Source of the DNA: Arthrobacter sp. RIT-PI-e
GTDB lineage: Bacteria > Actinomycetota > Actinomycetes > Actinomycetales > Micrococcaceae
Assembly (NCBI RefSeq): GCF_001187915.1
Contig: NZ_LGIU01000034.1
Span: 1-64,000 of the forward strand
Direction of reading: 5' to 3'
Length of the DNA stretch: 64,000 bases
The notes below the pieces were generated by a model. That model was not told where the DNA came from, did not search any database, and saw only the letters and a program-made list of their open reading frames with translations. Numbering within the stretch: position 1 is the first letter of the stretch; the number at the start of each line of letters is the position of its first letter. A program made the translations under genes and the position numbers. Below, in pieces: positions 1 through 64,000 of this stretch.

Positions 1-3
1 GGT

Positions 4-26
4 CCCGCCGTCCGTGCGACGGCGGG
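4..26 (-). terminator. Hairpin terminator of the aminotransferase gene
   Basis: A perfect 9-bp inverted repeat (CCCGCCGTC / GACGGCGGG) with a 5-nt loop lies 38 nt beyond the stop codon of the minus-strand aminotransferase gene. There is no U-tract, which is common for GC-rich actinobacteria, so the terminator call rests on position and stem strength only. Confidence 0.5.
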
Positions 27-63
27 GGTCGTCATCCCCGGCCGGCCCCCGCCGCCTCCGCGG

Positions 64-1197
64 TCAGGTGAAGGCGGCCACGACGGCGGCGGCTTCGCCG
101 AGTACCTCCGACCGGGTGGTCGCGTGGACGGCGAAACGGATGCGGTCCTCCCCGTGCCGGGTCACAGTGATCCCGGCGGCGGCGAGCGCCTCCCGTGCCT
201 CCGCAGCCCGCCCGGGGACGCCGGCCACCACGATCCCGGCGCGGCGGTCCCGTTCCCTCGGTGACAGCACCGTGACCCCGGCCGCATCGAGGTGGTCGAT
301 CAGTGCGCCGGCGTGCGTCGCGACGAGACCCTGGAGCGCCTGCACGCCCACCGTCTCGACCAGCTCCAGGGCCTCGGCGAAGGATCCGGTCGCGTAGGGC
401 GAGAGGTTCGAGACGGAGAACCGCCCCGCACCCGGCAGCGGCGGGGGTCCCTCGCCGTTGTACCGGTGTGCCCCGGCCCCCCCGGTCCAGCCCGTGAGCA
501 GGGGCTCGATCCGCTCGAGGCCCTGCTCGGACACGGCCAGCCCTGCCATGCCCCAGCCACCGCGCACCCACTTCTGGGCGCCGGCGATCAGCGCGTCCGC
601 GAGGGTCCACTCGAGGTCCGCGACGCCGAAGCCCTGGATGCCGTCCACCACGAGCAGTCGGTCCGGCCCGATGACCTCCCGGATACCGGCCAGGTCCGCG
701 ACGTACCCGGTGCGGAAGTCGACGGCGCTGACGCTCACCGCCACGGTGTCCGCCGTCAACCCGCGCGCGACGACGTCGGGGGTCACCTGGGTGCCGGGCT
801 CGCCGATCAGTTCGACGCGCGCCCGTCCGGCCTCACTGTTCCGGAGCCAGGGATAGGTGTTGGACGGGAACTCGCCGGCGCTCACGAGCACCGTCCCGCG
901 CGAGAGACCGAAGGCCACCTGGAACAGACCGAGCGAGGTGCTGCCGGTCAGTCCCACCTGATCGAGGGGGAAGCCGCTCAACCTGGAGAAGGCCTCACGG
1001 GCCCGTACCTCCTCGGCGAAGAGGAGCTCGACGGCGTCGGGCCCGGCCTCCCCGGCGATCCCCATGAGGTGTGCCACGTGATCGCGGACCTTGGTGGACG
1101 GCGGGCCGTAGCTCGCGAAGTTCAGGAACCCGGGTAGCTCGGAGAAGGCCGACTCGTACGTCGCGAACAGCTCGTCGGGCGTGGGATCGATCGCCAT
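64..1197 (-). CDS. Class V aminotransferase (PLP-dependent)
   Basis: This 377-aa protein is a fold-type I PLP enzyme of the class V (cysteine desulfurase / kynureninase-like) group. The PLP-binding lysine is visible in GAQKWVRGGWG (about Lys209), preceded by the VVDG aspartate (about Asp185) that contacts the pyridine nitrogen. The GSTSLG motif near residue 85 fits the phosphate-binding cup. The substrate cannot be told from sequence: there is no obvious sulfur-carrier loop cysteine, so an aminotransferase or lyase acting on a small amino acid is more likely than an IscS/SufS role. The ATG start lies 3 nt after the stop of the upstream PRC/YsnF gene, so the two are probably co-transcribed. 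Confidence 0.85.
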   Translation of the reverse strand: MAIDPTPDELFATYESAFSELPGFLNFASYGPPSTKVRDHVAHLMGIAGEAGPDAVELLFAEEVRAREAFSRLSGFPLDQVGLTGSTSLGLFQVAFGLSRGTVLVSAGEFPSNTYPWLRNSEAGRARVELIGEPGTQVTPDVVARGLTADTVAVSVSAVDFRTGYVADLAGIREVIGPDRLLVVDGIQGFGVADLEWTLADALIAGAQKWVRGGWGMAGLAVSEQGLERIEPLLTGWTGGAGAHRYNGEGPPPLPGAGRFSVSNLSPYATGSFAEALELVETVGVQALQGLVATHAGALIDHLDAAGVTVLSPRERDRRAGIVVAGVPGRAAEAREALAAAGITVTRHGEDRIRFAVHATTRSEVLGEAAAVVAAFT

Positions 1198-1200
1198 GGG

Positions 1201-2076
1201 TCAGCGCCGCTTCTTCCCCTTGAGGAGGGCATTGGGACGGTTCCGCACGATGTCGGAGGAGTTCTCGCCCTCCGTCCGGCGTCGGGAGGCCTTCCCCGTG
1301 GTTCTCCGCGCCTTCCCGGACACGGCGCCGGGCGCAGGCTCGCCGTCGACACTGGTGGAGATGCGTTCCTTCCGCACCTCCTCCCGGACCGTGGCCCGCC
1401 CGGCGACGGTGACCGTGTCCATCCGCACCCGCTCCACGGGAACCGTCTCCACACCGACCACCGCGACCTCCTCCCGCAGCACCACGTCCACGGACCGCTC
1501 CTGGAACAACGCGTCCTCGTCGAGGTCCGGGTGCGCCGAGGTGATCGGCTCGACCTCGACCCGGAGCTGCTCCCTGCGCAGGGACACCGTTGCCCGGGCC
1601 TCCTCCGTGACGACGTACTTCCGCAACCGCACCCGGCCGGCGTCGTGCCGCTCGGTCCGCACCCTGAGCCGCTCCTCCGAGCGGATCATCCAGGGTGCAC
1701 CGTCGTCGTCCCGCACCGCCCCGTCCGGCCCGCCCGCCCCCGCACCGCCCGCCAGCCCGTAGTGCGCCTCGAGTGCGGCCTCCTCCTCGGCACCGAGGTG
1801 GCCGTCACCGTCGATCGACGGAGCCTGTTCGATCAGCGCGCGCGGAGGGACGACGACGAGGTGGTCGCCCTCCGCCGTGGCGCCCCGCAGCGGCACGAAG
1901 TTCGGGGTACCGGACGGGCCGGTGCGGACGGTCACCCAGACCGGCTGCTCGGCGGTCTCGTCCAGGTACACCTCGCCGATCGGGCCCATCCCCTCCCCCT
2001 GGTGCGTGAGCACCGCCGTCCGGGAGTCGAGCAGGGGATCGAGGTCGTCCATCGTGAGCATGCGTGGTCCTGTCAT
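1201..2076 (-). CDS. PRC-barrel and YsnF/DUF2382 domain stress protein
   Basis: The 291-aa protein has an N-terminal PRC-barrel-like domain (about residues 8-85, with VYLDE and PVWVTVRTG strands). A variable acidic linker follows, then a C-terminal YsnF/AvaK (DUF2382) domain (about 150-265) built from alternating charged strands such as LRVRTERHDAGRVRLRKYV. The tail is strongly basic (KGKKRR). Proteins of this architecture in actinobacteria are usually cytoplasmic and linked to general stress; no enzymatic activity is established. It is the first gene of a two-gene unit with the aminotransferase and is divergent from the small repeat peptide at 2435. Confidence 0.85.
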   Translation of the reverse strand: MTGPRMLTMDDLDPLLDSRTAVLTHQGEGMGPIGEVYLDETAEQPVWVTVRTGPSGTPNFVPLRGATAEGDHLVVVPPRALIEQAPSIDGDGHLGAEEEAALEAHYGLAGGAGAGGPDGAVRDDDGAPWMIRSEERLRVRTERHDAGRVRLRKYVVTEEARATVSLRREQLRVEVEPITSAHPDLDEDALFQERSVDVVLREEVAVVGVETVPVERVRMDTVTVAGRATVREEVRKERISTSVDGEPAPGAVSGKARRTTGKASRRRTEGENSSDIVRNRPNALLKGKKRR

Positions 2077-2255
2077 CGGATTCGTCCGCCGTCGATCGGC
2101 GATCCACGGTCAGCGTAGGTCGACCGTCCACACGATGACAAGCACACTTACTATTGCGGGAACCGGCGCCTCGGCCCGTCATCGCGGGAGCGGCGCCGCC
2201 CACGTGGGAGCAGGGGGGGTCCGCAGGGTGTGACGGAACTGACGTCTCATTTATT

Positions 2256-2283
2256 TTGAGTAGATCACAATAAGGCCTAGGCT
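2256..2283 (+). promoter_or_regulatory. Candidate promoter and long leader for the small repeat peptide
   Basis: TTGAGT (2256-2261), a 16-nt spacer and TAGGCT (2278-2283, TAnnnT type) sit in an AT-rich island inside an otherwise GC-rich 358-nt gap (2077-2434). If used, the transcript would carry a leader of about 145 nt with a small hairpin GAGAC/GTCTC starting near 2286. The rest of the gap must also hold the divergent promoter for the PRC/YsnF gene. I see no further gene in it. Confidence 0.35.
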
Positions 2284-2434
2284 CGAGACAGACGGTCTCC
2301 CGATCACACCGCGGAGATCGACGAGCGACTTCGACCACGATCCGCGGTCCCGCTCGACCACGACCCCCGGCATGCTCCCGGCCCGCCGTGTCCACGATGC
2401 CGTGCATCCCCTCCGACAGAAGGAACATCACCCC

Positions 2435-2689
2435 ATGACTATCCTCGACCGACCACTGCCCGTACGGCGCCCCACCGCCTCACCCTCCGTTCCCGAGCAG
2501 GGTGCCCCGGCTCCCTTCGGTGGCAGCTACGTGACGACCGGCTCAGCCCGCCCGGCGACGGAGGGCGCCTACGTGACGCGCACGGATGCCTTCTCGCAGC
2601 ACGGCCCCCTCGCCCCTGCGACCCGCGGTACCTACGTGAGCACGTCGTCGGCAGCGCCGAGCGGGGGCACCTACACCTACACCGGCTGA
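2435..2689 (+). CDS. Small protein with G-[ST/A]-Y-[VT]-[TS] repeats, unknown function
   Basis: The ATG at 2435 is preceded by GAAGGA at 10 nt and gives 84 residues. I do not recognise the family. A short basic, proline-rich N-terminus is followed by four spaced copies of a Gly-x-Tyr-rich unit: GGSYVTTG, EGAYVTRT, RGTYVSTS and GGTYTYTG at the very C-terminus. The spacers are rich in Ala, Pro and Ser. There is no signal peptide, membrane segment or cysteine. The regular spacing and the preserved tyrosine argue that it is a real, selected product rather than a chance frame. Downstream lies a convergent LLM oxidoreductase gene. See findings. Confidence 0.65.
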   Translation: MTILDRPLPVRRPTASPSVPEQGAPAPFGGSYVTTGSARPATEGAYVTRTDAFSQHGPLAPATRGTYVSTSSAAPSGGTYTYTG

Positions 2690-2730
2690 CGCCTCGCACC
2701 CGGTACCACCGGACCTCGGAAGCCGGCCGG

Positions 2731-3708
2731 TCAGGGGGCCGCGAGATCCGCCGGGAGCGCGTCCGACCGCGACTGCGCCTCGGGGCCCCCCGCCCCGCCG
2801 CTGACCAGGAGCTCGTCGGCACCGGTGCGCGCGTGCAGCTCTCCCACCCCACCCGCCCCCTCGGCCTGCGCCCCGGACACCGCGGTGGCGAGTGCGTTCT
2901 CCACCCGGGCCTCCGGCCGCGAGGTCAGCTGCCTGCGGTCGGGGCCCTCGAGGGGCGGGAAGTACCCGTCGGTACGGGACACCGCGAGCGCCCGGGCCTC
3001 CGGGAGCAGCAGGTCCCGGGCCTGCGCCGTCGTCGGGGCCACGGCCACGTTCAGGGACACCGAGACGTGGGGAGCGTCCCACCACGGTGACGGCCGGAAG
3101 GCCTCGCGGTAGCGCCGGAGGGCCGGATCCTCCTCCCTGAACAGGCCGGGTCCACCGAGGACGACGCCGAGACCGGCCCGCGCGGCGATGTCCACGCCCT
3201 GCCCGGTGGCGAGCACGAACACGGGGGTGCGCCCGCCGTCCCGCGGACGCGCGGTCACCGACGCTTCGCCGGCCAGGAAGTCCAGCAGCTCCATCATGTC
3301 CTCCTCGAAGCGCGCGGCGTCCTCCTTGCCCGCGCCGAGGGCCGTGCGGACCGGCCGGGTGAATCCCAGCGAGCGGCCCACCCCGAGATCGAATCGGCCG
3401 CCGGACAGCGCGGCGAGGGTGGCAGCCTGCTCGGCGACCACGAGCGGCCGGTGGTTGGGCAGCATGATGCCGCCCGGGCCGCCCCGGATCGAGGGGGTGC
3501 GGGGGGCGATCGCGGCGGCGAGCCCCGCCGGGGCAGGGCCGGCGACCCCCGGGCCGCCGGGGTGCTCCGCCCCCCAGAGGCGCGGGTCCCCGTGCTGCTC
3601 GGCCCGCTGCGCACGCCCCACCCCCCGCCGCAGGGTGGCCGCCTCGGAGTCCCCTGCACGGGTCTGGGCCCGGTCGAGGACGGACAGACCGGTGAAAGGA
3701 AGGGGCAT
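2731..3708 (-). CDS. LLM class flavin-dependent oxidoreductase
   Basis: The 325-aa protein belongs to the bacterial luciferase-like (LLM) TIM-barrel family that uses reduced FMN or F420. Typical landmarks are an N-terminal SVLDR stretch, GGIMLPNHRPLVVAEQ (about 84-99) and GGRFDLGVGRS (about 107-117). The helix that normally carries an AEHH motif reads GAEHPGGPG here, and nearby residues are unusually Gly/Pro-rich, so local base-call errors or degeneration are possible (see findings). Physiological substrate unknown. The ATG start has no strong Shine-Dalgarno sequence. It is divergent from the YdjM-type gene. Confidence 0.8.
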   Translation of the reverse strand: MPLPFTGLSVLDRAQTRAGDSEAATLRRGVGRAQRAEQHGDPRLWGAEHPGGPGVAGPAPAGLAAAIAPRTPSIRGGPGGIMLPNHRPLVVAEQAATLAALSGGRFDLGVGRSLGFTRPVRTALGAGKEDAARFEEDMMELLDFLAGEASVTARPRDGGRTPVFVLATGQGVDIAARAGLGVVLGGPGLFREEDPALRRYREAFRPSPWWDAPHVSVSLNVAVAPTTAQARDLLLPEARALAVSRTDGYFPPLEGPDRRQLTSRPEARVENALATAVSGAQAEGAGGVGELHARTGADELLVSGGAGGPEAQSRSDALPADLAAP

Positions 3709-3843
3709 ACCAGGGGAACCGGACGGCAGGGAGCGGCATTCCTCGGCGCCGGATCCGATAATGACGGTGGTACGGGTGAGGATGGGATGTCGTCACCGGA
3801 CCCGACCGAGGCCCGGGGCGTCCCACCGAGAGGATCCCCCACC

Positions 3844-4698
3844 ATGATGGGCGCCCACCATGCTGCCTGCGGCGCCGCCGCCTGGGTTGCCGCCACCACG
3901 CAGATCGAGGTGGACCTCGGCGCACTGAGCGCCGTCGTCCCGGTGCTGCCCGACTCCTTCGACCTCGGGTTCCGGCTGCTGGAGGTGAGCCCGGTGGGCG
4001 TGGTCACCGGCGCACTGGTCACCGCGGGAGCCGCGCTGCTCCCCGACGCCGACCACCACAACGCCACGATCGCCCACTCGCTCCCGCCGGTCTCCAACGT
4101 GGTGTGCTCGGCGATCGGCGCCGTGTCCGGGGGCCACCGCAAAGGGACCCACTCGCTGCTCGGCGTGGTGGCCTTCGTGGCCGTGGCGTTCGTCGCCGGG
4201 CTGTGGACCGTGGAGACCGGGACGTTCGGCACCGTCTATCCGGGGGCCGGTGTGCTGACGGTGCTCCTGGTCTCCTTCGCGGCGAAGGCCCTGAAGATCA
4301 TCCCGGACGGCCTGCGGAAGTTCCCCTGGGTGGTGGGGTTGACGGCCGGGGCGTTCGTCACGGCCTTCGCCCCCGAGGAGCAGTTCTGGTTCCCGTTGGC
4401 CATGGGCATCGGGGTGGTGGTGCACATCCTCGGGGACCTGCTGACCACCGGTGGCTGCAACCCCCTGTACCCGCTGCGCGTCAAGCGCCCGCGGAGCCTC
4501 GCGAAGGTCCCGGTGATCTCCCGGATGTGGCGGCCCGGCGGCAACATCGCCGTGCCGATCCTCGGGAACGCCGGGTCCGCCCGCGAGTGGTGCCTGCTGG
4601 TGCCGATCTCGTTCTACGCCGTCGCGGGGGTGGCCCTGGCCATCTCCGAGATCGACGCCGGCGGCACCACGCTCACCCAGCTCTCGGGCCTCGGCTGA
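3844..4698 (+). CDS. YdjM-type membrane-bound metal-dependent hydrolase (DUF457-like)
   Basis: The start at 3844 was chosen because GAGAGGA ends 9 nt upstream; an in-frame ATG at 3787 lacks such a site. The 284-aa protein is a polytopic membrane protein of the LexA-binding/YdjM-like family. It has the family's His/Asp metal motifs at membrane boundaries: GAHHAACG at the N-terminus, LLPDADHH (about 60), GGHRKGTHS (about 98) and HILGDLLTTGGCNPLYPL (about 195). These fit a metal-dependent hydrolase acting on a membrane-associated substrate, which is not known. It is transcribed alone and converges on the DsbA-like gene. Confidence 0.8.
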   Translation: MMGAHHAACGAAAWVAATTQIEVDLGALSAVVPVLPDSFDLGFRLLEVSPVGVVTGALVTAGAALLPDADHHNATIAHSLPPVSNVVCSAIGAVSGGHRKGTHSLLGVVAFVAVAFVAGLWTVETGTFGTVYPGAGVLTVLLVSFAAKALKIIPDGLRKFPWVVGLTAGAFVTAFAPEEQFWFPLAMGIGVVVHILGDLLTTGGCNPLYPLRVKRPRSLAKVPVISRMWRPGGNIAVPILGNAGSAREWCLLVPISFYAVAGVALAISEIDAGGTTLTQLSGLG

Positions 4699-4701
4699 TC
4701 C

Positions 4702-5397
4702 TCAGCAGCCCTCCGGCCCGCAGGCCGGGCCGTCAGCGGACGGCGTCAGCGACACCAGCGGGTGGGCCTCCTGCCACGCGGTGTCGAGGGCCTGCCGGAA
4801 CACCTCCACCGGCTGGGCACCGGAGATGCCGTACTTCCGGTCCACCACGAAGAACGGCACGCCCTGCACCCCGAGCGTCCGGGCCTCCTGGGTGTCGCGG
4901 CGGACGTCGTCGGCGAAGCGGTCACCGGCCACCGTCTCGCGGATCTCCGCCTCGTCGAGACCGATGCCGGTACCGAGGGAGGCGAGGACGTCGACGTCGG
5001 AGGTGTCGAGCCCCTGCTCGAAGTGGGCGGACATGATGGCCTCCTTCGCGGCGTCGCCCCGGCCGGCGGCCTTCGCGAGGTGGAGGAAGCGGTGCGCGGT
5101 GAAGCTGTTGCCCACCACGATCCGGTCGAAGTCGAAGGCGAGGCCCTCCCCCTCGGCCTGCTGGGAGAGGTGCTGCCACATCTGGCGGAGCTGCTCGGGG
5201 GCGATGCCCTTACGCTCGGAGAGGTACTGCTCCTCGGTGCCGTCGTAGTGCTCGGGGAGAGTGGGGTCCAGCTGGTAGCTCTTCCAGGTGACCTCGACGT
5301 CCTCCCTGTGGGGGAAGTCCGCGAGGGCCTTCTCGAAGCGGCGCTTCCCCACGAAGCACCACGGGCATTTCACGTCGGACCAGATCTCTATGCGCAT
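4702..5397 (-). CDS. FrnE-like DsbA family oxidoreductase
   Basis: The 231-aa protein begins [14 protein letters not shown], placing the CPWC redox motif at residues 11-14 inside a thioredoxin fold. A helical insertion follows (about 60-165), and the cis-proline loop is [10 protein letters not shown]. This is the FrnE/2-hydroxychromene-2-carboxylate isomerase branch of the DsbA superfamily. Family members are cytosolic (no signal peptide here) and are linked to thiol redox or stress tolerance. Two further cysteines lie in the C-terminal tail (ACGPEGC). A much longer upstream open frame exists but is antisense to selO and was rejected as an extension. Confidence 0.88.
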
Positions 5398-5517
5398 GCC
5401 CTGCACAACCTCAGCGGGATCGGCCGCTATTCCCGCCCGGTTCCCGACCGGAGGCAGGATGCGCAACCGGCACCTTCGGGATGTCATCGCCGTGAACACC
5501 GGGCGTACCGTGGAGAG

Positions 5518-6981
5518 ATGAGCGCACCTCTCACCTCCAGGGTCACCTTCGACCACCGCTTCGCACGGGACCTCCCCGAGATGGCGGTTCCGTGGCAGGC
5601 GGAGAGCGCCCCCGAGCCACGGCTCCTCGCCCTCGACGAATCCCTCGCCGAGCAGCTCGGCCTCGACCCGGCGTTCCTCCGCTCCCCCGCGGGCCTGGCC
5701 CTGCTGACGGGCACCGCAGTGCCGGAGGGCGCGACGCCGGTGGCGCAGGCCTACTCCGGCCACCAGTTCGGCAGCTTCAACCCGGGCCTCGGCGACGGCC
5801 GGGCCCTGCTCCTCGGCGAGCTCACCGACACCGACGGGCAGCTCCGCGACCTGCACCTCAAGGGCTCGGGCCGCACCCCCTTCGCCCGGGGTGGCGACGG
5901 GCTCGCCGTCGTCGGCCCCATGCTCCGCGAGTACCTCGTCAGCGAGGCGATGCACGCCCTCGGCGTCCCCACCACCCGGGCGCTCGCCGTGGTGGCCACC
6001 GGCCGTGACGTGCGCCGGGAGACGCAACTGCCCGGCGCCGTGCTGGCGCGCGTGGCGAGCAGCCACCTCCGCGTGGGCAGCTTCCAGTTCGCCGCGGCCT
6101 CGGGCAACCGGGACCTTCTGACGCGCCTCGCCGATCACGCGATCGCCCGCCACCACCCCTCGATCGCCGGCGCCGACCGCCCGTACCTGGCACTGTTCCG
6201 CGCCGTGCTGTCGGCCCAGGCCGCGCTGGTGGCGCGGTGGATGCTCGTGGGGTTCGTGCACGGCGTGATGAATACGGACAACATGACCGTCTCGAGCGAG
6301 ACCATCGACTACGGCCCGTGCGCGTTCCTGGACAGGTTCGATTCCTCCGCCGTATTCAGTTCCATCGATCACGGTGGCCGGTACGCCTACGCGAATCAGC
6401 CGCTGGTGGCCGAGTGGAACCTCGCGCGCCTCGCCGAGACCCTGCTCCCGCTGATCGATACGGACCAGGAACAGGCCGTGAAGCTCGCCGTCGCGGCGCT
6501 GGAGGAGTTCCGCCCGCAGTACAGCGCCGCATGGCTGGCCGGGATGAAGGCGAAGCTGGGACTGCCCGACGACGTCGCGGACGAGATCGCCTCCCCGCTC
6601 GCCGACGACGTGCTCACCCTCCTGCAGGACAACCACGTGGACTACACGTCCTTCTTCCGCGGACTGGGGTCCGTGGTGCGCGGCGACGCGCGGCCGGCGC
6701 GGGACCAGGTGCTCGACGTCGCCGGCTTCGACGCCTGGGCCGAGCGCTGGCTGGCACTGCACCCGGACGCCGATGCGATGGACCGCGTGAACCCCGTGTA
6801 CATCCCGCGGAACCACCTCGTGGAGGAGGCACTGACCGCCGCGACGGCGGGGGACCTGGAGCCCCTGGAGCGCCTGCACGGCGTCCTGGCCCACCCGTTC
6901 GAGGAGCGCCCGGGCCTCGAGCGCTACGCTGCCGGGGCACCCGACGACTTCGGCGCGTACACGACGTACTGCGGGACCTGA
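5518..6981 (+). CDS. selO: Protein adenylyltransferase SelO
   Basis: The ATG at 5518 sits 121 nt downstream of the divergent DsbA-like start and gives 487 residues, the usual SelO (YdiU/UPF0061) length. SelO is a pseudokinase-fold enzyme that transfers AMP from ATP onto Ser/Thr/Tyr of target proteins, influencing redox homeostasis. Visible landmarks are the [18 protein letters not shown] segment, [16 protein letters not shown] (nucleotide loop), the catalytic-loop equivalent HGVMNTDNM, the metal-binding DYGPCAFLD, and a C-terminal TYCGT that places a cysteine where eukaryotic SelO carries selenocysteine. It is monocistronic and convergent with the glycosyltransferase gene. Confidence 0.95.
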
Positions 6982-7012
6982 AGCCGGTACCCAGCAGCCT
7001 TCCGCGTTGCGG

Positions 7013-9481
7013 CTACCGCACCCCTGCCCGACGACGGCGGTCGTTCCCGGAGCGCAGGTCCCGGTTGAGGCGGCGGTCGCCGTGGTACAGGATCGATGCC
7101 CAGTCGGCCTCCGCCGCCGTCTTCGCGACCACCTTGGACACCTCCACCTTCCTGACCCGCGGCTTCACGTACAGCCAGTTGAGGACACCGAGCCACATGT
7201 CCACCAGCGAGTCGGTGATGCCGATGTAGGCGCGGATGGCACCGGCCGCCAGGGTGGCGTTCAGCCCGGCGAAGGCGGCGTTGCCCCAGTTCTGCTCGGA
7301 CACGTCCCGCGCGAGCGTCAGCAGCGAGAAGATCACGATGGCGTACGGGATCACCACGTACAACCCGGGGGCGGCGGTGCGGTCCTTGACCTTCGGGGTG
7401 CGGACGAACGGGATCTTGTCCCCGGTGAACGCCTGCTGGATGGATTTCAGCACACCGGCGAGGTTGACCGGCAGTAGCACCAGGTTGAAGCCGTAGATCC
7501 GGAAGATGTCCGAGAACCGGTGCCCGCAGTCGCGCAGGTCGCTGCCCATCGCCAGGAAGTAGGGCGCCGCGGCGAGGAACACCACGGGGCTCAGGAGCCG
7601 GCTGTCGTACGGATAGGCGAGGAGGAACACGAGCCCGAAGCTCGCCCAGGCGATCGACGCCATGTAGTTCACGCGCAGCAGCACCTCGCGGACGAGGATC
7701 TGCTCACGCAGGTGACGCCGTCGGGCGAGCTGCACCCACAGTTTCGGCAGGATGAGCAGACCGCCGTTGGCCCAGCGGCGGCGCTGCACCACGAGGGACC
7801 CGAAGTCCGGTGGGGTGGCGCTGTAGCTCAGGCGCTCGGGGTAGTTCATGAGCGTCCAGCCGTGGGTGCCGAGGTCCACGCTGGACTCGGTGTCCTCGAT
7901 GACGGTGCGGTCCTGGATGTACGTCTTGACCTCGAAGCCGCCCACGTTCTCCACCTCCACGATGTCCTCCACCGCCCGCTTCCGGATCACGGCATTGGCC
8001 CCCACCCAGAACGTGGCGCCGTAGTAGGACATCCCCTGGTGCAGGATGTGCTGGATGTCCGTCGTCGCACCCGCCACCCGCTCGATGCGCGTGGGAGCAC
8101 CGCGGAAGGAGGAGTACGGCGTCTGGGTGACGGCGATCCGCTCGTTGCCCGGCGACTCCAGGAGGTACACGAGCCGCACGCAGTAGTCCCGCAGCAGCAG
8201 CGAATCGGCGTCGAGGGTGAGCAGGTAGGTGGAGTCGGGGACGTCGATGACGTCGTCGTCCCCCGTCCCCTCGCCGTCCGCGAAGGGACGCAGCACCGTG
8301 CCGGTGGCCACCTGCTCCCTCCGCCACCGCCGCCCCATCAGCGAGATGTAGGCGTTGAGGTTCATGGCCTTGTTGGCCTCGTGCGAGAGCGAGGCGTAGG
8401 CCTTGCGCTCGAACGTCTCCAACCGGGTGTTGAAGATCCGCACCAGCCGCACGTACAGCTCGCGGACGCGGTCCGGCTCCGGGCACTGCTCCTGGACCAG
8501 GGCCGCGTTCAGCGCGTACATGGTCAGGCGCAGTTCCCGGGCGAGCCCCATGACCACGAGGTCCACGAAGAACTCGTCCACGTGGTCCTCCACCTTCTCG
8601 GCGTCGGCCATGTCCTCGAGCCAGACGGCGGCGGACTCGTAGGCCGCGATCAGCGGCGGGTGGTCGCCGCGGGGGGGGGCGGGGTCCGCCGCCGCCGCGA
8701 GCCGTTCCTCGAAGGCGGCGAGTGCCCGGGTGGCCTGCGTGGAGGGTTCCAGGAGCGCCGACTCGATCTCGAGGCTCAGTGCCCGGGTGGCATCCAGCCG
8801 CTCCTTGACCACGGGATCGGTCGGGGACGGCGGGTCGTCGAGGAGGAGCACCACCCGGATGTCGGGGAACTCCTGCAGCGCCGCGGACCACAGCGTGGCA
8901 CGCACGACGGCGGGTTCCTCCGCATAGGAGGGCACCAGCACGGTGATGCCCTCGGCGTGGTGGGCGAAGTGCCGGTCCAGCTCGCCGCGCGGCACGCGCG
9001 TGTGGTCCCGGAACCGGTACAGCGCACCCTGGCGTGCCACCAGGTACAGCAGGGCCGAGAAGGTGAGGAACGTGACCACGATCAGGTAGGAGACCGCCTC
9101 GATCTGGAACCGGAACCCCGCATTCGGGTTGTCCGCGAACTGCCGCACGATCGTGGTGATGATGTAGGTGACCCAGGCGAGCACGGTGGTGACGATCGCG
9201 AGCCGACCGAGGGCGATCTTCCGCGAGGACGGCGTCGGGTGCACGATCGAGAGCGGTTCCGAACGCCGCTCCGCACCCCACTGCCGGCGCCGGGTGGACG
9301 CCGTCTCCGGCGCGGGGAGCTGGACGGGAGCACTGGTCCGCCGCCTCGGACCGCGCTTCACGGCGGACGGCCCGCCCGCCTCCGGGTGCACGGGGTCGAC
9401 GGCGGAGGACCCGTCGGGCGTCGTCCGACCGGCGGCGGGGGCACGCCGGGAGGACGGCGCGGTGGTGCGGTGTTTGGACAT
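7013..9481 (-). CDS. Processive family 2 glycosyltransferase (cellulose/chitin-synthase-like)
   Basis: The ATG at 9481 gives 822 residues. A disordered basic N-terminus (about 1-75) precedes two membrane segments, then a large cytosolic GT2 domain with VLVPSYAEE, the UDP-binding DDPPSP, LTLDADS (DxD-like), TVIEDTESS (catalytic ED) and the QRRRW motif typical of processive beta-glycan synthases. Several C-terminal membrane helices form the translocation channel. A long helical insertion lies between the DD and DAD motifs. The glycan (cellulose, chitin or another beta-glycan) cannot be decided. It is divergent from a GH18/CBM protein, suggesting polymer synthesis and trimming as a pair. No PilZ c-di-GMP domain is seen. 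Confidence 0.85.
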   Translation of the reverse strand: MSKHRTTAPSSRRAPAAGRTTPDGSSAVDPVHPEAGGPSAVKRGPRRRTSAPVQLPAPETASTRRRQWGAERRSEPLSIVHPTPSSRKIALGRLAIVTTVLAWVTYIITTIVRQFADNPNAGFRFQIEAVSYLIVVTFLTFSALLYLVARQGALYRFRDHTRVPRGELDRHFAHHAEGITVLVPSYAEEPAVVRATLWSAALQEFPDIRVVLLLDDPPSPTDPVVKERLDATRALSLEIESALLEPSTQATRALAAFEERLAAAADPAPPRGDHPPLIAAYESAAVWLEDMADAEKVEDHVDEFFVDLVVMGLARELRLTMYALNAALVQEQCPEPDRVRELYVRLVRIFNTRLETFERKAYASLSHEANKAMNLNAYISLMGRRWRREQVATGTVLRPFADGEGTGDDDVIDVPDSTYLLTLDADSLLLRDYCVRLVYLLESPGNERIAVTQTPYSSFRGAPTRIERVAGATTDIQHILHQGMSYYGATFWVGANAVIRKRAVEDIVEVENVGGFEVKTYIQDRTVIEDTESSVDLGTHGWTLMNYPERLSYSATPPDFGSLVVQRRRWANGGLLILPKLWVQLARRRHLREQILVREVLLRVNYMASIAWASFGLVFLLAYPYDSRLLSPVVFLAAAPYFLAMGSDLRDCGHRFSDIFRIYGFNLVLLPVNLAGVLKSIQQAFTGDKIPFVRTPKVKDRTAAPGLYVVIPYAIVIFSLLTLARDVSEQNWGNAAFAGLNATLAAGAIRAYIGITDSLVDMWLGVLNWLYVKPRVRKVEVSKVVAKTAAEADWASILYHGDRRLNRDLRSGNDRRRRAGVR

Positions 9482-9684
9482 GGCTACCCAGCAGTTGACG
9501 GACACGTTCCGGCCGGGGCCCACCCCATGCGGGGACCCGGTGTCGTGCGCAACTCTCGGCACCCGGGACGCCACCCGTTAGGCATTGCGGACGGGGGCAA
9601 CCCCAGTAGCATTGAGCCTCGAGCAGCTTCTCGCGGTCTCAAGCGCATCGGCTCCGCTGCTCCCACACCGATCTGGGGTTCTCC

Positions 9685-11250
9685 GTGTCTGCACGCTTTC
9701 CCGGCAGGAAACTGTCCGTCCTCCGCCTCACCGTCCTCGCCGTCGTCGTCGGCGTGGCCGGCTACAGCATGCTGTTCGGGTGGAACCGGTACGAGGACGC
9801 CCGCGCGGCCGAGAGCACCGGTGCGTTCTTCGCCGGGTACGTGGACGTCACCGCGACGCCCACGTACGCCTTCGAGGACCCCGCGGTGCAGACGGGAGGG
9901 TCCGTGATGCTCTCCTTCATCGTGGCCGACGCCGAGCGGCCCTGCGTCCCGTCCTGGGGCACCTACTACACCCTGGACCAGGCCGAGTCCGCACTGGACC
10001 TCGACCGCCGGGTGGCACGCCTGGTGCAGGACGGCGGGGAGGTCACCGTCTCCTTCGGCGGCCTGCTGAACGACGAGCTGGGCACCGCCTGCACCGATCC
10101 CGACGCTCTGCAGGACGCCTACGCCGCCGTCGTGGACCGCTACCGGTTGAGCACGGTGGACCTCGACATCGAGGGCGAGAACCTCAAGGACGTGGAGGCC
10201 GGCGAGCGCCGCGCGGAGGCGATGGCCGCGCTGCAGGCCGAGCGTGCCGGCACGGACCGCCCGCTGAACGTGTGGCTCACCCTGCCGGTGGCCCCCACCG
10301 GGCTGACGGCGGACGGCACCGCGGCCGTGGCGCAGTTCCTGGCCGCCGGGGTGGACCTCGCCGGGGTGAACGTGATGACCATGGACTACGGCGGCAGCCG
10401 CACGGAGGGCATGAGCATGCTCACCGCGTCGCAGAACGCGGCCGAGGCCACGCACCGGCAGCTCCAGGTGCTGTACCAGCGGGCGGGCCAGGACATCGGT
10501 CCGCAGGCCGCGTGGCGGAAGATCGGGATCACCCCGATGATCGGGCAGAACGACGTCAAGGGCGAGGTGTTCACCCTCGACGACGCCGTCGCGTTCAACG
10601 CCTTCGCCCTGGAGCGCGGCGCCGGACGCATGTCCATGTGGTCCCTCAACCGCGACGCCACCTGCAGCCAGAACTACGCGGACACCACCGTGGTCTCGGA
10701 CTCCTGCAGCGGCATCGACCAGCAGGGCCTGGCGTTCGCGCCGATCCTGGGGGCGGACTTCGAGGGCCGCGCCGCCACCCTCTCCGACGAGCCGCTGGTC
10801 GAGGAGACTCCCGAGGCCCTCGTGGAGGACGATCCCGAGACCAGCCCGTACCCGATCTGGTCCGACGTCGGCACCTACCGCACGGAGGACCGCGTGGTGT
10901 GGCACGGCAACGTGTACGTGGCGAAGTACTGGACCCAGGGCGACGTCCCGGACAACCCCGTGCTGCAGGCGGAGGAGACGCCGTGGACGCTGCTGGGACC
11001 GGTGCTGCCGAACGAGCGGCCCGTCCCCGTGGTCACCGCCCCCGCCGGGCTCTACCCCGAGTGGGATCCGGAGACGGTGTACGGGCGGGGCGACCGCATC
11101 CTCGTGGACGGGCGCGTGTACGAGGCGAAGTGGTGGAGCCAGCGCGACAGCCCCGAGGCGGCGGAGCAGGGCTCGGACGCCTCGCCCTGGATGAAGCTCG
11201 ACGACGCCGCCCTGGTGAAGCTCCTCGGGACGGAGCCGGAGGAGGGCTGA
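9685..11250 (+). CDS. Membrane-anchored GH18 protein with two chitin-binding-like modules
   Basis: GTG start at 9685; 521 residues. One N-terminal signal-anchor helix (about 12-32) is followed by a GH18 chitinase-like TIM barrel (about 45-340). The barrel shows VTVSFGG and the catalytic strand VDLDIEG, with the acid/base Glu, although the first Asp of the DxxDxDxE consensus is replaced. MTMDYGG and MSMWSLNRD are also present. Two C-terminal CBM5/12-like modules follow (about 400-440 and 465-510), each with paired aromatics (YVAKYW; YEAKWW). It is probably exported and tethered, acting on a beta-1,4-GlcNAc-type or related polymer. Its divergent pairing with the GT2 synthase suggests trimming of that polymer. 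Confidence 0.85.
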   Translation: MSARFPGRKLSVLRLTVLAVVVGVAGYSMLFGWNRYEDARAAESTGAFFAGYVDVTATPTYAFEDPAVQTGGSVMLSFIVADAERPCVPSWGTYYTLDQAESALDLDRRVARLVQDGGEVTVSFGGLLNDELGTACTDPDALQDAYAAVVDRYRLSTVDLDIEGENLKDVEAGERRAEAMAALQAERAGTDRPLNVWLTLPVAPTGLTADGTAAVAQFLAAGVDLAGVNVMTMDYGGSRTEGMSMLTASQNAAEATHRQLQVLYQRAGQDIGPQAAWRKIGITPMIGQNDVKGEVFTLDDAVAFNAFALERGAGRMSMWSLNRDATCSQNYADTTVVSDSCSGIDQQGLAFAPILGADFEGRAATLSDEPLVEETPEALVEDDPETSPYPIWSDVGTYRTEDRVVWHGNVYVAKYWTQGDVPDNPVLQAEETPWTLLGPVLPNERPVPVVTAPAGLYPEWDPETVYGRGDRILVDGRVYEAKWWSQRDSPEAAEQGSDASPWMKLDDAALVKLLGTEPEEG

Positions 11251-11273
11251 GGGGCCCGGGTTCCCGGGGCCCT
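11251..11273 (+). terminator. Terminator after the GH18 gene
   Basis: Immediately after the TGA (11248-11250), GGGCCCGG folds onto CCGGGGCCC with a single bulged G, giving a very stable GC hairpin. It lies between convergent genes and could act in both directions. Confidence 0.5.
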
Positions 11274-11356
11274 GGATCTGCTCGAGCTGCCCTTCGGGTT
11301 CCTGTCCGTCGCCGACCGCCGACCCGTGGAGGCGGGGCCGGACGTCGTCACGCTGC

Positions 11357-12862
11357 TCAGGCCGCGTCCCAGGGGTTCTCGATCCCGACGTACTGCAGGG
11401 TGGTGTACTCCGCGATGCCCTCGGCACCACCCTCACGGCCGATGCCGGACTGCTTCACTCCCCCGAACGGGGCGGCGGCGTTGGAGATCACGCCGACATT
11501 CAACCCCATCAGGCCGAACTCGATGCGGTCACCGATCCGTAGCCCGCGCGAGATGTTCTCCGTGAAGACGTAGGAGGCCAGTCCGTACTCGGTGGAGTTC
11601 GCCAGTTCCACGGCCTCGTCCTCGGTGGCGAAGGTGATCACCGGTGCCACGGGGCCGAAGACCTCCTCGCGGATCACGCGGGCGTCCCTGGACACGTTCG
11701 TCAGCAGGGTGGGCTGGAAGAAGTACCCCGGTCCGTTCACACGCGACCCGCCGACCACCACTCTCGCCCCGCCGTCCACGGCCTCCTTCACGAACTCCTC
11801 CACGGAGTCCCGTGCCTTCGCCTCCACGAGGGGGCCCACGTCCACTCCCTCGCGCGTCCCGTCGCCGACGGTGAGGGCGGACATCCGCGCGGCCAGCTCG
11901 GTCACGAACTCCTCCGCGACGTCCTCGTGGACGAGGAGCCGGTTGGCCGCCGTGCACGCCTCACCCATGTTGCGCATCTTGGCCGCCATGGCGCCCGCGA
12001 CGGCCTTGTCGATGTCCGCGTCCTCGAAGACGATCAGGGGACCGTTCCCACCGAGTTCCATGGAGGTCCGCAGCACGTTGTCGGTGGCGAGCTTCATCAG
12101 CTGCTTGCCCACCGGCGTGGAGCCCGTGAAGGAGATCTTCCGCAGGCGCGGGTCCGCCAGGATCGGTTCGGAGACGTTCCCAGCCGACGCCGACGCCACG
12201 ACGTTGAGCACCCCGGGCGGCAGACCGGCGTCGATCATGAGCTGCGCGAAGTACTGCGAGGTGAGCGGCGTGAGGCGGGCCGGCTTCAACACCATGGTGC
12301 AGCCTGCCGCAACGGCCGGGGCCACCTTGCGGGCGGCCATCGCCAGCGGGAAGTTCCACGGGGTGATGAGCAGGCACGGACCCACCGGCTTACGTTTCAC
12401 GAGCATGCGCAGGGTTCCCTCGGGGGCCTCGCTGTCCCGGCCGTAGCCACGGCCGGCCTCCTCGGAGACCCCCCGCAGGACCCCCCCGCCGTACTTCACT
12501 TCGCCGAGTGCTTCCGGGAACGGCTTGCCCATCTCCAGGGTCATCAGCAGCGCGAGGTCCTCGGCCCGTTCCTGGACGAGGTCGAAGGCCCGGCGGAGGA
12601 TCTCCGACCGGGACCGGGACGAGGTCCGCGCCCAGTATTCCTGGGCGTCCGCGGCGGCATCCATCGCGGCCTGCGCATCCTCGCGGGTGGCCGAGGCCAG
12701 TGTGGCCAGCACCTCACCGGTGGCCGGGTTCTCGACGTCGAAGGTGCCGCCGTCCGAGGCCTCCCGCCAGTGCCCCCCGATGAGGAGTCCGGTGGGGGTT
12801 CGCTGCAGGACGCCATCGATCCTCGTGCCGAGCGTGGATGCGTCGAGGGTGGTGCTGCTCAT
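11357..12862 (-). CDS. gabD: Succinate-semialdehyde dehydrogenase (NAD(P)+)
   Basis: The 501-aa aldehyde dehydrogenase has the GabD-type sequence: TPWNFPLAM, FTGSTPVGKQ (Rossmann loop), the general-base glutamate in SMELGGNGP, the catalytic cysteine in GEACTAANR and EVFGPVAPV near the end. It oxidises succinate semialdehyde to succinate for entry into the TCA cycle. GGAAGAG lies 8 nt before the ATG. It is the last gene of a minus-strand unit with the BCCT transporter and flavin reductase (69- and 52-nt gaps), so here it probably completes the catabolic route encoded by the island rather than GABA catabolism; no GABA transaminase is present. Confidence 0.88.
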   Translation of the reverse strand: MSSTTLDASTLGTRIDGVLQRTPTGLLIGGHWREASDGGTFDVENPATGEVLATLASATREDAQAAMDAAADAQEYWARTSSRSRSEILRRAFDLVQERAEDLALLMTLEMGKPFPEALGEVKYGGGVLRGVSEEAGRGYGRDSEAPEGTLRMLVKRKPVGPCLLITPWNFPLAMAARKVAPAVAAGCTMVLKPARLTPLTSQYFAQLMIDAGLPPGVLNVVASASAGNVSEPILADPRLRKISFTGSTPVGKQLMKLATDNVLRTSMELGGNGPLIVFEDADIDKAVAGAMAAKMRNMGEACTAANRLLVHEDVAEEFVTELAARMSALTVGDGTREGVDVGPLVEAKARDSVEEFVKEAVDGGARVVVGGSRVNGPGYFFQPTLLTNVSRDARVIREEVFGPVAPVITFATEDEAVELANSTEYGLASYVFTENISRGLRIGDRIEFGLMGLNVGVISNAAAPFGGVKQSGIGREGGAEGIAEYTTLQYVGIENPWDAA

Positions 12863-12931
12863 ATGTGGGTCTCTTCCGTTCGTGGAGTCGCTGGGACGAG
12901 GGCCGGGGATCTTGTCGGGGAGCAGGACGCC

Positions 12932-14533
12932 TCAGCCGTCGTGGGTGCTCGAGGTCCGCCGGGGGATGTCATTGAGCCGGGCCCGGCGCAGGGGCTGGAA
13001 CTCCGGGTCCTGGCGCAGCTCCAGGATCAGGGAGATCCCGAGGATCGCCACGATGATCGTGAAGGGCAGCGCCGACAGTATCGCCGCCTGCTGCAGCGCG
13101 ACGAGCCCGCCGAGCGCGAGGAGGAACACCGCGCAGACACCGGTGAGCACACCCCACAGGGTCAGGACGGGTTTGGTGGGGTTCAGCGTGCCCTTCGAGG
13201 AGAGCATGCTCAGCACGTAGGTGTTCGCGTCGGCACCGGAGATGAAGAACAGGGCCACCAGGATCACCGTCAGCACCGCCGTGGCCTGGGTCAGCGGTAG
13301 CTGGTCGAGCATCGCGAAGAAGGCGGAGTTGATGTTGGCGGTGGTCGCCTCGCCGATGTTCGCGCCCTGCATGTCCATGCTGATGGCCGAGCCGCCGAAG
13401 ATGGTGAACCAGGCGAAGAACACCAGGCTCGGAACCACGAGCACACCGGTGACGAACTGGCGGACGGTGCGGCCCTTGGAGATCTTCGCGAGGAACACGC
13501 CGACGAAGGCACCCCAGCTGAGCCACCACGCCATCATGAAGTAGGTCCACCACTGCATCCACTGGAGGTCGTCGGGTGTCGAGGGCGTGGTCAGGCTCGT
13601 GGTGAAGAACTCGGTGGCGTACTGGCCCACCGAGCGGAAGAAGAGATTGGTGATGAAGTTCGTGGGACCTGCGACGAACACGTAGACCGCCAGCAGCGCC
13701 GAGAGTCCCATGGTGATCTCGCTGATGTACTTGATGCCCTTGTCCACCCCGGAGAGCGCCGAGAGGGTGAAGAGAATCGTGATCACGGCGATGATGACGA
13801 TCTGCGTGAACAGGGTATTGGGTAGGCCGACGATGCGGCTCAGGCCCTCGGCGATCTGCGACGAGCCGAGGCCGAGGGACGTGGTGGTGCCGAACAGCGT
13901 GGCGATGATCGCGAAGACGTCGATCGCCTTGCCCACCCAGCCGTCCACGAGCTTGCCGAGAACCGGGCGGAGCATCGGGGACACGAGCCCCGGGCGGCCC
14001 TTGCGATGCGTGGAGTACCCGATGGCCAGGCCGAACACACCGAACACCGCCCACGCGTGGAGTCCCCAGTCGAAGAAGCTGTACTGCATGGCCAGGACCG
14101 CCGCGTCCATGGTCTCGGGCTCGGCGAGCGCATGCGGGGGAGCCATGAAGTGGGACATCGGCTCGGCGACGCCGTAACTGATCAGCCCCACCCCCATGAC
14201 CGCCGAGAGGATCATGGCCAGCCAGGCCCAGGTGCTGAATTCGGGTGGTTCGTTGTCCGTGCCCAACCGGATGCTGCCGTACCGGCTGAACGCCAGGTAG
14301 AGCAGCAGACCGATGCTGAGCAGTGTCACGATCAGGTAGCTCCACCCGACCGAACCCGTGGTCCAGTCGATCGTCGCCGTCATGGTGCTGTTCAGCGATT
14401 CCGGGGACAGCGCGGCCCAGAGCACGAAGGCCACGATGAAGGCGATCGACGCGATGAACACCGCCCCGGGCCGGGTGCTCGGCGTGTATCTGCGCGACCG
14501 CGTCGAGGCTGGTTTGTCGAGATGCTGGACCAC
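12932..14533 (-). CDS. BCCT family betaine/choline/carnitine-type transporter
   Basis: GTG start, 533 residues, 12 predicted membrane helices. The BCCT signature is clear in the segment with WWTYFMMAWWLSWGAFVG and AKISKGRTVRQF, and the N-terminal GVGLISYGVAEPM is characteristic. BCCT carriers import zwitterionic quaternary-ammonium compounds (glycine betaine, choline, carnitine) by Na+ or H+ symport. The tail is short, without an obvious long osmosensory domain, so a nutritional rather than osmotic role is likely. The placement between a flavin reductase and a succinate-semialdehyde dehydrogenase suggests that it brings in the substrate of the island, plausibly an N-methylpyridinium betaine such as trigonelline. 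Confidence 0.9.
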   Translation of the reverse strand: MVQHLDKPASTRSRRYTPSTRPGAVFIASIAFIVAFVLWAALSPESLNSTMTATIDWTTGSVGWSYLIVTLLSIGLLLYLAFSRYGSIRLGTDNEPPEFSTWAWLAMILSAVMGVGLISYGVAEPMSHFMAPPHALAEPETMDAAVLAMQYSFFDWGLHAWAVFGVFGLAIGYSTHRKGRPGLVSPMLRPVLGKLVDGWVGKAIDVFAIIATLFGTTTSLGLGSSQIAEGLSRIVGLPNTLFTQIVIIAVITILFTLSALSGVDKGIKYISEITMGLSALLAVYVFVAGPTNFITNLFFRSVGQYATEFFTTSLTTPSTPDDLQWMQWWTYFMMAWWLSWGAFVGVFLAKISKGRTVRQFVTGVLVVPSLVFFAWFTIFGGSAISMDMQGANIGEATTANINSAFFAMLDQLPLTQATAVLTVILVALFFISGADANTYVLSMLSSKGTLNPTKPVLTLWGVLTGVCAVFLLALGGLVALQQAAILSALPFTIIVAILGISLILELRQDPEFQPLRRARLNDIPRRTSSTHDG

Positions 14534-14585
14534 GGGTTTCTCCGGTTTCTCTGACGAGGAGGGTGGACTTACTGCTGGGGATGGA

Positions 14586-15530
14586 TCACAGCTGCGTGAG
14601 GTCGTCGCTGTCGTAGAAACGGCCGGCCTTGTAGATGATGGGGGATGCCTCGACGACCTCGGCGTGCCGGACCCGGCAGATGAACACGGTGTGGGTCTTC
14701 GCCTGGAACCGCTCGCGGATCTCGGCCTCCAGCGAGGCCGGCGAGCCGTCGATCAGCGGGCTGCCGTTCGGGGCTGCGTGCCAGTCGACCTCCGCGAACT
14801 TGTCGGGGGTCTTGGAGGCGAAGGTCGCGATGGTCTCCCGCTGGTTCGTCCCCAGGATGTTGATGCCCAGATGGGTGGCCGCGAACAGGGCCGGGTAGGT
14901 GGAGGAGGTCTTCTGGATGCACACCATGACCAGGGGTGGTTCCAGCGAGACGGAGGCATAGGAGTTGACCGCCAGACCCCGCGGCGTGTCGCCGTCCTGG
15001 GTGGTCACCACGGTCACGCCGGTGATGAACTGGCGGTTGAAGGTCTTCATCACCTGCGGGTCGGGGTCGCCCGAGAAGTCCTCGACGGTCACCTCGGGCG
15101 GGGTCGAGGGCGTGTCGCTGAGGTGGCGGACCCCCAGACTGTGGAGCAGCTCGGAGCCGTCCCAGGTGACCTCCTCCCGGGCGATCCTGCCACCCACCAG
15201 GTTCGCGTGGTTGCAGCCACGGGTCTGGACCCGACGGTTCGTGGGCGGTACACCGAGGAAGTTCTCCGTATGGGTTCCCGTGGACGTCCAGAAGATCGCC
15301 GCCTGATCACCCTCGACGACCACCGCGTCGATGGTGGTCACCAGGTCGGGGAACCCGGAGCGGATGGCGGTGATCTCACCCTGCAGGTCCGCCAGGGTGG
15401 AGCTGTTCCCGCTGGAACGGCTGACACGTACGTACTCGGGGGTGACGATCGACGCCAGGGCACCCACGTCGCCGTGGTCCCAAGCAGCTTGCCAGGTGGA
15501 ATCAAGAGTCTCTTGGAAGGTCTGTTGCAT
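14586..15530 (-). CDS. SnoaL-like domain fused to flavin reductase
   Basis: The ATG at 15530 gives 314 residues. Residues 1 to about 135 form a SnoaL/NTF2-like ester-cyclase fold (TWQAAWDHGDV, WTSTGTHTENFLG). From about 150 to the end is a FMN/FAD reductase domain of the HpaC/DIM6 type (FNRQFITGVTVVTT, GLAVNSYASVSLEPPLVMVCI, FICRVRHAEVV). The reductase should supply reduced flavin to the LLM monooxygenase at 20100. The fusion is unusual; the cyclase-like part could act on the ring-cleavage product or only aid assembly. No Shine-Dalgarno sequence precedes the ATG. An in-frame upstream start exists 10 codons earlier but is not supported. It heads the minus-strand arm of the island. Confidence 0.85.
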   Translation of the reverse strand: MQQTFQETLDSTWQAAWDHGDVGALASIVTPEYVRVSRSSGNSSTLADLQGEITAIRSGFPDLVTTIDAVVVEGDQAAIFWTSTGTHTENFLGVPPTNRRVQTRGCNHANLVGGRIAREEVTWDGSELLHSLGVRHLSDTPSTPPEVTVEDFSGDPDPQVMKTFNRQFITGVTVVTTQDGDTPRGLAVNSYASVSLEPPLVMVCIQKTSSTYPALFAATHLGINILGTNQRETIATFASKTPDKFAEVDWHAAPNGSPLIDGSPASLEAEIRERFQAKTHTVFICRVRHAEVVEASPIIYKAGRFYDSDDLTQL

Positions 15531-15671
15531 GGTAGTGAACGTAATCCAGATCACAATCAACTACAAGGGATATGGAGAAAAGTTTTTCCAGGTGGCCATA
15601 AAGGCTGACCCTCTTACGGTTCTTGACGATCACCACGCTCGCCGTCTAGCGTTCGTTGCATGCAACAGACC
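15519..15671. promoter_or_regulatory. Divergent control region with inverted 12-nt start-codon repeats
   Basis: Both divergent genes begin with the same 12 bases, ATGCAACAGACC, which appear as an inverted repeat at 15519-15530 and 15660-15671 around a 129-nt intergenic region. At the GntR start they form a perfect palindrome GTTGCATGCAAC (15655-15666). These are good candidates for binding sites of the adjacent GntR regulator. The intergenic core is AT-richer than its surroundings. Confidence 0.45.
15623..15650 (+). promoter_or_regulatory. Candidate promoter of the GntR gene
   Basis: TTGACG (15623-15628) and a weak -10-like TCTAGC (15645-15650), 16 nt apart, would place transcription start close to the A of the ATG at 15660. 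That agrees with the absence of a Shine-Dalgarno sequence and suggests a leaderless mRNA. The palindrome around the start codon would overlap the initiation site. Confidence 0.3.
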
Positions 15672-16352
15672 GAAAACTTCAAGGACGATGAAGTGATCGA
15701 TGACCTGCCACTGCTCGACCGGGTACGGCAGCTCGTCCTCAGCGGCAGCTTCTCACCGGGTGCACCACTCTCGGAGGTCTTCCTCTCCCAGGCCTTCGAG
15801 GTGAGCCGCACCCCGATCCGCGAGACGCTGAAACAACTGCAGCACGAGGGGCTCGTGGACATCCGCCCGAAGGTCGGCACCTTCATCCGGGAACCCACCC
15901 GGAGGGAGATTGTGGAGCTCTTCCAGATCAAGGAGAGCCTGGAAGGCCTCGCCGCGGGCCTCCTGGCCCGCCGCGGCCCCGTACCGGAACTGGATGTCCT
16001 CGAGCACAACATCGAGGAGTCGGACCGGGCGACGTCCGCGGAGGACGCCGTCCGGTACGCGGAGCTCGTCCACGAGTTCCACCGCACCATCATCACCGGA
16101 GCCGACAACTCCAAGCTGGTGGAGCACTACGACCGTCTGATGAACCAGCTCGCCTACCATCGGCTCGTCCTCCGGACCGCCGAGCACCCGGGCCGGATCA
16201 AGGCGTCCACCAGCGAGCACCGGGTGGTGCTGAGCATGCTGCGGGACAAGGACAGTTTCGGAGCCGAAGCCGCGATGCGGAACCATGTCCACGCCTCGGC
16301 ACGTGAGGTCCTCACCGACGCCCGCACGGCCCCGGTGCAGCTGCACACCTGA
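15660..16352 (+). CDS. GntR family regulator, FCD (FadR/VanR) type
   Basis: 230 residues. The N-terminal winged helix (about 15-75) contains the diagnostic FEVSRTPIRETLKQLQHEGLV. The C-terminal all-helical FCD ligand domain (about 85-220) has metal-binding-type residues in HEFHRTI, SEHRVVL and MRNHVHAS. Such regulators usually repress a neighbouring catabolic operon until a small organic acid or pathway metabolite binds. Its position at the centre of two divergent arms, with a terminator just behind it, suggests it controls the whole 11357-21140 island. A GTG at 15693 with AAGGA upstream is an alternative start, but it would cut into the domain. Confidence 0.9.
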   Translation: MQQTENFKDDEVIDDLPLLDRVRQLVLSGSFSPGAPLSEVFLSQAFEVSRTPIRETLKQLQHEGLVDIRPKVGTFIREPTRREIVELFQIKESLEGLAAGLLARRGPVPELDVLEHNIEESDRATSAEDAVRYAELVHEFHRTIITGADNSKLVEHYDRLMNQLAYHRLVLRTAEHPGRIKASTSEHRVVLSMLRDKDSFGAEAAMRNHVHASAREVLTDARTAPVQLHT

Positions 16353-16354
16353 TG

Positions 16355-16379
16355 CATCGGCCCCGGGGCGGGGCCGATG
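16355..16379 (+). terminator. Terminator/attenuator between GntR and DUF1185 genes
   Basis: CATCGGCCCC / GGGGCCGATG, a perfect 10-bp stem with a 5-nt loop, begins 2 nt after the GntR stop and ends 39 nt before the next start. It would limit read-through from the regulator into the catabolic genes, which may therefore have their own promoter or depend on partial read-through. Confidence 0.6.
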
Positions 16380-16418
16380 ACCGCACACCGTCACCACCCA
16401 GCATCGAAAGGGCCTGAC

Positions 16419-17051
16419 ATGACCCTCACCCCGCACGTGGCCGAACGGGTTCCCGGATCGGGCATCCGCAAGATCGTCTACTACCAGGAGGAGATCATCG
16501 CCGAGAACGGGAAGGGACCAGCCGCCTCGATCACGCGCGCGACCGTGGCGGCGGTGGTCCGCAACCCGTGGTCGGGCACCGGACCGGACACGGACCTCGC
16601 TGCGACCACGGAGTCCCTGGCCCCGCAGCTCGCCCTGGCCCTCACCGACCGGCTCCTCGAAGGGCTCGGCGGCGCGGACGCGGTCGAGGCCTTCGGCAAG
16701 GCCGCGATCGTGGGCACGGCAGGCGAGCTGGAGCACGCCGCCGCCCTGATCCACACCCCGTACTTCGGCAACCTGGTCCGCGAGTTCCTCGAGGGCACCT
16801 CCATCATCTGCTTCGCGGACGATCGCGCCGAGGCGGGTCAGCCGCTCGTGGTGCCCATGTGGCACAAGACCCACGCCGCCACCCGCAGCCACTACCAGAC
16901 CATCACCGCCCGGGTCGGCGACGGGCCGCGACCCGACGAGATCGTGGTGGTCGTCGCGGCTTCCACCGGCCCCCGGCCGCATCCCCGCATCGGGGACCGC
17001 AACACCGACCCCGCAGTCACCTCCACCATCCTCGAAGGAGCACCCGCATGA
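16419..17051 (+). CDS. DUF1185 (amino acid synthesis family) protein, copy A
   Basis: ATG at 16419 with GAAAGG 8 nt upstream; 210 residues. It belongs to the PF06684 family, annotated as amino acid synthesis although no reaction is established. Conserved family stretches are IRKIVYYQEE, VVRNPWSG, EAFGKAAIVGTAGELEH, LIHTPYFGN and RSHYQT near the end, with several His and Glu residues that could bind metal or substrate. The next gene encodes a paralogue sharing the same motifs, with which it overlaps by 4 nt, suggesting a hetero-oligomer. Located between the regulator and the hydrolase, it is likely a pathway component whose step is unknown. Confidence 0.85.
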   Translation: MTLTPHVAERVPGSGIRKIVYYQEEIIAENGKGPAASITRATVAAVVRNPWSGTGPDTDLAATTESLAPQLALALTDRLLEGLGGADAVEAFGKAAIVGTAGELEHAAALIHTPYFGNLVREFLEGTSIICFADDRAEAGQPLVVPMWHKTHAATRSHYQTITARVGDGPRPDEIVVVVAASTGPRPHPRIGDRNTDPAVTSTILEGAPA

Positions 17052-17599
17052 GCACACGGAAGATCGTCACCCTGGTCGAGGAGGTCCTCGCCGAGGGCGG
17101 ACGCCCGGTGGAACCGGCAGCACGCGTGGCCGTGGTCGCCGCGGTCATCGCCAACCCATGGGCCGGACAGGGCTTCGTCGAGGACCTGAACCCGGGCATC
17201 GAGGCCACGGCATCCGATGTCGGTGCGCTGCTGGCGGCGCGCGTGGTGGAAGCCCTCGGAGCACCCGTGGAGGCCTTCGGCAAGGCCGCGATCGTGGGGC
17301 TCGACGGCGAGATCGAGCACGGCTCGGCCCTCATCCACACCCTGAAGTTCGGGAACCACTTCCGGGACGCCGCCTCCGCCACCACACTGTTGCCGGCGGT
17401 GGAGAAGCGCGGACCCGCCGGAGTGACCTTCGACATCCCGCTCAAGCACATCACCGACGCGACCATCCGCTCCCACCACCAGAGCATCGAGGTACGCCTG
17501 GCCGACGCGCCGCACGCCGGGGAGATCGTGATCGCCCTCGCGGCAGCTGCCCAGGGGCGCCCCCAGCAACGCCTGGCCCCCCTGAGCAGCGAACAGTGA
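17048..17599 (+). CDS. DUF1185 (amino acid synthesis family) protein, copy B
   Basis: ATG overlaps the previous stop (ATGA); 183 residues. It is a paralogue of copy A, with RKIVTLVEEVL, VIANPWAG, EAFGKAAIVGLDGEIEH, ALIHTLKFGN and RSHHQS. It is shorter at both ends, and the central loop before PLKHIT differs. Tandem, translationally coupled paralogues are consistent with a heteromeric complex. No function can be assigned from the family. The catabolic setting makes a hydrolytic or isomerising role on a pathway intermediate conceivable, but this is inference. Confidence 0.85.
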   Translation: MSTRKIVTLVEEVLAEGGRPVEPAARVAVVAAVIANPWAGQGFVEDLNPGIEATASDVGALLAARVVEALGAPVEAFGKAAIVGLDGEIEHGSALIHTLKFGNHFRDAASATTLLPAVEKRGPAGVTFDIPLKHITDATIRSHHQSIEVRLADAPHAGEIVIALAAAAQGRPQQRLAPLSSEQ

Positions 17600-18354
17600 C
17601 CGAGTCCCAGCCCCTCCCGATCGTCCTCCTCCACGGTGTCGGGCTGGACCGGACCATGTGGGAGCCCGCGGAGACCGCGCTCGGGCAGCTCACGGACCGC
17701 ACGGTCGTCTCCCTCGACCTCCCCGGTCATGGCAGTGAACCAGCGCTCACCGCACCGGTCTCGCTGGAGGACCTCGCGGAGGACGTCGCCGGGCGGCTGC
17801 CGGGACGGTCCCACATCGTGGGGTTCTCGCTGGGTGCGCTGATCGCACAGCACCTGGCCGTGCACCGTCCGGATCTGGTCGCCTCCCTCGCCAGCGTGAG
17901 CTCCGTCTGCCGGCGCACGCCGGAGGAGTCCATGCAGGTGCGCCGGCGGCTCGACGCCGCGAGGTCGGACTTCCGTGGCAGCGTCGAGGCCTCGATCACC
18001 CGGTGGTACCCGGAGGGTCAGGGTGTCGACCGGCATCGGATCGAGCAGACACGCGCCACGCTCCTGGCCAACCCGGTGGAGTCCTACCTCCACGCCTACG
18101 AGGTGTTCGCCACCGCCGATACCGAGATCGGGACCGAGCTCCACCGGATCCGCGTGCCCTCCCTGGCTGTCACGGGTGAGTTCGATCCGGGCTCCACCCC
18201 GGAGATGACCCGTCGGCTCGAGGCAGCGATCCCGGGGACCCGGGCCGTCGTCGTCCCCGGTGCCCGTCACATGCTCCCCGTGGAGCAGCCGGACGAGCTG
18301 GCGCGCATCATCCACCACTTCATCACCGAACCGAATCGAGAAGATCATGGCTGA
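17596..18354 (+). CDS. Alpha/beta hydrolase (candidate enamide/formamide succinate hydrolase)
   Basis: GTG start overlapping the preceding stop (GTGA); 252 residues. It is an alpha/beta-hydrolase fold: oxyanion segment LLHGVG, nucleophile elbow GFSLGA (Ser about 77), acid in GEFDPG, catalytic His in GARHMLP. Known members include 3-oxoadipate enol-lactonases and (E)-2-(acetamidomethylene)succinate hydrolase of vitamin B6 catabolism. The latter reaction type (releasing amine, carboxylate, CO2 and succinate semialdehyde) is what a pyridinium ring-cleavage pathway needs before the GabD step. That assignment rests on context. It overlaps the aldehyde dehydrogenase start by 8 nt. Confidence 0.88.
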   Translation: MTESQPLPIVLLHGVGLDRTMWEPAETALGQLTDRTVVSLDLPGHGSEPALTAPVSLEDLAEDVAGRLPGRSHIVGFSLGALIAQHLAVHRPDLVASLASVSSVCRRTPEESMQVRRRLDAARSDFRGSVEASITRWYPEGQGVDRHRIEQTRATLLANPVESYLHAYEVFATADTEIGTELHRIRVPSLAVTGEFDPGSTPEMTRRLEAAIPGTRAVVVPGARHMLPVEQPDELARIIHHFITEPNREDHG

Positions 18355-19828
18355 GCGATACGACCACTTCATCGGCGGGCAGTACGTGGCACCCATCGAG
18401 GGCGAGTACTTCGAGAGCACCAACCCCGCCACGCTGGAGGTGCTCTACTCCGCCGCCCGCGGCACCTCGGCCGATGTCCATGCCGCCGTCACGGCTGCGG
18501 GCAGGGCCTTCGAGCACGCCTCCTGGCGTGACCTCTCCCCTACCCGGCGCGGGCATCTGCTCCGTCGCCTCGGTGACCTCATCGGCGAGAACGCCGAGGA
18601 ACTCGCACGCATGGAGTCCCGGGACAACGGCAAGCTGCTGCGGGAGATGCGCGGGCAACTGACCACCCTGCCCGAGTACCTGTACTACTACGCCGGGCTG
18701 GCCGACAAGGTCCAGGGCAGCCAGATCCCCACGAACTCCGTGTTCATGCTCAACTACACGCAGCGTGAGCCCCTCGGCGTGGTGGGTGCCATCACGCCGT
18801 GGAATTCACCGCTGACGCTGACCACCTCGAAATTGGCCCCGGCGCTCGCCGCCGGGAACACGGTGGTCATCAAACCCTCCGAGTACACCTCACGGACCGT
18901 GCTCCGCCTCGCCGAACTCGCCGTCGAGGCGGGCTTCCCCCACGGCGTCGTCAACGTGGTGAGCGGCTTCGGGGCGGAGGCCGGGGCCGCCCTCGTGGAC
19001 CACCCGGACATCGCGAAGATCTCGTTCACCGGATCCACCCTCACCGGATCCCGGATCGCGGCCTCGGCCGCCGCCCGCTTCATCGGCTGCACCCTGGAAC
19101 TCGGGGGCAAGAGCCCCAACATCGTCTTCGACGACGCGAACGTCGGCAATGCGGCGATGGGCGTGGTCGCGGGCATCTTCGCCGCCGCCGGCCAGACCTG
19201 CATCGCGGGAAGCCGCGTCTTCGCGCACCGCTCGGTCTACGACGAGCTGCTGGAACGCGTCGCGGAACGGGCACGGAGCATCGTGATCGGTGACCCGCTG
19301 CTGGACGAGACCGAGCTCGGCCCGCTGGCGTTCGAGGCGCAGCGGGACAAGGTCAGCTCCTACGTGGAGCTGGGCATCTCCGAGGGTGCCTCGGTGCTCA
19401 CCGGGGGGAACCGCCCCGACGTCGACCTCCCCGGCTACTTCTACTCGCCCACCGTCCTGACGGGGGTGGACAACTCCATGCGTGTCACCCGCGAGGAGAT
19501 CTTCGGCCCCGTGGCAGCGATCATGCCCTTCGACACGGAGGAGGAGGTGTTGCGGCTCGCCAACGACACCGACTACGGGCTCGCGGCCGGGGTGTGGACC
19601 CAGAACCTCGCCCGGGCGCACCGCATGAGTCGCCGGCTGGAGGCGGGCACGGTGTGGGTGAACACCTACCGGGCCATGTCACCGATGTCCCCGCGCCAGG
19701 GCTACAAGAGCAGCGGCGTGGGGATCGAGCACGGGCTGGAGTCGATGCACGAGTACACCCACCTCAAGAGCGTGTGGATCAACACGGACGAGGATCCGGT
19801 CGCGGACCCCTTCGTGATGCGCGGTTAG
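18347..19828 (+). CDS. NAD(P)+-dependent aldehyde dehydrogenase
   Basis: ATG at 18347 inside the end of the hydrolase gene; 493 residues, standard ALDH length. Motifs: TPWNSPLTL, FTGSTLTGS, general base in LELGGKSP, catalytic Cys in GQTCIAGSR and EEIFGPVAA. It differs clearly from the GabD at 11357, so the island carries two ALDHs for two successive oxidations. In the trigonelline scheme the first would convert the hydroxy-butyrolactone ring-cleavage product to the substituted methylene-succinate. The substrate is inferred only. Confidence 0.9.
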   Translation: MAERYDHFIGGQYVAPIEGEYFESTNPATLEVLYSAARGTSADVHAAVTAAGRAFEHASWRDLSPTRRGHLLRRLGDLIGENAEELARMESRDNGKLLREMRGQLTTLPEYLYYYAGLADKVQGSQIPTNSVFMLNYTQREPLGVVGAITPWNSPLTLTTSKLAPALAAGNTVVIKPSEYTSRTVLRLAELAVEAGFPHGVVNVVSGFGAEAGAALVDHPDIAKISFTGSTLTGSRIAASAAARFIGCTLELGGKSPNIVFDDANVGNAAMGVVAGIFAAAGQTCIAGSRVFAHRSVYDELLERVAERARSIVIGDPLLDETELGPLAFEAQRDKVSSYVELGISEGASVLTGGNRPDVDLPGYFYSPTVLTGVDNSMRVTREEIFGPVAAIMPFDTEEEVLRLANDTDYGLAAGVWTQNLARAHRMSRRLEAGTVWVNTYRAMSPMSPRQGYKSSGVGIEHGLESMHEYTHLKSVWINTDEDPVADPFVMRG

Positions 19829-19837
19829 GGATCAGCC

Positions 19838-20044
19838 GTGCCGCTCATCGACGTGTCCATCGCCGAGGGACGCAGCCCGGAACAGCTGCGCGCCCTCGTC
19901 TCCGCACTCCACCGCGCAGCGGAGGAGACGGTCGGCGCACTCCCGGAGAACACCACCGTGATCATCCGCGAGGTGCCCTCCACCCACTGGTCCAAGGCGG
20001 ACCGTACCATCGCGGAGCTCAGGACCGGGCCGGACCCGGCCTGA
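19838..20044 (+). CDS. Tautomerase family protein (4-oxalocrotonate tautomerase-like)
   Basis: GTG start; 68 residues. After removal of the initiator Met the chain begins with Pro (PLIDVSIAEG), the catalytic general base of the 4-OT/MIF superfamily. A beta-alpha-beta unit with RSPEQLRALVSALHRAA and NTTVIIREVP follows. Typical of short trimeric or hexameric tautomerases. It starts 9 nt after the aldehyde dehydrogenase and may isomerise an enol/enamine intermediate of the pathway. The reaction cannot be specified. Confidence 0.85.
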   Translation: MPLIDVSIAEGRSPEQLRALVSALHRAAEETVGALPENTTVIIREVPSTHWSKADRTIAELRTGPDPA

Positions 20045-20099
20045 CGTTCTCCGCACACGCGAACTTCACCATCTGCAACCACCACAGGAGGCACTACAC

Positions 20100-21140
20100 A
20101 TGCGATTCTCACTCTTCGCCCACATGGAACGCTGGGACGCCACCGTGGGTCACCGCGAACTCATGGAAAATCTCGTGGAGCTGGTCCAGCTCGCCGAGAA
20201 GGGCGGGTTCTCCACCGTCTGGACCGGCGAGCACCACGCCATGGAGTACACCGTCTCACCCAGTCCCATGCCCGTCCTGGCGTACCTCGCGGCGAAGACG
20301 GAGACCATCCGACTCGGCGCCGGTACGCTGATCGCCCCGTTCTGGAACCCGATCAGGGCCGCCGGGGAATCCGCGCTGGTGGACGTGATCAGCAACGGTC
20401 GGCTCGAGCTCGGCATAGCGCGTGGCGCCTACCAGTTCGAGTTCGACCGCCTCGCGGGCGGCATGCCGGCGGCCGAGGGCGGCAAGCACCTGCGTGAGTT
20501 GCTGCCCGCCATGCAGGCCCTCTGGCAGGGCGACTACGCGCACGAGGGCGAGATCTGGCAGTTCCCCACCTCCACCAGCGTGCCGAAGCCCGTCCAGGAG
20601 CAGATCCCCATCTGGGTGGCGGCGCGCTCCCCGGAGTCCCACGAGTTCGCGGTGGAGAACGGCTACAAGATCATGGTCACTCCCCTGATGAAGGACGACG
20701 CCGAGGTGGCGGACCTCACCGAGAAGACCAGGGACGCGGTGGCGAAGTTCCCCGGGGCGGAGAAGCCCGAGATCATGTGCCTGCGCCACACACACGTGCA
20801 CAGCGCCGACGACCCCGAGGGATGGCGCGACGCCGCAGCCGCCGTGAACCGCTACTACCGGACCTTCGATGCCTGGGCCGGGAACAGGACCACCCCCACG
20901 GACGGCTTCCTCGAACCCTCGCCCGAGGAGAAGTTCGCGGGCCGGGCGGAGTTCGAGCCGGAGAGCCTGCACCGGTCGGCGATGATCGGCACACCCGACG
21001 AGGTGATCGAGCGGATCAAGCACTACCAGGAGCTCGGCGTCGACGAGTTCGGTTACTGGATCGACAACAGCATGACGCACGAGCAGAAGAAGGCCTCACT
21101 GGAACTGTTCGTCGAGGAGGTCGTCCCGGCCTTCGCCTGA
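20100..21140 (+). CDS. LLM flavin-dependent monooxygenase (candidate ring-cleaving oxygenase)
   Basis: A strong AGGAGG precedes the ATG. 346 residues of the bacterial luciferase-like family: MRFSLFAHMERWD start, WTGEHHAMEY (EHH typical of the active-site loop), GAGTLIAPFWNP, GRLELGIARGAYQFEFDR and the C-terminal IGTPDEVIERIKHYQELGVDEF. It needs reduced FMN/FAD from a partner, and the flavin reductase at 14586 supplies one. It lies last in the plus-strand arm with its own strong ribosome-binding site. By analogy with two-component trigonelline and pyridine monooxygenases, it may open an N-heterocyclic ring directly without prior hydroxylation; this is inferred from the set of neighbours. Confidence 0.88.
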   Translation: MRFSLFAHMERWDATVGHRELMENLVELVQLAEKGGFSTVWTGEHHAMEYTVSPSPMPVLAYLAAKTETIRLGAGTLIAPFWNPIRAAGESALVDVISNGRLELGIARGAYQFEFDRLAGGMPAAEGGKHLRELLPAMQALWQGDYAHEGEIWQFPTSTSVPKPVQEQIPIWVAARSPESHEFAVENGYKIMVTPLMKDDAEVADLTEKTRDAVAKFPGAEKPEIMCLRHTHVHSADDPEGWRDAAAAVNRYYRTFDAWAGNRTTPTDGFLEPSPEEKFAGRAEFEPESLHRSAMIGTPDEVIERIKHYQELGVDEFGYWIDNSMTHEQKKASLELFVEEVVPAFA

Positions 21141-21147
21141 GCACTTC

Positions 21148-21175
21148 CCGGGCCGGCCCCCGACGGCCGGCCCGG
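21148..21175. terminator. Bidirectional terminator between convergent genes
   Basis: CCGGGCCGGCC / GGCCGGCCCGG, a perfect 11-bp stem with a 6-nt loop, begins 7 nt after the LLM monooxygenase stop and lies between it and the convergent esterase-like gene. Confidence 0.7.
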
Positions 21176-21226
21176 TCGGGCACCGTACTACCCGAGCATC
21201 CGAAGCACTCGGGGCGACTGCGCCGT

Positions 21227-22342
21227 CTACTCCCCCAGCACCTCCGTCAGGAAGTCCGCGACCTCCTCGAGGAACGCCGCCGTGAACACGTGCCCACCCG
21301 GGTGCCAGGCGGCCCGGTACCGTCCGTCGTCGTGCTCGAAGAGCCTGCGCAGCTCCTCGTCCGCCTCCTGCATGCCGTCGACGGGGAAGAGGGCGTCCTC
21401 CGCGGCGAACTGCACGAGGAACCGGGCGTGCTCGGACACGGCGGCCACCCCGGGCCACTCGGACGCGCGGGCGAGCCCGGGGGTGTTGAGCAACCAGGAG
21501 TGGTGTTCGAGGTGGTACGGCACCAGGGAGGCGAAGGTGGTCATCATGCAGGCCACCACGCACGCGCGGACCTCCGGCGCGAGGGCGGCGAGCACGAGGG
21601 CCCGCCCGCCACCACCGGAGAATCCACCCGTACCGATCCGGTGCGCGTCCACACCCGGGAGACCCTTCAGCACCGCGAGCGCCGCGAGGTCGTCGTGCGC
21701 CACCATGCCGGCGAAGCTGGTCCCCAGCATGCCGGCGGTCTTGGCGATCGTGTTCTCGTGGTACGCCGCCGCCGCGTTGTACACGGCTGCGGCGTCCGGG
21801 ACGGTTCCGGCAGCCGCCCAGGCCGCCTGCTGCACGGCGAGCAGCTCCGCGGTGCGGGTGGGCGGCGGATCGAGGTGGAAGCGCCGGCTGCCCCAGGCGA
21901 AGGGGTCGTGGACCAGCACGGCGAACCCTGCACGGGCCAGCTCGTTGGCCACGGCCCTGCCCTCGTAGAGCTCGGCCTGGAACCGCCGGACCGACGGATC
22001 CGTTCCGGCGCCGCGGTCCACGAGCCGCTCCGCACCGAGGAACTTGTTCCCGCCGTGGCAGTGCAGCCACAGCACGCCGGGCAGGGCGCCGTCGTGCTGT
22101 TCCGGCTCCAGGGACCAGGCGGTGGTGCGAGGACCGAACGGCAGCTGCCAGCCCAGTTCCCGCAGCCGTACGCCGTCGACCACGTGCTCGGACACCACGG
22201 ACACTTCAGGGGTCCCGGCCTGCGCGGGAACACCGAGGACGGCGACGAGCCGGTCCGCCCGCTCACCGGTGCCGCGATGGCGCGGCCGTTCGCAGAAGGC
22301 CGGCCAGTCCTCGTACCCGGCGATGGCAGAGGGAGGCATCAT
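21227..22342 (-). CDS. Alpha/beta hydrolase family protein (acetyl-esterase-like)
   Basis: 371 residues. Alpha/beta-hydrolase fold with LWLHCHGGNKF (oxyanion loop), nucleophile elbow GGFSGGGGR (Ser about 243), acid in FAAEDALFP and catalytic His in HPGGHVF. The long N-terminal region before the fold and the GFSGGG elbow recall the dienelactone-hydrolase / acetyl-xylan-esterase-like branch. The substrate is not known. It is divergent from a Gfo/Idh/MocA oxidoreductase (98-nt shared upstream region), which suggests joint use in carbohydrate-derivative metabolism. Confidence 0.8.
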   Translation of the reverse strand: MMPPSAIAGYEDWPAFCERPRHRGTGERADRLVAVLGVPAQAGTPEVSVVSEHVVDGVRLRELGWQLPFGPRTTAWSLEPEQHDGALPGVLWLHCHGGNKFLGAERLVDRGAGTDPSVRRFQAELYEGRAVANELARAGFAVLVHDPFAWGSRRFHLDPPPTRTAELLAVQQAAWAAAGTVPDAAAVYNAAAAYHENTIAKTAGMLGTSFAGMVAHDDLAALAVLKGLPGVDAHRIGTGGFSGGGGRALVLAALAPEVRACVVACMMTTFASLVPYHLEHHSWLLNTPGLARASEWPGVAAVSEHARFLVQFAAEDALFPVDGMQEADEELRRLFEHDDGRYRAAWHPGGHVFTAAFLEEVADFLTEVLGE

Positions 22343-22440
22343 GCCTGCACTCTACGGCGGGGACGGATCGATCCGCCGGACAGTAGGCTGACCGGCAGAG
22401 CCCCTGCATCGCGAGCCCCTACACGGAAAGCCCGAGGACC

Positions 22441-23532
22441 ATGGAACAGAGCAACGATCGGATCCGCTTCGCGATCATCGGCACGGGGTGGCGCAGTCTC
22501 TTCTTCCAGCGCATCGCGCGTGCCCTGCCGGAGCGGTTCGAGGTGTGCGGGGTGGTGGCGCGGAGCGAGGAGTCCGCCCGGAGGATCGATGCCGCCTGGG
22601 ATGTTCCCGTCTTCCGCTCCCTGCCCGATCTCCTCGGATCGGTGACCCCGGAGTTCGTGGTCGTGTCCGTCACCAAGACGGTGGCGCCGGACGTCATCGA
22701 GGAAGCCGTGTCGCTGGGTGTACCGGTGCTCGCCGAGACACCGCCCGCCCCCGACCTCGAGGGTCTGCTCCGGCTGCTCCGCCTGGTCGAGGAGGGTGCG
22801 GTGATCCAGGTGGCCGAGCAGTACCACCTCTCGCCCCTGCTGAACGCGCAGCTGGCCATCGCCGCCTCGGGCCGGCTGGGGACCGTCAGCCAGGCGCTCG
22901 TGGCGCAGTGCCACGACTACCACGGCGTCAGCATCCTGCGGCGTGCGCTCGGCGTCGGCTTCGAGAGCCCCGTGATCACGGCGGACACCTTCGACCACCC
23001 CCTGGTCAAGGGACCGAGCAGGGCCGGTGAACCGCAGGAGGAGATCACGGTGACCACCCGCCAGATCACCGCCCGGCTCGACTTCGGCGACCGTCTGGGC
23101 GTGTACGAGTTCGCCTCCGACCAGTACTTCTCGTGGATCCGCGCCAACCGTCTCCTCATCCGCGGGGAACGGGGGGAGGTCAAGGACACCGAGGTCCGCT
23201 ACCTGCAGGACTTCCGCACCCCGATGTTCCACGAGATCCGCCGGGTCAGCGCCGGTGAGGGTGGCAACCTCGAGGGCCAGTTCCTCCGCGGGCTCGTGGC
23301 CGGTGACGCGTGGGTGTACCGGAACGAGTTCCTCCCGGGCCGGCTCAACGACGACGAACTCGCGATCGCGATGTGCCTGCGGCGGATGAGCGAGCACGTG
23401 GCCGGCGGGCCGGAGTTCTACGGTCTGGCCGAGGCCGCCCAGGACACCTATCTCGGTCTGCTGATCCACGAGGCGGCGGAGACCGGCGGGACGATCCGGG
23501 CCGAGCGGCAGCCCTGGGCGCCAATCCCCTGA
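22441..23532 (+). CDS. Gfo/Idh/MocA family oxidoreductase
   Basis: 363 residues. The N-terminal Rossmann domain (about 10-130) has the FAIIGTGWRS dinucleotide loop, VVARSEES and PVLAETPPAP, the position of the family's EKP motif, here ETPPAP without the usual lysine. A C-terminal substrate domain follows. Family members oxidise or reduce sugars, inositols or imines with NAD(P). Loss of the catalytic-type Lys in EKP suggests a changed or non-catalytic chemistry. Probably regulated together with the divergent esterase gene. Confidence 0.82.
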   Translation: MEQSNDRIRFAIIGTGWRSLFFQRIARALPERFEVCGVVARSEESARRIDAAWDVPVFRSLPDLLGSVTPEFVVVSVTKTVAPDVIEEAVSLGVPVLAETPPAPDLEGLLRLLRLVEEGAVIQVAEQYHLSPLLNAQLAIAASGRLGTVSQALVAQCHDYHGVSILRRALGVGFESPVITADTFDHPLVKGPSRAGEPQEEITVTTRQITARLDFGDRLGVYEFASDQYFSWIRANRLLIRGERGEVKDTEVRYLQDFRTPMFHEIRRVSAGEGGNLEGQFLRGLVAGDAWVYRNEFLPGRLNDDELAIAMCLRRMSEHVAGGPEFYGLAEAAQDTYLGLLIHEAAETGGTIRAERQPWAPIP

Positions 23533-23726
23533 CCCGGGCGCCGGGTCGGATGCGCTCCGGATCGGCACGTCACGGACCCGTTGTGTGAGGAAACATGACG
23601 ACGACGTCTTCCCACGGGCACCGATCATCGTCCACCATGGTGACCAGCCTCTCCCTCTGGTGCTCGGCCCGTGGTCGTGGAGAGGGCGTCATCTCACGCC
23701 ACCGGTGGATTCAGAGCCCTGAGCCA

Positions 23727-23820
23727 CACCATCCAGAGCAGCCGAGAGACCTGCCTCCGTGACGCTGCAGCTTCCCCCGGACCCCTTGTCCGGAACGGTG
23801 CTAATGGCAGGAACGATGGA
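23727..23820 (+). promoter_or_regulatory. Candidate S-box (SAM-I type) riboswitch
   Basis: The leader shows the S-box landmarks in order. A P1 arm CCATC (23729-23733) runs into ATCCAGAG; then GCCGAGAGACCTG, CCGTGACGCTGCAGC, an isolated hairpin TCCGGACCCCTTGTCCGGA, the highly conserved GGTGCTAAT box (23798-23806), and the closing P1 arm GATGG (23815-23819). The ribosome-binding site GGAAAGGGA directly abuts the P1 3' arm, so SAM binding could mask initiation. The rest of the 301-nt gap (23533-23726) holds nothing that I recognise. Confidence 0.7.
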
Positions 23821-23833
23821 AAGGGAACGCACC

Positions 23834-25072
23834 ATGACGAACGAGCGCATCCACACCACCCACGCCGGCTCCCTGCCGCGCACCCCGGAGCTGATCGCCG
23901 CGAACGCGGCCCGGACCTTCGCCGAGGACGGCTTCACCCTGCAGCGCACCCCGGAGTTCGAGGGGTTGCTCACCGACGCGGTGGTGGACCTCGTGCGCCG
24001 ACAGCACGACGCCGGGATCACCATCCCGGGCGACGGCGAGTACGGCAAGGCGATGTCCAACGCCGTCGACTACGGCGCCTGGTGGACCTACAGCTTCCAG
24101 CGCACCGCCGGCCTGGAGCTGACCGACTTCAACCCGATCGACGCCCCCGCGGTCCACAGCGGACCCGGGGCGATCCGCCTCACCTCCTTCGCCGACCGGC
24201 GCGACTGGACCCGCTTCGCCGACGCCTACCAGGACCCCGAGAGCGGGATCCAGATCGGCAGGAACGCCACCGCGTTCCCGAGCGCCACCGGCCCCCTCTC
24301 CTACACGGGCCAGGACGCCCTGGCCCGTGACATCTCGAACCTGAAGGCGGGTCTGGCCGCCGCGGACCTCGGTACCGGGTTCATCACCGCGCTCTCGCCG
24401 GGATCGGCGAGCAGGATCGGCAACGAGCACTACGCCACGGAGGAGGAGTTCATCTACGCATGGGCCGACGTCCTGCGCGAGGAGTACAAGGCCATCGTGG
24501 ACGCCGGGCTGACCGTGCAGATCGACGATCCGTCCATCGCCGAGAACTGGGACCAGATCAACCCGGAACCCAGCGTGGAGGACTACCAGGCCTTCACCCG
24601 GATCCGCGTGGAGGCCCTGAACCACGCCCTGCGCGGACTGCCCGAGGAGCAGATCCGCTTCCACGTGTGCTGGGGCTCCTGGCACGGCCCGCACACCACG
24701 GACATCGAGTTCCGCCACATCGTGGACCTCGTGCTCGGCATCAACGCGGGCACGTACTCCTTCGAGGCCGCCAACGCCCGCCACGAGCACGAGTGGACGA
24801 TCTGGCAGGACGTGGCACTGCCCGAGGGGAAGATCCTGGCCCCCGGCGTCGTGTCCCACGCCACGAACGTCGTCGAGCACCCGGAGCTGGTGGCCCAGCG
24901 CATCGAGCGCTTCGCGGGCCTGGTGGGCCGGGAGAACGTCATCGGCTCCACCGACTGCGGCCTGGGCGGGCGGATCCACCCGCACATCGCGGCCGCGAAG
25001 CTCCAGACCCTGGGGGAGGGTGCCCGGATCGCCTCGGAGCGGCTCTTCAGCCGCAGCACCGTGTCCGTCTGA
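23834..25072 (+). CDS. MetE-like cobalamin-independent methionine synthase II family protein
   Basis: 412 residues from the ATG at 23834; an ATG at 23816 lies inside the riboswitch P1 and was not chosen. It corresponds to the C-terminal catalytic barrel of MetE (core-MetE/UROD fold) without the N-terminal half. It opens with THAGSLPR, and zinc-ligand-type residues appear in FHVCWGSWHGPH (His, Cys) and STDCGLGGR (Cys). Members transfer methyl or alkyl groups to a thiol. The SAM-sensing leader supports a role in methionine formation or homocysteine methylation. The methyl donor is not known. Confidence 0.88.
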   Translation: MTNERIHTTHAGSLPRTPELIAANAARTFAEDGFTLQRTPEFEGLLTDAVVDLVRRQHDAGITIPGDGEYGKAMSNAVDYGAWWTYSFQRTAGLELTDFNPIDAPAVHSGPGAIRLTSFADRRDWTRFADAYQDPESGIQIGRNATAFPSATGPLSYTGQDALARDISNLKAGLAAADLGTGFITALSPGSASRIGNEHYATEEEFIYAWADVLREEYKAIVDAGLTVQIDDPSIAENWDQINPEPSVEDYQAFTRIRVEALNHALRGLPEEQIRFHVCWGSWHGPHTTDIEFRHIVDLVLGINAGTYSFEAANARHEHEWTIWQDVALPEGKILAPGVVSHATNVVEHPELVAQRIERFAGLVGRENVIGSTDCGLGGRIHPHIAAAKLQTLGEGARIASERLFSRSTVSV

Positions 25073-25079
25073 CCGGCAG

Positions 25080-25110
25080 GGGTCACCGTCTCAGACGGAG
25101 GCGGTGACCC
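25080..25110. terminator. Bidirectional terminator overlapping the AraC stop
   Basis: GGGTCACCG / CGGTGACCC, a perfect 9-bp stem with a 13-nt loop, lies between the MetE-like gene and the convergent PAS-AraC gene. It overlaps the last codons of the latter. Confidence 0.55.
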
Positions 25111-25903
25111 TGGCTGCCCGGACATCCTGTTCCGCACTCCGCCGGATCTGCGTGGGGGCACATCCGAAGCGGAGCCGGAAGGCGCGGGTGAACGATCCCG
25201 GGTCCGCGTACCCGCTGCTGAAGCAGGTTACCTGGACGCTGTGGCCCCGCTCCAGCATGCTGCGGGCATGATCGAGGCGGAGGCGGCGGATCTCCGCGGC
25301 CGGTGACCGGCCGACGTCCTGGAAGAGGGTCTGGACCGACCGCGTGGAGAGATGCGCCTCCGCCGCCAGCTCCGCCACCGAGAACAGCGGGTCCGTGAAA
25401 CGCCGTCGCATCACGATGTACAGTCCGGCACGTGCCGCTTCCCGGGAGCGGGCAGGAACGGGAACGCGCACGGCGTCGTGTCGCGGCGCCTCGGCAACGG
25501 ATCGTGTGGTCCCCGGCGCGGACGCGGCAAAGCTGAGGAGGGTGCTCCCGACGTCGTCGATCCCCCGGGTGGACCAGGAGACCTCGCGCGGGTCCCCGTC
25601 CCTCGTCACGAACCATTCGGAGGTGCCGGCCCCCGCCCCCGCGGCGCCGACGATCGGGCATTCGTGAGCAGGGTAGGCGGACCCGTCCACGTGGCAGCGG
25701 TGGAGCAGCTCATGACTCGGGCCGCCCACGACGTCGGACTCGCCGCGGTACCCCAGGAAGGCCAGGGCCGCACGGTTGGCGAGGACGACGGCGCCCGTGG
25801 GCCCGATCACCCAGAGCGGCACCGGCGCTTCGCGGACCACGCCCATCAGCAGCGAGGTGTCGGGGAGGCCACCGGCCGTCCGTGCAGGTGCTGAGAGCAT
25901 CAT
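25091..25903 (-). CDS. AraC family regulator with N-terminal PAS domain
   Basis: The ATG at 25903 (or 25900), preceded by GAGGAGG, gives 270 residues. Residues about 15-120 form a PAS domain (PVPLWVIGPTGAVVLANRAAL) carrying the His/Cys-containing loop HRCHVDGSAYPAHECPIV, seen in a PAS subtype that may bind a ligand or cofactor. The C-terminal XylS/AraC double helix-turn-helix spans about 165-255 (LSTRSVQTLFQDVG, SSGYADPGSFTRAFRLRFG). It is divergent from the cyanase-FNT operon and is the obvious candidate activator, perhaps sensing cyanate, bicarbonate or a redox cue. Confidence 0.85.
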   Translation of the reverse strand: MMLSAPARTAGGLPDTSLLMGVVREAPVPLWVIGPTGAVVLANRAALAFLGYRGESDVVGGPSHELLHRCHVDGSAYPAHECPIVGAAGAGAGTSEWFVTRDGDPREVSWSTRGIDDVGSTLLSFAASAPGTTRSVAEAPRHDAVRVPVPARSREAARAGLYIVMRRRFTDPLFSVAELAAEAHLSTRSVQTLFQDVGRSPAAEIRRLRLDHARSMLERGHSVQVTCFSSGYADPGSFTRAFRLRFGCAPTQIRRSAEQDVRAARVTASV

Positions 25904-26113
25904 CGGAGGCCTCCTCTTCCAAGACCCGACGGTACGTGCCCGGACCTCCCCTGCGAGTTGCGGAGGTGTTTCGCGAGCGTAAACTCTGCTGCCCGGTGCG
26001 CTTCCTGCAGGGTGCTCTGCGCACATGGCCTGGTAGCCGGACGCCTCCCTCTGCTGAGGTCGAGGCAGAGCGGCGGGACGGCCCGCCTGCGGACACCCAC
26101 CTGGAGAGACACT

Positions 26114-26566
26114 GTGACTGCCTGGAACACTTCCCGCGACACCGCGACCCGGACCATCCGTACCACCCTGCAGAGGAACGGCACCACGTGGGCCGCCGTG
26201 GCGGAGCACATCGACCGCCCGCTGCTGTGGACGATCGCCGCGCTCCTCGGCTCCCACCCGGTCCCGGCGGAGACCGCGAAGGCGGTGGGCGAACTGCTCG
26301 AGCTCGACGAGGACACCGTGCTGGCCCTGCAGGAGCAGCCGTACCGGATCGACGGCGAATCCCTCAAGGAGGACCCGACGATCTACCGCTTCTACGAACT
26401 CCTCGCCGTGTACGGGCCGGCGCTGAAGGAGGCCATCCACGAGGAGTTCGGCGACGGCATCATGAGTGCCATCAACTGCAAGGTCGACGTCGAACGTCGC
26501 GAGGACCCGGAAGGCGACCGCGTCCGCGTGGTCATCGACGGCAAGTTCCTCAAGTACCAGTGGTAG
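26114..26566 (+). CDS. cynS: Cyanate hydratase (cyanase)
   Basis: GTG start with GGAGAG upstream; 150 residues, standard cyanase length. The N-terminal helical DNA-binding-like domain is followed by the catalytic C-terminal dimer domain. The three catalytic residues of E. coli CynS (Arg96, Glu99, Ser122) map to Arg92, Glu95 and Ser118 in IYRFYELL and GDGIMSAI. The decameric enzyme converts cyanate and bicarbonate to CO2 and carbamate, which breaks down to ammonia. Followed after 24 nt by an FNT channel in the same direction. Confidence 0.95.
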   Translation: MTAWNTSRDTATRTIRTTLQRNGTTWAAVAEHIDRPLLWTIAALLGSHPVPAETAKAVGELLELDEDTVLALQEQPYRIDGESLKEDPTIYRFYELLAVYGPALKEAIHEEFGDGIMSAINCKVDVERREDPEGDRVRVVIDGKFLKYQW

Positions 26567-26590
26567 ACCGAACCTGAGATCGAGGACCCC

Positions 26591-27415
26591 ATGTCATACG
26601 TAGCCCCCAAGGACTTCGCCGTCCGCATGGTCGACGCCGGTCAGGCGAAGGCCCTGATGTCCACCCGCGACACCCTGATCCGCAGCTACATGGCCGGGGC
26701 GATCCTGGCGCTCGCCGCCGCGTTCGCCGTCACGGTCAGCGTCCAGACGGGGTCACCCCTGCTGGGAGCCGTGCTGTTCCCCGTCGGATTCTGCATGCTC
26801 TACCTGCTCGGCTTCGACCTGCTCACCGGTGTCTTCACGCTGGTACCGCTGGCGTGGCTGGACAAACGCCGCGGGGTGACGGGGCGGGCGATGCTCCGCA
26901 ACTGGGGCCTGGTGTTCCTCGGCAACTTCGGCGGAGCACTGACCACCGCCGTGCTCATGGCCATCGTGTTCACCTACGGGTTCTCCACGCCACCGAGTGC
27001 GGTGGGCGAGGCGATCGGGCACATCGGGGAGGGGCGGACGGTCGGGTACGCGGACCACGGCATGGCCGGGATGCTCACGCTCTTCGTGCGCGGCGTGCTG
27101 TGCAACTGGATGGTCTCCACCGGGGTGGTCGGCGCCATGATGTCCGACAGCCTGCCCGGCAAGGTCATCGCCATGTGGATGCCGATCATGCTCTTCTTCT
27201 ACATGGGCTTCGAGCACTCGATCGTCAACATGTTCCTCTTCCCCATCGGGCTGATGCTCGGCGGGGAGTTCACCCTCATGGACTACCTGGTCTGGAACGA
27301 GATCCCCACCGTGGTCGGGAACCTCGTGGGCGGCCTGACCTTCGTGGGGTTCGTCATCTACACCACCCACGTGAGGACCGGCCCCGTCCGCTCCCGCGAA
27401 CTGCAGGACTCGTAG
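26591..27415 (+). CDS. Formate/nitrite transporter family (FNT) channel
   Basis: 274 residues, six membrane helices. Family motifs RGVLCNWMV and GFEHSIVNM identify the FNT fold, a pentameric channel for small monovalent anions (formate, nitrite, hydrosulfide). Co-transcription with cynS suggests that it admits cyanate or exports a product such as bicarbonate or carbamate. Bacterial cyanate uptake is otherwise usually attributed to CynX or the CynABD ABC system, so an FNT in this role would be unusual. Transport specificity is inference from context. Confidence 0.88.
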   Translation: MSYVAPKDFAVRMVDAGQAKALMSTRDTLIRSYMAGAILALAAAFAVTVSVQTGSPLLGAVLFPVGFCMLYLLGFDLLTGVFTLVPLAWLDKRRGVTGRAMLRNWGLVFLGNFGGALTTAVLMAIVFTYGFSTPPSAVGEAIGHIGEGRTVGYADHGMAGMLTLFVRGVLCNWMVSTGVVGAMMSDSLPGKVIAMWMPIMLFFYMGFEHSIVNMFLFPIGLMLGGEFTLMDYLVWNEIPTVVGNLVGGLTFVGFVIYTTHVRTGPVRSRELQDS

Positions 27416-27425
27416 ACCTCACAGT

Positions 27426-27462
27426 CCCGGGAACCACGAGCCGACGACGCGCGGTTCCCGGG
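27426..27462. terminator. Bidirectional terminator after the FNT gene
   Basis: CCCGGGAACC / GGTTCCCGGG, a perfect 10-bp stem with a 17-nt loop, is extended after an internal mismatch by ACAG/CTGT (27421-27468). It lies between the FNT gene and the convergent GNAT gene. Confidence 0.7.
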
Positions 27463-27471
27463 GCCTGTGCC

Positions 27472-28041
27472 TCACCCACCGCCTACGTACCGTGGATCGG
27501 TGGAGAGTATGCCCATGAGGATCACGTCGTGCCAGGTGCCGTCCCAGAACAGGGCCTCCCGCTGCCGGCCCTCCACCGTGAACCCGCACTTCTCGTAGAC
27601 CCGCTGTGCCCGGGGGTTGAAGGCGAACACCTCGAGGGAGATCCGGTGCACGCCGACGTCGTCGAACGCGTGCACGATCACGGCCCGCAGCGCTTCGGTG
27701 CCGTACCCCCGGCCGAAGAGCGGCGCCGAGTTCAGGTTCATGCGCATGCCCAGGGAGCGGTTGTCGGCGTCGAGATCGTTGAGGACGATCTCTCCGAGGA
27801 ACGCATCGTCCTCGAGCCGGATGATCGCCCAGTCGGCCCGGTCGTGCGCCGCGGCCCGGGAACCCAGGTGATCGGCGATCTGCTCCCGGGTGAAGACGGC
27901 GTGCGTGCCCGTGAGTCTCCTGACCTCCTCGTCCTGCAGCCCCTCCCACATCCCGTCGAAGTGCTCGGGGCCGAGCGGCTCCAGGCGCAGCCGTTCCGTG
28001 AGCAACGTCCGTTGCTCACGGAACGGCGCGGTGGCGCTCAT
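27472..28041 (-). CDS. GNAT family N-acetyltransferase (RimJ/RimL type)
   Basis: 189 residues. RimJ/RimL-like GNAT: TERLRLEPLGPEHF start, acetyl-CoA pyrophosphate loop in FGRGYGTEALRAV, and the C-terminal NPRAQRVYEKCGF helix. Transfers an acetyl group to an N-terminal amine or a small molecule; the acceptor is unknown. Its ATG overlaps the stop of the upstream VOC gene (ATGA), so the two are translationally coupled. Confidence 0.88.
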   Translation of the reverse strand: MSATAPFREQRTLLTERLRLEPLGPEHFDGMWEGLQDEEVRRLTGTHAVFTREQIADHLGSRAAAHDRADWAIIRLEDDAFLGEIVLNDLDADNRSLGMRMNLNSAPLFGRGYGTEALRAVIVHAFDDVGVHRISLEVFAFNPRAQRVYEKCGFTVEGRQREALFWDGTWHDVILMGILSTDPRYVGGG

Positions 28042-28433
28042 ACGTCCGTCGCGAGAGTGCCCTCAGTGCGCTCCGCGCTGCTGCGCAGTACGCAGAACTC
28101 GTTGCCCTCAAGATCACGGAGCACGGCCCATCCCGTGCCGTCCTCCGCTCGCCGGTCGTCGTACAGAGTGGCCCCGAGTGCGAGGATCCGTTCCACCTCG
28201 TCGTCGCGCCGGATGTCCGGTTCCAGGCACAGGTGCAGACGGTTCTTACTGCTCTTCGGCTCGGGGACCGCGAGGAACAGGAGCTCTGAGCCGTCGGGCA
28301 GCACCACCCCCACCTCGCCGTCGCCCTCGCTCGTCTCCGGATCGAGCGGACGGTCGAGCACCCGGTCCCAGAAGGAGGCAAGGGCCCAGGGATCCGCGCA
28401 GTCCACGGAGATGTTCCGGATGATCGAGGTCAT
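28038..28433 (-). CDS. VOC family protein (glyoxalase/bleomycin resistance-like)
   Basis: The ATG at 28433 gives 131 residues with the paired beta-alpha-beta-beta-beta modules of the vicinal-oxygen-chelate fold: ISVDCADPWALASFWDRVL at the start, HLCLEP in the middle and DLEGNEFCVL near the end, the last being the usual C-terminal Glu position. This belongs to the glyoxalase_6-like group common in actinobacteria. Substrate unknown. Coupled to the GNAT gene. Confidence 0.85.
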   Translation of the reverse strand: MTSIIRNISVDCADPWALASFWDRVLDRPLDPETSEGDGEVGVVLPDGSELLFLAVPEPKSSKNRLHLCLEPDIRRDDEVERILALGATLYDDRRAEDGTGWAVLRDLEGNEFCVLRSSAERTEGTLATDV

Positions 28434-28502
28434 GCATCGAATATCCCGCACGGATCACTGATGGGCAACGACGACGGCGGATCCGCAGCCTCGCGCCGGA
28501 GG

Positions 28503-29558
28503 TCACCGGGCGTCGTCGAGCCCGCTCACCTCGTCCAGCACACGGATATGAGCTGCATTGGCGCGGATCGCGGGTAGATAGCGTTCGACGTCGGGAGTGC
28601 TGACGGATCCCGCGACGATCTCCAGCAGCGATGCGACCGAGGCGTCCGATCGACCTGCCGCATGGAGGGTGATGGCCTCGAAGACCGCCAGCGACGGCGA
28701 CCCGGGGAAAGCTCCCAGGGCCTGCGCGAAGACCTCGAGCGACGCCTCGTACTCGCCCAGGTTCCGCAGCGTGGATCCGTACTGGAGGTAGCAGCGGCGG
28801 AGGAGATCACCCTCCAACCCGGCGGTGAGGGCCCGCTCGTAGAAACTCCGCGCGAGGTCCTCCTGACCGGCGGTGTCGTAGGCACCACCCACCTCGTAGA
28901 GCACCCGCGCATGGTCAGGGTGAGCTTCGTACAGGGGCAGCAGCGCATCGATGGTGGGCTGCATGTGATCCCGATCCCGTTCCGCGAGGATCCGATCGAG
29001 CTCGGATCCCAGGGCCGCACTGTCCGCCTCCCTTGCGGATCGGGGCCCGTCTGCGCCGCCATCACCACCGGCCCGGGCACCCCGGAGCTCGGCTGCGTAC
29101 TCGGTGAGGGACCGCCTGTACCCGTCGAGTGTGGGGATGAGCGCCAGCAGGGCGGTGCGGAGCGCGTCGCCGTGTCGCCCCTCGTCGTGGAGCGCCAGGG
29201 CGAGGAACGCCTGACGGGCCCCTTCATCGCTGCCCGGGGTGGGCATCGACTCCAGGATCGCCACGGCCTCGGCGGAAGCACCGACGTTGCGCAGGGTGCT
29301 GGCCAGTTGGATGGGAGCCCGGAGTGCACTCCCGCCCTCGAGCCCTGCCTCGATCGCCCGCCGGTACAGCGGGATCGCCTCCTCCTCCAGCCCCAGTGCG
29401 TCGTGGACCCCCGCCAGCTCGAAGAGCGCCTCGGCGTCACCCTCCGGGCGTTCCGCGACGATCTCCCGCATCCTCGCGACGGAACCCTGCGGGTCGGCGT
29501 CGTCGAACTCGTGGGCGTAGAAGTGGTCGATCGTCCGGGTCCATGCGGTGTCGGTCAT
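28503..29558 (-). CDS. Tetratricopeptide repeat protein with duplicated domain
   Basis: The ATG at 29558 gives 351 residues. Two homologous TPR halves are visible. Residues about 35-165 contain LFELAGVHDALGLEEEA and LASTLRNVGASAEA; about 215-345 contain LYEVGGAYDTAGQEDLA and YGSTLRNLGEYEAS. They are joined by a charged Gly/Asp-rich linker (about 166-200). The single-domain form is a common short actinobacterial protein, so this gene looks like an in-frame duplication or fusion. Role unknown, probably protein-protein interaction in the cytosol. Confidence 0.8.
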   Translation of the reverse strand: MTDTAWTRTIDHFYAHEFDDADPQGSVARMREIVAERPEGDAEALFELAGVHDALGLEEEAIPLYRRAIEAGLEGGSALRAPIQLASTLRNVGASAEAVAILESMPTPGSDEGARQAFLALALHDEGRHGDALRTALLALIPTLDGYRRSLTEYAAELRGARAGGDGGADGPRSAREADSAALGSELDRILAERDRDHMQPTIDALLPLYEAHPDHARVLYEVGGAYDTAGQEDLARSFYERALTAGLEGDLLRRCYLQYGSTLRNLGEYEASLEVFAQALGAFPGSPSLAVFEAITLHAAGRSDASVASLLEIVAGSVSTPDVERYLPAIRANAAHIRVLDEVSGLDDAR

Positions 29559-29650
29559 GCCGTCAGCCTGCCACGCGTGCCCAGCGCGTTCCGGGAGGGA
29601 GCACGCATCGATGAGTCGTCGACCGTCGTGCTGCACCCTAGGCTCGGTGG

Positions 29651-29950
29651 ATGAGCTCGAAGATCCAGAAGGCCTACTCGCATCGAGCAGCGGAGTACAC
29701 GGAGCTGCTCGGATCGATCGAGAGCGTGCACCCCGCCGATCGCCTGCTCGTGACGGGCTGTGCGGAACGGCTGAGCGGGCCGGTCATCGACGCCGGTTGC
29801 GGTCCCGGCCACTGGACCGCCTTCCTCGCAGAGCACCGGGTGCCCGTCAGCGGCGTCGACCTGGTGCCGGCGTTCGTCGATCATGCCCGGGCCGAGTACC
29901 CCGGGATCGCGTTCGACGTCGGCAGCATCGATGCGCTCGTGGAGGGCGAG
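29651..29950 (+). pseudogene. Remnant of a class I SAM-dependent methyltransferase
   Basis: The frame from 29651 encodes a convincing methyltransferase N-terminus with motif I VIDAGCGPGHWTAF and the following VSGVDLVPAFVDHARAEYP. After about residue 100 (near 29950) the similarity ends abruptly at the point where a family member needs its central sheet. The remaining frame (to 30088) is Arg/Pro-rich and runs antisense into the convergent GntR gene. About two thirds of the expected protein is missing, so this is a 3'-truncated remnant. Confidence 0.6.
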
Positions 29951-30012
29951 CACGTGTGCGTGGAGGAGCGGCAGCCACCAGAACGTCCCGGCCACCGGCC
30001 GTGGAACGGTGC

Positions 30013-30666
30013 TCACTCCTCGGCGGTGAAGCGCAGCGACATCCAGTTCTCGCGCGTGGCGAGCGCAGCACCGTCGGCGTCCCCCTGACGCGCGAGGTCG
30101 ATGATGTGGGCGTGCTGAGCCACCGAACCCCGCGCCGCGAAGGTACTGAAGCGCATGCGCTCGACGCGGCGGATCACGGGCGTGGTCTGCTCGAGGACCT
30201 CCCCGATCACGGGGTTGCGGCTCGCCGTCACGAAGACCGCGTGGAAGGCGTCGTCCGAGCTCAGCGCCGCCTCCACGTCCAGGTCCATCAGCGCGCGTTC
30301 GAAGCTCTCGTTCGCCACCACCATCTCCTCGATCTCCGCCGGGGTCAGCACGGGGACCGCCAGCCGCGCTGCCAGCTCGTGCATCGCGGCCACCACCTGC
30401 TGGGTGCTGGTGGTGGATGCGGAATCGTAGGGGGCCACGATCGTGGCCCGCCCGGGGAGCGCGATCACGAGCCCGACGTGCCCCAGGCGCGGGAGCGCCG
30501 CGCGGGCGGGGGTCCTGCCGCCCCCGAGCCACTCCCCCAGTTCGGCGTCCCGCAACCGTTCCCCCGGAGCGTAGGTGCCGTCCACGATGGCGTCCCGCAG
30601 CGTCTCGAAGACGTCGTCCCGCAGGAGCGTCCGCTTGTGGAGGCCGGGGCCGGCGGGGGTGGGCAT
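30013..30666 (-). CDS. GntR family regulator, FCD type
   Basis: The ATG at 30666 gives 217 residues. The winged helix (about 10-70) contains LRDAIVDGTYAPGERL and GGGRTPARAALPRLGHVGLV, a slightly divergent version of the usual SRTPVREAL motif. The FCD domain (about 80-210) has DDAFHAVFV, AQHAHIIDL and a C-terminal helix. It is divergent from the ACC deaminase gene, with a perfect palindrome in the shared promoter, so it is the likely regulator of the deaminase and the following transporter. Confidence 0.85.
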   Translation of the reverse strand: MPTPAGPGLHKRTLLRDDVFETLRDAIVDGTYAPGERLRDAELGEWLGGGRTPARAALPRLGHVGLVIALPGRATIVAPYDSASTTSTQQVVAAMHELAARLAVPVLTPAEIEEMVVANESFERALMDLDVEAALSSDDAFHAVFVTASRNPVIGEVLEQTTPVIRRVERMRFSTFAARGSVAQHAHIIDLARQGDADGAALATRENWMSLRFTAEE

Positions 30667-30728
30667 GCAGAACGCTGTAGCCCGCCGATCGGAGGGGGCA
30701 GCCAGCCCTCTGCACCGGGTGAGAACAG

Positions 30729-30762
30729 TTGACGCCTCATGTCGAAGCAAGCAATATATTGC
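30729..30762 (+). promoter_or_regulatory. Promoter with GntR-type palindrome upstream of ACC deaminase
   Basis: TTGACG (30729-30734) is followed by a perfect 12-bp palindrome GCAATATATTGC (30751-30762) that covers the expected -10 position (17 nt spacing to CAATAT). It is a strongly AT-rich element in a GC-rich surrounding and is the best operator candidate for the divergent GntR regulator. Confidence 0.55.
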
Positions 30763-30836
30763 ATATCACTGCTCGGAAGCGCTCGGGCATCATGGTGCCA
30801 CCCGATGTCAGGTCGGCCAGACACGAAGGAGTTCCC

Positions 30837-31847
30837 ATGCGTCTCAGCGATTTCGAGCGTTACCCCCTCACCTTCGGGCCCAGCCCGATCCACCCCCTGC
30901 CCCGTCTGACCAAGCACCTGGGAGGCGCGCAGCTCTGGGCCAAGCGGGAGGACGTCAACAGCGGGCTCGCGTTCGGCGGCCACAAGACCCGCAAGCTCGA
31001 GTACTTCGTGCCGGAGGCCCTCGCGCAGGGGGCGGACACCCTCGTGTCCATCGGCGGGTACCAGTCCAACCACACCCGGCAGGTCGCCGCCGTCGCCGCG
31101 AAGCTCGGCCTGAAGGCACGCCTGGTGCAGGAGAACTGGGTGGACTGGCCGGACCCGCTGACCGACCGCGTGGGGAACATCCAGCTCTCCCGGATCATGG
31201 GTGCCGATGTCCGGCTCGACAGCGCGGGCTTCGACATCGGGATCCGCAGCAGCTGGGAATCGGCGATCGCGGGGGGGGAGGCGGCCGGGGGGAGGCCGCG
31301 CGCCGGCCCCGCCGGTGGGTCGGACCACCGGCTCGGCGGGCTGGGCTTCGCCAACTGGGCCTACGAGGTGGAACAGCAGGAGCGCGAGCTCGGCGTGTTC
31401 TTCGACACGATCATCGTCTGCACCGTCACCGGCTCCACCCACGCCGGCATGATCGCCGGGTTCGCCGGGCAGGACCGCCCACGCCGCGTGATCGGCATCG
31501 ACGCCTCCGCCACCCTGGAGAAGACCCGGGCACAGGTGGAGCGCATCGCGAGGAACACGGCGGAACTCATCGAGCTCGGACGGGACCTGCGCGACGACGA
31601 GATCACGGTGCTGGAGGGCTGGGCCGGGGACCTGTACGGGATCCCCGTGGACTCGACCCTCGAGGCCATCAGGCTCGGCGCCTCGATGGAGGCCATGATC
31701 ACCGACCCCGTGTACGAGGGGAAGTCCCTGGCCGGGCTCATCGACCTCGTCACGAGCCGGGACATCCCGGCGAGCAGCAACGTGCTCTACGCGCACCTGG
31801 GTGGCCAGCTCGCGCTCAACGCCTACAGCGGACTGTTCCGCTCCTGA
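30837..31847 (+). CDS. acdS: 1-Aminocyclopropane-1-carboxylate deaminase
   Basis: ATG at 30837 with GAAGGAG 5 nt upstream; 336 residues. Near-canonical Acd[13 protein letters not shown] lysine in [11 protein letters not shown] (Lys50), nucleophilic serine in [20 protein letters not shown], a GDLYGIP tyrosine, DPVYEGKS (Tyr/Glu pair) and [16 protein letters not shown] at the C-terminus. It converts the ethylene precursor ACC to 2-oxobutyrate and ammonia, a trait of plant-associated bacteria. Related D-cysteine desulfhydrases lack several of these residues. A Gly-rich patch near residue 145 may contain base-call errors. Confidence 0.9.
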
Positions 31848-31957
31848 CCACAGGGGTTTCGGCGGAGTCCGGCGTCGGTGCCATGCTGGGAGGAACCGCA
31901 CGACGGCGGACGACTCCCAGTTCGCGCCCGGCGGACCCGACGGATGAAGGACGCACC

Positions 31958-33160
31958 ATGCCCACCGCCACTCGGCCCACCGGAGAGCGCACCGCCAGGA
32001 CAGGCTTCGCCCTCATCGGCGTGCTCCTCATCGCGGTCAACCTCCGGGTGTCCTTCGTCAGCGTGGGGCCCGTCCTCACCGACATCTCGGGCGACCTCGG
32101 GTTGTCGAGTTCCGCTGCAGGACTGCTGACGGGTCTTCCGCTGATCGCCTTCGCGGTCTTCTCGCCCCTGGCACCGGCCATCGCGTCCAGGATGGGCCTC
32201 GACCGCACGCTCTGGCTCTCCCTCCTGGTCCTCGCCGTCGGGATCGTGACGCGTTCGCTCCCCGGCGCCGGCCTGGTCTGGGCAGGGACGGCGCTGATCG
32301 GCCTGGCGATCGCGTTCCTCAACGTCCTCGTGCCATCCCTCGTGAAGCGGGACTTCCCGGACAGGGTCAGCCAGCTCACCGGCGGGTACACCGCCGTCCA
32401 GGCCGCGGTGGCCGCGGTGGGCACCGCCGTCGTCGTGCCCGTGGCCCAGACCTCGCCGGGCGGCTGGCGGCTGGCCCTCGGGATCTGGGTGGGCGTGGCC
32501 CTGATCGCGCTGGCGGTCCTGTGGCCGTGGCTACGCCGGCGCCGCACCGACGCCGGGCGCACCGGCACGACGACGGCGCCCCACCGCTCGCCGTGGTCCT
32601 CCGCCCTGGGCTGGCAGGTGACCGTGTTCATGGGGTTGCAGTCCATCGCCTTCTACGTCCTCATGGCGTGGCTGCCCACGATCGAGCAGAGCCACGGGGT
32701 CCCGGCCGCCACCGCGGGTACGCATCTCTCCGTCTTCCTCGTCATCAGCGTCGCTGCCAGTCTCGCCACCGGGCAGATCCTGCACCGCGGACCGGACCAA
32801 CGCCTCGTGTCCTTCATGGGCAGCGTGCTCACCGTGGTCACGTTCGTGGGCCTCGCGGTGGCCCCGGGGCTCGTGCTGCTGTGGGTGGTGCTCGGGGCGA
32901 TCGGCTGCGGGGGCCTCATCGTGATCGCGCTGTCGCTGTTCAGCCTGCGCACCGTCGACGCCCCGCAGGCGGCGTCGCTGTCCGGCATGGCGCAGTCTAT
33001 GGGCTACGCCCTGGGGGCGCTGGGACCGGTGGTCTTCGGCGCGCTGCGTGATCTCAGCGGGGACTGGACGCTCCCGCTCCTCGTGACCGCGGTGCTCATG
33101 GTGGCGCTCACCGGCAGCGGACTGCTCGCCGGCCGGAACCGGGTGATCAGCCACGGCTGA
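31958..33160 (+). CDS. MFS transporter, CynX/NimT type
   Basis: The ATG at 31958 (GAAGGA upstream) gives 400 residues and about 12 membrane helices. The CynX/NimT subfamily of the major facilitator superfamily is recognisable from LRVSFVSVGPVL at helix 1, the NVLVPSLVKRDFP loop and FYVLMAWLPTI. Members carry cyanate, nitroimidazoles or other small solutes. Located 110 nt after the ACC deaminase, it might import ACC or export a product. The cyanase at 26114 is about 5 kb away with its own channel, so a cyanate role is not required. Confidence 0.85.
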   Translation: MPTATRPTGERTARTGFALIGVLLIAVNLRVSFVSVGPVLTDISGDLGLSSSAAGLLTGLPLIAFAVFSPLAPAIASRMGLDRTLWLSLLVLAVGIVTRSLPGAGLVWAGTALIGLAIAFLNVLVPSLVKRDFPDRVSQLTGGYTAVQAAVAAVGTAVVVPVAQTSPGGWRLALGIWVGVALIALAVLWPWLRRRRTDAGRTGTTTAPHRSPWSSALGWQVTVFMGLQSIAFYVLMAWLPTIEQSHGVPAATAGTHLSVFLVISVAASLATGQILHRGPDQRLVSFMGSVLTVVTFVGLAVAPGLVLLWVVLGAIGCGGLIVIALSLFSLRTVDAPQAASLSGMAQSMGYALGALGPVVFGALRDLSGDWTLPLLVTAVLMVALTGSGLLAGRNRVISHG

Positions 33161-33166
33161 TCACCC
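33141..33166. terminator. Bidirectional terminator overlapping the MFS stop codon
   Basis: GGGTGATCAGC / GCTGATCACCC is a perfect 11-bp stem with a 4-nt loop. It includes the MFS stop codon and ends 7 nt before the stop of the convergent oxidoreductase gene. Confidence 0.65.
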
Positions 33167-33173
33167 TCCGCGT

Positions 33174-34109
33174 CTACGGCAGCAGGGCCAGCTTCCCGCC
33201 CGGGTGCTGGTCGCTCAGGAACGTCATCGCCGCCACCGCCTCGCCGAGAGGGTAGGTCCGGGCGAGCGGGATCACCAGGTCGCCGGATCCGGCCAGCTCG
33301 ATCAACCCGGCCCGCGCCTCGTCCCGGAACGCCGCGCTGTCCGGCATGTTGCCCCGGATCACTCGGTAGCCGTCCCGTTCGGCACGTCCGAAGTTGGCGA
33401 TGCTCACGATCCGCCCGCGGTCCGGCACGAGTGCCAGCGACACGTCGATCGCCTCGTCGGTCCCCACCGCGTCGAGGGCCGCTGCGTACCCCTCCGGCGA
33501 GAGCTCGCGGAGCCGGCCCTCCAGTCCCTCCCCGTACACCACGTGCTCGCCCCCGAACTCCCGGACCACGTCCGCGTTGTGCTCGCTCGCGGTGCCGATC
33601 ACCCGGATGCCGTGTAGCCGTGCCTGCTGCAGCACGCTCACGCCGACGGCGCCGGATGCCCCGTGCAGCACGATCGCGTCGCCCGGTCCGGCACCGGTGA
33701 CGTGCAGCATCTCGGCCGCCGTGGTCCCCGCGAGCAGGAGGTTGGCGGCCTGCGGGAAGTCGAGGGACGCAGGTTTCGCGAAGACGTCCCGTGCCGGGAC
33801 CGTGACCGATTCCGCATAGCCGCCGGAGATGCGGAAGGCGAGCACTTCATCCCCCACCGCTCCTCCGCCGGACGCGATCTCCGTACCCGGTCCGACGGCG
33901 GAGATGACGCCGGCCACCTCGTACCCCACCCGGACGGGAAGGAGCTCCCGGCCGGAGCCCGAGGCCACGTGCTTGTAGTCCGCGGGGTTCATGCCGGCGG
34001 CGAGGACCCGGAGGGTCACCTCCCCGCGCCGTGGCTCCGGAACGTGGACGTCGACCTCCTGGAACACGTCGAAGCCGCCGAAGTCCGTTGCCACCCATGC
34101 TCTGCTCAT
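33174..34109 (-). CDS. Quinone-oxidoreductase-like NADP-dependent MDR enzyme
   Basis: The ATG at 34109 gives 311 residues. Zinc-free medium-chain dehydrogenase/reductase of the quinone oxidoreductase branch: AAGMNPADYKH, VGYEVAGVISAVG, GDAIVLHGASGAVG (NADPH loop) and TYPLGEAVAAM. No catalytic-zinc cysteine is present. Probably reduces quinones or enones with NADPH. It is divergent from the peroxiredoxin gene, consistent with an oxidative or electrophile stress pair. Confidence 0.85.
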   Translation of the reverse strand: MSRAWVATDFGGFDVFQEVDVHVPEPRRGEVTLRVLAAGMNPADYKHVASGSGRELLPVRVGYEVAGVISAVGPGTEIASGGGAVGDEVLAFRISGGYAESVTVPARDVFAKPASLDFPQAANLLLAGTTAAEMLHVTGAGPGDAIVLHGASGAVGVSVLQQARLHGIRVIGTASEHNADVVREFGGEHVVYGEGLEGRLRELSPEGYAAALDAVGTDEAIDVSLALVPDRGRIVSIANFGRAERDGYRVIRGNMPDSAAFRDEARAGLIELAGSGDLVIPLARTYPLGEAVAAMTFLSDQHPGGKLALLP

Positions 34110-34326
34110 GCACCCATTGGATACCCGCGTGACCGGGCCGCCAAGACCGGACCACGCCGTCCATGCACCGGTCACAAGTGGTACACGCATCCGACGCCCC
34201 GGCGGGACACCGCCTCGCCCGCGGCCTGTATGTCGGTGTGTGACACTCCTCGGGACTGCTCCCCGGATCGTCTCCTATCCTTCGAGTGCAGCCCCTGACG
34301 GATTGACCGGACCATCGAGGAGAGCC

Positions 34327-34983
34327 ATGACCCAGACCAGCATCGAGTCGCAGATCGCGGAGTTCAACCGGGGGTTCGAGGCCCAGATCGGGCCGGAGCT
34401 CTCCGGGACCTTCGCGCAGGAGCAGGCGGACCTGCGCGCGGCGGGGCACCCGGACGGCGTTGTACCGGCGGGTGACCGGCTGCCGGAAGCCACGCTGCTG
34501 GGAGCGGACGGCCAGGAGGTGGAGCTCACGGAGGTCCTGGGATCCTCGGCCGGCGTACTGGTGTTCTACCGCGGCGCCTGGTGCCCCTACTGCAACATCA
34601 CGCTGCGGACCTACCAGCGCGAGCTGCTGCCGTCCCTGGTGGAGCAGGGGATCAAGCTCGTCGCCATCAGCCCCCAGCACCCGGAGGGCAGCGGGGCCAC
34701 CGCGAAGGACGCGGAGCTCGACTTCGACGTCCTGTCCGACCCGGGCAACCGCCTCGCCGCGGCGATCGGCATCGTCACCGAGCCGAGCGCGGAGGCCCGC
34801 AGCGCCCACACGCAGCTCGGCTTCGAGGTCTCGGACAGCAACGCCGATGACACCGCCGCGATCCCGTTCCCCACGGTCGCCGTCGTCGACGCCTCGAGGA
34901 CGGTCCGGTTCATGGACGTGCACACCGACTACACCACGCGCACCGAGGTGGCGGACATCCTCGAGGCGGTACGAGACCTCTGA
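34327..34983 (+). CDS. AhpC/TSA-family peroxiredoxin-like protein
   Basis: 218 residues. Thioredoxin fold with an N-terminal helical extension (about 1-45) and the motif YRGAWCPYCN (about 80-89), which contains the peroxidatic-position cysteine as part of a CxxC pair. DLSDPGN-type and C-terminal IPFPTVAVVD strands follow. It reduces hydroperoxides or acts as a thiol oxidoreductase in the cytosol. GAGGAG lies just upstream of the ATG. Monocistronic and divergent from the quinone-oxidoreductase-like gene. Confidence 0.88.
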   Translation: MTQTSIESQIAEFNRGFEAQIGPELSGTFAQEQADLRAAGHPDGVVPAGDRLPEATLLGADGQEVELTEVLGSSAGVLVFYRGAWCPYCNITLRTYQRELLPSLVEQGIKLVAISPQHPEGSGATAKDAELDFDVLSDPGNRLAAAIGIVTEPSAEARSAHTQLGFEVSDSNADDTAAIPFPTVAVVDASRTVRFMDVHTDYTTRTEVADILEAVRDL

Positions 34984-35079
34984 CGAATACCAGCTTCTCG
35001 TGATGCTGCGCGGGCATCCGCTGCCGCGGCGACGCAGCCCACGCCCGCCGTCGTCCGTGTCCGCCGAAGCTCGGCCGGA

Positions 35080-35706
35080 TCAGCGCCCGAGGGTCATCGC
35101 CTCCCGGCTGAGATCGGTGATGTACTGCCAGTTCTTCTCCTGCACGGCGTCCATCGGCGTCAGCCAGCTGCCGCCGATGCAGGCGACATTGGGGAGCGCC
35201 AGGAAGTCGGGGGCAGTCGCGAGCGTAATGCCACCGGTGGGGCAGAAGCGGGCCTGGGGAATCGGGGCACCGACGGACTTCAGGTAGGCCTGCCCCCCCG
35301 CCTGCGCTGCCGGGAAGAACTTCAATGTGGTGATGCCCCGCTCGAGTACGGTGAGGATCTCGCTGACCGTGGCCACGCCGGGGAGCACGGGCACGGATTG
35401 TGCGAGGAGGTGGTCCAGGAGCGCCGGCGTCGTCCCTGGGCTGACAAGGAACTGGGCGCCGGCCGCGATGGCGGCGTCGGCCTGCGACGGGCTCAGGATG
35501 GTGCCCGCTCCAATGAGGATGTCCGGCACCTCGGTGCTGATGCGCCGCAGGCTCTCCAGGGCACTGTCGGTGCGCAGGGTCAGCTCGATGATGCGGATGC
35601 CGCCGTCGAGCAGGGCCTGGGCCAGGGGGACGGCGTCGGCCGGGTCCTCGATGGTGACCACGGGGATCACGGGCGAGACCTCGAACAACTGGGCACTCTC
35701 AACCAT
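35080..35706 (-). CDS. eda: 2-Dehydro-3-deoxy-phosphogluconate (KDPG) aldolase
   Basis: 208 residues. Class I aldolase of the KDPG/KHG family: IIELTLRT (general-acid Glu), GAGTILSPSQ, Schiff-base lysine in TLKFFPAA and phosphate-binding PTGGITLAT. It cleaves KDPG to pyruvate and glyceraldehyde-3-phosphate, the last step of the hexonate operon. It overlaps the upstream reductase by 8 nt and is the final gene before a convergent intergenic region. Confidence 0.92.
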   Translation of the reverse strand: MVESAQLFEVSPVIPVVTIEDPADAVPLAQALLDGGIRIIELTLRTDSALESLRRISTEVPDILIGAGTILSPSQADAAIAAGAQFLVSPGTTPALLDHLLAQSVPVLPGVATVSEILTVLERGITTLKFFPAAQAGGQAYLKSVGAPIPQARFCPTGGITLATAPDFLALPNVACIGGSWLTPMDAVQEKNWQYITDLSREAMTLGR

Positions 35707-37144
35707 GGGTGATCTCCTTCCTCAGGCCCTCGGGCCCGTGCTTGTCGATGATGCTGTACCAGTGCGTGAGCAGGCCGGTGAAGGTGGTGTCTGCTGCTAG
35801 TTCTGGGGTGAAGATGTCGAGGTGGTTCACAAGTGCGCGAACGATGCTGGCGCTGTTCGTCGAGGAAGGGAGTGAGTCCTTGAGGGATCGCGCCAGGGGG
35901 TCGTCGAGCTCCGCGACGTCCGCGGTGGAGACATGGTGCATCCACGCCGCGGCCGCGAGGGCGGCCCAGCGCGGAGGACGGCCGGCGGCCAAAGCGGCCG
36001 TGATGGTCGCCAGGAGGCGTGGCCCGAGCTTCTGGGACCCGTCGTTGCCCACCTTGGCGGTCGTGTGCCCCAGAGCAGGATTCGCGAACCTCTCCAGCAC
36101 GGTCTCGATGTACTGTCGGCCGTCGAGCCCCTCGGGCAGGTCGAGCGTCGGCAGGACGTCCTCGATCATCATGCGGGAGCAGGCCGTCCGGAATGCGTCG
36201 TCCGCGACCACGTCGGCGATCGTCCTCAGTCCCGCGGCCAACCCCAGGTAGGCCAATAGGGAGTGGCTGGCGTTGAGGAGCCGCAGTTTGGCGGTCTCCC
36301 ACCCCAGCACGTCCGCCGTCAGCAGCGCACCGGCTCTCTCCCATGCGGGACGGGCGGCCACGAACTGGTCCTCGATGACCCACTGCCGGAACGGCTCCGC
36401 GATCACCGCACCTTCGTCGCGGAGACCGAGTTCCTGCTCGACGGCGTCGAGGTCCGCCACGGTCGTGGCCGGGACCATCCGGTCCACCATCGTGTCGGGA
36501 AAGGCGACGTTCTCCCGCACCCATGCATCCAGGGCGTCCGCCTCGCCGCCGGGGAGCGCGGCGATGAAGTCCCGCACCAGTGTGCGGGTCAACGCGCCGT
36601 TCGAGGGCAGGTTGTCACAGGAAATGATGTTGATCGGACCGGTGTCGGTCCGCAACCGTCCCTGCAGACCCCGGGCGATCTGCCCGATGGCCGTTCGTGC
36701 GGGACCGCCGGCGAGGTCCTGCTGGATGGCGGCGTCGTGCAGCGCGAGTCTGCGGGTACGGGGGTCGATCCGGTACCCCTTCTCCGTGACGGTCAGGGTC
36801 ACCACGGTGGTAGTCGCCGCGGAGATGGCGTCGACTACTTGCTGTGGTCGCTCGTGACCGGGGATGATGTCCCGCAGGCTACTGACCACCCGGAGTAGAC
36901 CGGAACCGGCACCCCGCTGGCTGAGGGTGAACAGGCCGTCCTGCGGCCCGAGCTGCTCCACGACCGTCCGGGAGCGTTGGGTGACACCGGTGATGCCCCA
37001 CCGGGTGTCCCCGGTGGCGAGCATCGCGTCCTCGGTGAGGACCGCCTGGTGGGCGCGGTGGAAGGCGCCCACGCCGAGGTGGACGATCCCGCTGCCGAGC
37101 TGGCCGCGGTCGATTGCCGGTGTTGGGAAGGTGGAGAGGCTCAG
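35699..37144 (-). CDS. uxuB: Mannitol dehydrogenase family protein (fructuronate reductase / mannonate oxidoreductase)
   Basis: The polyol-type long-chain dehydrogenase needs an N-terminal Rossmann strand reading GIVHLGVGAFHRAHQA. A GTG at 37072 would cut this strand in half. In frame upstream the only start-like codon is CTG at 37144, giving LSLSTFPTP at the N-terminus and 481 residues, the normal family length. Other marks are SCDNLPSNG and the catalytic KLRLLNASHSLLAYLG (K-x5-N-x2-H). The likely reaction is NADH-linked interconversion of D-fructuronate and D-mannonate. The CTG overlaps the kinase stop as CTGA, matching the overlap pattern of this operon. Confidence 0.85.
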   Translation of the reverse strand: MSLSTFPTPAIDRGQLGSGIVHLGVGAFHRAHQAVLTEDAMLATGDTRWGITGVTQRSRTVVEQLGPQDGLFTLSQRGAGSGLLRVVSSLRDIIPGHERPQQVVDAISAATTTVVTLTVTEKGYRIDPRTRRLALHDAAIQQDLAGGPARTAIGQIARGLQGRLRTDTGPINIISCDNLPSNGALTRTLVRDFIAALPGGEADALDAWVRENVAFPDTMVDRMVPATTVADLDAVEQELGLRDEGAVIAEPFRQWVIEDQFVAARPAWERAGALLTADVLGWETAKLRLLNASHSLLAYLGLAAGLRTIADVVADDAFRTACSRMMIEDVLPTLDLPEGLDGRQYIETVLERFANPALGHTTAKVGNDGSQKLGPRLLATITAALAAGRPPRWAALAAAAWMHHVSTADVAELDDPLARSLKDSLPSSTNSASIVRALVNHLDIFTPELAADTTFTGLLTHWYSIIDKHGPEGLRKEITHG

Positions 37145-38109
37145 CCGTTCGATGTGGATCGCCCTCCTGCGTGGCTGTCGGCATGTGCCCGGGTCTGCTC
37201 GAAGGTGGGCACGAAGCCGGTTCCTCCCTTGCCACCGACCACGAGCGATGCAGCGGCCGCGGCGAAAGCCGCCGCGTCCTCCAAGCTGTCGCCGAGGACG
37301 AGACGAGCCGTCAGGGTACCGACCAGCGCGTCACCGGCTCCGGTCTGGTCCACCACGGCCGGGGCCGGGACGGCGTCCAGCCACGTGCTGCCGGAGGCGT
37401 CCTGCAGGTGGACGCCCTCTGCCCCGCAGGTGACGGCGACGGTATCGCAGCCTGCCGCGAGGAGCTTTGTCGCGGCCTGCTCCGCGGTGGCGACACCGAG
37501 GAGGGCCTCGGTCTCCCCCGGGAAGGACGGCGTGATGAGGAAGCAGTGCTCCGCTAGGTCGGTGAGCACCTCCGCTGCCGTGTCGGCGCTGGTCAGGCGC
37601 GGGCGGTAGTTCGGGTCGTACACGAAGCGCGTCGCCAGACGCGCCGCGGTGTGGACGGCGTCGCGTGCGGTGTCGGAGATGGCGCAGGCGATGCCGCTGG
37701 CCACCACCGCGCCTGCTGAGCGTAGGACGTCGTCGTCGAGGTCCTCCGGACCCAGGGTGGAGCCCACGCTGCCTGAGCGGGCGTAGGAGAACTCCCGCTG
37801 CCCGTCCGGGTCCCCGTGGACCAGGTAGACGCCCTGCTGTCCGCGGCGGTAGCGCAGCAGATCCGTGCTGACGCCAAGCTCCCGGACGCGCTCGGTGATC
37901 GCGGCGCCGAGTTCGTCGTCGGTGAGTACTGCGGCCAGGCCCACGCGGGCCCCCGCTCCTGCCGCGGCGGCGGCCACGTTGAGTGCGTCCCCGGAGATCC
38001 CCATCTCGGCGGGGACCCCGTGCCCGAAGGCTTGTTCGGTGGAGATCTCCACGAGGATCTCGCCCAGGACGACGACGTCGAAGGGCTCGGTGTCGGGTAC
38101 GCTGCTCAC
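37141..38109 (-). CDS. kdgK: PfkB family sugar kinase (2-keto-3-deoxygluconate kinase)
   Basis: GTG start overlapping the mannonate dehydratase stop (GTGA); 322 residues. Ribokinase/PfkB fold with [22 protein letters not shown] and the catalytic [13 protein letters not shown], where Asp of GAGD is the base. Expected to phosphorylate 2-keto-3-deoxy-D-gluconate to KDPG, given the dehydratase before it and the KDPG aldolase after it. Confidence 0.88.
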
Positions 38110-39317
38110 CAGTCGTGCACCGACCCGTCGAGACGTCGGTTCACGGGGAGGTACTTCGGGTCGAAGGGGAACGCAGCGGCGGCCTCCTCGTCGAACTCCA
38201 CACCGATACCGGGGGCATCGCCGGGGTGCATGTATCCGTCGCTGAAGGAGTAGTTGCTGCGGAACACCTCGTCGGCTTCGTCGCGGTGGCCCATGTACTC
38301 CTGGATCCCGAAGTTGGGGATGCTCATGTCCACGTGAAGCGCCGCGGCCAGGGATGCCGGGGAGAGGTCGCCGGCACCGTGGGAGCCCGAACGGACACCG
38401 TAGAGGTCGGCAAGTGAGAACACGCGACGCAGATGGGTGATGCCGCCGGTGTGGGACACGGAGGTGCGAATGTAGTCGATGAGACGTTCGGTGATGAGCT
38501 GCTGGCAGTCCCAGATGGAGTTGAACACTTCACCGACGGCGATGGGCGTGGTGGTGTGTTGGCGGATCAGGCGGAAGGCTGACTGGTCTTCGGCCGGGGT
38601 GGGGTCCTCGATCCAGAAGGGTCGGTAGGGCTCCAACGCAGCTCCGAGCCGTCCGGCCTCGATGGGGCTGAGGCGGTGGTGGACGTCGTGCAGCAGGTGC
38701 ACCCCGTAGCCGAACTCCTGCCGGACGTGGGCCATCATCTTCGGTGCGAAGTCCAGGTAAGACGTGGTCTCCCAGACGTCCTCCTGGGGGGCGTCCCCGC
38801 TTGCCGGTTCGTACACGCTGCGGTCGGCCGGGCCGATCCCATAGGTCTTGTCCAGACCTGGGACGGCAGCCTGGACGCGGATGGCCTTGTATCCGAGGTC
38901 GAGGTGGCGCTGGACGTCGGCGCTCAGGTCGTCGAGACCGGCTCCGCTGGCATGTCCGTAGACCATGACGCCGTCGCGTGCAGCGCCGCCGAGGAGCTGG
39001 TAGACAGGCATGCCGGCCGCTTTCCCCTTGATGTCCCAGAGGGCGATGTCGATGGCAGCGATGGCGGTCATGGTCACCGGACCGCGCCGCCAGTAGGCGC
39101 CCCTGTAGAAGTACTGCCACGTGTCCTCGATCCGCCGGGCGTCGCGACCGATCAGTAGCGGGCACAGGTGGTCCCTCAGGTAAGAGGCCACGGAGAGTTC
39201 GCGTCCGTTGAGGGTTGCATCGCCGATTCCGACGACGCCGTCCTCGGTCTCGATGATCAGGGTCACGTAGTTGCGTCCCGGGGAGGACACCACCACTCGG
39301 GCATCGGTGATTCTCAC
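38106..39317 (-). CDS. manD: D-mannonate dehydratase, enolase superfamily (ManD/RspA)
   Basis: GTG start overlapping the dehydrogenase stop (GTGA); 403 residues. ManD-type member of the enolase superfamily: [19 protein letters not shown], metal-binding [18 protein letters not shown] and VGEVFNS, catalytic-region GSHGAGD, and the C-terminal [10 protein letters not shown]. It dehydrates D-mannonate (or D-gluconate) to 2-keto-3-deoxygluconate with Mg2+. Low-efficiency members of this group are known to work in L-gulonate/L-idonate catabolism beside a zinc-type dehydrogenase and a mannitol-dehydrogenase-type enzyme, exactly the neighbours here. Confidence 0.92.
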
Positions 39318-40387
39318 GAGGAGGGCCTTTCGTCGGAGCCGGTGGAGGAGGTCGAGGCGGCAGAGCCGAGGTCGAGCATCACCTTGCTGCTGCCCGAGGT
39401 CCGATCCGCGGCCACGCGCATGGCGTGGTCGGCGTCGTCCAGGGCGAAGCGGTGGGTGATGACGGGGGAGACGTCCAGTCCGCCGGCCATGGCCTCGAGG
39501 GCATCGGTGATCTCCTCCACGAACCGGTAGGAGCCGATCCAGGTGATCTCACGCGTGACCAGATCGCCCAGGAGGGCCGGAGCCGGGGTGCCGGGAAGGT
39601 TGCCGACCTGCACGAGGGTACCGCCGCGGGCCGTGGCACGGAGCACGTTGCCCAGGGCCGCGGGTGCCCCGGATGCCTCGAAGACCATTTCGGCGTCGGC
39701 GGGCATGTTGGAGGGGTCCGCCACGTTCAGCACCATGTCGGCGCCCATGGCCGCGGCGATGGACAGCGACGTGTCGCTGAGATCGGTGGCCGTGACGCTG
39801 CGGGCCCCGGCGTGCTTGGCGGCCGCGACCACGAGGCAGCCGATCGGACCTGCACCGTTGACCAGGATGTCCCTGCCCGAGAGGTCGCCGGCCCGCTTGA
39901 CGGCGTGCATGGCGACGGCCAGGGGTTCGGCGAGCGCGCCGTAGAGGGTGCTCACCCCGTCCGGGAGCGGCCGCAGCTGGGAGGCGCGGACGGTCTTGCG
40001 CTGGCTGAACCCGCCGTCGGTGTGCGGGGTGAAGGCCGCTGACCCGAAGTACCGCACCGCGGGGTAGAGATTGGTCCTGCCCGCCAGGCGCTCGGGCATC
40101 TCCCCGTCGCCGACGAGCTCGGCCGGGTGGACGGTGACGGGCTGCCCGATGCTCACACCGGTGACCCCCGGACCGAGCGCGGAGATCCTGCCCGCGATCT
40201 CGTGACCGAGGACGAGAGGAGCGCCGAGCACGGCCGTGCCGGACGCCCCGTGTCGCCAGTACGAGAGGTCCGAACCGCAGATGCCTCCCCACTCCACGTC
40301 GATGACCACTTCTCCCTCACCTGCCTGCGGCTCAGGGAGGGTGTCGACGCGCAGGTCGTCGGGTCCGTGGACGACGACGGCCCTCAT
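39314..40387 (-). CDS. Zinc-type polyol dehydrogenase (L-idonate/L-gulonate 5-dehydrogenase-like)
   Basis: ATG overlapping the transporter stop (ATGA); 357 residues. Medium-chain dehydrogenase with catalytic-zinc ligands in [11 protein letters not shown] and [18 protein letters not shown] for NAD, and the idonate-dehydrogenase-like segment [18 protein letters not shown]. The structural-zinc lobe, which normally has four cysteines just before that segment, reads [20 protein letters not shown], so the structural zinc is lost. It is predicted to oxidise L-gulonate or L-idonate at C5, feeding fructuronate or 5-ketogluconate to the next enzymes. Confidence 0.85.
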
Positions 40388-41763
40388 ATCGCGTCCTCCA
40401 GCTTCACGAGGTCGCGGCCCCGCGTCTCCGGGCTGAGCATCGTGGCGGTCAACGTCACGATGGAGTAGCCGATGATCATGGCGGCCAGCGGCCACCAGTG
40501 ACCGGTCGCCACGGTCAGGCTCGCCGCGAGGACGGGGCCGATGGCCGTGGTGAGGATGCCACCGATCTCCTTGGCCAGTGCGAGCTGAGTGAACCTGGTG
40601 CGTGCGCCGAAGAGCTCCGCCATGGTGACACCCTCCAGGGAGAACAGTCCGAGGACGCCGATGTTGAGCCCGAGGACCATGGCCAGGGTGATCAGCCCGG
40701 TGTCCCCGCTGTTGAGCATCATGAACATGGGGATTGCGAAGAGGATGGTCAGCGTGGTCAGGGCCATGTAGATGGGACGCCGCCCGAACCGGTCACCGAG
40801 CAGCCCCACGACGGGGATGGTGACGAAGCCGAGCAGAGAACCGTACAGGATCGCGGTGGTGCCCACGGACCGGTCGACGAGCAGCGTGGTGGCGAGGTAA
40901 CCGATGAGGAAGGTCTGGATCAATCCCGAGTTCCCGGCCTGGCCGAAGCGCAGTCCGACGGCGATGAGGAACGCCCTGCCCTTCTTCTGGTGCAGGGCGG
41001 CCTCGATGGTGCTCTCACCGTTGGCCTTCGCGTCCGCGAGGGCCTGCTCCTTCGTGAGTGCCACGCCGTCGACGACGTCGTCGCGACCCTCGAAGACCGG
41101 GCTCTCCTTGATGGAACGGCGTACCCATACGGCCACGATGAGCAGCACGAAGCTGAACAGGAACGGAAGGCGCCAGCCCCAGCTGAGCAGCTGCTCCTCG
41201 GACAGTGTCGCCACCAGGAGGACCCAGATGCCGGAGGCTGCGAGGGTGCCCGAGTTGGTACCGAGGCAGACCAGGGAGCCGATGAGGCCCCTTCGCCTGA
41301 CGGGGGCGTACTCCACGAGCATCACCGTCGCGCCGGCCAACTCGGCGCCCGCACCGAATCCCTGGGCCAGTCGCAGGACCACCAGCAGGATCGGTGCCCA
41401 GATACCGATCATGGCGTAGGTGGGGAGGATACCGATCAGGGTGGTGGACCCCCCCATCAGGGCGATCGTGATGTAGAGGACCTTCTTGCGGCCGAGCCGG
41501 TCCCCCATGCGGCCGAAGTAGACCGCCCCCGCGAGACGGGCCACGTAGCCGACCCCGTACACACCCATCGAGGCGATCAGACCGACCGCCGGGCTGGCAT
41601 CGGGGAAGAAGAGGCGGTTGAACACCAGGGCGGCGGCCAGGGAGTAGAGCTGGAAGTCCATGAACTCCATGGCCGTTCCGAGCCAACCCGAGGCGGCGAC
41701 CTTGGCCAGATCCTTGGTGGACCGCTCAGGGTGCTGTGTGGTGGGTGGTGTGTGTGCAGACAT
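40384..41763 (-). CDS. MFS transporter, metabolite:H+ symporter (MHS) family
   Basis: ATG at 41763 with GAAGGAG upstream; 459 residues, 12 membrane helices. MHS signature: WLGTAMEFMDFQLYSLAAAL at helix 1, the loop FGRMGDRLGRKKVL and RLAQGFGAGAELAGA. The family (ShiA, ProP, KgtP) imports organic acids and zwitterions with protons. As the first gene of the hexonate operon it most likely imports the aldonic acid substrate. Transcribed from a TTGACA promoter divergent from the GntR gene. Confidence 0.88.
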   Translation of the reverse strand: MSAHTPPTTQHPERSTKDLAKVAASGWLGTAMEFMDFQLYSLAAALVFNRLFFPDASPAVGLIASMGVYGVGYVARLAGAVYFGRMGDRLGRKKVLYITIALMGGSTTLIGILPTYAMIGIWAPILLVVLRLAQGFGAGAELAGATVMLVEYAPVRRRGLIGSLVCLGTNSGTLAASGIWVLLVATLSEEQLLSWGWRLPFLFSFVLLIVAVWVRRSIKESPVFEGRDDVVDGVALTKEQALADAKANGESTIEAALHQKKGRAFLIAVGLRFGQAGNSGLIQTFLIGYLATTLLVDRSVGTTAILYGSLLGFVTIPVVGLLGDRFGRRPIYMALTTLTILFAIPMFMMLNSGDTGLITLAMVLGLNIGVLGLFSLEGVTMAELFGARTRFTQLALAKEIGGILTTAIGPVLAASLTVATGHWWPLAAMIIGYSIVTLTATMLSPETRGRDLVKLEDAI

Positions 41764-41854
41764 TCCATGCTCCTTCGCATAGGACGGGGAAGAACCGTGA
41801 GGCCTTGCTCGTGCCGCCTCGTGCCCATGACGACGGCTACCATACAAGCACTGC

Positions 41855-41870
41855 CATACTAGTGTGTCAA
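41855..41870 (-). promoter_or_regulatory. Promoter -35 and operator candidate of the hexonate operon
   Basis: On the minus strand TTGACA (41870-41865) is followed 17 nt later by TTGTAT. A near-perfect 12-bp palindrome CATACTAGTGTG (41855-41866, one mismatched pair) overlaps the -35 end and the spacer, well placed for repression by the divergent GntR protein. A second CATAC half-site lies at 41841-41845. Confidence 0.5.
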
Positions 41871-41886
41871 TAGGTAGGCTTACGTC

Positions 41887-42624
41887 ATGACAGCATCGAG
41901 CAGCGGTAGCCCGAAAGCACCCTCGCACTCCGCACGGTCCCGGACCCTCGAGACCCTGCGACGCAAGATCGTCACCCTGGAACTCGCGCCGGGAACGTCG
42001 CTGTCGGAGAACGAACTCGCCCAGAGCCTCGACACGAGCCGGACACCGGTACGGGAGAGCCTGATCCTGCTGCAGCAGGAGGCTCTCGTCCAGGTGTTCC
42101 CCCAGATCGGGACCTTCGTCTCCCTCGTGGACATCGAGCGCGTCACGCAGGCGCAGTTCATCCGTGAGGCCATCGAGTGCGCGTCGCTGAACGACGCCGT
42201 CGCTCGGGTGACGGAGGAGGACCTCACGTCACTGCGATCGATCCTGGCGCAGCAGGAGGTAACCGAGATCGAGGGCGACGTGGAGAAGTTTTTCGCCCTG
42301 GACGAGCGGTTCCACCGGAAGCTGCTGTCCGTCGGGGGACACGAGTCAGCATGGGCCGCCGTGACCTCCGCGAAAGCCCACCTGGACCGGGCACGCCGGC
42401 TCAGCCTGATCGACACGCGCCCCATCTCGACGCTCGTCGGTCAGCACACCGACATCGTCGATGCACTCGCGAGCCGTGACGCAGCCACCGCGATCGGTGC
42501 TCTGCGCGTTCACCTCAGGGCCGTGTTCGAGGACATCGAACGCATCAGGGCCGCCGTGCCGCATCTGTTCTCGGACGGCAGGACGGTCCGGCTCAACCGC
42601 CGGACCGTCCACACCCTGGACTGA
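41887..42624 (+). CDS. GntR family regulator, FCD type, of the hexonate operon
   Basis: 245 residues. A disordered N-terminus precedes a winged helix (about 20-80) with LAQSLDTSRTPVRESLILLQQEALV and an FCD domain. Metal-type residues appear in DERFHRKLL, GQHTDIVDAL and LRVHLRAVF. UxuR/GntR-type proteins of this class respond to hexuronate or aldonate intermediates. The divergent arrangement with the transporter-led operon indicates that it controls it. Confidence 0.88.
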   Translation: MTASSSGSPKAPSHSARSRTLETLRRKIVTLELAPGTSLSENELAQSLDTSRTPVRESLILLQQEALVQVFPQIGTFVSLVDIERVTQAQFIREAIECASLNDAVARVTEEDLTSLRSILAQQEVTEIEGDVEKFFALDERFHRKLLSVGGHESAWAAVTSAKAHLDRARRLSLIDTRPISTLVGQHTDIVDALASRDAATAIGALRVHLRAVFEDIERIRAAVPHLFSDGRTVRLNRRTVHTLD

Positions 42625-42632
42625 CATCGACC

Positions 42633-42660
42633 CCGTAGGAATGTGTCCGCCTGCCTACGG
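42633..42660. terminator. Terminator between the GntR and TerC genes
   Basis: CCGTAGG / CCTACGG, a perfect 7-bp stem with a 14-nt loop, lies between the convergent GntR and TerC genes. Confidence 0.4.
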
Positions 42661-42676
42661 CAGTGCTGCCACCTCG

Positions 42677-43714
42677 CTACTGGGACTTATGATTCGATTC
42701 GGGCGCTGCGATGACGGGTTCGCCGTCGACCCGGCCGCGGTCGTTCTTGTCCCGGTCGCCGCGGGTCTTCCGCAGGCTGAGCAGGGGGGCGAGGGGGGGG
42801 GCGGCCCCGATGAACGGCAGCGAGAACCAGGGGGGGATCCCCGGCCCCCACGGGGGCGGCCCCCCGCCGTTGACGAAGGGCAGCTCGTTGACGTGCAGGG
42901 CATGGAACACGAGCTTCACGCCGATGAACGCGAGGATCACGGCCAGGCCCTGGGCCAGGTAGACCAGGCGCTCCAGGAGTCCGCCGATGAGGAAGTACAG
43001 CTGCCGCAGGCCCATGAGCGCGAAGGCGTTGGCGGTGAACACGATGTACGCCTCGTTGGTGAGCCCGTAGATCGCAGGGATGGAGTCGACGGCGAACACC
43101 AGGTCGATGAAACCGATCGCGATGATGGTCAGCAACATCGGGGTGGCGAAGCGCTTGCCGGCCAGCTTCACGGTCAGCTTGTCCTCGTGGAACTCGTCCG
43201 TGATGGGTAGGATCCGGCGGACCAGGCGCATGAACTTGCCATCGGCCGGGTTGTGGTCGTCGCCGCCGAAGGCCTGCTTGTACGCCAGGAAGAGCAGCAG
43301 GGCGCCGAAGATGTAGAAGATCCAGGAGAAGTTGTCGATCAGGGCGGCACCGATGGCGATGAACCCGCCGCGCAGGACCAGGGCGATGATGATGCCGATC
43401 ATCAGCACCTTCTGCTGGTACTTCTTCGGCACCGCGAAGCCGGTCATCACGATGAGGAACACGAAGAGGTTGTCCACCGAGAGTGCTTTCTCGGTGAGGT
43501 ACCCGGCGAAGTACTCGCCACCGAACCCCCACCCGGAGACGACGCCGATGCCCACGCCGAAGAGCAGGGCGAGGCCGATGTAGAACGCGGACCAGCGGGC
43601 GGACTCACCGATGGTCGGCTCATGGGGGGTGCGCACGTGCGCGAAGAACTCGTAGACGAAGAACAGGACCGTCACTGCGAGGGTGATGGTCCAGACCAGG
43701 GGGGTGATCTCCAT
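42677..43714 (-). CDS. TerC family integral membrane protein (probable Mn2+ exporter)
   Basis: 345 residues with about nine membrane helices. TerC/Alx landmarks: YLTEKALSVDNLFVFLIVM, IGFIDLVFAVDSIPAIYG (acidic metal-coordination residues in membrane helices) and ANAFALMGLRQLYFL. The family exports Mn2+, and here the riboswitch upstream supports that. The C-terminal stretch after LPFVNGG is abnormally rich in Gly and Pro compared with the usual hydrophobic last helix, and coincides with G/C homopolymers, so errors are suspected there. GGGAG precedes the ATG. Confidence 0.88.
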   Translation of the reverse strand: MEITPLVWTITLAVTVLFFVYEFFAHVRTPHEPTIGESARWSAFYIGLALLFGVGIGVVSGWGFGGEYFAGYLTEKALSVDNLFVFLIVMTGFAVPKKYQQKVLMIGIIIALVLRGGFIAIGAALIDNFSWIFYIFGALLLFLAYKQAFGGDDHNPADGKFMRLVRRILPITDEFHEDKLTVKLAGKRFATPMLLTIIAIGFIDLVFAVDSIPAIYGLTNEAYIVFTANAFALMGLRQLYFLIGGLLERLVYLAQGLAVILAFIGVKLVFHALHVNELPFVNGGGPPPWGPGIPPWFSLPFIGAAPPLAPLLSLRKTRGDRDKNDRGRVDGEPVIAAPESNHKSQ

Positions 43715-43750
43715 GGAAGGCTCCCAAGGGGTAGGCGTGATGACAGGACG

Positions 43751-43857
43751 CCAAGGTCTCCTCCGCCCCGGTGGAACCGGGACCGATGGGCCCGGGACGC
43801 ATTCGCAGCATCCGTACTGACGAGCCGATCACAGACGGGAGTACTCCCCTTGATGGA
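43751..43857 (-). promoter_or_regulatory. yybP-ykoY (manganese) riboswitch
   Basis: Read on the minus strand, the leader contains the two conserved loops of the class: ATCAAGGGGAGTA (near 43855-43843) at the 5' side and GGCGGAGGAGACCTTGG (43767-43751) at the 3' side. They close on each other through AAGG/CCTT, with the intervening CGTCAGTACGG arm. It ends about 37 nt before the TerC start codon. Members bind Mn2+ and switch on exporters. Confidence 0.8.
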
Positions 43858-43910
43858 AGAACCCTAACCCACCTGCGGCGAACCGGCCAAGTCCGCCGCA
43901 GGACCACCTG

Positions 43911-44591
43911 TCAGAGGGACGCTCCTCCGCAGATCACGTAGTTCTGGCCGGTGATGGACCTCCCGTGGACACCGAGCAGGAAACCGGCCAGCGCCGCGAC
44001 ATCCTCCGGGTCGACCAGCGCTCCGAGCGCGGGCAGCCTCACGGGTGTGGCCGCTCGCCCGGGATCGTGCAGCATCGGGGTGTCGGTGGGTCCCGGCGAG
44101 AGCACGTTCACCGTGATGCGCCGGCCCGCCAGCTCCTGCGCCCAGGACCGTCCGAGCCCCAGCAGTGCGGCCTTCGTGGCCGCGTAGTGGCTCTTCCCCG
44201 CCACCCCGGTGGCGGTCCGGCTCCCCAGGAGCAGGATCCTGCCGCCGTCGGTCAGGGTGGGGACCACCGCGTTCACGAGCACGCTCGCCGCCGCCACGTG
44301 CACGGTGAACATCGCTTCCAGGGCCCGGGGATCCAGGTCTCCCAGACGCGCGGACCGCTGGAACCCCGCGGCGTGGACCAGGGCGTCGCTCCCGCCGAGG
44401 CCCGCGGCCACGTCCACGACGTGGCCGAGGGCCGAGGGGCCCCCCCCCCGCCACTCGAAGGAACCCGGGAGATCGGTGGGGGTCCGGCTCAGCCCCACCA
44501 CGGACCACCCGTCCGCCAGCAGCTGCCGGGTGATGGCCGCACCGATCCCCGAACTGCAGCCGGTGACCACCGCACGCCGCTCAGCCGTCAT
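43911..44591 (-). CDS. Short-chain dehydrogenase/reductase
   Basis: The ATG at 44591 lies inside the end of the preceding sialidase-like gene and gives 226 residues. Rossmann loop TGCSSGIGAAI, catalytic YAATK (Tyr/Lys), DALVHAAG (NAG-equivalent) and the substrate-side SPGPTDTPM identify a classical SDR. The segment after LPGSFEW is Gly/Pro-rich and coincides with a run of ten C, so a short error or deletion is possible. Last gene of the nine-gene ABC-led unit. It probably oxidises or reduces a sugar-derived hydroxyl; substrate unknown. Confidence 0.82.
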   Translation of the reverse strand: MTAERRAVVTGCSSGIGAAITRQLLADGWSVVGLSRTPTDLPGSFEWRGGGPSALGHVVDVAAGLGGSDALVHAAGFQRSARLGDLDPRALEAMFTVHVAAASVLVNAVVPTLTDGGRILLLGSRTATGVAGKSHYAATKAALLGLGRSWAQELAGRRITVNVLSPGPTDTPMLHDPGRAATPVRLPALGALVDPEDVAALAGFLLGVHGRSITGQNYVICGGASL

Positions 44592-45828
44592 GGGCGGCTG
44601 CCTGTCCTGGAGTACCGGTGCCCTCGTACGCCCACTGCGGCTCCACCCGCACCCATTTGATGGCCTGCCGGAAGTAGGTGTAGGCGATCTCGAGGGAGCC
44701 GCCCGGCCCCTGGTGGATCGAGGGGTAGGAGTACTCGCGGTTGAGCCCGTCACGGGAGTTGTTGGACAGGCAGTAGCCGTCCCCCACGTCGAGGTCCCGG
44801 CGGACGGACCAGCTGCGCCCCGAGTCCTCCGAGACGGCCAGGGTCATGGGCGAGCGCGGCGTCCCCCAGAAGGCCCTGCGCTCGTCACCGACGGACGCTG
44901 CCCCGGGTTCGGGTTCGGCGAGCTGCCCCTGTTCGTCGGCGAGGCCGTCGTCGTCGATCTCGTCGTACAGCGAGAGCCGGCGCTCGGTGCCCTCCTCCGC
45001 CCGGCTCGCGTTGTACACGAGGGCCAGGCGGCCGTCGGTGAGGGCCGTGAACTGGATGGACGAGTTGTTGTTGGGCAGCTCGGTGGGCACGGGCTCGCTC
45101 CAGGTGATGCCGTCGGTGGAGCGGGACTCGTGGATCCAGTCCGCCCAGCGGCTGCGGAACAGCGCGAGCAGGGTGCCGTCGGTGAGGGGCTGGATGTTCA
45201 TGTGGACGCAGCCCAGGCTCCCGGGGAGCACCTGCTCGCTCCAGGTGACACCGCCGTCGTCGGAGTACATGACGGCGCTGTCGTCGCTGTTGCCCACCCA
45301 CTTCTCCCCCGGCACGGTGATGCACCGGAAGATGGGCACCAGCAGCCGGCCGGAGGGCAGGACCACGGGCAGCTGACGGACGAAGACCCCGCCCGTCGCG
45401 TTCGCCGCGAAGAGGGTCTCCACGGCCCCCCACGTGCGGCCGCTGTCCGTGGAGATCCGACGGCGCACCTCCGCGGTGTCCTGGTTGCCCGCCTTCTGCG
45501 CCGTGTAGAGCAGCCAGAGATCACCACCGGGTGCGGTGAAGAGGATGGGGTTCTGCTCGGACCGCGCGGGATCGTGGGAGAGCTGCTCGGGCGAGGACCA
45601 CTGTTCGGCCCCCTCGTCCAGGGTGGAGAACCAGATCGAGATGTCCGGCACCCCCTCCTGGGTGCCGCCGAACCACACGCAGCCGAGCCGGCCGTCCGGG
45701 AGGGTCAGCAGGTTCGCGGCGTGGCTCTGCACGGTGGGTGCCGGCAGGGACGCGTACGCGACGCCGCCGGCCCTCCTCACCGCACCGTCGGGGGTGATGG
45801 TGCTGTAGTCCGCGTCGAGCTCCGGCAT
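44581..45828 (-). CDS. Sialidase-like BNR-repeat beta-propeller protein
   Basis: 415 residues without signal peptide. Four Asp-box (BNR) turns are visible (STDSGRTWG, SDDGGVTWS, RSTDGITWS, SEDSGRSWS), indicating a six-bladed propeller of the exo-sialidase superfamily. ArgTriad-type arginines cannot be placed with confidence. Being cytoplasmic and following a complete oligosaccharide/peptide-type importer, it likely acts on an imported glycan or sugar acid conjugate rather than as a secreted neuraminidase. It could be a lyase or hydrolase on uronic-acid-type sugars. Overlaps the SDR gene by 11 nt. Confidence 0.8.
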   Translation of the reverse strand: MPELDADYSTITPDGAVRRAGGVAYASLPAPTVQSHAANLLTLPDGRLGCVWFGGTQEGVPDISIWFSTLDEGAEQWSSPEQLSHDPARSEQNPILFTAPGGDLWLLYTAQKAGNQDTAEVRRRISTDSGRTWGAVETLFAANATGGVFVRQLPVVLPSGRLLVPIFRCITVPGEKWVGNSDDSAVMYSDDGGVTWSEQVLPGSLGCVHMNIQPLTDGTLLALFRSRWADWIHESRSTDGITWSEPVPTELPNNNSSIQFTALTDGRLALVYNASRAEEGTERRLSLYDEIDDDGLADEQGQLAEPEPGAASVGDERRAFWGTPRSPMTLAVSEDSGRSWSVRRDLDVGDGYCLSNNSRDGLNREYSYPSIHQGPGGSLEIAYTYFRQAIKWVRVEPQWAYEGTGTPGQAAAHDG

Positions 45829-45832
45829 CGCC

Positions 45833-46609
45833 CTACCTCCCGGCCGTCGCGGCGGCGAGGTGGCTCTTGGCGATCTGCTCGAGATGGGTCAGATCGGAGG
45901 CCACGGTGGCGAACGTGTAGCCCTGGCTCAGGCGCTGGGCGGCCACCTCCCCGGCCGCCGTGTGGATCCCGGCGGCCACCCCGGCCGCCGCGGCGGCGGC
46001 CGCGACCGTGGCGAGCGCCTCACCGAACGCCTCCTGGACGTCCGGGTCCCCGGGGTACTTCCCGCCCACCGCGATGGTGAGGTCGGAGGGTCCCACGTAG
46101 ATGCCGTCGAGTCCTTCGGTGGCGCAGATCTCCGCCACGTTCGCCAGGCCGTCCGGTGTCTCGATCATGGCGAACACCAGGGTCGCGGCATTGGCCTCGG
46201 CGGGCACGGGGCCGATCCGCAGCGCCGAGCGCATGGGACCGTAGGAACGGTTCCCCAGGGGCGGGTACTTGGCCGCGGCCACCGCGGCGGCGGCGTCCTC
46301 CGCCGTGTCGACGAGGGGCACGATCACCCCCACCGCACCGGCGTCGAGGGCCTTGCCGATGGCGACCGGCGAGTTCTCCTCCACCCGCACCATGCCCACC
46401 GCGGTGTGCCCGGCGTCGACGGCCATGAGCCCGGCGAGCACCCCGGAGTACCCGAGGAGGCCGTGCTGGGCGTCGAGCGCCACGTAGTCGTACCCGAGCC
46501 GGCCGATGCGCTCGGTGGCCACCGGGGCGTCGAGGACGGCCCAGTAGCCGACGGCCTTCTCCCGGGCGCGGATGGTGCGGGCGAACTCGAGGGCGAGGTC
46601 GGAGGTCAT
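45833..46609 (-). CDS. HpcH/HpaI family aldolase
   Basis: The ATG at 46609 gives 258 residues. Class II pyruvate aldolase fold of the HpaI/GarL type: YDYVALDAQHG (usual position of the DxEHG motif, with Gln in place of Glu), metal ligands in FAMIETPDGLANV (Glu) and YVGPSDLTIAVG (Asp), and QRLSQGYTFATVASD at the C-terminus. It cleaves 2-keto-3-deoxy acid sugars to pyruvate and an aldehyde. Within this unit it may process the keto-acid released from the imported sugar acid. Confidence 0.88.
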   Translation of the reverse strand: MTSDLALEFARTIRAREKAVGYWAVLDAPVATERIGRLGYDYVALDAQHGLLGYSGVLAGLMAVDAGHTAVGMVRVEENSPVAIGKALDAGAVGVIVPLVDTAEDAAAAVAAAKYPPLGNRSYGPMRSALRIGPVPAEANAATLVFAMIETPDGLANVAEICATEGLDGIYVGPSDLTIAVGGKYPGDPDVQEAFGEALATVAAAAAAAGVAAGIHTAAGEVAAQRLSQGYTFATVASDLTHLEQIAKSHLAAATAGR

Positions 46610-46646
46610 GGGAAGCCTGCTTTCGTCGGGGATGGAGGGTGTGGTG

Positions 46647-47636
46647 TCAGCGGTTGTAGGCGGGCATGGGGCCGCGGAGCGTCGCGCCCACGGCGTCGCA
46701 CGCCTCCACCACGTCGGCCGGTAGCGGACCGTTGGCGACGGCCCGGATGTTGCTGCGCAGCTGCTCCACCCTGGAGCCGCCGAGCAGCATCGACCCGACG
46801 CCGTCCCGGTAGGAGAGCCAGCGGAAGGACAGTTCGGTGAGCGGCATCCCGGCGTCCGCGGCGATGGCGGCCAGCTCACCGAGGGCGTCGAAGATTTGGC
46901 GGTCCCAGTACCGCTGGGTGTACATGGCGGCGAGCCGGGAGTCGCCGTAGCGGCCCTCGGAGGGCTTGGCGTCGAAGGAGTGCCTCCCGGTGAGCAGGCC
47001 TCCCCCGAGCGGGTTGTAGACCATGGTGTGGAGGGAGTGGACCGCCGCGAACTCGAGGTACTCCTCCTCCACCCTGCGCGCCACCAGGTTGTACAGCTGC
47101 TGGGCCACCGTGGGTTCGGGGGCACCGACCTCGCGGGCCACGTGGATCACGTCGGCGATCTGCCAGGCGGCGAAGTTGGAGACCCCGAGGGCGCCGATCT
47201 TGCCCTCGCGGACCAGCTCCGCCACCGTCTGCAGGGTCTCGTGCAGAGGGGCGGCGCGATCGGGCTGGTGCAGGTAGAACAGGTCGAGCCGCTCCACGTC
47301 GAGCCGGCGGAGGCTGCCCTCCACGCCCGCCCGGAGACCGTCCGCGGACAGCGGGCTGTGCTCCCCGTGGTCGGGGTGCGGCATACCGGCTTTCGAGGCC
47401 AGGACGACGCCGTCGCGTCGCCCCGCCAGCAGCCGGGAGAGCATCTCCTCCGTGACGCCGGCGGCGTAGGCGTTGGCGGTGTCCACCGTGGTGATCCCGG
47501 CGTCGAACGCCTCGTCCAGCATGCGCGCCGCCGTGGCTTCGTCGACGGTGTCGCCGAAGGTCATGGTGCCGAGCACCAGGCGGGAGATCGCCGGTGCTGC
47601 CGGGACGGGACGGGCGGCGGAGGACGTCGTGGTCAT
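46647..47636 (-). CDS. Aldo/keto reductase
   Basis: 329 residues, (alpha/beta)8 AKR. Catalytic tetrad visible as Asp and Tyr in TTVDTANAYA, Lys in LASKAG and His in FYLHQPD. GKIGALGVSNFAA and the C-terminal GSMLLGGSRVEQL (NADPH-binding) are typical. It reduces a carbonyl of a sugar or aldehyde using NADPH. It stands between the ABC ATPase gene and the aldolase gene on the same strand with about 40-50-nt gaps. Confidence 0.88.
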   Translation of the reverse strand: MTTTSSAARPVPAAPAISRLVLGTMTFGDTVDEATAARMLDEAFDAGITTVDTANAYAAGVTEEMLSRLLAGRRDGVVLASKAGMPHPDHGEHSPLSADGLRAGVEGSLRRLDVERLDLFYLHQPDRAAPLHETLQTVAELVREGKIGALGVSNFAAWQIADVIHVAREVGAPEPTVAQQLYNLVARRVEEEYLEFAAVHSLHTMVYNPLGGGLLTGRHSFDAKPSEGRYGDSRLAAMYTQRYWDRQIFDALGELAAIAADAGMPLTELSFRWLSYRDGVGSMLLGGSRVEQLRSNIRAVANGPLPADVVEACDAVGATLRGPMPAYNR

Positions 47637-47688
47637 GAGTGGCTCCTGGTACTGGTCGGGGGGAACGGGAGGGGAGGGCGCATCGGCC

Positions 47689-48513
47689 TCAGCCGGCCAG
47701 GGAGAGGGACCGCACGAGGTGGCGGGGCTTGACGCCCTGCATCGTGGACGGGTCGAGCGCCGCCCGGCGGAGCTTGCGGGTGTAGTCCTCGGCCGGGGTG
47801 GTCAGCACGGTGGAGGTGCGCCCGGCCTCCACCACGCGCCCGCGCTGCATCACCATGATGGTGTCGCTGATCTCCTGGACCACCCCGAGGTTGTGGGTGA
47901 TGAAGACGTAGGTGATGCCGGTCTCCTCCTGGATGGAGCGCAGCAGTCCGAGCACCTGGGCCTGCACGGAGACGTCGAGGGCGCTCGTCGCCTCGTCGCA
48001 GACGAGCAGCTCGGGTTTGGACGCGAGCGCCCGGGCGATCCCGATGCGCTGCCGCTGGCCGCCGGAGAACTCGGAGGGGTGCTTGTCCAGGGACGCCACG
48101 GGTAGGCCCACCTGGTCGATGAGCTCGGCCGCGGCGCGGTGCCGCTCCGCCTTCGAGCGCACGCCCTGGAGCCTGAGCGGTTCGGCGACGATCTCCTGGG
48201 CGGTCATGTGCGGGTCGAGGGAGCCGTAGGGGTCCTGGAACACCATCTGGAACCTCGATCTCATGGACCTGAGCCTGGACTCGGGGAGCGAGGCGATGTC
48301 GGTGCCGTCCAACCTGATCGCACCGCTGGTCGGCGTGATCAGGCGCATGACCGCCTTGGCGATGGTGGACTTCCCGCAGCCCGACTCGCCGACGACGGCG
48401 ATGGTCCTGCCGCGGTCCACGGAGAACGAGACGTCGTCGACCGCCCGGAAGGATCCGCCGGGAACCTGGTAGTCCACCACCAGGTTCTCCACCGAGAGGA
48501 AGGGCTCATCCAT
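47689..48513 (-). CDS. ABC transporter ATPase, oligopeptide/nickel type (DppF-like)
   Basis: The ATG at 48513 gives 274 residues. Walker A GESGCGKST, Q-loop MVFQDPYGSL (the DppF/OppF-style FQDP), signature EFSGGQRQR, Walker B LLVCDEATSALD and switch His in FITHNLG. Energises the importer together with the upstream ATPase, whose gene it overlaps by 8 nt. Confidence 0.9.
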   Translation of the reverse strand: MDEPFLSVENLVVDYQVPGGSFRAVDDVSFSVDRGRTIAVVGESGCGKSTIAKAVMRLITPTSGAIRLDGTDIASLPESRLRSMRSRFQMVFQDPYGSLDPHMTAQEIVAEPLRLQGVRSKAERHRAAAELIDQVGLPVASLDKHPSEFSGGQRQRIGIARALASKPELLVCDEATSALDVSVQAQVLGLLRSIQEETGITYVFITHNLGVVQEISDTIMVMQRGRVVEAGRTSTVLTTPAEDYTRKLRRAALDPSTMQGVKPRHLVRSLSLAG

Positions 48514-49435
48514 GGTCGGCTCCGTTTCTGTGCGCGGCGGCGGTACTGCCGTGACCGGTGGGCGTCCGCCCACCGGTCGTCGGGGGCATCGTCTCGTCCC
48601 AGGGGCCGAGGGTGGGAATGGCCGCGAGCAGGGACCGCGTGTACTCGGTGGCGGGGTGGTCCACGATCTGCTGGACGTCACCGGACTCCACGAAGGAGCC
48701 GTTCTTCATGACGTGGATGCGGTCGGAGATGAGCCGGGCCACACCGAGGTCGTGGGTGATCATGAGGATCCCGATCCCGCGCTGCTCCTGCAGCTCGAGG
48801 AGCAGGTCGAGGATCCCGCCCTGCACGGTGACGTCGAGGGCGGAGGTGGGTTCGTCGGCGACCAGTAGCTGGGGCTCGCTGGCCAGGGCGATGGCGATCA
48901 GGACGCGCTGCAGCATGCCGCCGGAGAGCTGGTGGGGGAACTTCCTCAGCTGCTTCTCCGGCGTCGGGATGTGGACCTGCTGCAGCAGGCGCACGGCCCG
49001 TGCCGCGAGTGCACCGCGCTCCTTCGAGGCAGCACCGGCGATCCGGATGGCCTCGGTGAGCTGGGAGCCGATGGAGTGCACGGGGCTGAGCGCCGTCATG
49101 GGGTCCTGCGGGATCAGGGCCACCGTGCGTCCGCGGACCTTCTCGATGGCCTTCGGGCTCGCGGTGGTGTCCACGCCGTCGATGAGCACGGTGCCGGAGA
49201 GCACCGCGAGGTCCTTGGGCAGGAGCCCGAGCACGCCCATGGCGGTGGTGGACTTGCCCGAGCCGGACTCGCCGATGATGGTCACCGTCTCGCCGCGGTC
49301 GATCCGGAAGCTCACGCCGTCCACCGCGCGGACGATCCCGGCGTCGGTGATGAGCTCGACCTGGAAGTCCCGCACCTCGAGGAGGGCCTCCTCCCGGTGC
49401 GTGCTCCGGTTGCTGGTCTCGGTCTGGACCGTCAT
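48506..49435 (-). CDS. ABC transporter ATPase, oligopeptide/nickel type (DppD-like)
   Basis: The ATG at 49435 was chosen because AGAAAGG lies 8 nt upstream; 309 residues. Walker A GESGSGKST, Q-loop IPQDPMTALSP (DppD-like), signature QLSGGMLQR, Walker B LLVADEPTSALD and MITHDLG. The C-terminal extension is disordered. First ATPase of the five-component importer, 1 nt after the permease stop. Confidence 0.9.
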   Translation of the reverse strand: MTVQTETSNRSTHREEALLEVRDFQVELITDAGIVRAVDGVSFRIDRGETVTIIGESGSGKSTTAMGVLGLLPKDLAVLSGTVLIDGVDTTASPKAIEKVRGRTVALIPQDPMTALSPVHSIGSQLTEAIRIAGAASKERGALAARAVRLLQQVHIPTPEKQLRKFPHQLSGGMLQRVLIAIALASEPQLLVADEPTSALDVTVQGGILDLLLELQEQRGIGILMITHDLGVARLISDRIHVMKNGSFVESGDVQQIVDHPATEYTRSLLAAIPTLGPWDETMPPTTGGRTPTGHGSTAAAHRNGADHG

Positions 49436-49436
49436 G

Positions 49437-50375
49437 TCAGGCACCTTTCTTCCTGCGGCGGGGGCGGTCGCGCAGACCGTCTCCCAGGAGGTTCACGCCC
49501 ACCACCATGAGCACGATGAACAGACCCGGCATGGTGACCATCCACCAGGAGGTGGTGATGTAGTCCTGTCCGTCCGAGATGATGCGGCCCCAGGTGGCGA
49601 AGGGACGCTGGGGACCTGCACCGAGGAAGCTCAGCGCACTCTCCAGGAGCACGGCCTGGGCCAGCAGGAGCAGGACCACCAGGGTGGCCTGCTTGATGAC
49701 GTTGGGGATGATGTGGCGGACGAGGATCTGCACCCGGTGCAGGCCGAGGATCCGGGCGGCGGAGACGTAGGGTTTCTCGCGTTCCACCAGCACCATGGAG
49801 CGGGTCAGGCGCGCCACCTCGGGCCACTGCGCGATGGCGATGACGAAGGTGATGACCGGGATGGAGGGCCCGAAGAGCGCCACCACCAGGAGCAGCATCA
49901 TGAGCAGGGGCAGGGACATCTGGGCCTCGAGTAGACGGGAGACGATGGTGTCGATCCAGCCGCCGAAGTAGCCGGCGGCCGATCCCAGGACGATGCCGAT
50001 GGCCCCCGAGACGAGGACGGCGAGGATGCCGATGGTGAGCGAGACCTGACCGCCGTGCAGGACGCGGGAGAGCAGGTCCCTGCCCAGCTGGTCCGTGCCG
50101 AACAGGTGCCCGTCCGTGAGCGGGGGCAGACGCCGCGCGGAGAGGTCCTGGAAGTTCGCGTCCGGGATCGGGAGCAGCTGGGCCAGCAGGATCGGCACCA
50201 TGACCAGCAGGGTGCACACCACACCCACCACGATCTTGCTCCGCGAGGTGTTCCGGCGCCGGGTGGCTCCCGCCCGGGCGATCAGCTGCCGGGTGACGGC
50301 GGTGGGGCTCGGCTCCCGGGACGCCGGTGCCGGCGTACTCCCGCCGGCCGGGTTCGTGGTGTCGCTGAGGCTCAT
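49437..50375 (-). CDS. ABC transporter permease (DppC-like)
   Basis: 312 residues, six membrane helices with a long cytosolic N-terminus (about 1-45). The inner-loop EAA region appears as ARILGLHRVQILVRHIIPN (Gly spacing typical of DppC). HLFGTDQLGRDLLSRVLHGG is the hallmark N-terminal motif of this permease type. ATG overlaps the DppB-like stop (ATGA). Confidence 0.9.
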   Translation of the reverse strand: MSLSDTTNPAGGSTPAPASREPSPTAVTRQLIARAGATRRRNTSRSKIVVGVVCTLLVMVPILLAQLLPIPDANFQDLSARRLPPLTDGHLFGTDQLGRDLLSRVLHGGQVSLTIGILAVLVSGAIGIVLGSAAGYFGGWIDTIVSRLLEAQMSLPLLMMLLLVVALFGPSIPVITFVIAIAQWPEVARLTRSMVLVEREKPYVSAARILGLHRVQILVRHIIPNVIKQATLVVLLLLAQAVLLESALSFLGAGPQRPFATWGRIISDGQDYITTSWWMVTMPGLFIVLMVVGVNLLGDGLRDRPRRRKKGA

Positions 50376-51307
50376 GCTGCTGCCGCCTTTCCAAGACGAA
50401 CGCGGGGATCGAGAAGCGGGTAGGCGAGGTCGATGACCAGCTGGACCGTCACGGCGAGCAACGCCGTCAGCAGCACCGTGGCCTGGATGAGCGGGTAGTC
50501 GCGGGTCTCCAGGGCGCGGACGATCAGGGAGCCGACGCCGGGCCAGGCGAAGACCACCTCGACCACCACCACCCCGTTGAGCATGGCGGCGAACCGGGTG
50601 CCGAGGGCGGTGAAGACCGGGATGGCCGAGTTACTCATGGCGTAACGCCACGTCAGGGCGGAGTTGCGCACGCCCCGGGAGCGGGCCACGGTGAGGTACG
50701 GTGCCGCGAAGTTCGCGGTCATCTCCCGGCGGACCATCCGTGAGATCAGGGCGATCTGCAGGATGGCGATGGTGATGGTCGGGAGTACCAGGCCACCCCA
50801 GGTGGCGAAGCCCGAGGCGGGGAAGACCGGGATCAGCACGGCGAACCCGGTGAGGAGCATGATGCCGGTCCAGAAGTCCGGCATGGACTGTCCCGCGATG
50901 GTGAGGACGTTGACGCCGAACTCGCGCCCCGTGTCCGGCCGCCGTGACATCCAGACGCCGAGGGGGATCGCGACGAGCGCGGTGAGGAGGATCGCCGCGG
51001 TGGCGAGGGTGAGCGTGTACGGCATGCGTTCGGCGACCACCTGAAGCGCGGGCGCCTGGAACGAGTAGGACTGCCCGAGGTTGCCGGTGAACAGCTGCTG
51101 CAGGAAGATCCAGTACTGCTCGATCACCGGGCGGTCCAGCCCGAACTGCTGCCGCACCACGGTGAGCTGCTCCGAGGTCGCAAGGGGCCCGGCGTAGGCC
51201 GCGGCGGGGTCCCCGGGGGCGAGGCGGATGAGGATGAAGACCGTGGAGACCGTGAGGAAGACAGTCAGCAGGCCCTGGCCGATGCGCTTGAGGACGTAGG
51301 TCTTCAT
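50372..51307 (-). CDS. ABC transporter permease (DppB-like)
   Basis: 311 residues with six membrane helices. DppB marks: VFILIRLAPGDPA near the N-terminus, QFGLDRPVIEQYWIFL, and the EAA-type loop ARSRGVRNSALTWRYAMSN. It starts 1 nt after the solute-binding-protein stop and pairs with the DppC-like permease. Confidence 0.9.
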   Translation of the reverse strand: MKTYVLKRIGQGLLTVFLTVSTVFILIRLAPGDPAAAYAGPLATSEQLTVVRQQFGLDRPVIEQYWIFLQQLFTGNLGQSYSFQAPALQVVAERMPYTLTLATAAILLTALVAIPLGVWMSRRPDTGREFGVNVLTIAGQSMPDFWTGIMLLTGFAVLIPVFPASGFATWGGLVLPTITIAILQIALISRMVRREMTANFAAPYLTVARSRGVRNSALTWRYAMSNSAIPVFTALGTRFAAMLNGVVVVEVVFAWPGVGSLIVRALETRDYPLIQATVLLTALLAVTVQLVIDLAYPLLDPRVRLGKAAAA

Positions 51308-51308
51308 G

Positions 51309-52883
51309 TCAGGCCTCCAACCGGACAGTGGCGAGCGGGTAGGAGTTGGTGGTGGCGAGCCCCACCTCGGAGACCCGCTCGCGGTGTGCGAGAACGGATT
51401 TCGGCACGAACGCCCAGGCGCAGGGCCAGGTGTCCCAGACCGCCTGCTGGGCGTTCCCGAGCAGCTCCTGCCTGCGGGTCGGGTCCGGTTCCGTGGCGGC
51501 GGCGCGTATGGCCGTGGTGACCTCGGGGATCACGTACCCCTGGTAGGTGTCCCGCGTCTCCTCCTTCTCCGGGGTCCCCGCGTACATCCCCTGCAGCATG
51601 GTGATCGCCAGACCCGTGGGACTCGAGTAGCCGTTCCCCAGCAGGTCCCAGTCGCCCTCCTTGCCCTGGCGCCAGGAGAGGATGTTGCCGCCCGGTTCGA
51701 ACTGCTGGAGCTCGGTCCTCACGCCGATCGCGCCGAACATCTCCACCAGGGCCTCCATCACCGAGACGTCACCGGCGAACTCGCCGGTCTCCCAGATGAT
51801 CTTGAGGGACAGGCCGGTGGCACCGAGGTCCTGCAGCAGAGACCTCGCCTGCTCGGGGTCGTACACGTAGTCGCCGGTCTTGACGGACCCCGTCAGGCTC
51901 GACGGCGTCACGCCCTCCGCCTGGGTGACGGCATCCACCAGGACGTCGCGGACCAGTGCCTCGCCGTTGATCCCCATGCTCAGCGCCTGCCGCACGCGGG
52001 GATCGGCCAGGGGGTGGCCGGTCGGCTTCCGGAAGTTGTAGAAGATCTGGTTCAGCCGCAGGCTCGATGCCTCCTGGAGCCGGATACCGGGGAGTCCCGC
52101 CAGCTGCTCGCGTGAGTCGGGGGTGATGGAGTCGATGACGTCCACCTCGCCGCTGCGCAGGGCGATCACCCTGCTGGACTCCTCGGGGAGGAACCGGACC
52201 TCGACGTTCTCCACCTCGGCGGGCTCGCCCCAGTAGTTCTCGTTCCGGGTCAGGCTGTAGGTGCCCGCACCCCGGTTGGAGCCGGTGACCCGGTAGGGCC
52301 CCGATCCCAGGCCCTCCTGGAGTTCCTCCGGCTTGTTCTGCGCCGCGGGCGTGATCAGGATCATGCTCATCAGGGAGTCGAGGATGGGGATCGGCTGCTC
52401 GGACTCCATCCGGAAGGTCCGCTCGTCCACGGGCACCACGGTGGGGAACTCGGGGAAGAACCCGGCCACGAAGGAGCCCTGCACCTGCTGGTACATCTCG
52501 AGCGCCGTGGAGACGTCCTCCACCGTGACGGGGCTGCCGTCGGAGTAGCAGACCCCCTCGCGCAGGCGCACCGTCCACTGCAGCGGACCGGTCTGCTCGA
52601 AGGACTCCGCGAGGACGGGGACGGCGCTCGTGTCGGGGCCGATGGCCGTGAGGCCCTGACGGACCGCGCGCTGCACCGTGACCGCGGCGTCGAACTGGTT
52701 CAGCTTGTTGTCCAGGCTCACCAGGGACCGGTTCAGCGCCAGCGTCAGGGTGTCGCGCCCCGGGAGTCCCGTGGGGCCGGCGCACGCGCCCAGACTCCCC
52801 GAACCGGCGAGGATGCCGGCGAGGGCCCCGAACTGGAGGAGACGACGGCGGGAGAGTTGAGAGCCGTGGGGAAGGCCGGTCAT
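51309..52883 (-). CDS. ABC transporter substrate-binding lipoprotein (family 5), Tat type
   Basis: 524 residues; GAGAGG 7 nt before the ATG. The signal has a twin-arginine motif (SRRRLLQF) and a lipobox GSLGAC with Cys34, so it is probably a Tat-exported lipoprotein. The mature part is an SBP_bac_5 (DppA/OppA/NikA) domain: VRLREGVCYSDGSPVTVEDV, GPYRVTG, DPRVRQALSMGIN. Specificity in this class covers oligopeptides and oligosaccharides. The downstream carbohydrate-type enzymes favour a sugar or sugar-acid ligand. First gene of the minus-strand unit. Confidence 0.92.
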   Translation of the reverse strand: MTGLPHGSQLSRRRLLQFGALAGILAGSGSLGACAGPTGLPGRDTLTLALNRSLVSLDNKLNQFDAAVTVQRAVRQGLTAIGPDTSAVPVLAESFEQTGPLQWTVRLREGVCYSDGSPVTVEDVSTALEMYQQVQGSFVAGFFPEFPTVVPVDERTFRMESEQPIPILDSLMSMILITPAAQNKPEELQEGLGSGPYRVTGSNRGAGTYSLTRNENYWGEPAEVENVEVRFLPEESSRVIALRSGEVDVIDSITPDSREQLAGLPGIRLQEASSLRLNQIFYNFRKPTGHPLADPRVRQALSMGINGEALVRDVLVDAVTQAEGVTPSSLTGSVKTGDYVYDPEQARSLLQDLGATGLSLKIIWETGEFAGDVSVMEALVEMFGAIGVRTELQQFEPGGNILSWRQGKEGDWDLLGNGYSSPTGLAITMLQGMYAGTPEKEETRDTYQGYVIPEVTTAIRAAATEPDPTRRQELLGNAQQAVWDTWPCAWAFVPKSVLAHRERVSEVGLATTNSYPLATVRLEA

Positions 52884-52958
52884 CGTTGACCTCTCGATAG
52901 AGCGGTGGGGCGGTTCGTCTGCGAGGCCGCCGTGTAATCTCCATCACTGTCGCATCAC

Positions 52959-52998
52959 TGCGTGTTTTACGCAATAGGTATGGCGCATATCGCGCATA
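52959..52998. promoter_or_regulatory. Repeated elements in the divergent ABC / DUF1537 promoter region
   Basis: Two kinds of repeat lie in this AT-richer 181-nt gap: an inverted repeat TGCGT/ACGCA (52959-52973) and a direct repeat GCGCATA-TC-GCGCATA (52983-52998). They probably mark binding sites for the DeoR-family protein at 55554 or another regulator that controls both arms. Confidence 0.4.
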
Positions 52999-53064
52999 AC
53001 TGTCATGATGATGGTCACGACGGCCTTCCCTCGAAGGCCTCGGCCGGGAACGAGGAGGGACGCA

Positions 53065-54416
53065 GTGACGCACATCGTGGTGCAGGCCGACGATCTCTCT
53101 GGAGCCGCCGAGACCGCCCAGTGCTTCGTCCGTCGGGGTCTGCGCACCGTGCTCGTCCTGGCCCGGGACGGGGCCTCCTCCGGCGACCGCACCGCGCACT
53201 CCCCCGAGGCCGACGTCGTCGTCCACGACACCCACCCCCGCGGCACGGGCGCGGCGGAGGCCCGGCGCCGCACGGGCGACGTGTTCCGGGACCTTCCCCC
53301 CGGTCCGGACACGCTCGTCCTCAAGAAGATCGACTCCCTCTGGCGCGGGAACATCCACGCGGAGATCTCCGCCCTGACCGCGGCCGGACACCACGTCGTC
53401 GTCGCCGGGGCCCTTCCCCACCTGGGCCGCGCGGTGCTCGACGGCCGGCCCGTCGTCGACGGCGTCCCCCTGGCCGCCACGGAGCGGTGGCAGGCGGAAG
53501 CAGCCCCACCCCCCACCGACCTCCGGGTGCTGCTCCGCCCCGACGCACCCGAGCAGGTCCGCCACCTCCCGCTGGCACTCCTGCGCTCCGCGGACCGCGC
53601 CTCCCGGCTGGCCGAACGGCTCTCGGGCCCGGATCCCGTGGTCCTGCTGGTGGACGGCGAGACCGACGCCGACCTCGACCTCGTGGTGGAGTTCCTGCTG
53701 GGCGGCGGCTCCGGCGCGGGTGGGCGGCGGGTGGTCCTCGCCGGCACCGGCGCCGCCGCCGTCGCCCTCGCCGACCGCTGCGCACCCCCTGCCGCTCAGC
53801 ACCACGCTGATGCGCACAACGCGCAGAATGTCCCGTCCGGGACACCAGAGGCGCCCGGGGGCGGGCGGGGCCCCCGCAGCCGACCGGGGCTCGCCGTCGT
53901 CGGAACCGCCTCGGCCCCGGCGCACCGGCAGCTCGGCAGGCCCGGGGAGCGCGGGTTCCTCCGGCTCCGGATCCCCGCAGCGGACCCGTCCGCCCCGGAG
54001 GAGGCCCTGCTGCGGTGCCGCCCCGCGCTGGCCGCGGGCTCCGCCGCGTCGTCACCCCCGCCGCGGCCGCCCTGGTCCCCGCCCGCCCGGCCCCCGCCGC
54101 CGCCTCCCCCGCGCGGGTCGCCGCCCGCGTGGCCGGCGGCCCCTCGCCGCCCGATCTCCTGCTGCCCGGCGGGGGGCCGGCGCGCGAGGTGCTGACCGTC
54201 CTCGGGCACCGCGGCCTGGTACCGCTGCGGGCGGCCCAGCACGGCGCCGTCGTCAGCCGCACCGGGGACGGGACGCTCGTGGGGACCAAGCCCGGGAGCT
54301 TCGGCGACGACGACGCGCTCGCCGAGCTCCACGACCTCCTCCGGCACGTTCGCGCCGCCGATCCATCGACCACCGACACCACCGCATCTTCCGTCTACAC
54401 CCTGGAGCAACCATGA
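53065..54416 (+). pseudogene. Four-carbon acid sugar kinase (DUF1537 family), frameshifted
   Basis: GTG start at 53065 with a strong GAGGAGGGA. The N-terminal DUF1537 domain reads normally (VVQADDLSGAAETAQCFVRRG, LKKIDSLWRGN, LVVAGALPHLGRAV-like) to about residue 320. Near 54005-54045 the similarity moves to another frame, which encodes RRVVTP and the conserved C-terminal LLPGGGPAREVL and GTLVGTKPGSFGDDDAL. The original frame stops at 54195 in Pro-rich nonsense. The second frame ends at 54416, overlapping pdxA2 as ATGA. DUF1537 enzymes phosphorylate D-threonate/D-erythronate-type acids. Either a true inactivation or a sequencing indel in a GC tract. Confidence 0.75.
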
Positions 54417-55450
54417 CCACGACGCTCGACCCGACAGAGATCCGCAACGACCTGCCCCTGGTGGCCGTCACCATGGGCGACGGCGCAGGGGTGGGCCCCG
54501 AGGTGGTGGTGGCCGCCGTCCTGGACCCGCAGAGCAACGCCGAGTGCCGCCCGGTGGTCATCGGGGACGCCGGCCGGCTGCGGCAGGCCGCGGAGGTCCT
54601 CGGCATCAGCGCCGACATCCGGACGATCACCACCGTGGGCGAGGCCGTCTTCGAGCCGGGCCGGGTCAACGTGATCGACCTCGCGCTGCTGCCGGAGGAC
54701 CTGGCCTGGGGTGAGCTCTCCGCCACGGCCGGGCATGCCGCGTACGAGTACATCCGGGTGGCCAGTGAGCTGGCGATGGCCGGGGAGGTGCACGCCATCT
54801 GCACCGCCCCGCTCAACAAGGAGGCACTGCACGCGGCCGGCCACGTCTACCCCGGCCACACCGAGCTCCTGGCGCACCTGACGGGCACCGAGGAGGTGTC
54901 CATGATGCTCTCCACCCCGAAGATCAGGGTGATCCACGTGACCACGCACATCGGCCTCGTGGATGCCATCCGGAAGATCAACCCCGATCTCGTGGAACGG
55001 ACCGTCCGGCGCGGCCACGACGCCCTCGTGCGGGCCGGTGTCCCCGCACCGAAGATCGGGGTGTGCGCCATCAATCCCCACGCCGGTGAGAACGGCCTCT
55101 TCGGGCAGGGCGAGGAGGCCGAGAAGATCGCCCCCGGCGTGCAGCGGGCGGCCGCGGACGGCATCGACGTCACCGGTCCGCTCCCGGCGGACACCCTCTT
55201 CTTCCTGGCCGGGCGCGGTGACTACGACCTCGTGGTGGCGATGTACCACGACCAGGGGCACGGCCCGGTGAAGGTGCTGGGGATCGAGGCCGGGGTGAAC
55301 ATCACCGTGGGGCTCCCGGTCATCCGCACGTCCGTGGACCACGGCACGGCCTTCGACATCGCGGGCAAGGCCATCGCCGACCCACGCAGTATGGTGGAAG
55401 CTCTCCACCAGGCCGCAGAGATGGCGACCCGCCCGAGCGTCACCGCCTGA
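54413..55450 (+). CDS. pdxA2: PdxA2-type 4-phospho acid-sugar dehydrogenase
   Basis: 345 residues, PdxA family: VTMGDGAGVGPEV at the start, APLNKEALHAAGHVYPGHTELLA (metal His), AINPHAGENGLFG, VVAMYHDQGHGPVK and VIRTSVDHGTAFDIAGK. PdxA makes a vitamin B6 precursor, but the paralogue PdxA2 works with DUF1537 kinases in catabolism, oxidising 4-phospho-D-threonate or -erythronate with decarboxylation to dihydroxyacetone phosphate. The coupled DUF1537 kinase gene makes the catabolic reading much more likely here. Confidence 0.92.
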   Translation: MTTTLDPTEIRNDLPLVAVTMGDGAGVGPEVVVAAVLDPQSNAECRPVVIGDAGRLRQAAEVLGISADIRTITTVGEAVFEPGRVNVIDLALLPEDLAWGELSATAGHAAYEYIRVASELAMAGEVHAICTAPLNKEALHAAGHVYPGHTELLAHLTGTEEVSMMLSTPKIRVIHVTTHIGLVDAIRKINPDLVERTVRRGHDALVRAGVPAPKIGVCAINPHAGENGLFGQGEEAEKIAPGVQRAAADGIDVTGPLPADTLFFLAGRGDYDLVVAMYHDQGHGPVKVLGIEAGVNITVGLPVIRTSVDHGTAFDIAGKAIADPRSMVEALHQAAEMATRPSVTA

Positions 55451-55553
55451 GGCGCACCGTAGGACGGTGGGCCCACGAGGACGTCGCGGGGAGGCCGGTA
55501 GCGGACCCCCTCGGGATCCTCCCGGGGCGGACGCCGACAGGAAGCGGGTACCC

Positions 55554-56336
55554 ATGGCGACGGCCAGCGCCAGGCGAGAAGAGATCTACCACCTCGCGGT
55601 CACCACGGGCCTCGCCTCCGTGGAGGACCTCTCCGCGCGGTTCGGCGTCACCGCCTCCACGATCCGCCGGGACCTCGCCCGCCTGAACGGCCAGGGACGC
55701 CTGGCCCGCACCTACGGCGGAGCCATGGCCCTGGGCGCCCACCCGGAGGCGTCGCTGCGCCAACGGACCGGGGAGGCCTTCGAGGAGAAGCACGCCATCG
55801 CGCGCCTCGCGGCCGCCCTGGTGGGTCGCGGTGAGAGCATCATGCTCGACGCCGGCTCCACGGTGGGCGCACTGGCCCACGAGCTGCGGTCGTTCGAGGA
55901 CCTGTTCGTCACCACGCCGGGGATCAACACCCTGCAGGAGCTGGCGGACTCGGAGGGCGTCACGATCGACTGCCTGGGCGGGCGCATGCGGAGCCTGAGC
56001 CAGAGCTTCGTGGGCCCCCTGGCCGAGGCGTCCCTCGAACGCATGAGCTTCGACCGCGCGTTCATCGGCGCGGATGCGGTCACCGCCGACTCCGGGATCT
56101 GCGAGGCCGACCACGCCCAGACGCGGCTGAAGGAACTCGCCGCGCGGCGCAGTGAGCACGTCTACGTCCTCGCGCACTCGGCCAAGCTGGGGCTGCGCCC
56201 CTTCCACGCCTGGACCCGCCTCCCCCTGCCGTGGACGCTGATCACGGACGACGGCGCCGACCCGGCGGAGATCGCGAAGTTCCAGGACACCGGTGTCTCC
56301 GTGGAGGTGGCTAGGCTGGGCCCATGGCCACAGTGA
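55554..56336 (+). CDS. DeoR family transcriptional regulator
   Basis: 260 residues. The N-terminal DeoR winged helix (about 5-58) has ARREEIYHLAV and FGVTASTIRRDLARLNGQGRLARTYGGA. The C-terminal DeoRC sensor domain (about 75-240) has GESIMLDAGSTVGALA and DRAFIGADAVTADSGICEAD. Such proteins bind phosphorylated sugars. It probably represses the kinase-pdxA2 unit and the divergent ABC unit. It overlaps the next gene by 13 nt, although that gene belongs to a housekeeping-like trio. Confidence 0.88.
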   Translation: MATASARREEIYHLAVTTGLASVEDLSARFGVTASTIRRDLARLNGQGRLARTYGGAMALGAHPEASLRQRTGEAFEEKHAIARLAAALVGRGESIMLDAGSTVGALAHELRSFEDLFVTTPGINTLQELADSEGVTIDCLGGRMRSLSQSFVGPLAEASLERMSFDRAFIGADAVTADSGICEADHAQTRLKELAARRSEHVYVLAHSAKLGLRPFHAWTRLPLPWTLITDDGADPAEIAKFQDTGVSVEVARLGPWPQ

Positions 56337-57025
56337 TCCTCGTGCGGCACGGCCGCACCACAGCGAATGCCTCCGGAGTGCTGGCCGGCAGGGCCGACGG
56401 CGTCAGCCTCGACGACGTCGGCCGCGACCAGGCCACCGCGACCGGGACCCGGCTCGCCGCCGTCCCCCTGGTCGGGGTGGTGTCGAGCCCCCTGGAGCGC
56501 TGCCGGCAGACCGCCGGGTACATCCTCGACCGGCAGACCGGCGCCCCGCACGCGCCGATCGACCCCGATCTCACCGAGTGCGACTACGGCACGTGGCAGG
56601 GCCGTACGCTCGTGGACCTCGCCACCGAACCCCTGTGGTCCACGGTGCAGTCCCAGCCCTCCGCCGTCGTCTTCCCTGGGGGCGAGTCCATGGCCGCGAT
56701 GCAGGCCCGGTCCGTGGCGGCGGTCCGGCGCCTCGACGCGGCGTTCGAGGCCGAGCACGGCGAGGGCGCCGTCTGGGCCGCGGTGAGCCACGGCGACATC
56801 ATCAAGGCCATCCTCGCCGACGCGCTGGGCACGCACCTCGACCTGTTCCAGCGCATCACCGTGGGCCCCGCCTCCGTGTCGATCGTGCGCTACGGCAGCA
56901 GCCGTCCCACCGTCTTCACCACCAACACCGACGCCGGGGATCTCTCCTGGCTGGTGAACACCGCCGGTACGGGTGACGCCCCGGTGGGCGGTGGTGCCGG
57001 GCACGCGGCGCCACCGGCCGGATGA
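56324..57025 (+). CDS. Histidine phosphatase family protein (MSMEG_4193-type)
   Basis: 233 residues. Phosphoglycerate-mutase-like fold with LVRHGRT (catalytic His9), SPLERCRQTA, the acidic TECDYGTW and second His in AVSHGDIIKAI. This subfamily is found in most actinobacteria next to DUF3090 and SCO1664-type genes, as it is here. The phosphorylated substrate is unknown. Confidence 0.88.
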   Translation: MATVILVRHGRTTANASGVLAGRADGVSLDDVGRDQATATGTRLAAVPLVGVVSSPLERCRQTAGYILDRQTGAPHAPIDPDLTECDYGTWQGRTLVDLATEPLWSTVQSQPSAVVFPGGESMAAMQARSVAAVRRLDAAFEAEHGEGAVWAAVSHGDIIKAILADALGTHLDLFQRITVGPASVSIVRYGSSRPTVFTTNTDAGDLSWLVNTAGTGDAPVGGGAGHAAPPAG

Positions 57026-57040
57026 GCCTAAAATAGGTCC

Positions 57041-57592
57041 ATGCCTACAACCGTTCACGAGTTCGCCTGGCCAGACCGGGTCGTCGTCGGCACCATCGGC
57101 GTCCCGGGGCAACGCACGTTCTACCTGCAGGTCCGCACGGGGAAGCAGATCGTGAGCATCGCCCTGGAGAAGCAGCAGTCGGCGCAGCTCGCGGAGAAGA
57201 TCGACGAGATCCTGGATCAGCTGGTCACCCTCGAGGGGAACCCGTTCAGCGTCCCTGCGAGCACGCCGATCGAGCTCGTGGACAACGATCAGCTCGAGCC
57301 GGTGGAGGAGCAGTTCCGCACCGGGGTCATGAGCCTGGGCTGGGACCCGTCCACGGCGCAGATCGTCATCGAGGCCTACCCGATCACCGAGGTGGACGAG
57401 GACGACGACGGACTGCTCGACGACGATGACGACGAGGCCACCGAGGTGCTGCGGGTCCGCATGCCGGTGGGGACCGCCCGCGCGTTCACGAAGCGGACGC
57501 ACGAGGTGGTGGGCGCAGGGAGGCCGCTCTGCGTGATCTGCGGTCAGCCGATCGACGCCGACGGGCACATCTGCGCCATCCCCGAGGTCTGA
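57041..57592 (+). CDS. DUF3090 domain protein
   Basis: 183 residues of the actinobacterial DUF3090 family: FAWPDRVVVGTIGVPGQRTFYLQ at the start, an acidic central segment (EDDDGLLDDDDDE) and a C-terminal putative zinc site CVICGQPIDADGHIC. Function not established. It lies 15 nt after the phosphatase gene, and its stop overlaps the start of the next gene (TGATG), in the conserved three-gene order. Confidence 0.88.
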   Translation: MPTTVHEFAWPDRVVVGTIGVPGQRTFYLQVRTGKQIVSIALEKQQSAQLAEKIDEILDQLVTLEGNPFSVPASTPIELVDNDQLEPVEEQFRTGVMSLGWDPSTAQIVIEAYPITEVDEDDDGLLDDDDDEATEVLRVRMPVGTARAFTKRTHEVVGAGRPLCVICGQPIDADGHICAIPEV

Positions 57593-58359
57593 TGCCCGCG
57601 CCCGACCTCGTGACCGACGAGCTGACGCTCACCGGCCGCATCAGGACGGCGTCGAACGCCACCTTCGTGGGCACCATCGGCGACACCGCGGTGGTGTACA
57701 AACCGATGCGCGGCGAGAAGCCGCTGTGGGACTTCCCCGACGGCTTCCTCGCGCACCGCGAGGTGGCCGCCCATCTCGTGTCCGAGGTGCTGAGCTGGGA
57801 CATCGTGCCGCGCACCTGGCTGCGCGAGGGTCCGCTGGGTGAGGGCATGGTGCAGCTCTGGCAGGAGATCGACCCCGAGCAGGACCCCGTGGACCTGGTC
57901 GCCGCGGACGACGTCCCGGAATCGGGGTGGAAGCAGGTGCTCGAGGGTCAGGACGACGACGGGCGGATCGTCGCCCTCGTCCACGAGGACACCCCGGCCC
58001 TGCGGCGCATGGCGGTGTTCGACGTCGTGGTGAACAACGCCGACCGCAAGGGCGACCACATCCTCGCCCTCCAGGACGGCCACCGGCACGGGGTGGACCA
58101 CGGGCTCACCTTCCACAGCGAGCACAAGCTGCGCACGGTGCTGTGGGGATGGGTCGGGGAGACGCTGACCACCGAGGAGCTCGACGGCGTCGGCCGGGTC
58201 CGCGAGGACCTGGACGGTGAGCTGGGCCGGCAGCTGGCGGAGCTGCTGACGGCGGAGGAGATCGCGGCCCTCACCGCACGCTGCGACCGGTTGCGCGCAG
58301 CGGGCCGGTTCCCGGGCCCGAGCGGCGACATGCCGGCGGTCCCCTGGCCGCTGTTCTGA
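57592..58359 (+). CDS. SCO1664 family protein (PI3/4-kinase-like fold)
   Basis: 255 residues. Small kinase-like protein of the SCO1664 family: TFVGTIGDTAVVYKPMRGEKPLWDF includes the nucleotide-site Lys, then VVNNADRKGDHIL (catalytic loop with Asn/Asp) and GVDHGLTFH (metal Asp). It resembles phosphatidylinositol 3/4-kinase catalytic cores. In many actinobacteria the next gene is mshC (mycothiol cysteine ligase); here a convergent exporter follows instead. Confidence 0.88.
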   Translation: MPAPDLVTDELTLTGRIRTASNATFVGTIGDTAVVYKPMRGEKPLWDFPDGFLAHREVAAHLVSEVLSWDIVPRTWLREGPLGEGMVQLWQEIDPEQDPVDLVAADDVPESGWKQVLEGQDDDGRIVALVHEDTPALRRMAVFDVVVNNADRKGDHILALQDGHRHGVDHGLTFHSEHKLRTVLWGWVGETLTTEELDGVGRVREDLDGELGRQLAELLTAEEIAALTARCDRLRAAGRFPGPSGDMPAVPWPLF

Positions 58360-58409
58360 GGGGGCGGGGGCCGTCATGGCGCTGATCACGGAGCAGGCTC
58401 ACCGACCTC

Positions 58410-59135
58410 TCACCACAGGCTGCGCAGCAGACCGACGCCGATCCCCAGCATCACGACCGCGGGGACCACCTCGAGGACGTACCAGATGGGGGCCCGCTGC
58501 AGCAGGCCGGCGAGGGACCGCGCGGCGTAGCCGATCCCGCAGAACCAGACGGTGCTGGCCAGGACGGAACCGGCCACGACCCACCACCGGCCCGACGCGC
58601 CGTGGGAGCTCCCGGCGGTGCCGAGCACGAACATGGTCTCCAGCAGCACCTGCGGGTTCAGCCAGGTCACCGCCACGGCGGTCCCCGCGACCGCCCAGGC
58701 GCCCCTCCTGCGGGCCGGCCCGTCGGCCTCCGGGTGGTCGGGCTCCGCGCCCTCGGCCGGCGTCGAGGGCGCCACGGTCAGGGCTGCCCCTGCGACAGCC
58801 GGTGTCCTGCGGGAGCGGGCACGCAGTGTCCGGGCACGGCGGGCGGCTCCTACGGCGAGCCAAAACAGGAAACCCGCGCCGGGCACGGTCAGCACCTCGC
58901 GGGGCAGCGGCGCCGCGGCGGGGGCCCCGGCGACGCCGAGGACGCCGAGCACCACCAGCCCGACGTCGGAGGCCAGGAAGACCCCCGCCACCAGTCCCGG
59001 CCGGTGACGCTGCATCCCGTGGCGGATCAGCAGCAGGTTCTGCGCACCCAGGGAGGTCAGCAGGGCCAGGCAGGTGGCGAAGCCGGTGAGGGCGGCCGTC
59101 AGGGCCGTGGAGGTGGTCACGTCGAGGGGAAGCAC
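58410..59135 (-). CDS. LysE/ArgO family amino acid exporter
   Basis: GTG start; 241 residues, about six membrane helices. LysE/ArgO signature LTSLGAQNLLLIRHGMQRHRPG near the N-terminus and VTWLNPQVLLETMFVLG in helix 4. A long charged cytosolic loop (about 110-150) separates the halves. Exports basic amino acids (lysine, arginine). It is divergent from an ArgP/LysG-type regulator, the classical arrangement. Confidence 0.9.
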   Translation of the reverse strand: MLPLDVTTSTALTAALTGFATCLALLTSLGAQNLLLIRHGMQRHRPGLVAGVFLASDVGLVVLGVLGVAGAPAAAPLPREVLTVPGAGFLFWLAVGAARRARTLRARSRRTPAVAGAALTVAPSTPAEGAEPDHPEADGPARRRGAWAVAGTAVAVTWLNPQVLLETMFVLGTAGSSHGASGRWWVVAGSVLASTVWFCGIGYAARSLAGLLQRAPIWYVLEVVPAVVMLGIGVGLLRSLW

Positions 59136-59204
59136 GTCCCCGACCCTATGAAGTGGAAGGTATCAAGGCCAGCGAAAGAATCTGAAGCCTCCTAAGGTGT
59201 GCTC

Positions 59205-60104
59205 ATGTTCCCGTTCCAGCACGAACACCTCGAGACGCTCATCGCCCTGGTGGACCACGGCTCCTTCGACGCCGCGGCCGCCGAGCTGCACATGTCCGCG
59301 TCCGCGGTGTCCCAGCGGGTCAAGGCGATGGAGGCCCGCTGCGGCACCGCGCTGGTACGCCGCACGCTGCCGGTGGGCGTGACCCCGGCCGGGGAGACGC
59401 TGCTGCGCACGGCCCGGCAGATCCAGCGGCTGCAGCACGACGCACTGGAGGAGCTCGGCCTTCCGGGCAGCGGCGTGCGGACCGAGATCCCGGTGGTGGT
59501 CAACCCGGATTCATTCGCCGCCTGGTTCCTGGACGTCATGGCCGCGGTGCACGACGAGACCGGGGCCACCTTCACCGTGCACCTGGAGGCCGAGCAGCAC
59601 TCCGCCGACCACCTGCACCGCGGTACGGTGATGGCCGCCGTGACCGCCACCCCGCGGCCCGTCCAGGGGTGCACCGTCTCGACCCTCGGCACGATGCGCT
59701 ACCGGGCGGTGGCGACACCCGCCGTCGTCGCCCGCCACGGCGGTGTGGAGAAGACCCTCGCGGCCCTGGATCAGATCCCGGTGCTGGTCTTCGACCGCGC
59801 CGACGACCTCCAGCACCGCTTCGTGCGCGAGCACCTGGGACGGACCCTGGCCTCGCCGGCCCACTACGTGCCGGCCTCCGCCCAGTACACCGAGGCACTG
59901 CTGCAGGATCTGGGGTGGGGGCTGCTCACCGATCCCTTCTGCCGGCAGGAGCTGGACCGCGGAACCCTGGTGGAGCTGGCCCCCGGCGTCGAACTGACCG
60001 TCCCGCTCTACTGGCAGCGGTGGCGGATCGACTCGCCGCTGATGGATCTGGTCACCCGCACCGTGGAGCGTGCCGCCTCGCGCGTCCTGCAGCCGGTGCC
60101 CTGA
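59205..60104 (+). CDS. LysR family regulator, ArgP/LysG type
   Basis: ATG at 59205 with AAGG 7 nt upstream; 299 residues. LTTR winged helix (HEHLETLIALVDHGSFDAAAAELHMSASAVSQRVKAME) and a two-lobe effector domain with LLQDLGWGLLTDP. ArgP/LysG proteins activate the divergent lysE/argO gene when basic amino acids accumulate. The 69-nt intergenic region is AT-richer and should hold the operator. Confidence 0.92.
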   Translation: MFPFQHEHLETLIALVDHGSFDAAAAELHMSASAVSQRVKAMEARCGTALVRRTLPVGVTPAGETLLRTARQIQRLQHDALEELGLPGSGVRTEIPVVVNPDSFAAWFLDVMAAVHDETGATFTVHLEAEQHSADHLHRGTVMAAVTATPRPVQGCTVSTLGTMRYRAVATPAVVARHGGVEKTLAALDQIPVLVFDRADDLQHRFVREHLGRTLASPAHYVPASAQYTEALLQDLGWGLLTDPFCRQELDRGTLVELAPGVELTVPLYWQRWRIDSPLMDLVTRTVERAASRVLQPVP

Positions 60105-60123
60105 ACGTGTGGCAGCCCTGACA

Positions 60124-60142
60124 CCGGTGGTTCGACCACCGG
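60124..60142 (+). terminator. Terminator after the LysR gene
   Basis: CCGGTGGT / ACCACCGG, an 8-bp perfect stem with a TCG loop, lies 19 nt after the regulator stop and separates it from the surface-protein gene. A second hairpin GCTCCGG/CCGGAGC (60215-60234) lies in the leader of the latter. Confidence 0.5.
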
Positions 60143-60309
60143 GGTGGTGATCCCTGTCCAGGGCGATTTCCCCAAGACAAGCTCAGGTTGTCCGAAAGAT
60201 CGGCTCCGAGGTTTGCTCCGGTGACCGCCGGAGCTCTAGCTTGCCCATGGGACTTCCAGGAATGTCCCGGCCCCACCTCCCTGAAGCCGCCCCCGTCGTG
60301 GTTCCCACG

Positions 60310-63300
60310 ATGAGCGCTGCATCTCCGCCACGTCCTCGGAAGGTTCGCTGCCCGGTGGAAGATCCGAACGGCCCGCGGCACACCGGTGCCCGATCGAGCG
60401 CACCGCGCCGCCTCCGCGTCATCGCGGCCGCCGTCGCGCTCGTGGTCGTGGTGGGCGGATGGGGATCAGCTGCCGCCGCCCTACCCGCCGAGGCGACGTC
60501 GGTCCCCTCACCCGCAGAACCCTCCCGGGCTCCCGAGCCCACAGCAACCGCAATCGAGTCCGAGGCACCTCCACCCGCGCTTACCGCGGTACCCGAGGAG
60601 CCGTCGGCCGAACCCACGAGCACCGACGAGCCGACACCGGACGAGCCCGAACCGGTCCCCACCGTCCCGTCCACCTCACCGGAACCGGTCCCCTCGCCCG
60701 AGCCCACCGGGAACCCGGATCGTGAGGAACCGGTCGATCAGCCCATCACCGAGTCCGACCGCGGGCCACCGGCGGAGGACGCAGCGGACATGTTCGGGCC
60801 CTTCGCACGCATCAGCGCATTCGCCGCGGGCGTGCCCGGGGAGCCCCGCCAGATCGGGATCGGGTCTTTCGAACAGGGTCTGACCAATGCCGCCAGCGGC
60901 CTTCCCGCCTATGCCGGCGGCAGGTACACGGCATCGACGGGCTGGGTGAACGGGACCGGTTGCACAGGAGTCCTCGTCAACTATGTTGCGCCCTATCCCA
61001 ACCCCGCATTCTGCCCGACGCAGCCGAACGGCCTCGGGCAGTCCTCGCTCGCGGCACGCGACATCCGGCGTATGGCCGATGTGCTCGGGCAGGTGCAAGC
61101 GGGCGTGGCCGGCCCCGCCTCCGCCACCGCCCCTGCCAATGGTTCGACCGCGACGGGCACGCAACGCAACCACGCGCTCGTGTCCTTGCCGTACACCGCG
61201 GTCACCGGTGGCACGACCACGATGCAGTCCGTAGGCGCCATCGGCATCACGGCTCCCGACCCGCGGTTCTACGCGCTGACGATGAATGCCGTGGGCGCGC
61301 GCTGCGGCACGAACAACGCATCGCTCTCCCTGAGCCTCTTCACAGGCACCACGACCCTCCTGTCCGGCTTCGCAGCGCCCGTCGTCCCCTGCTCCAGTAC
61401 GGGCAACGTCTACTACACCTCCCCGGCCCAGGCCACCCTCGGAACGGTTTCCGGCGTCGCCGATCCTGCGTTGTCACCGTCGGTCCGCGCATCGACCTAC
61501 AACGGGACGAACACCGCACTCCTCACGCCCGCACAGATCTCCGCCGCCCGGGTGCAGCTCGTGAATACCGTGACGGGTACCGGCAGCGGGTTCGGCGTCG
61601 ACGACCTCCGGGTGCTCGACGTGACCCCCGCACTCGACGTGAGCTTCGACGCCGCGGAAGGCACGGCGACCGTCCCCACCACCCTGACGTACACGATCAC
61701 CAACACCACGGACCTGCTCGCGAAGACCGACTGGGGTTTCAGCGTAGCGCTCCCCCGCGGGCTCACCGTGGCGTCGACCCCGTCGGTGGCAGGTACGTGC
61801 ACGAACAGCGCCGGGGCCGCCTTCGCCGTCACCGCGGTGGCCGGGTCGAGCAGCATCACGGCCGTCGGCGGGGACCTCGCCGCGGGTGCAGTCTCGTGCA
61901 CGATCTCGCTCGATGTGGTGGCTGGCACCCCCGGGACCTACACCAGCGGAATCGTGACCCCGACCGGGCTCATCGTCTCGCCGGCGGCCGAGCTCACGGT
62001 GGTGCCCGCCACGACGATCACCGTGCGCAAGAACCTGCCGGCTCGGACCGCGACGGCGGACCAGTTCACCCTGTCACTGCGGGAGGGATCCACGGTACTC
62101 GCGTCAGCCACCACCAGTGGCACGGCCACCGGCATCCAGGCCGCGCAGATCTCCCGTTCGGTGGTCCGGCCGGGCTCCACCTACACGATCTCCGAAGCAT
62201 CGACCAACGGCGCCGGCATCGGCTACTCGAACAGTTACGAGTGCACCCGGTCCGGCACCGTCATCGCCTCCGGATCCGGCGGATCCGGCGGATCCGGCAC
62301 GATCACCGTGCCCAACGAGGCGGGGGCCGAGGTCACCTGCACCTTCACGAACGCCACCCAGACGCCACGCCTGTTCTGCGACACCAACCACTTCTACTCG
62401 ATCCAGGCCACCGGCGCGCTGGAGCAGGCAGATATCACTGCGGGAGGTCCTCCTGCCACCGTCGGGACCTGGACGAGCGTGTCATCAGTGAATGCCCTCG
62501 GCATCGGCGCAGGTGGGAGCGCCGCCTATGCGCTCGACCGGTCATCTGACGCAAGCGACGTGCTGTCCATTCTCAAGTGGACCCCGGGCGGCGGCTTCGT
62601 GAAGCTGCCCGGAACGGCCTACACCACCGTGGCCACGACCAACGGGGCGAGGGTACCGGGCAGCATCGTCGCCGGCGCCGTCGACCTCTCGAACGGCCGC
62701 TACCTCTTCGGCAAGTTCAACAGCGGTCGGTTCCACATCTGGAGCTTCACCGAGACGAACACGACAGCCCCCCGCTTCGCCTACGTGGGCTCGTTCGCTG
62801 CCGCCAGCACCTCGGCGAACGGTGACATGGCGTTCGACGCCGCAGGCAACCTGTACGTGGTCGGCACACCTCCGACCGACACCACGGCCACCACGAGCAC
62901 CGCGACGATCTACACGATCTCCAGGGCCACGCTCGCCGCGGCGAACGGCGGCTCGCTGGCGGTCGGCGCCTCGACGCCGAAGACCTTGACCGGCACGGAT
63001 GCGCCCTTCGCGGCCGCCAACGGTGTTGCCTTCTCACCACGCGGCACCCTCTACCTCGGTAATGCGGGAAGCGCCTACGAGTTCGATGCCAACACCGGTC
63101 AGCGAGTTCCGGGCACCCCGCGGGTGGCCGTCAACTCCACAGACCTGGCGAGCTGCACGACGCCCTCCACCATCACCGTGCAGAAGAACGTGGTGGCACG
63201 TCAGGTCCCCGGGGATCAGTTCACCCTGACGGCAGCGACGGGATCACCGCTGTCGACGATCGCCACGGCAACCACCTCCGGAGCCGCTGCCGGGCGCCAG

Positions 63301-64000
63301 ACCGAGCAGCTGGGCCCCTTCCCCGCCGCAGCCGGCAGCACTATCACCATCTCCGAGTCCATGGCCGCGGGATCCGGTTCGGCGCTCAACAGCTACCGGA
63401 CCTCCTACGACTGCTGGGCGAACGGGGTGCGACTGAGCGCGGGTAGCACCCCGACAGGCACCGTCACGATGCCGAGCGGCCTCGGCGTGAGTGTGACCTG
63501 CACGTTCGTCAACTCACCGGGTCCTGTCGCGGAGTCGAGGGTGCGGATCACGAAGATCATCCAGGAGGCCTCGGGCCTCACGCGTCCCGGCGTGGACTGG
63601 ACCGTGGGTGTGACGGCGACGGCGACCGCGGGATCCGCGACGGCGACACCGAGCGAGGTGCCCCGGCAGCAGACCGATGCCGCAGGCCAGGCCGGCTGGC
63701 AGGTGGTGTACGGTTCTGCGGTGTCGCGGGCGACCGTCGTCGTCTCCGAGATCCAGCAGGAGGGTTTCGCCTTCGTCAGCGGCTCCTGCACCGTGAACGG
63801 CGTGAATCGTACCGTCGCCTTCACCCAGGCGGGGCAGGTCGTCAGTGCCGACGTTGCGAATGTGGTCCCTGGTCAGACCGTCGAGTGCGCGATGGTGAAT
63901 CGGCCCACCGCATTCCTGACCCTCGTGAAGGATGTGACCTTCGGTTCCGCACTGCCGACGGACTGGGCCCTCAGCGCCACGGGCCCCGGCAGCGCACTGC
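60310..64000 (+). CDS. Large secreted surface protein with repeated beta-sandwich domains (partial)
   Basis: The frame opens at ATG 60310 and has no stop before the window end, so at least 1230 residues are encoded. A GTG at 60355 is an alternative start. A signal sequence (about 28-55, RRLRVIAAAVALVVVVGG) is followed by a Pro/Glu/Thr/Ser-rich spacer (about 60-145). A globular region comes next, then a DUF11-like sandwich (about 440-570). Two related prealbumin-like repeats begin TITVRKN (near 62023) and TITVQKN (near 63173), each ending in TCTF-[TV]-N. They flank a propeller-like insert with GRYLFGKFN and GTLYLGN. Probably a cell-wall-anchored adhesin; the anchor would lie beyond the window. 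Confidence 0.8.
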   Translation, partial: MSAASPPRPRKVRCPVEDPNGPRHTGARSSAPRRLRVIAAAVALVVVVGGWGSAAAALPAEATSVPSPAEPSRAPEPTATAIESEAPPPALTAVPEEPSAEPTSTDEPTPDEPEPVPTVPSTSPEPVPSPEPTGNPDREEPVDQPITESDRGPPAEDAADMFGPFARISAFAAGVPGEPRQIGIGSFEQGLTNAASGLPAYAGGRYTASTGWVNGTGCTGVLVNYVAPYPNPAFCPTQPNGLGQSSLAARDIRRMADVLGQVQAGVAGPASATAPANGSTATGTQRNHALVSLPYTAVTGGTTTMQSVGAIGITAPDPRFYALTMNAVGARCGTNNASLSLSLFTGTTTLLSGFAAPVVPCSSTGNVYYTSPAQATLGTVSGVADPALSPSVRASTYNGTNTALLTPAQISAARVQLVNTVTGTGSGFGVDDLRVLDVTPALDVSFDAAEGTATVPTTLTYTITNTTDLLAKTDWGFSVALPRGLTVASTPSVAGTCTNSAGAAFAVTAVAGSSSITAVGGDLAAGAVSCTISLDVVAGTPGTYTSGIVTPTGLIVSPAAELTVVPATTITVRKNLPARTATADQFTLSLREGSTVLASATTSGTATGIQAAQISRSVVRPGSTYTISEASTNGAGIGYSNSYECTRSGTVIASGSGGSGGSGTITVPNEAGAEVTCTFTNATQTPRLFCDTNHFYSIQATGALEQADITAGGPPATVGTWTSVSSVNALGIGAGGSAAYALDRSSDASDVLSILKWTPGGGFVKLPGTAYTTVATTNGARVPGSIVAGAVDLSNGRYLFGKFNSGRFHIWSFTETNTTAPRFAYVGSFAAASTSANGDMAFDAAGNLYVVGTPPTDTTATTSTATIYTISRATLAAANGGSLAVGASTPKTLTGTDAPFAAANGVAFSPRGTLYLGNAGSAYEFDANTGQRVPGTPRVAVNSTDLASCTTPSTITVQKNVVARQVPGDQFTLTAATGSPLSTIATATTSGAAAGRQTEQLGPFPAAAGSTITISESMAAGSGSALNSYRTSYDCWANGVRLSAGSTPTGTVTMPSGLGVSVTCTFVNSPGPVAESRVRITKIIQEASGLTRPGVDWTVGVTATATAGSATATPSEVPRQQTDAAGQAGWQVVYGSAVSRATVVVSEIQQEGFAFVSGSCTVNGVNRTVAFTQAGQVVSADVANVVPGQTVECAMVNRPTAFLTLVKDVTFGSALPTDWALSATGPGSAL
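62272..62298 (+). repeat. Three tandem 9-bp repeats encoding a Gly-Ser linker
   Basis: Three perfect copies of GGATCCGGC encode GSG units in the first prealbumin-like domain of the surface protein. The array could vary in copy number by slippage without shifting the frame. Confidence 0.8.

Follow-up and report, generated by a model that had tools for sequence, protein, structure and literature searches.

A two-armed actinobacterial gene island related to the Acinetobacter tgn cluster and probably serving trigonelline catabolism

Trigonelline is a common plant betaine. Its breakdown in Acinetobacter baylyi is reportedly encoded by the tgn cluster (TgnA-F) described by Perchat et al. 2018, and the A. 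baylyi work is said to have yielded the reaction scheme that serves here as a template for the proposed steps. The A. baylyi genome holds one DUF1185 gene, which lies inside the same locus as the luciferase-like monooxygenase (LLM) gene considered below. In Sinorhizobium meliloti, the sole homologous place at E <= 1e-40 in the pSymA record CP073679 lies in the nod-nif region, between nodL/noeB and nifT; we take it to be the trigonelline locus trc, whose position was reportedly given by Boivin et al. 1991. Wild-type S. meliloti grows on trigonelline and a strain lacking pSymA does not, according to a passage of PMC4207669. That the A. baylyi locus (L047) is the tgn cluster rests on a secondary source, a passage of PMC7913881 in which its DUF1185 protein is named TgnF and the trigonelline paper is cited for it. 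Among the titles and abstract openings listed from a limited library, none concerned a trigonelline gene cluster of actinobacteria.

The window, that is, the whole 64 kb stretch of DNA that was analyzed, carries ten genes in two divergent arms at positions 11357-21140, with a single GntR/FCD transcriptional regulator between them (15660..16352, plus strand; PF00392 and PF07729). On the minus strand lie a succinate-semialdehyde dehydrogenase (SSADH)-like aldehyde dehydrogenase (11357..12862; PF00171), a BCCT-family carrier (12932..14533; PF02028) and a SnoaL domain fused to a flavin reductase domain (14586..15530; PF07366 and PF01613). The plus-strand arm comprises two DUF1185/AA_synth proteins (PF06684) of the TgnF-like subfamilies AAS1 (16419..17051) and AAS2 (17048..17599), an alpha/beta hydrolase (17596..18354; PF12697/PF00561, matched within a longer frame), an aldehyde dehydrogenase (18347..19828; PF00171), a small open reading frame with a GTG start for a 4-oxalocrotonate-tautomerase-like protein with Pro-1 (19838..20044; PF01361) and the LLM (20100..21140; PF00296). 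From the first DUF1185 gene through the second and the hydrolase gene to the aldehyde dehydrogenase gene, each shares a few bases with the next, as operon genes often do. Profile searches bear out the positions and families that the sequence-only reading gave for the genes of both arms. Its flavin reductase does have the reductase domain but is in fact the SnoaL fusion, and its SSADH belongs to PF00171 but scores 549.7 bits against TIGR01780, under the curated cut-off of 646.35.

Evidence for kinship with tgn comes from the oxygenase. The window LLM is 49% identical over 347 columns to the A. baylyi LLM, and the second-best A. baylyi LLM is far weaker (E 3e-29 vs 1.4e-115). In a tree of 59 sequences, chosen by hand from 143 and rooted arbitrarily, the window falls in an actinobacterial sister clade of 39 loci (clade B) that joins clade A, to which the A. 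baylyi enzyme belongs, with support 0.995, with the Agrobacterium fabrum-type clusters (clade C) outside. On this identity and shared clade we class it as a TgnA-type LLM. Placement among unrelated LLM clades, which would have spoken against the sequence-only reading, was checked: the enzyme grouped with that of A. baylyi, apart from the other LLMs in the tree. An F420-dependent or alkanesulfonate LLM was also considered and rejected, as the NCBIfam LLM subfamilies among the 25 of 31 matches listed all scored under their own cut-offs. A structure model of the window LLM (pLDDT 86.6) has as its five closest solved folds the monooxygenases RslO1 and 2i7g, followed by luciferases (Z 33.5-34.6), and RutA appears at lower Z (27.5). 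The modeled comparison only indicates a luciferase-like fold and says nothing of function.

Comparison with the A. baylyi proteins, as the sequence-only reading had proposed, gave counterparts for the oxygenase and likewise for the aldehyde dehydrogenase at 18347..19828 (47%, TgnC; motifs ELGG and GQTC) and the hydrolase (30%, TgnD; GFSLG nucleophile motif), and no other A. baylyi protein matches the window hydrolase as well as the locus hydrolase does (E 7.1e-29, next 1.4e-17). The window SSADH is 40% identical to that of the A. baylyi locus and 68% and 65% identical to two paralogs elsewhere in the host genome. Judged by these identities it is a recruited paralog and not clearly a TgnE, though it would be the functional counterpart of that enzyme. 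A close SSADH occurs in 2 of the 38 other clade-B stretches (L036, 68%; L175, 86%), some of which end early, and two further stretches have a weak match (35% and 29%).

The sequence-only reading took the DUF1185 pair for an addition to the known scheme, and this did not hold. The pair corresponds to A. baylyi TgnF, so named in the passage of PMC7913881, whose gene is the sole DUF1185 gene of that genome and lies in the locus. TgnF is thus represented twice: the two window proteins score 189.9 and 202.5 bits against PF06684 (cut-off 27), and AAS1 is 46% and AAS2 44% identical to the A. baylyi protein. The AAS1 and AAS2 groups each split off with support 0.998, AAS2 is without the C-terminal RIGDR motif, and each is altered at some residues kept by the other subfamily and TgnF. 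If our reading is correct, the unsolved role of DUF1185 becomes testable, because the protein is split here into two co-conserved subfamilies.

The regulator, both DUF1185 genes, hydrolase, aldehyde dehydrogenase, reductase and LLM are found in 38/38 other clade-B loci. These counts cover whole stretches, since a 9 kb limit around the LLM loses distant partners (the SSADH of L036, the reductase of L156), and they leave out L163 (LLM alone), L137 (a duplicate of L036) and L182-L184, which come from actinobacteria with small genomes and fall with the proteobacterial sequences in the tree. Of 575 confirmed relatives, the 80 most similar to an Acinetobacter protein were also counted, a choice that makes them proteobacterial; LLM and aldehyde dehydrogenase occur in 80/80, the hydrolase in 79/80, and the reductase and DUF1185 each in 78/80. 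Because the cassette is kept in all 38 other clade-B loci and in 78-80 of these 80, the grouping of the genes is more than chance. Constant within clade B are the two TgnF subfamilies, the SnoaL-reductase, the tautomerase (38/39), a gene order of its own and, mostly, BCCT or NCS1 carriers.

The SnoaL-reductase fusion is present in 39/39 clade-B loci vs 0/80 proteobacterial loci, a zero that holds for those 80 selected loci. Its start is most likely ATG 15530 and not TTG 15560, because with the 15530 form the alignment to the Arthrobacter dokdonellae homolog begins at residue 1. The reductase domain is 39% identical over 140 residues to the A. baylyi locus reductase, which has a different architecture, and the whole protein is nearer (51%) to one encoded on plasmid pLDW-10 of A. 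crystallopoietes. In the 38 loci with a tautomerase gene, the post-start Pro and several other residues are invariant; the tautomerase had been read as an addition to the known scheme, and it is one, yet a trait of nearly the whole actinobacterial clade.

Carrier types at these loci take up zwitterions or N-heterocycles, and BCCT carriers bear a WW-x-SW motif. The window carrier is a BCCT protein (578.6 bits against PF02028, with WWLSWGAF at residue 336) and the probable importer of a zwitterionic substrate. With identity limits chosen by hand and some stretches stopping short of the carrier, 26/38 other clade-B stretches hold a BCCT carrier at 50% identity or more, 7/38 an NCS1 carrier at 60% or more (one of them holds BCCT too) and 6/38 a weaker match or none. 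BCCT, NCS1 and ABC carriers replace one another around the same core, a pattern that a single small zwitterion as substrate would predict. The earlier suggestion that the BCCT carrier fits zwitterion import is supported.

The island shares with A. baylyi tgn the TgnA-type LLM, TgnC-like aldehyde dehydrogenase, TgnD-like hydrolase and DUF1185 protein, together with a flavin reductase, a GntR regulator and an SSADH. It differs in its two DUF1185 subfamilies, the SnoaL domain ahead of the reductase, the tautomerase, a BCCT carrier where A. baylyi has NCS1, an SSADH nearer host paralogs, and gene order (AAS-AAS-ABH-ALDH-TAUT-LLM vs AAS-ABH-FR-LLM-ALDH). The cassette is a relative of A. baylyi tgn in which one helper enzyme has been exchanged, one helper protein occurs twice and a small enzyme has been added. 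S. meliloti pSymA has the five-gene core, but with an ABC importer, a NIPSNAP gene, one DUF1185 gene and a reductase without the SnoaL fusion; its SSADH match lies past the ABC genes and is broken in two in the pSymA record. Plasmid pDCT5 of A. dokdonellae has the two-armed layout (LLM 71%, SSADH 68%), but with an NCS1 carrier of cytosine-permease type, a riboflavin kinase, a NUDIX gene and no BCCT. The A. fabrum-type clusters share the LLM (44.5%), aldehyde dehydrogenase, hydrolase, reductase and DUF1185; unlike the window they form a separate clade and have a regulator with a helix-turn-helix domain, and those of A. fabrum and Azospirillum have a ProXWV importer.

We favor the hypothesis, at a probability of roughly 0.7, that the two arms form a tgn-type operon pair of actinobacteria, with trigonelline (N-methylnicotinate) as substrate or else an N-methylpyridinium carboxylate very close to it. 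The sequence-only reading proposed that the ring of a compound like trigonelline is opened oxidatively, and the LLM tree and the core cassette of A. baylyi and S. meliloti support this. Once the BCCT carrier had imported the zwitterion, the LLM would open its ring with O2, using FMNH2 supplied by the reductase domain of the SnoaL fusion. The ring-opened semialdehyde would next be oxidized by the aldehyde dehydrogenase, the alpha/beta hydrolase would convert the N-methylformamido product to succinate semialdehyde, methylamine, formate and CO2, and the SSADH would give succinate. In this scheme the DUF1185 pair is the TgnF counterpart divided into two subunits, perhaps of one hetero-oligomer aiding late steps, and enol or lactone isomers of the ring-opened product might be handled by the tautomerase and SnoaL domain. 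If correct, this would place trigonelline catabolism in Micrococcaceae and a few other Actinomycetes, with the DUF1185 pair, SnoaL-reductase and TgnA-type LLM as a marker set.

An identity of 49% leaves room for a change of substrate, and the parts that clade B adds throughout (another DUF1185 protein, the SnoaL domain and, nearly always, a tautomerase) may mean a different one. The low identity of the hydrolase (30%) and an SSADH nearer host paralogs also weigh against the trigonelline reading, as do the overlap of the window's one operator-like site with the GntR start codon and the lack of an exact copy in L175. The same chemistry could act on a different pyridinium or a pyridine, for example a second N-methylpyridinium carboxylate or a pyridine carboxylate in free form, and an extra isomerization would then fall to the tautomerase, the SnoaL domain and the two DUF1185 proteins. 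Clade B is indeed set apart from the clade with characterized members (support 0.999), its extra parts are constant, and on pLDW-10 the neighbors of the SnoaL-reductase are an LLM of another kind (28.7%), two tautomerases and an amidohydrolase, which ties such parts to a further type of heterocycle pathway. However, the residues conserved in the LLM are mostly common to the TgnA clade: in a comparison by sequence alone, with 40 clade-B sequences (including L137, the same DNA as L036), the same residue is at least 95% conserved in both clades A and B at 97 positions, while 10 positions are conserved with differing residues, one of them an insertion. None of the five clade-C enzymes has 18 of those 97 residues. 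As the carriers, too, are of types known to serve zwitterions or N-heterocycles, we consider this alternative unlikely. We are slightly more doubtful that the actinobacterial clade has a hybrid pathway, in which a tgn core is joined to a SnoaL-reductase/tautomerase module from another heterocycle pathway of actinobacteria, the one seen on pLDW-10, and acts on a non-trigonelline pyridinium, and in which AAS1 and AAS2 would form an obligate hetero-oligomer that is a ring-fragment isomerization enzyme and not a helper.

A pathway for pyridine like that of Arthrobacter 68b (pyrA-E) would suit a host whose family includes Arthrobacter and involves broadly similar enzyme types. Its third enzyme, PyrC, is presumably an amidohydrolase; the window has an alpha/beta hydrolase and DUF1185 proteins instead, and a profile search of the island genes scanned gave no amidohydrolase family match. 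A BCCT carrier should moreover be needless for free pyridine and the oxygenase resembles that of A. baylyi, which makes this pathway very improbable. Homarine, which the sequence-only reading had named as a candidate, is a trigonelline isomer and a betaine according to a passage of PMC8269262, and a BCCT carrier could transport it. The same passage argues on steric grounds, hindrance at ring opening, that TgnA/TgnB are unlikely to act on it and gives growth of Ruegeria pomeroyi as less effective on homarine than on trigonelline. We therefore regard homarine catabolism as the least credible of these readings. Ruegeria relatives L075, L083, L091 and L095 have the cassette.

Both arms would be controlled, on the trigonelline reading, by binding of the GntR/FCD protein to TTGYATRCAA, which has a single match in the window and none in 100 shuffles. 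This palindrome, TTGCATGCAA (15656..15665, unstranded), is a putative operator that overlaps the annotated GntR start codon. In clade B the motif is enriched in the reductase-regulator intergenic region, usually beside the regulator, as counted over 33 loci (L137 included) after 7 of 40 without the divergent layout were dropped (L158, L176-L181); dropped locus L181 has a site near AAS1. Several exact sites lie in non-coding sequence. Others, the window's included, overlap the conserved start ATGCAACAG of the reductase or regulator, and the count is inflated because of them. L175, the closest relative of the window, has no exact copy, and a 12-base operator search that allowed 2 mismatches gave no information, the mean expected by chance being 1.02.

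Few genomes of the genus (2/38) have the oxygenase gene; it occurs in 33/245 sampled genomes of Micrococcaceae and in a few other Actinomycetes. A clean empty site was not demonstrable among five fetched relatives. All five have a collinear gene pair on the left flank (7013-11225), and three of them have the next common block (window 42.7 kb).

The island at 11357-21140 very probably encodes a trigonelline-type pathway, judged from sequence; the link to the family is confident and the substrate is putative. The ten genes named in the sequence-only reading are real and placed as it described. On the minus strand, the left arm encodes a flavin reductase, a BCCT carrier and a dehydrogenase resembling succinate-semialdehyde dehydrogenase (SSADH). 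On the plus strand, the right arm encodes a GntR/FCD regulator, two DUF1185/AA_synth proteins, an alpha/beta hydrolase, an aldehyde dehydrogenase (ALDH), a tautomerase and a luciferase-like monooxygenase (LLM), and overlaps of a few bases join the genes for both DUF1185 proteins, the hydrolase and the ALDH. The flavin reductase also carries a fused SnoaL domain, which had been overlooked.

Relatives of the island were sought with the LLM as query. In Acinetobacter baylyi DSM 14961, one stretch (L047) encodes a GntR regulator, DUF1185, hydrolase, flavin reductase, LLM, ALDH and NCS1 permease, together with SSADH, a carboxymuconolactone-decarboxylase family protein and a porin-like protein (named by eye). 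The A. baylyi genome has exactly one DUF1185 gene, which sits inside L047, and PMC7913881 names the A. baylyi DUF1185 homolog TgnF; this stretch is therefore the trigonelline (tgn) cluster. Thus, DUF1185, previously regarded as an addition to the known scheme, is already part of it. The comparison with A. baylyi that had been proposed gave identities between L047 and the window of 49% for the LLM, 47% for ALDH, 40% for SSADH and 30% for the hydrolase, with 46% and 44% for the window's two DUF1185 proteins and 39% for the reductase domain. Across the A. baylyi genome, the best LLM match to the window has an E-value of 1.4e-115 (50% identity) and the second best 3e-29 (31%).

A tree of 59 LLM sequences places the window in a distinct actinobacterial clade (clade B, support 0.999), which joins clade A with support 0.995; clade C (Agrobacterium fabrum, Azospirillum and others) lies outside. 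Clade A (0.923) comprises proteobacteria and three small-genome actinobacteria. These three (L182, L183, L184) belong to one family with genomes of 1.6-1.8 Mb, have LLMs of 49% identity, and carry a compact, proteobacteria-like cassette of DUF1185, hydrolase, LLM and ALDH. Between 87 clade-A and 40 clade-B LLMs, 97 positions at least 95% conserved have the same residue in both, 18 of which are missing from all five clade-C proteins, and 10 positions are conserved yet different, one being an insertion. The LLM clusters of clade C (L041, L185, L187, L188), which are proteobacterial, include DUF1185 and represent a related pathway; those of A. fabrum and Azospirillum include ProXWV betaine importers, and those of Mesorhizobium and R. 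phaseoli amino-acid ABC importers.

Clade B departs in constant ways from the known tgn-type arrangement. Whole stretches of the 38 clade-B loci besides the window were scanned, and all 38 encode the regulator, both DUF1185 proteins, hydrolase, ALDH, LLM and SnoaL-reductase; the tautomerase is present in 37, L179 being without it. Among the best 80 of 575 confirmed relatives, ranked by likeness to an Acinetobacter protein and hence proteobacterial, the order DUF1185-hydrolase-reductase-LLM-ALDH occurs in 72/80 loci and the SnoaL-reductase fusion in 0/80, whereas the fusion is found in 39/39 clade-B loci (window included) and the order DUF1185-DUF1185-hydrolase-ALDH-tautomerase-LLM in 34/38 of the others. 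Carriers vary: BCCT (at least 50% identity) occurs in 26/38 and NCS1 (at least 60%) in 7/38, with both in one locus, and the remaining six have weaker matches (35-39%) or none (L148). Riboflavin kinase adjoins the cassette in L036 (Arthrobacter dokdonellae pDCT5; 5881-6830, plus a NUDIX gene) and L175 (near 3637), where it perhaps supplies flavin for the oxygenase. L163 (G009) encodes an LLM that shares 68% identity with that of the window but is matched only from residue 38 onward, and the flanking sequence fetched, 12 kb on one side and 6 kb on the other, yielded none of the partner genes.

The two DUF1185 proteins form subfamilies, AAS1 and AAS2, each a clean split (0.998; 39 members each) apart from 78 proteobacterial proteins. 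Residues E90, H93 and R177 (A. baylyi numbering) are common to the two subfamilies; for BB2672, His93, Arg176 and Glu90 are listed among highly conserved residues of the cavity, and hexamers are described (PMC2954203). AAS1 is altered at L101, A113 and G172, where AAS2 matches TgnF, and AAS2 is altered in the C-terminal RIGDR motif (I, G and R changed). AAS1 and AAS2 may form a mixed oligomer.

The motif TTGYATRCAA, a putative operator, has a single copy in the whole 64 kb, starting at 15656. Of 33 divergently arranged clade-B loci (including L137, the same DNA as L036), 26 carry it between reductase and regulator, with 47 copies in 7,283 bp (0.04 expected from shuffles) and 5 copies in 600,315 bp elsewhere, some copies, the window's among them, overlapping start codons. 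The other seven each have at least one one-mismatch copy, found in 0.7-3% of shuffles per locus.

A second cluster of heterocycle type, on A. crystallopoietes pLDW-10 (L129, 1077-14948), encodes an LLM, NIPSNAP, ALDH, HAD phosphatase, glutamine amidotransferase, ribokinase, PRPP synthetase, amidohydrolase, two tautomerases, nicotinate phosphoribosyltransferase and a SnoaL-flavin reductase, and could be a pyridine-type pathway. Its SnoaL-reductase, 51% identical to the window's, lies near a different LLM (28.7%), the ALDH (39%), the amidohydrolase and the tautomerases; the 29 kb of L129 gave no match to DUF1185 or the hydrolase. It therefore looks as if the actinobacterial cassette combines a tgn core with a reductase of the kind that serves another heterocycle pathway. 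The L129 tautomerases speak against such an exchange: one resembles that of the window only weakly, at 26% over 46 residues, and the second gives no match.

Close SSADH genes occur in 2/38 clade-B loci (L036, L175), with weak matches in two more. Since the window's own genome holds two closer paralogs (68% and 65%), the island SSADH looks like a recruited copy. Elsewhere in that genome, a copper amine oxidase match (G000 C50 77958-79171; L194, L195) spans two overlapping frames. Near the A. baylyi cassette (L047 308-6412) are sarcosine-oxidase-like genes preceded by a FolD-like gene (all named by eye), with similar matches in L045, L046, L050, L069, L109, L111 and L112; these possibly encode N-methylglutamate dehydrogenase for released methylamine.

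With the window's own genome counted, the LLM is present in 33/245 genomes and 12/32 genera of the family, 11/394 genomes of the class and 2/38 of the genus. In the other LLM-bearing genus member, window 11365-21134 is matched at about 81-85%, no shared flank was found within the 4-5 kb fetched each side, and the left-flank gene pair lies on another contig; the left-flank gene occurs in 26/38 genus members. The island is thus accessory and has probably been transferred. About 31 kb between collinear blocks (window 11225-42705), with the island at its left edge, differs from relatives, and in 3/5 relatives fetched only about 7-11 kb separate the left-flank pair from the block that stands at 42.7 kb in the window.

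The same core is found on Sinorhizobium meliloti pSymA (L038), flanked by nodL/noeB and nifT, and LLM matches at E <= 1e-40 fall in one place in that record. The S. meliloti trc region is 9 kb long and lies about 4 kb away from nifAB-fdxN; in L038, the annotated segment from the core to the ABC genes is 9.1 kb long, and 3.6 kb separate its end from a small 4Fe-4S protein gene adjoining nifT. An SSADH match by this cassette (L038 18884-20276) is broken into two parts that occupy different reading frames of that record. Wild-type S. meliloti grows on trigonelline and a pSymA-less strain does not (PMC4207669), and homarine supports growth of Ruegeria pomeroyi less effectively than trigonelline (PMC8269262).
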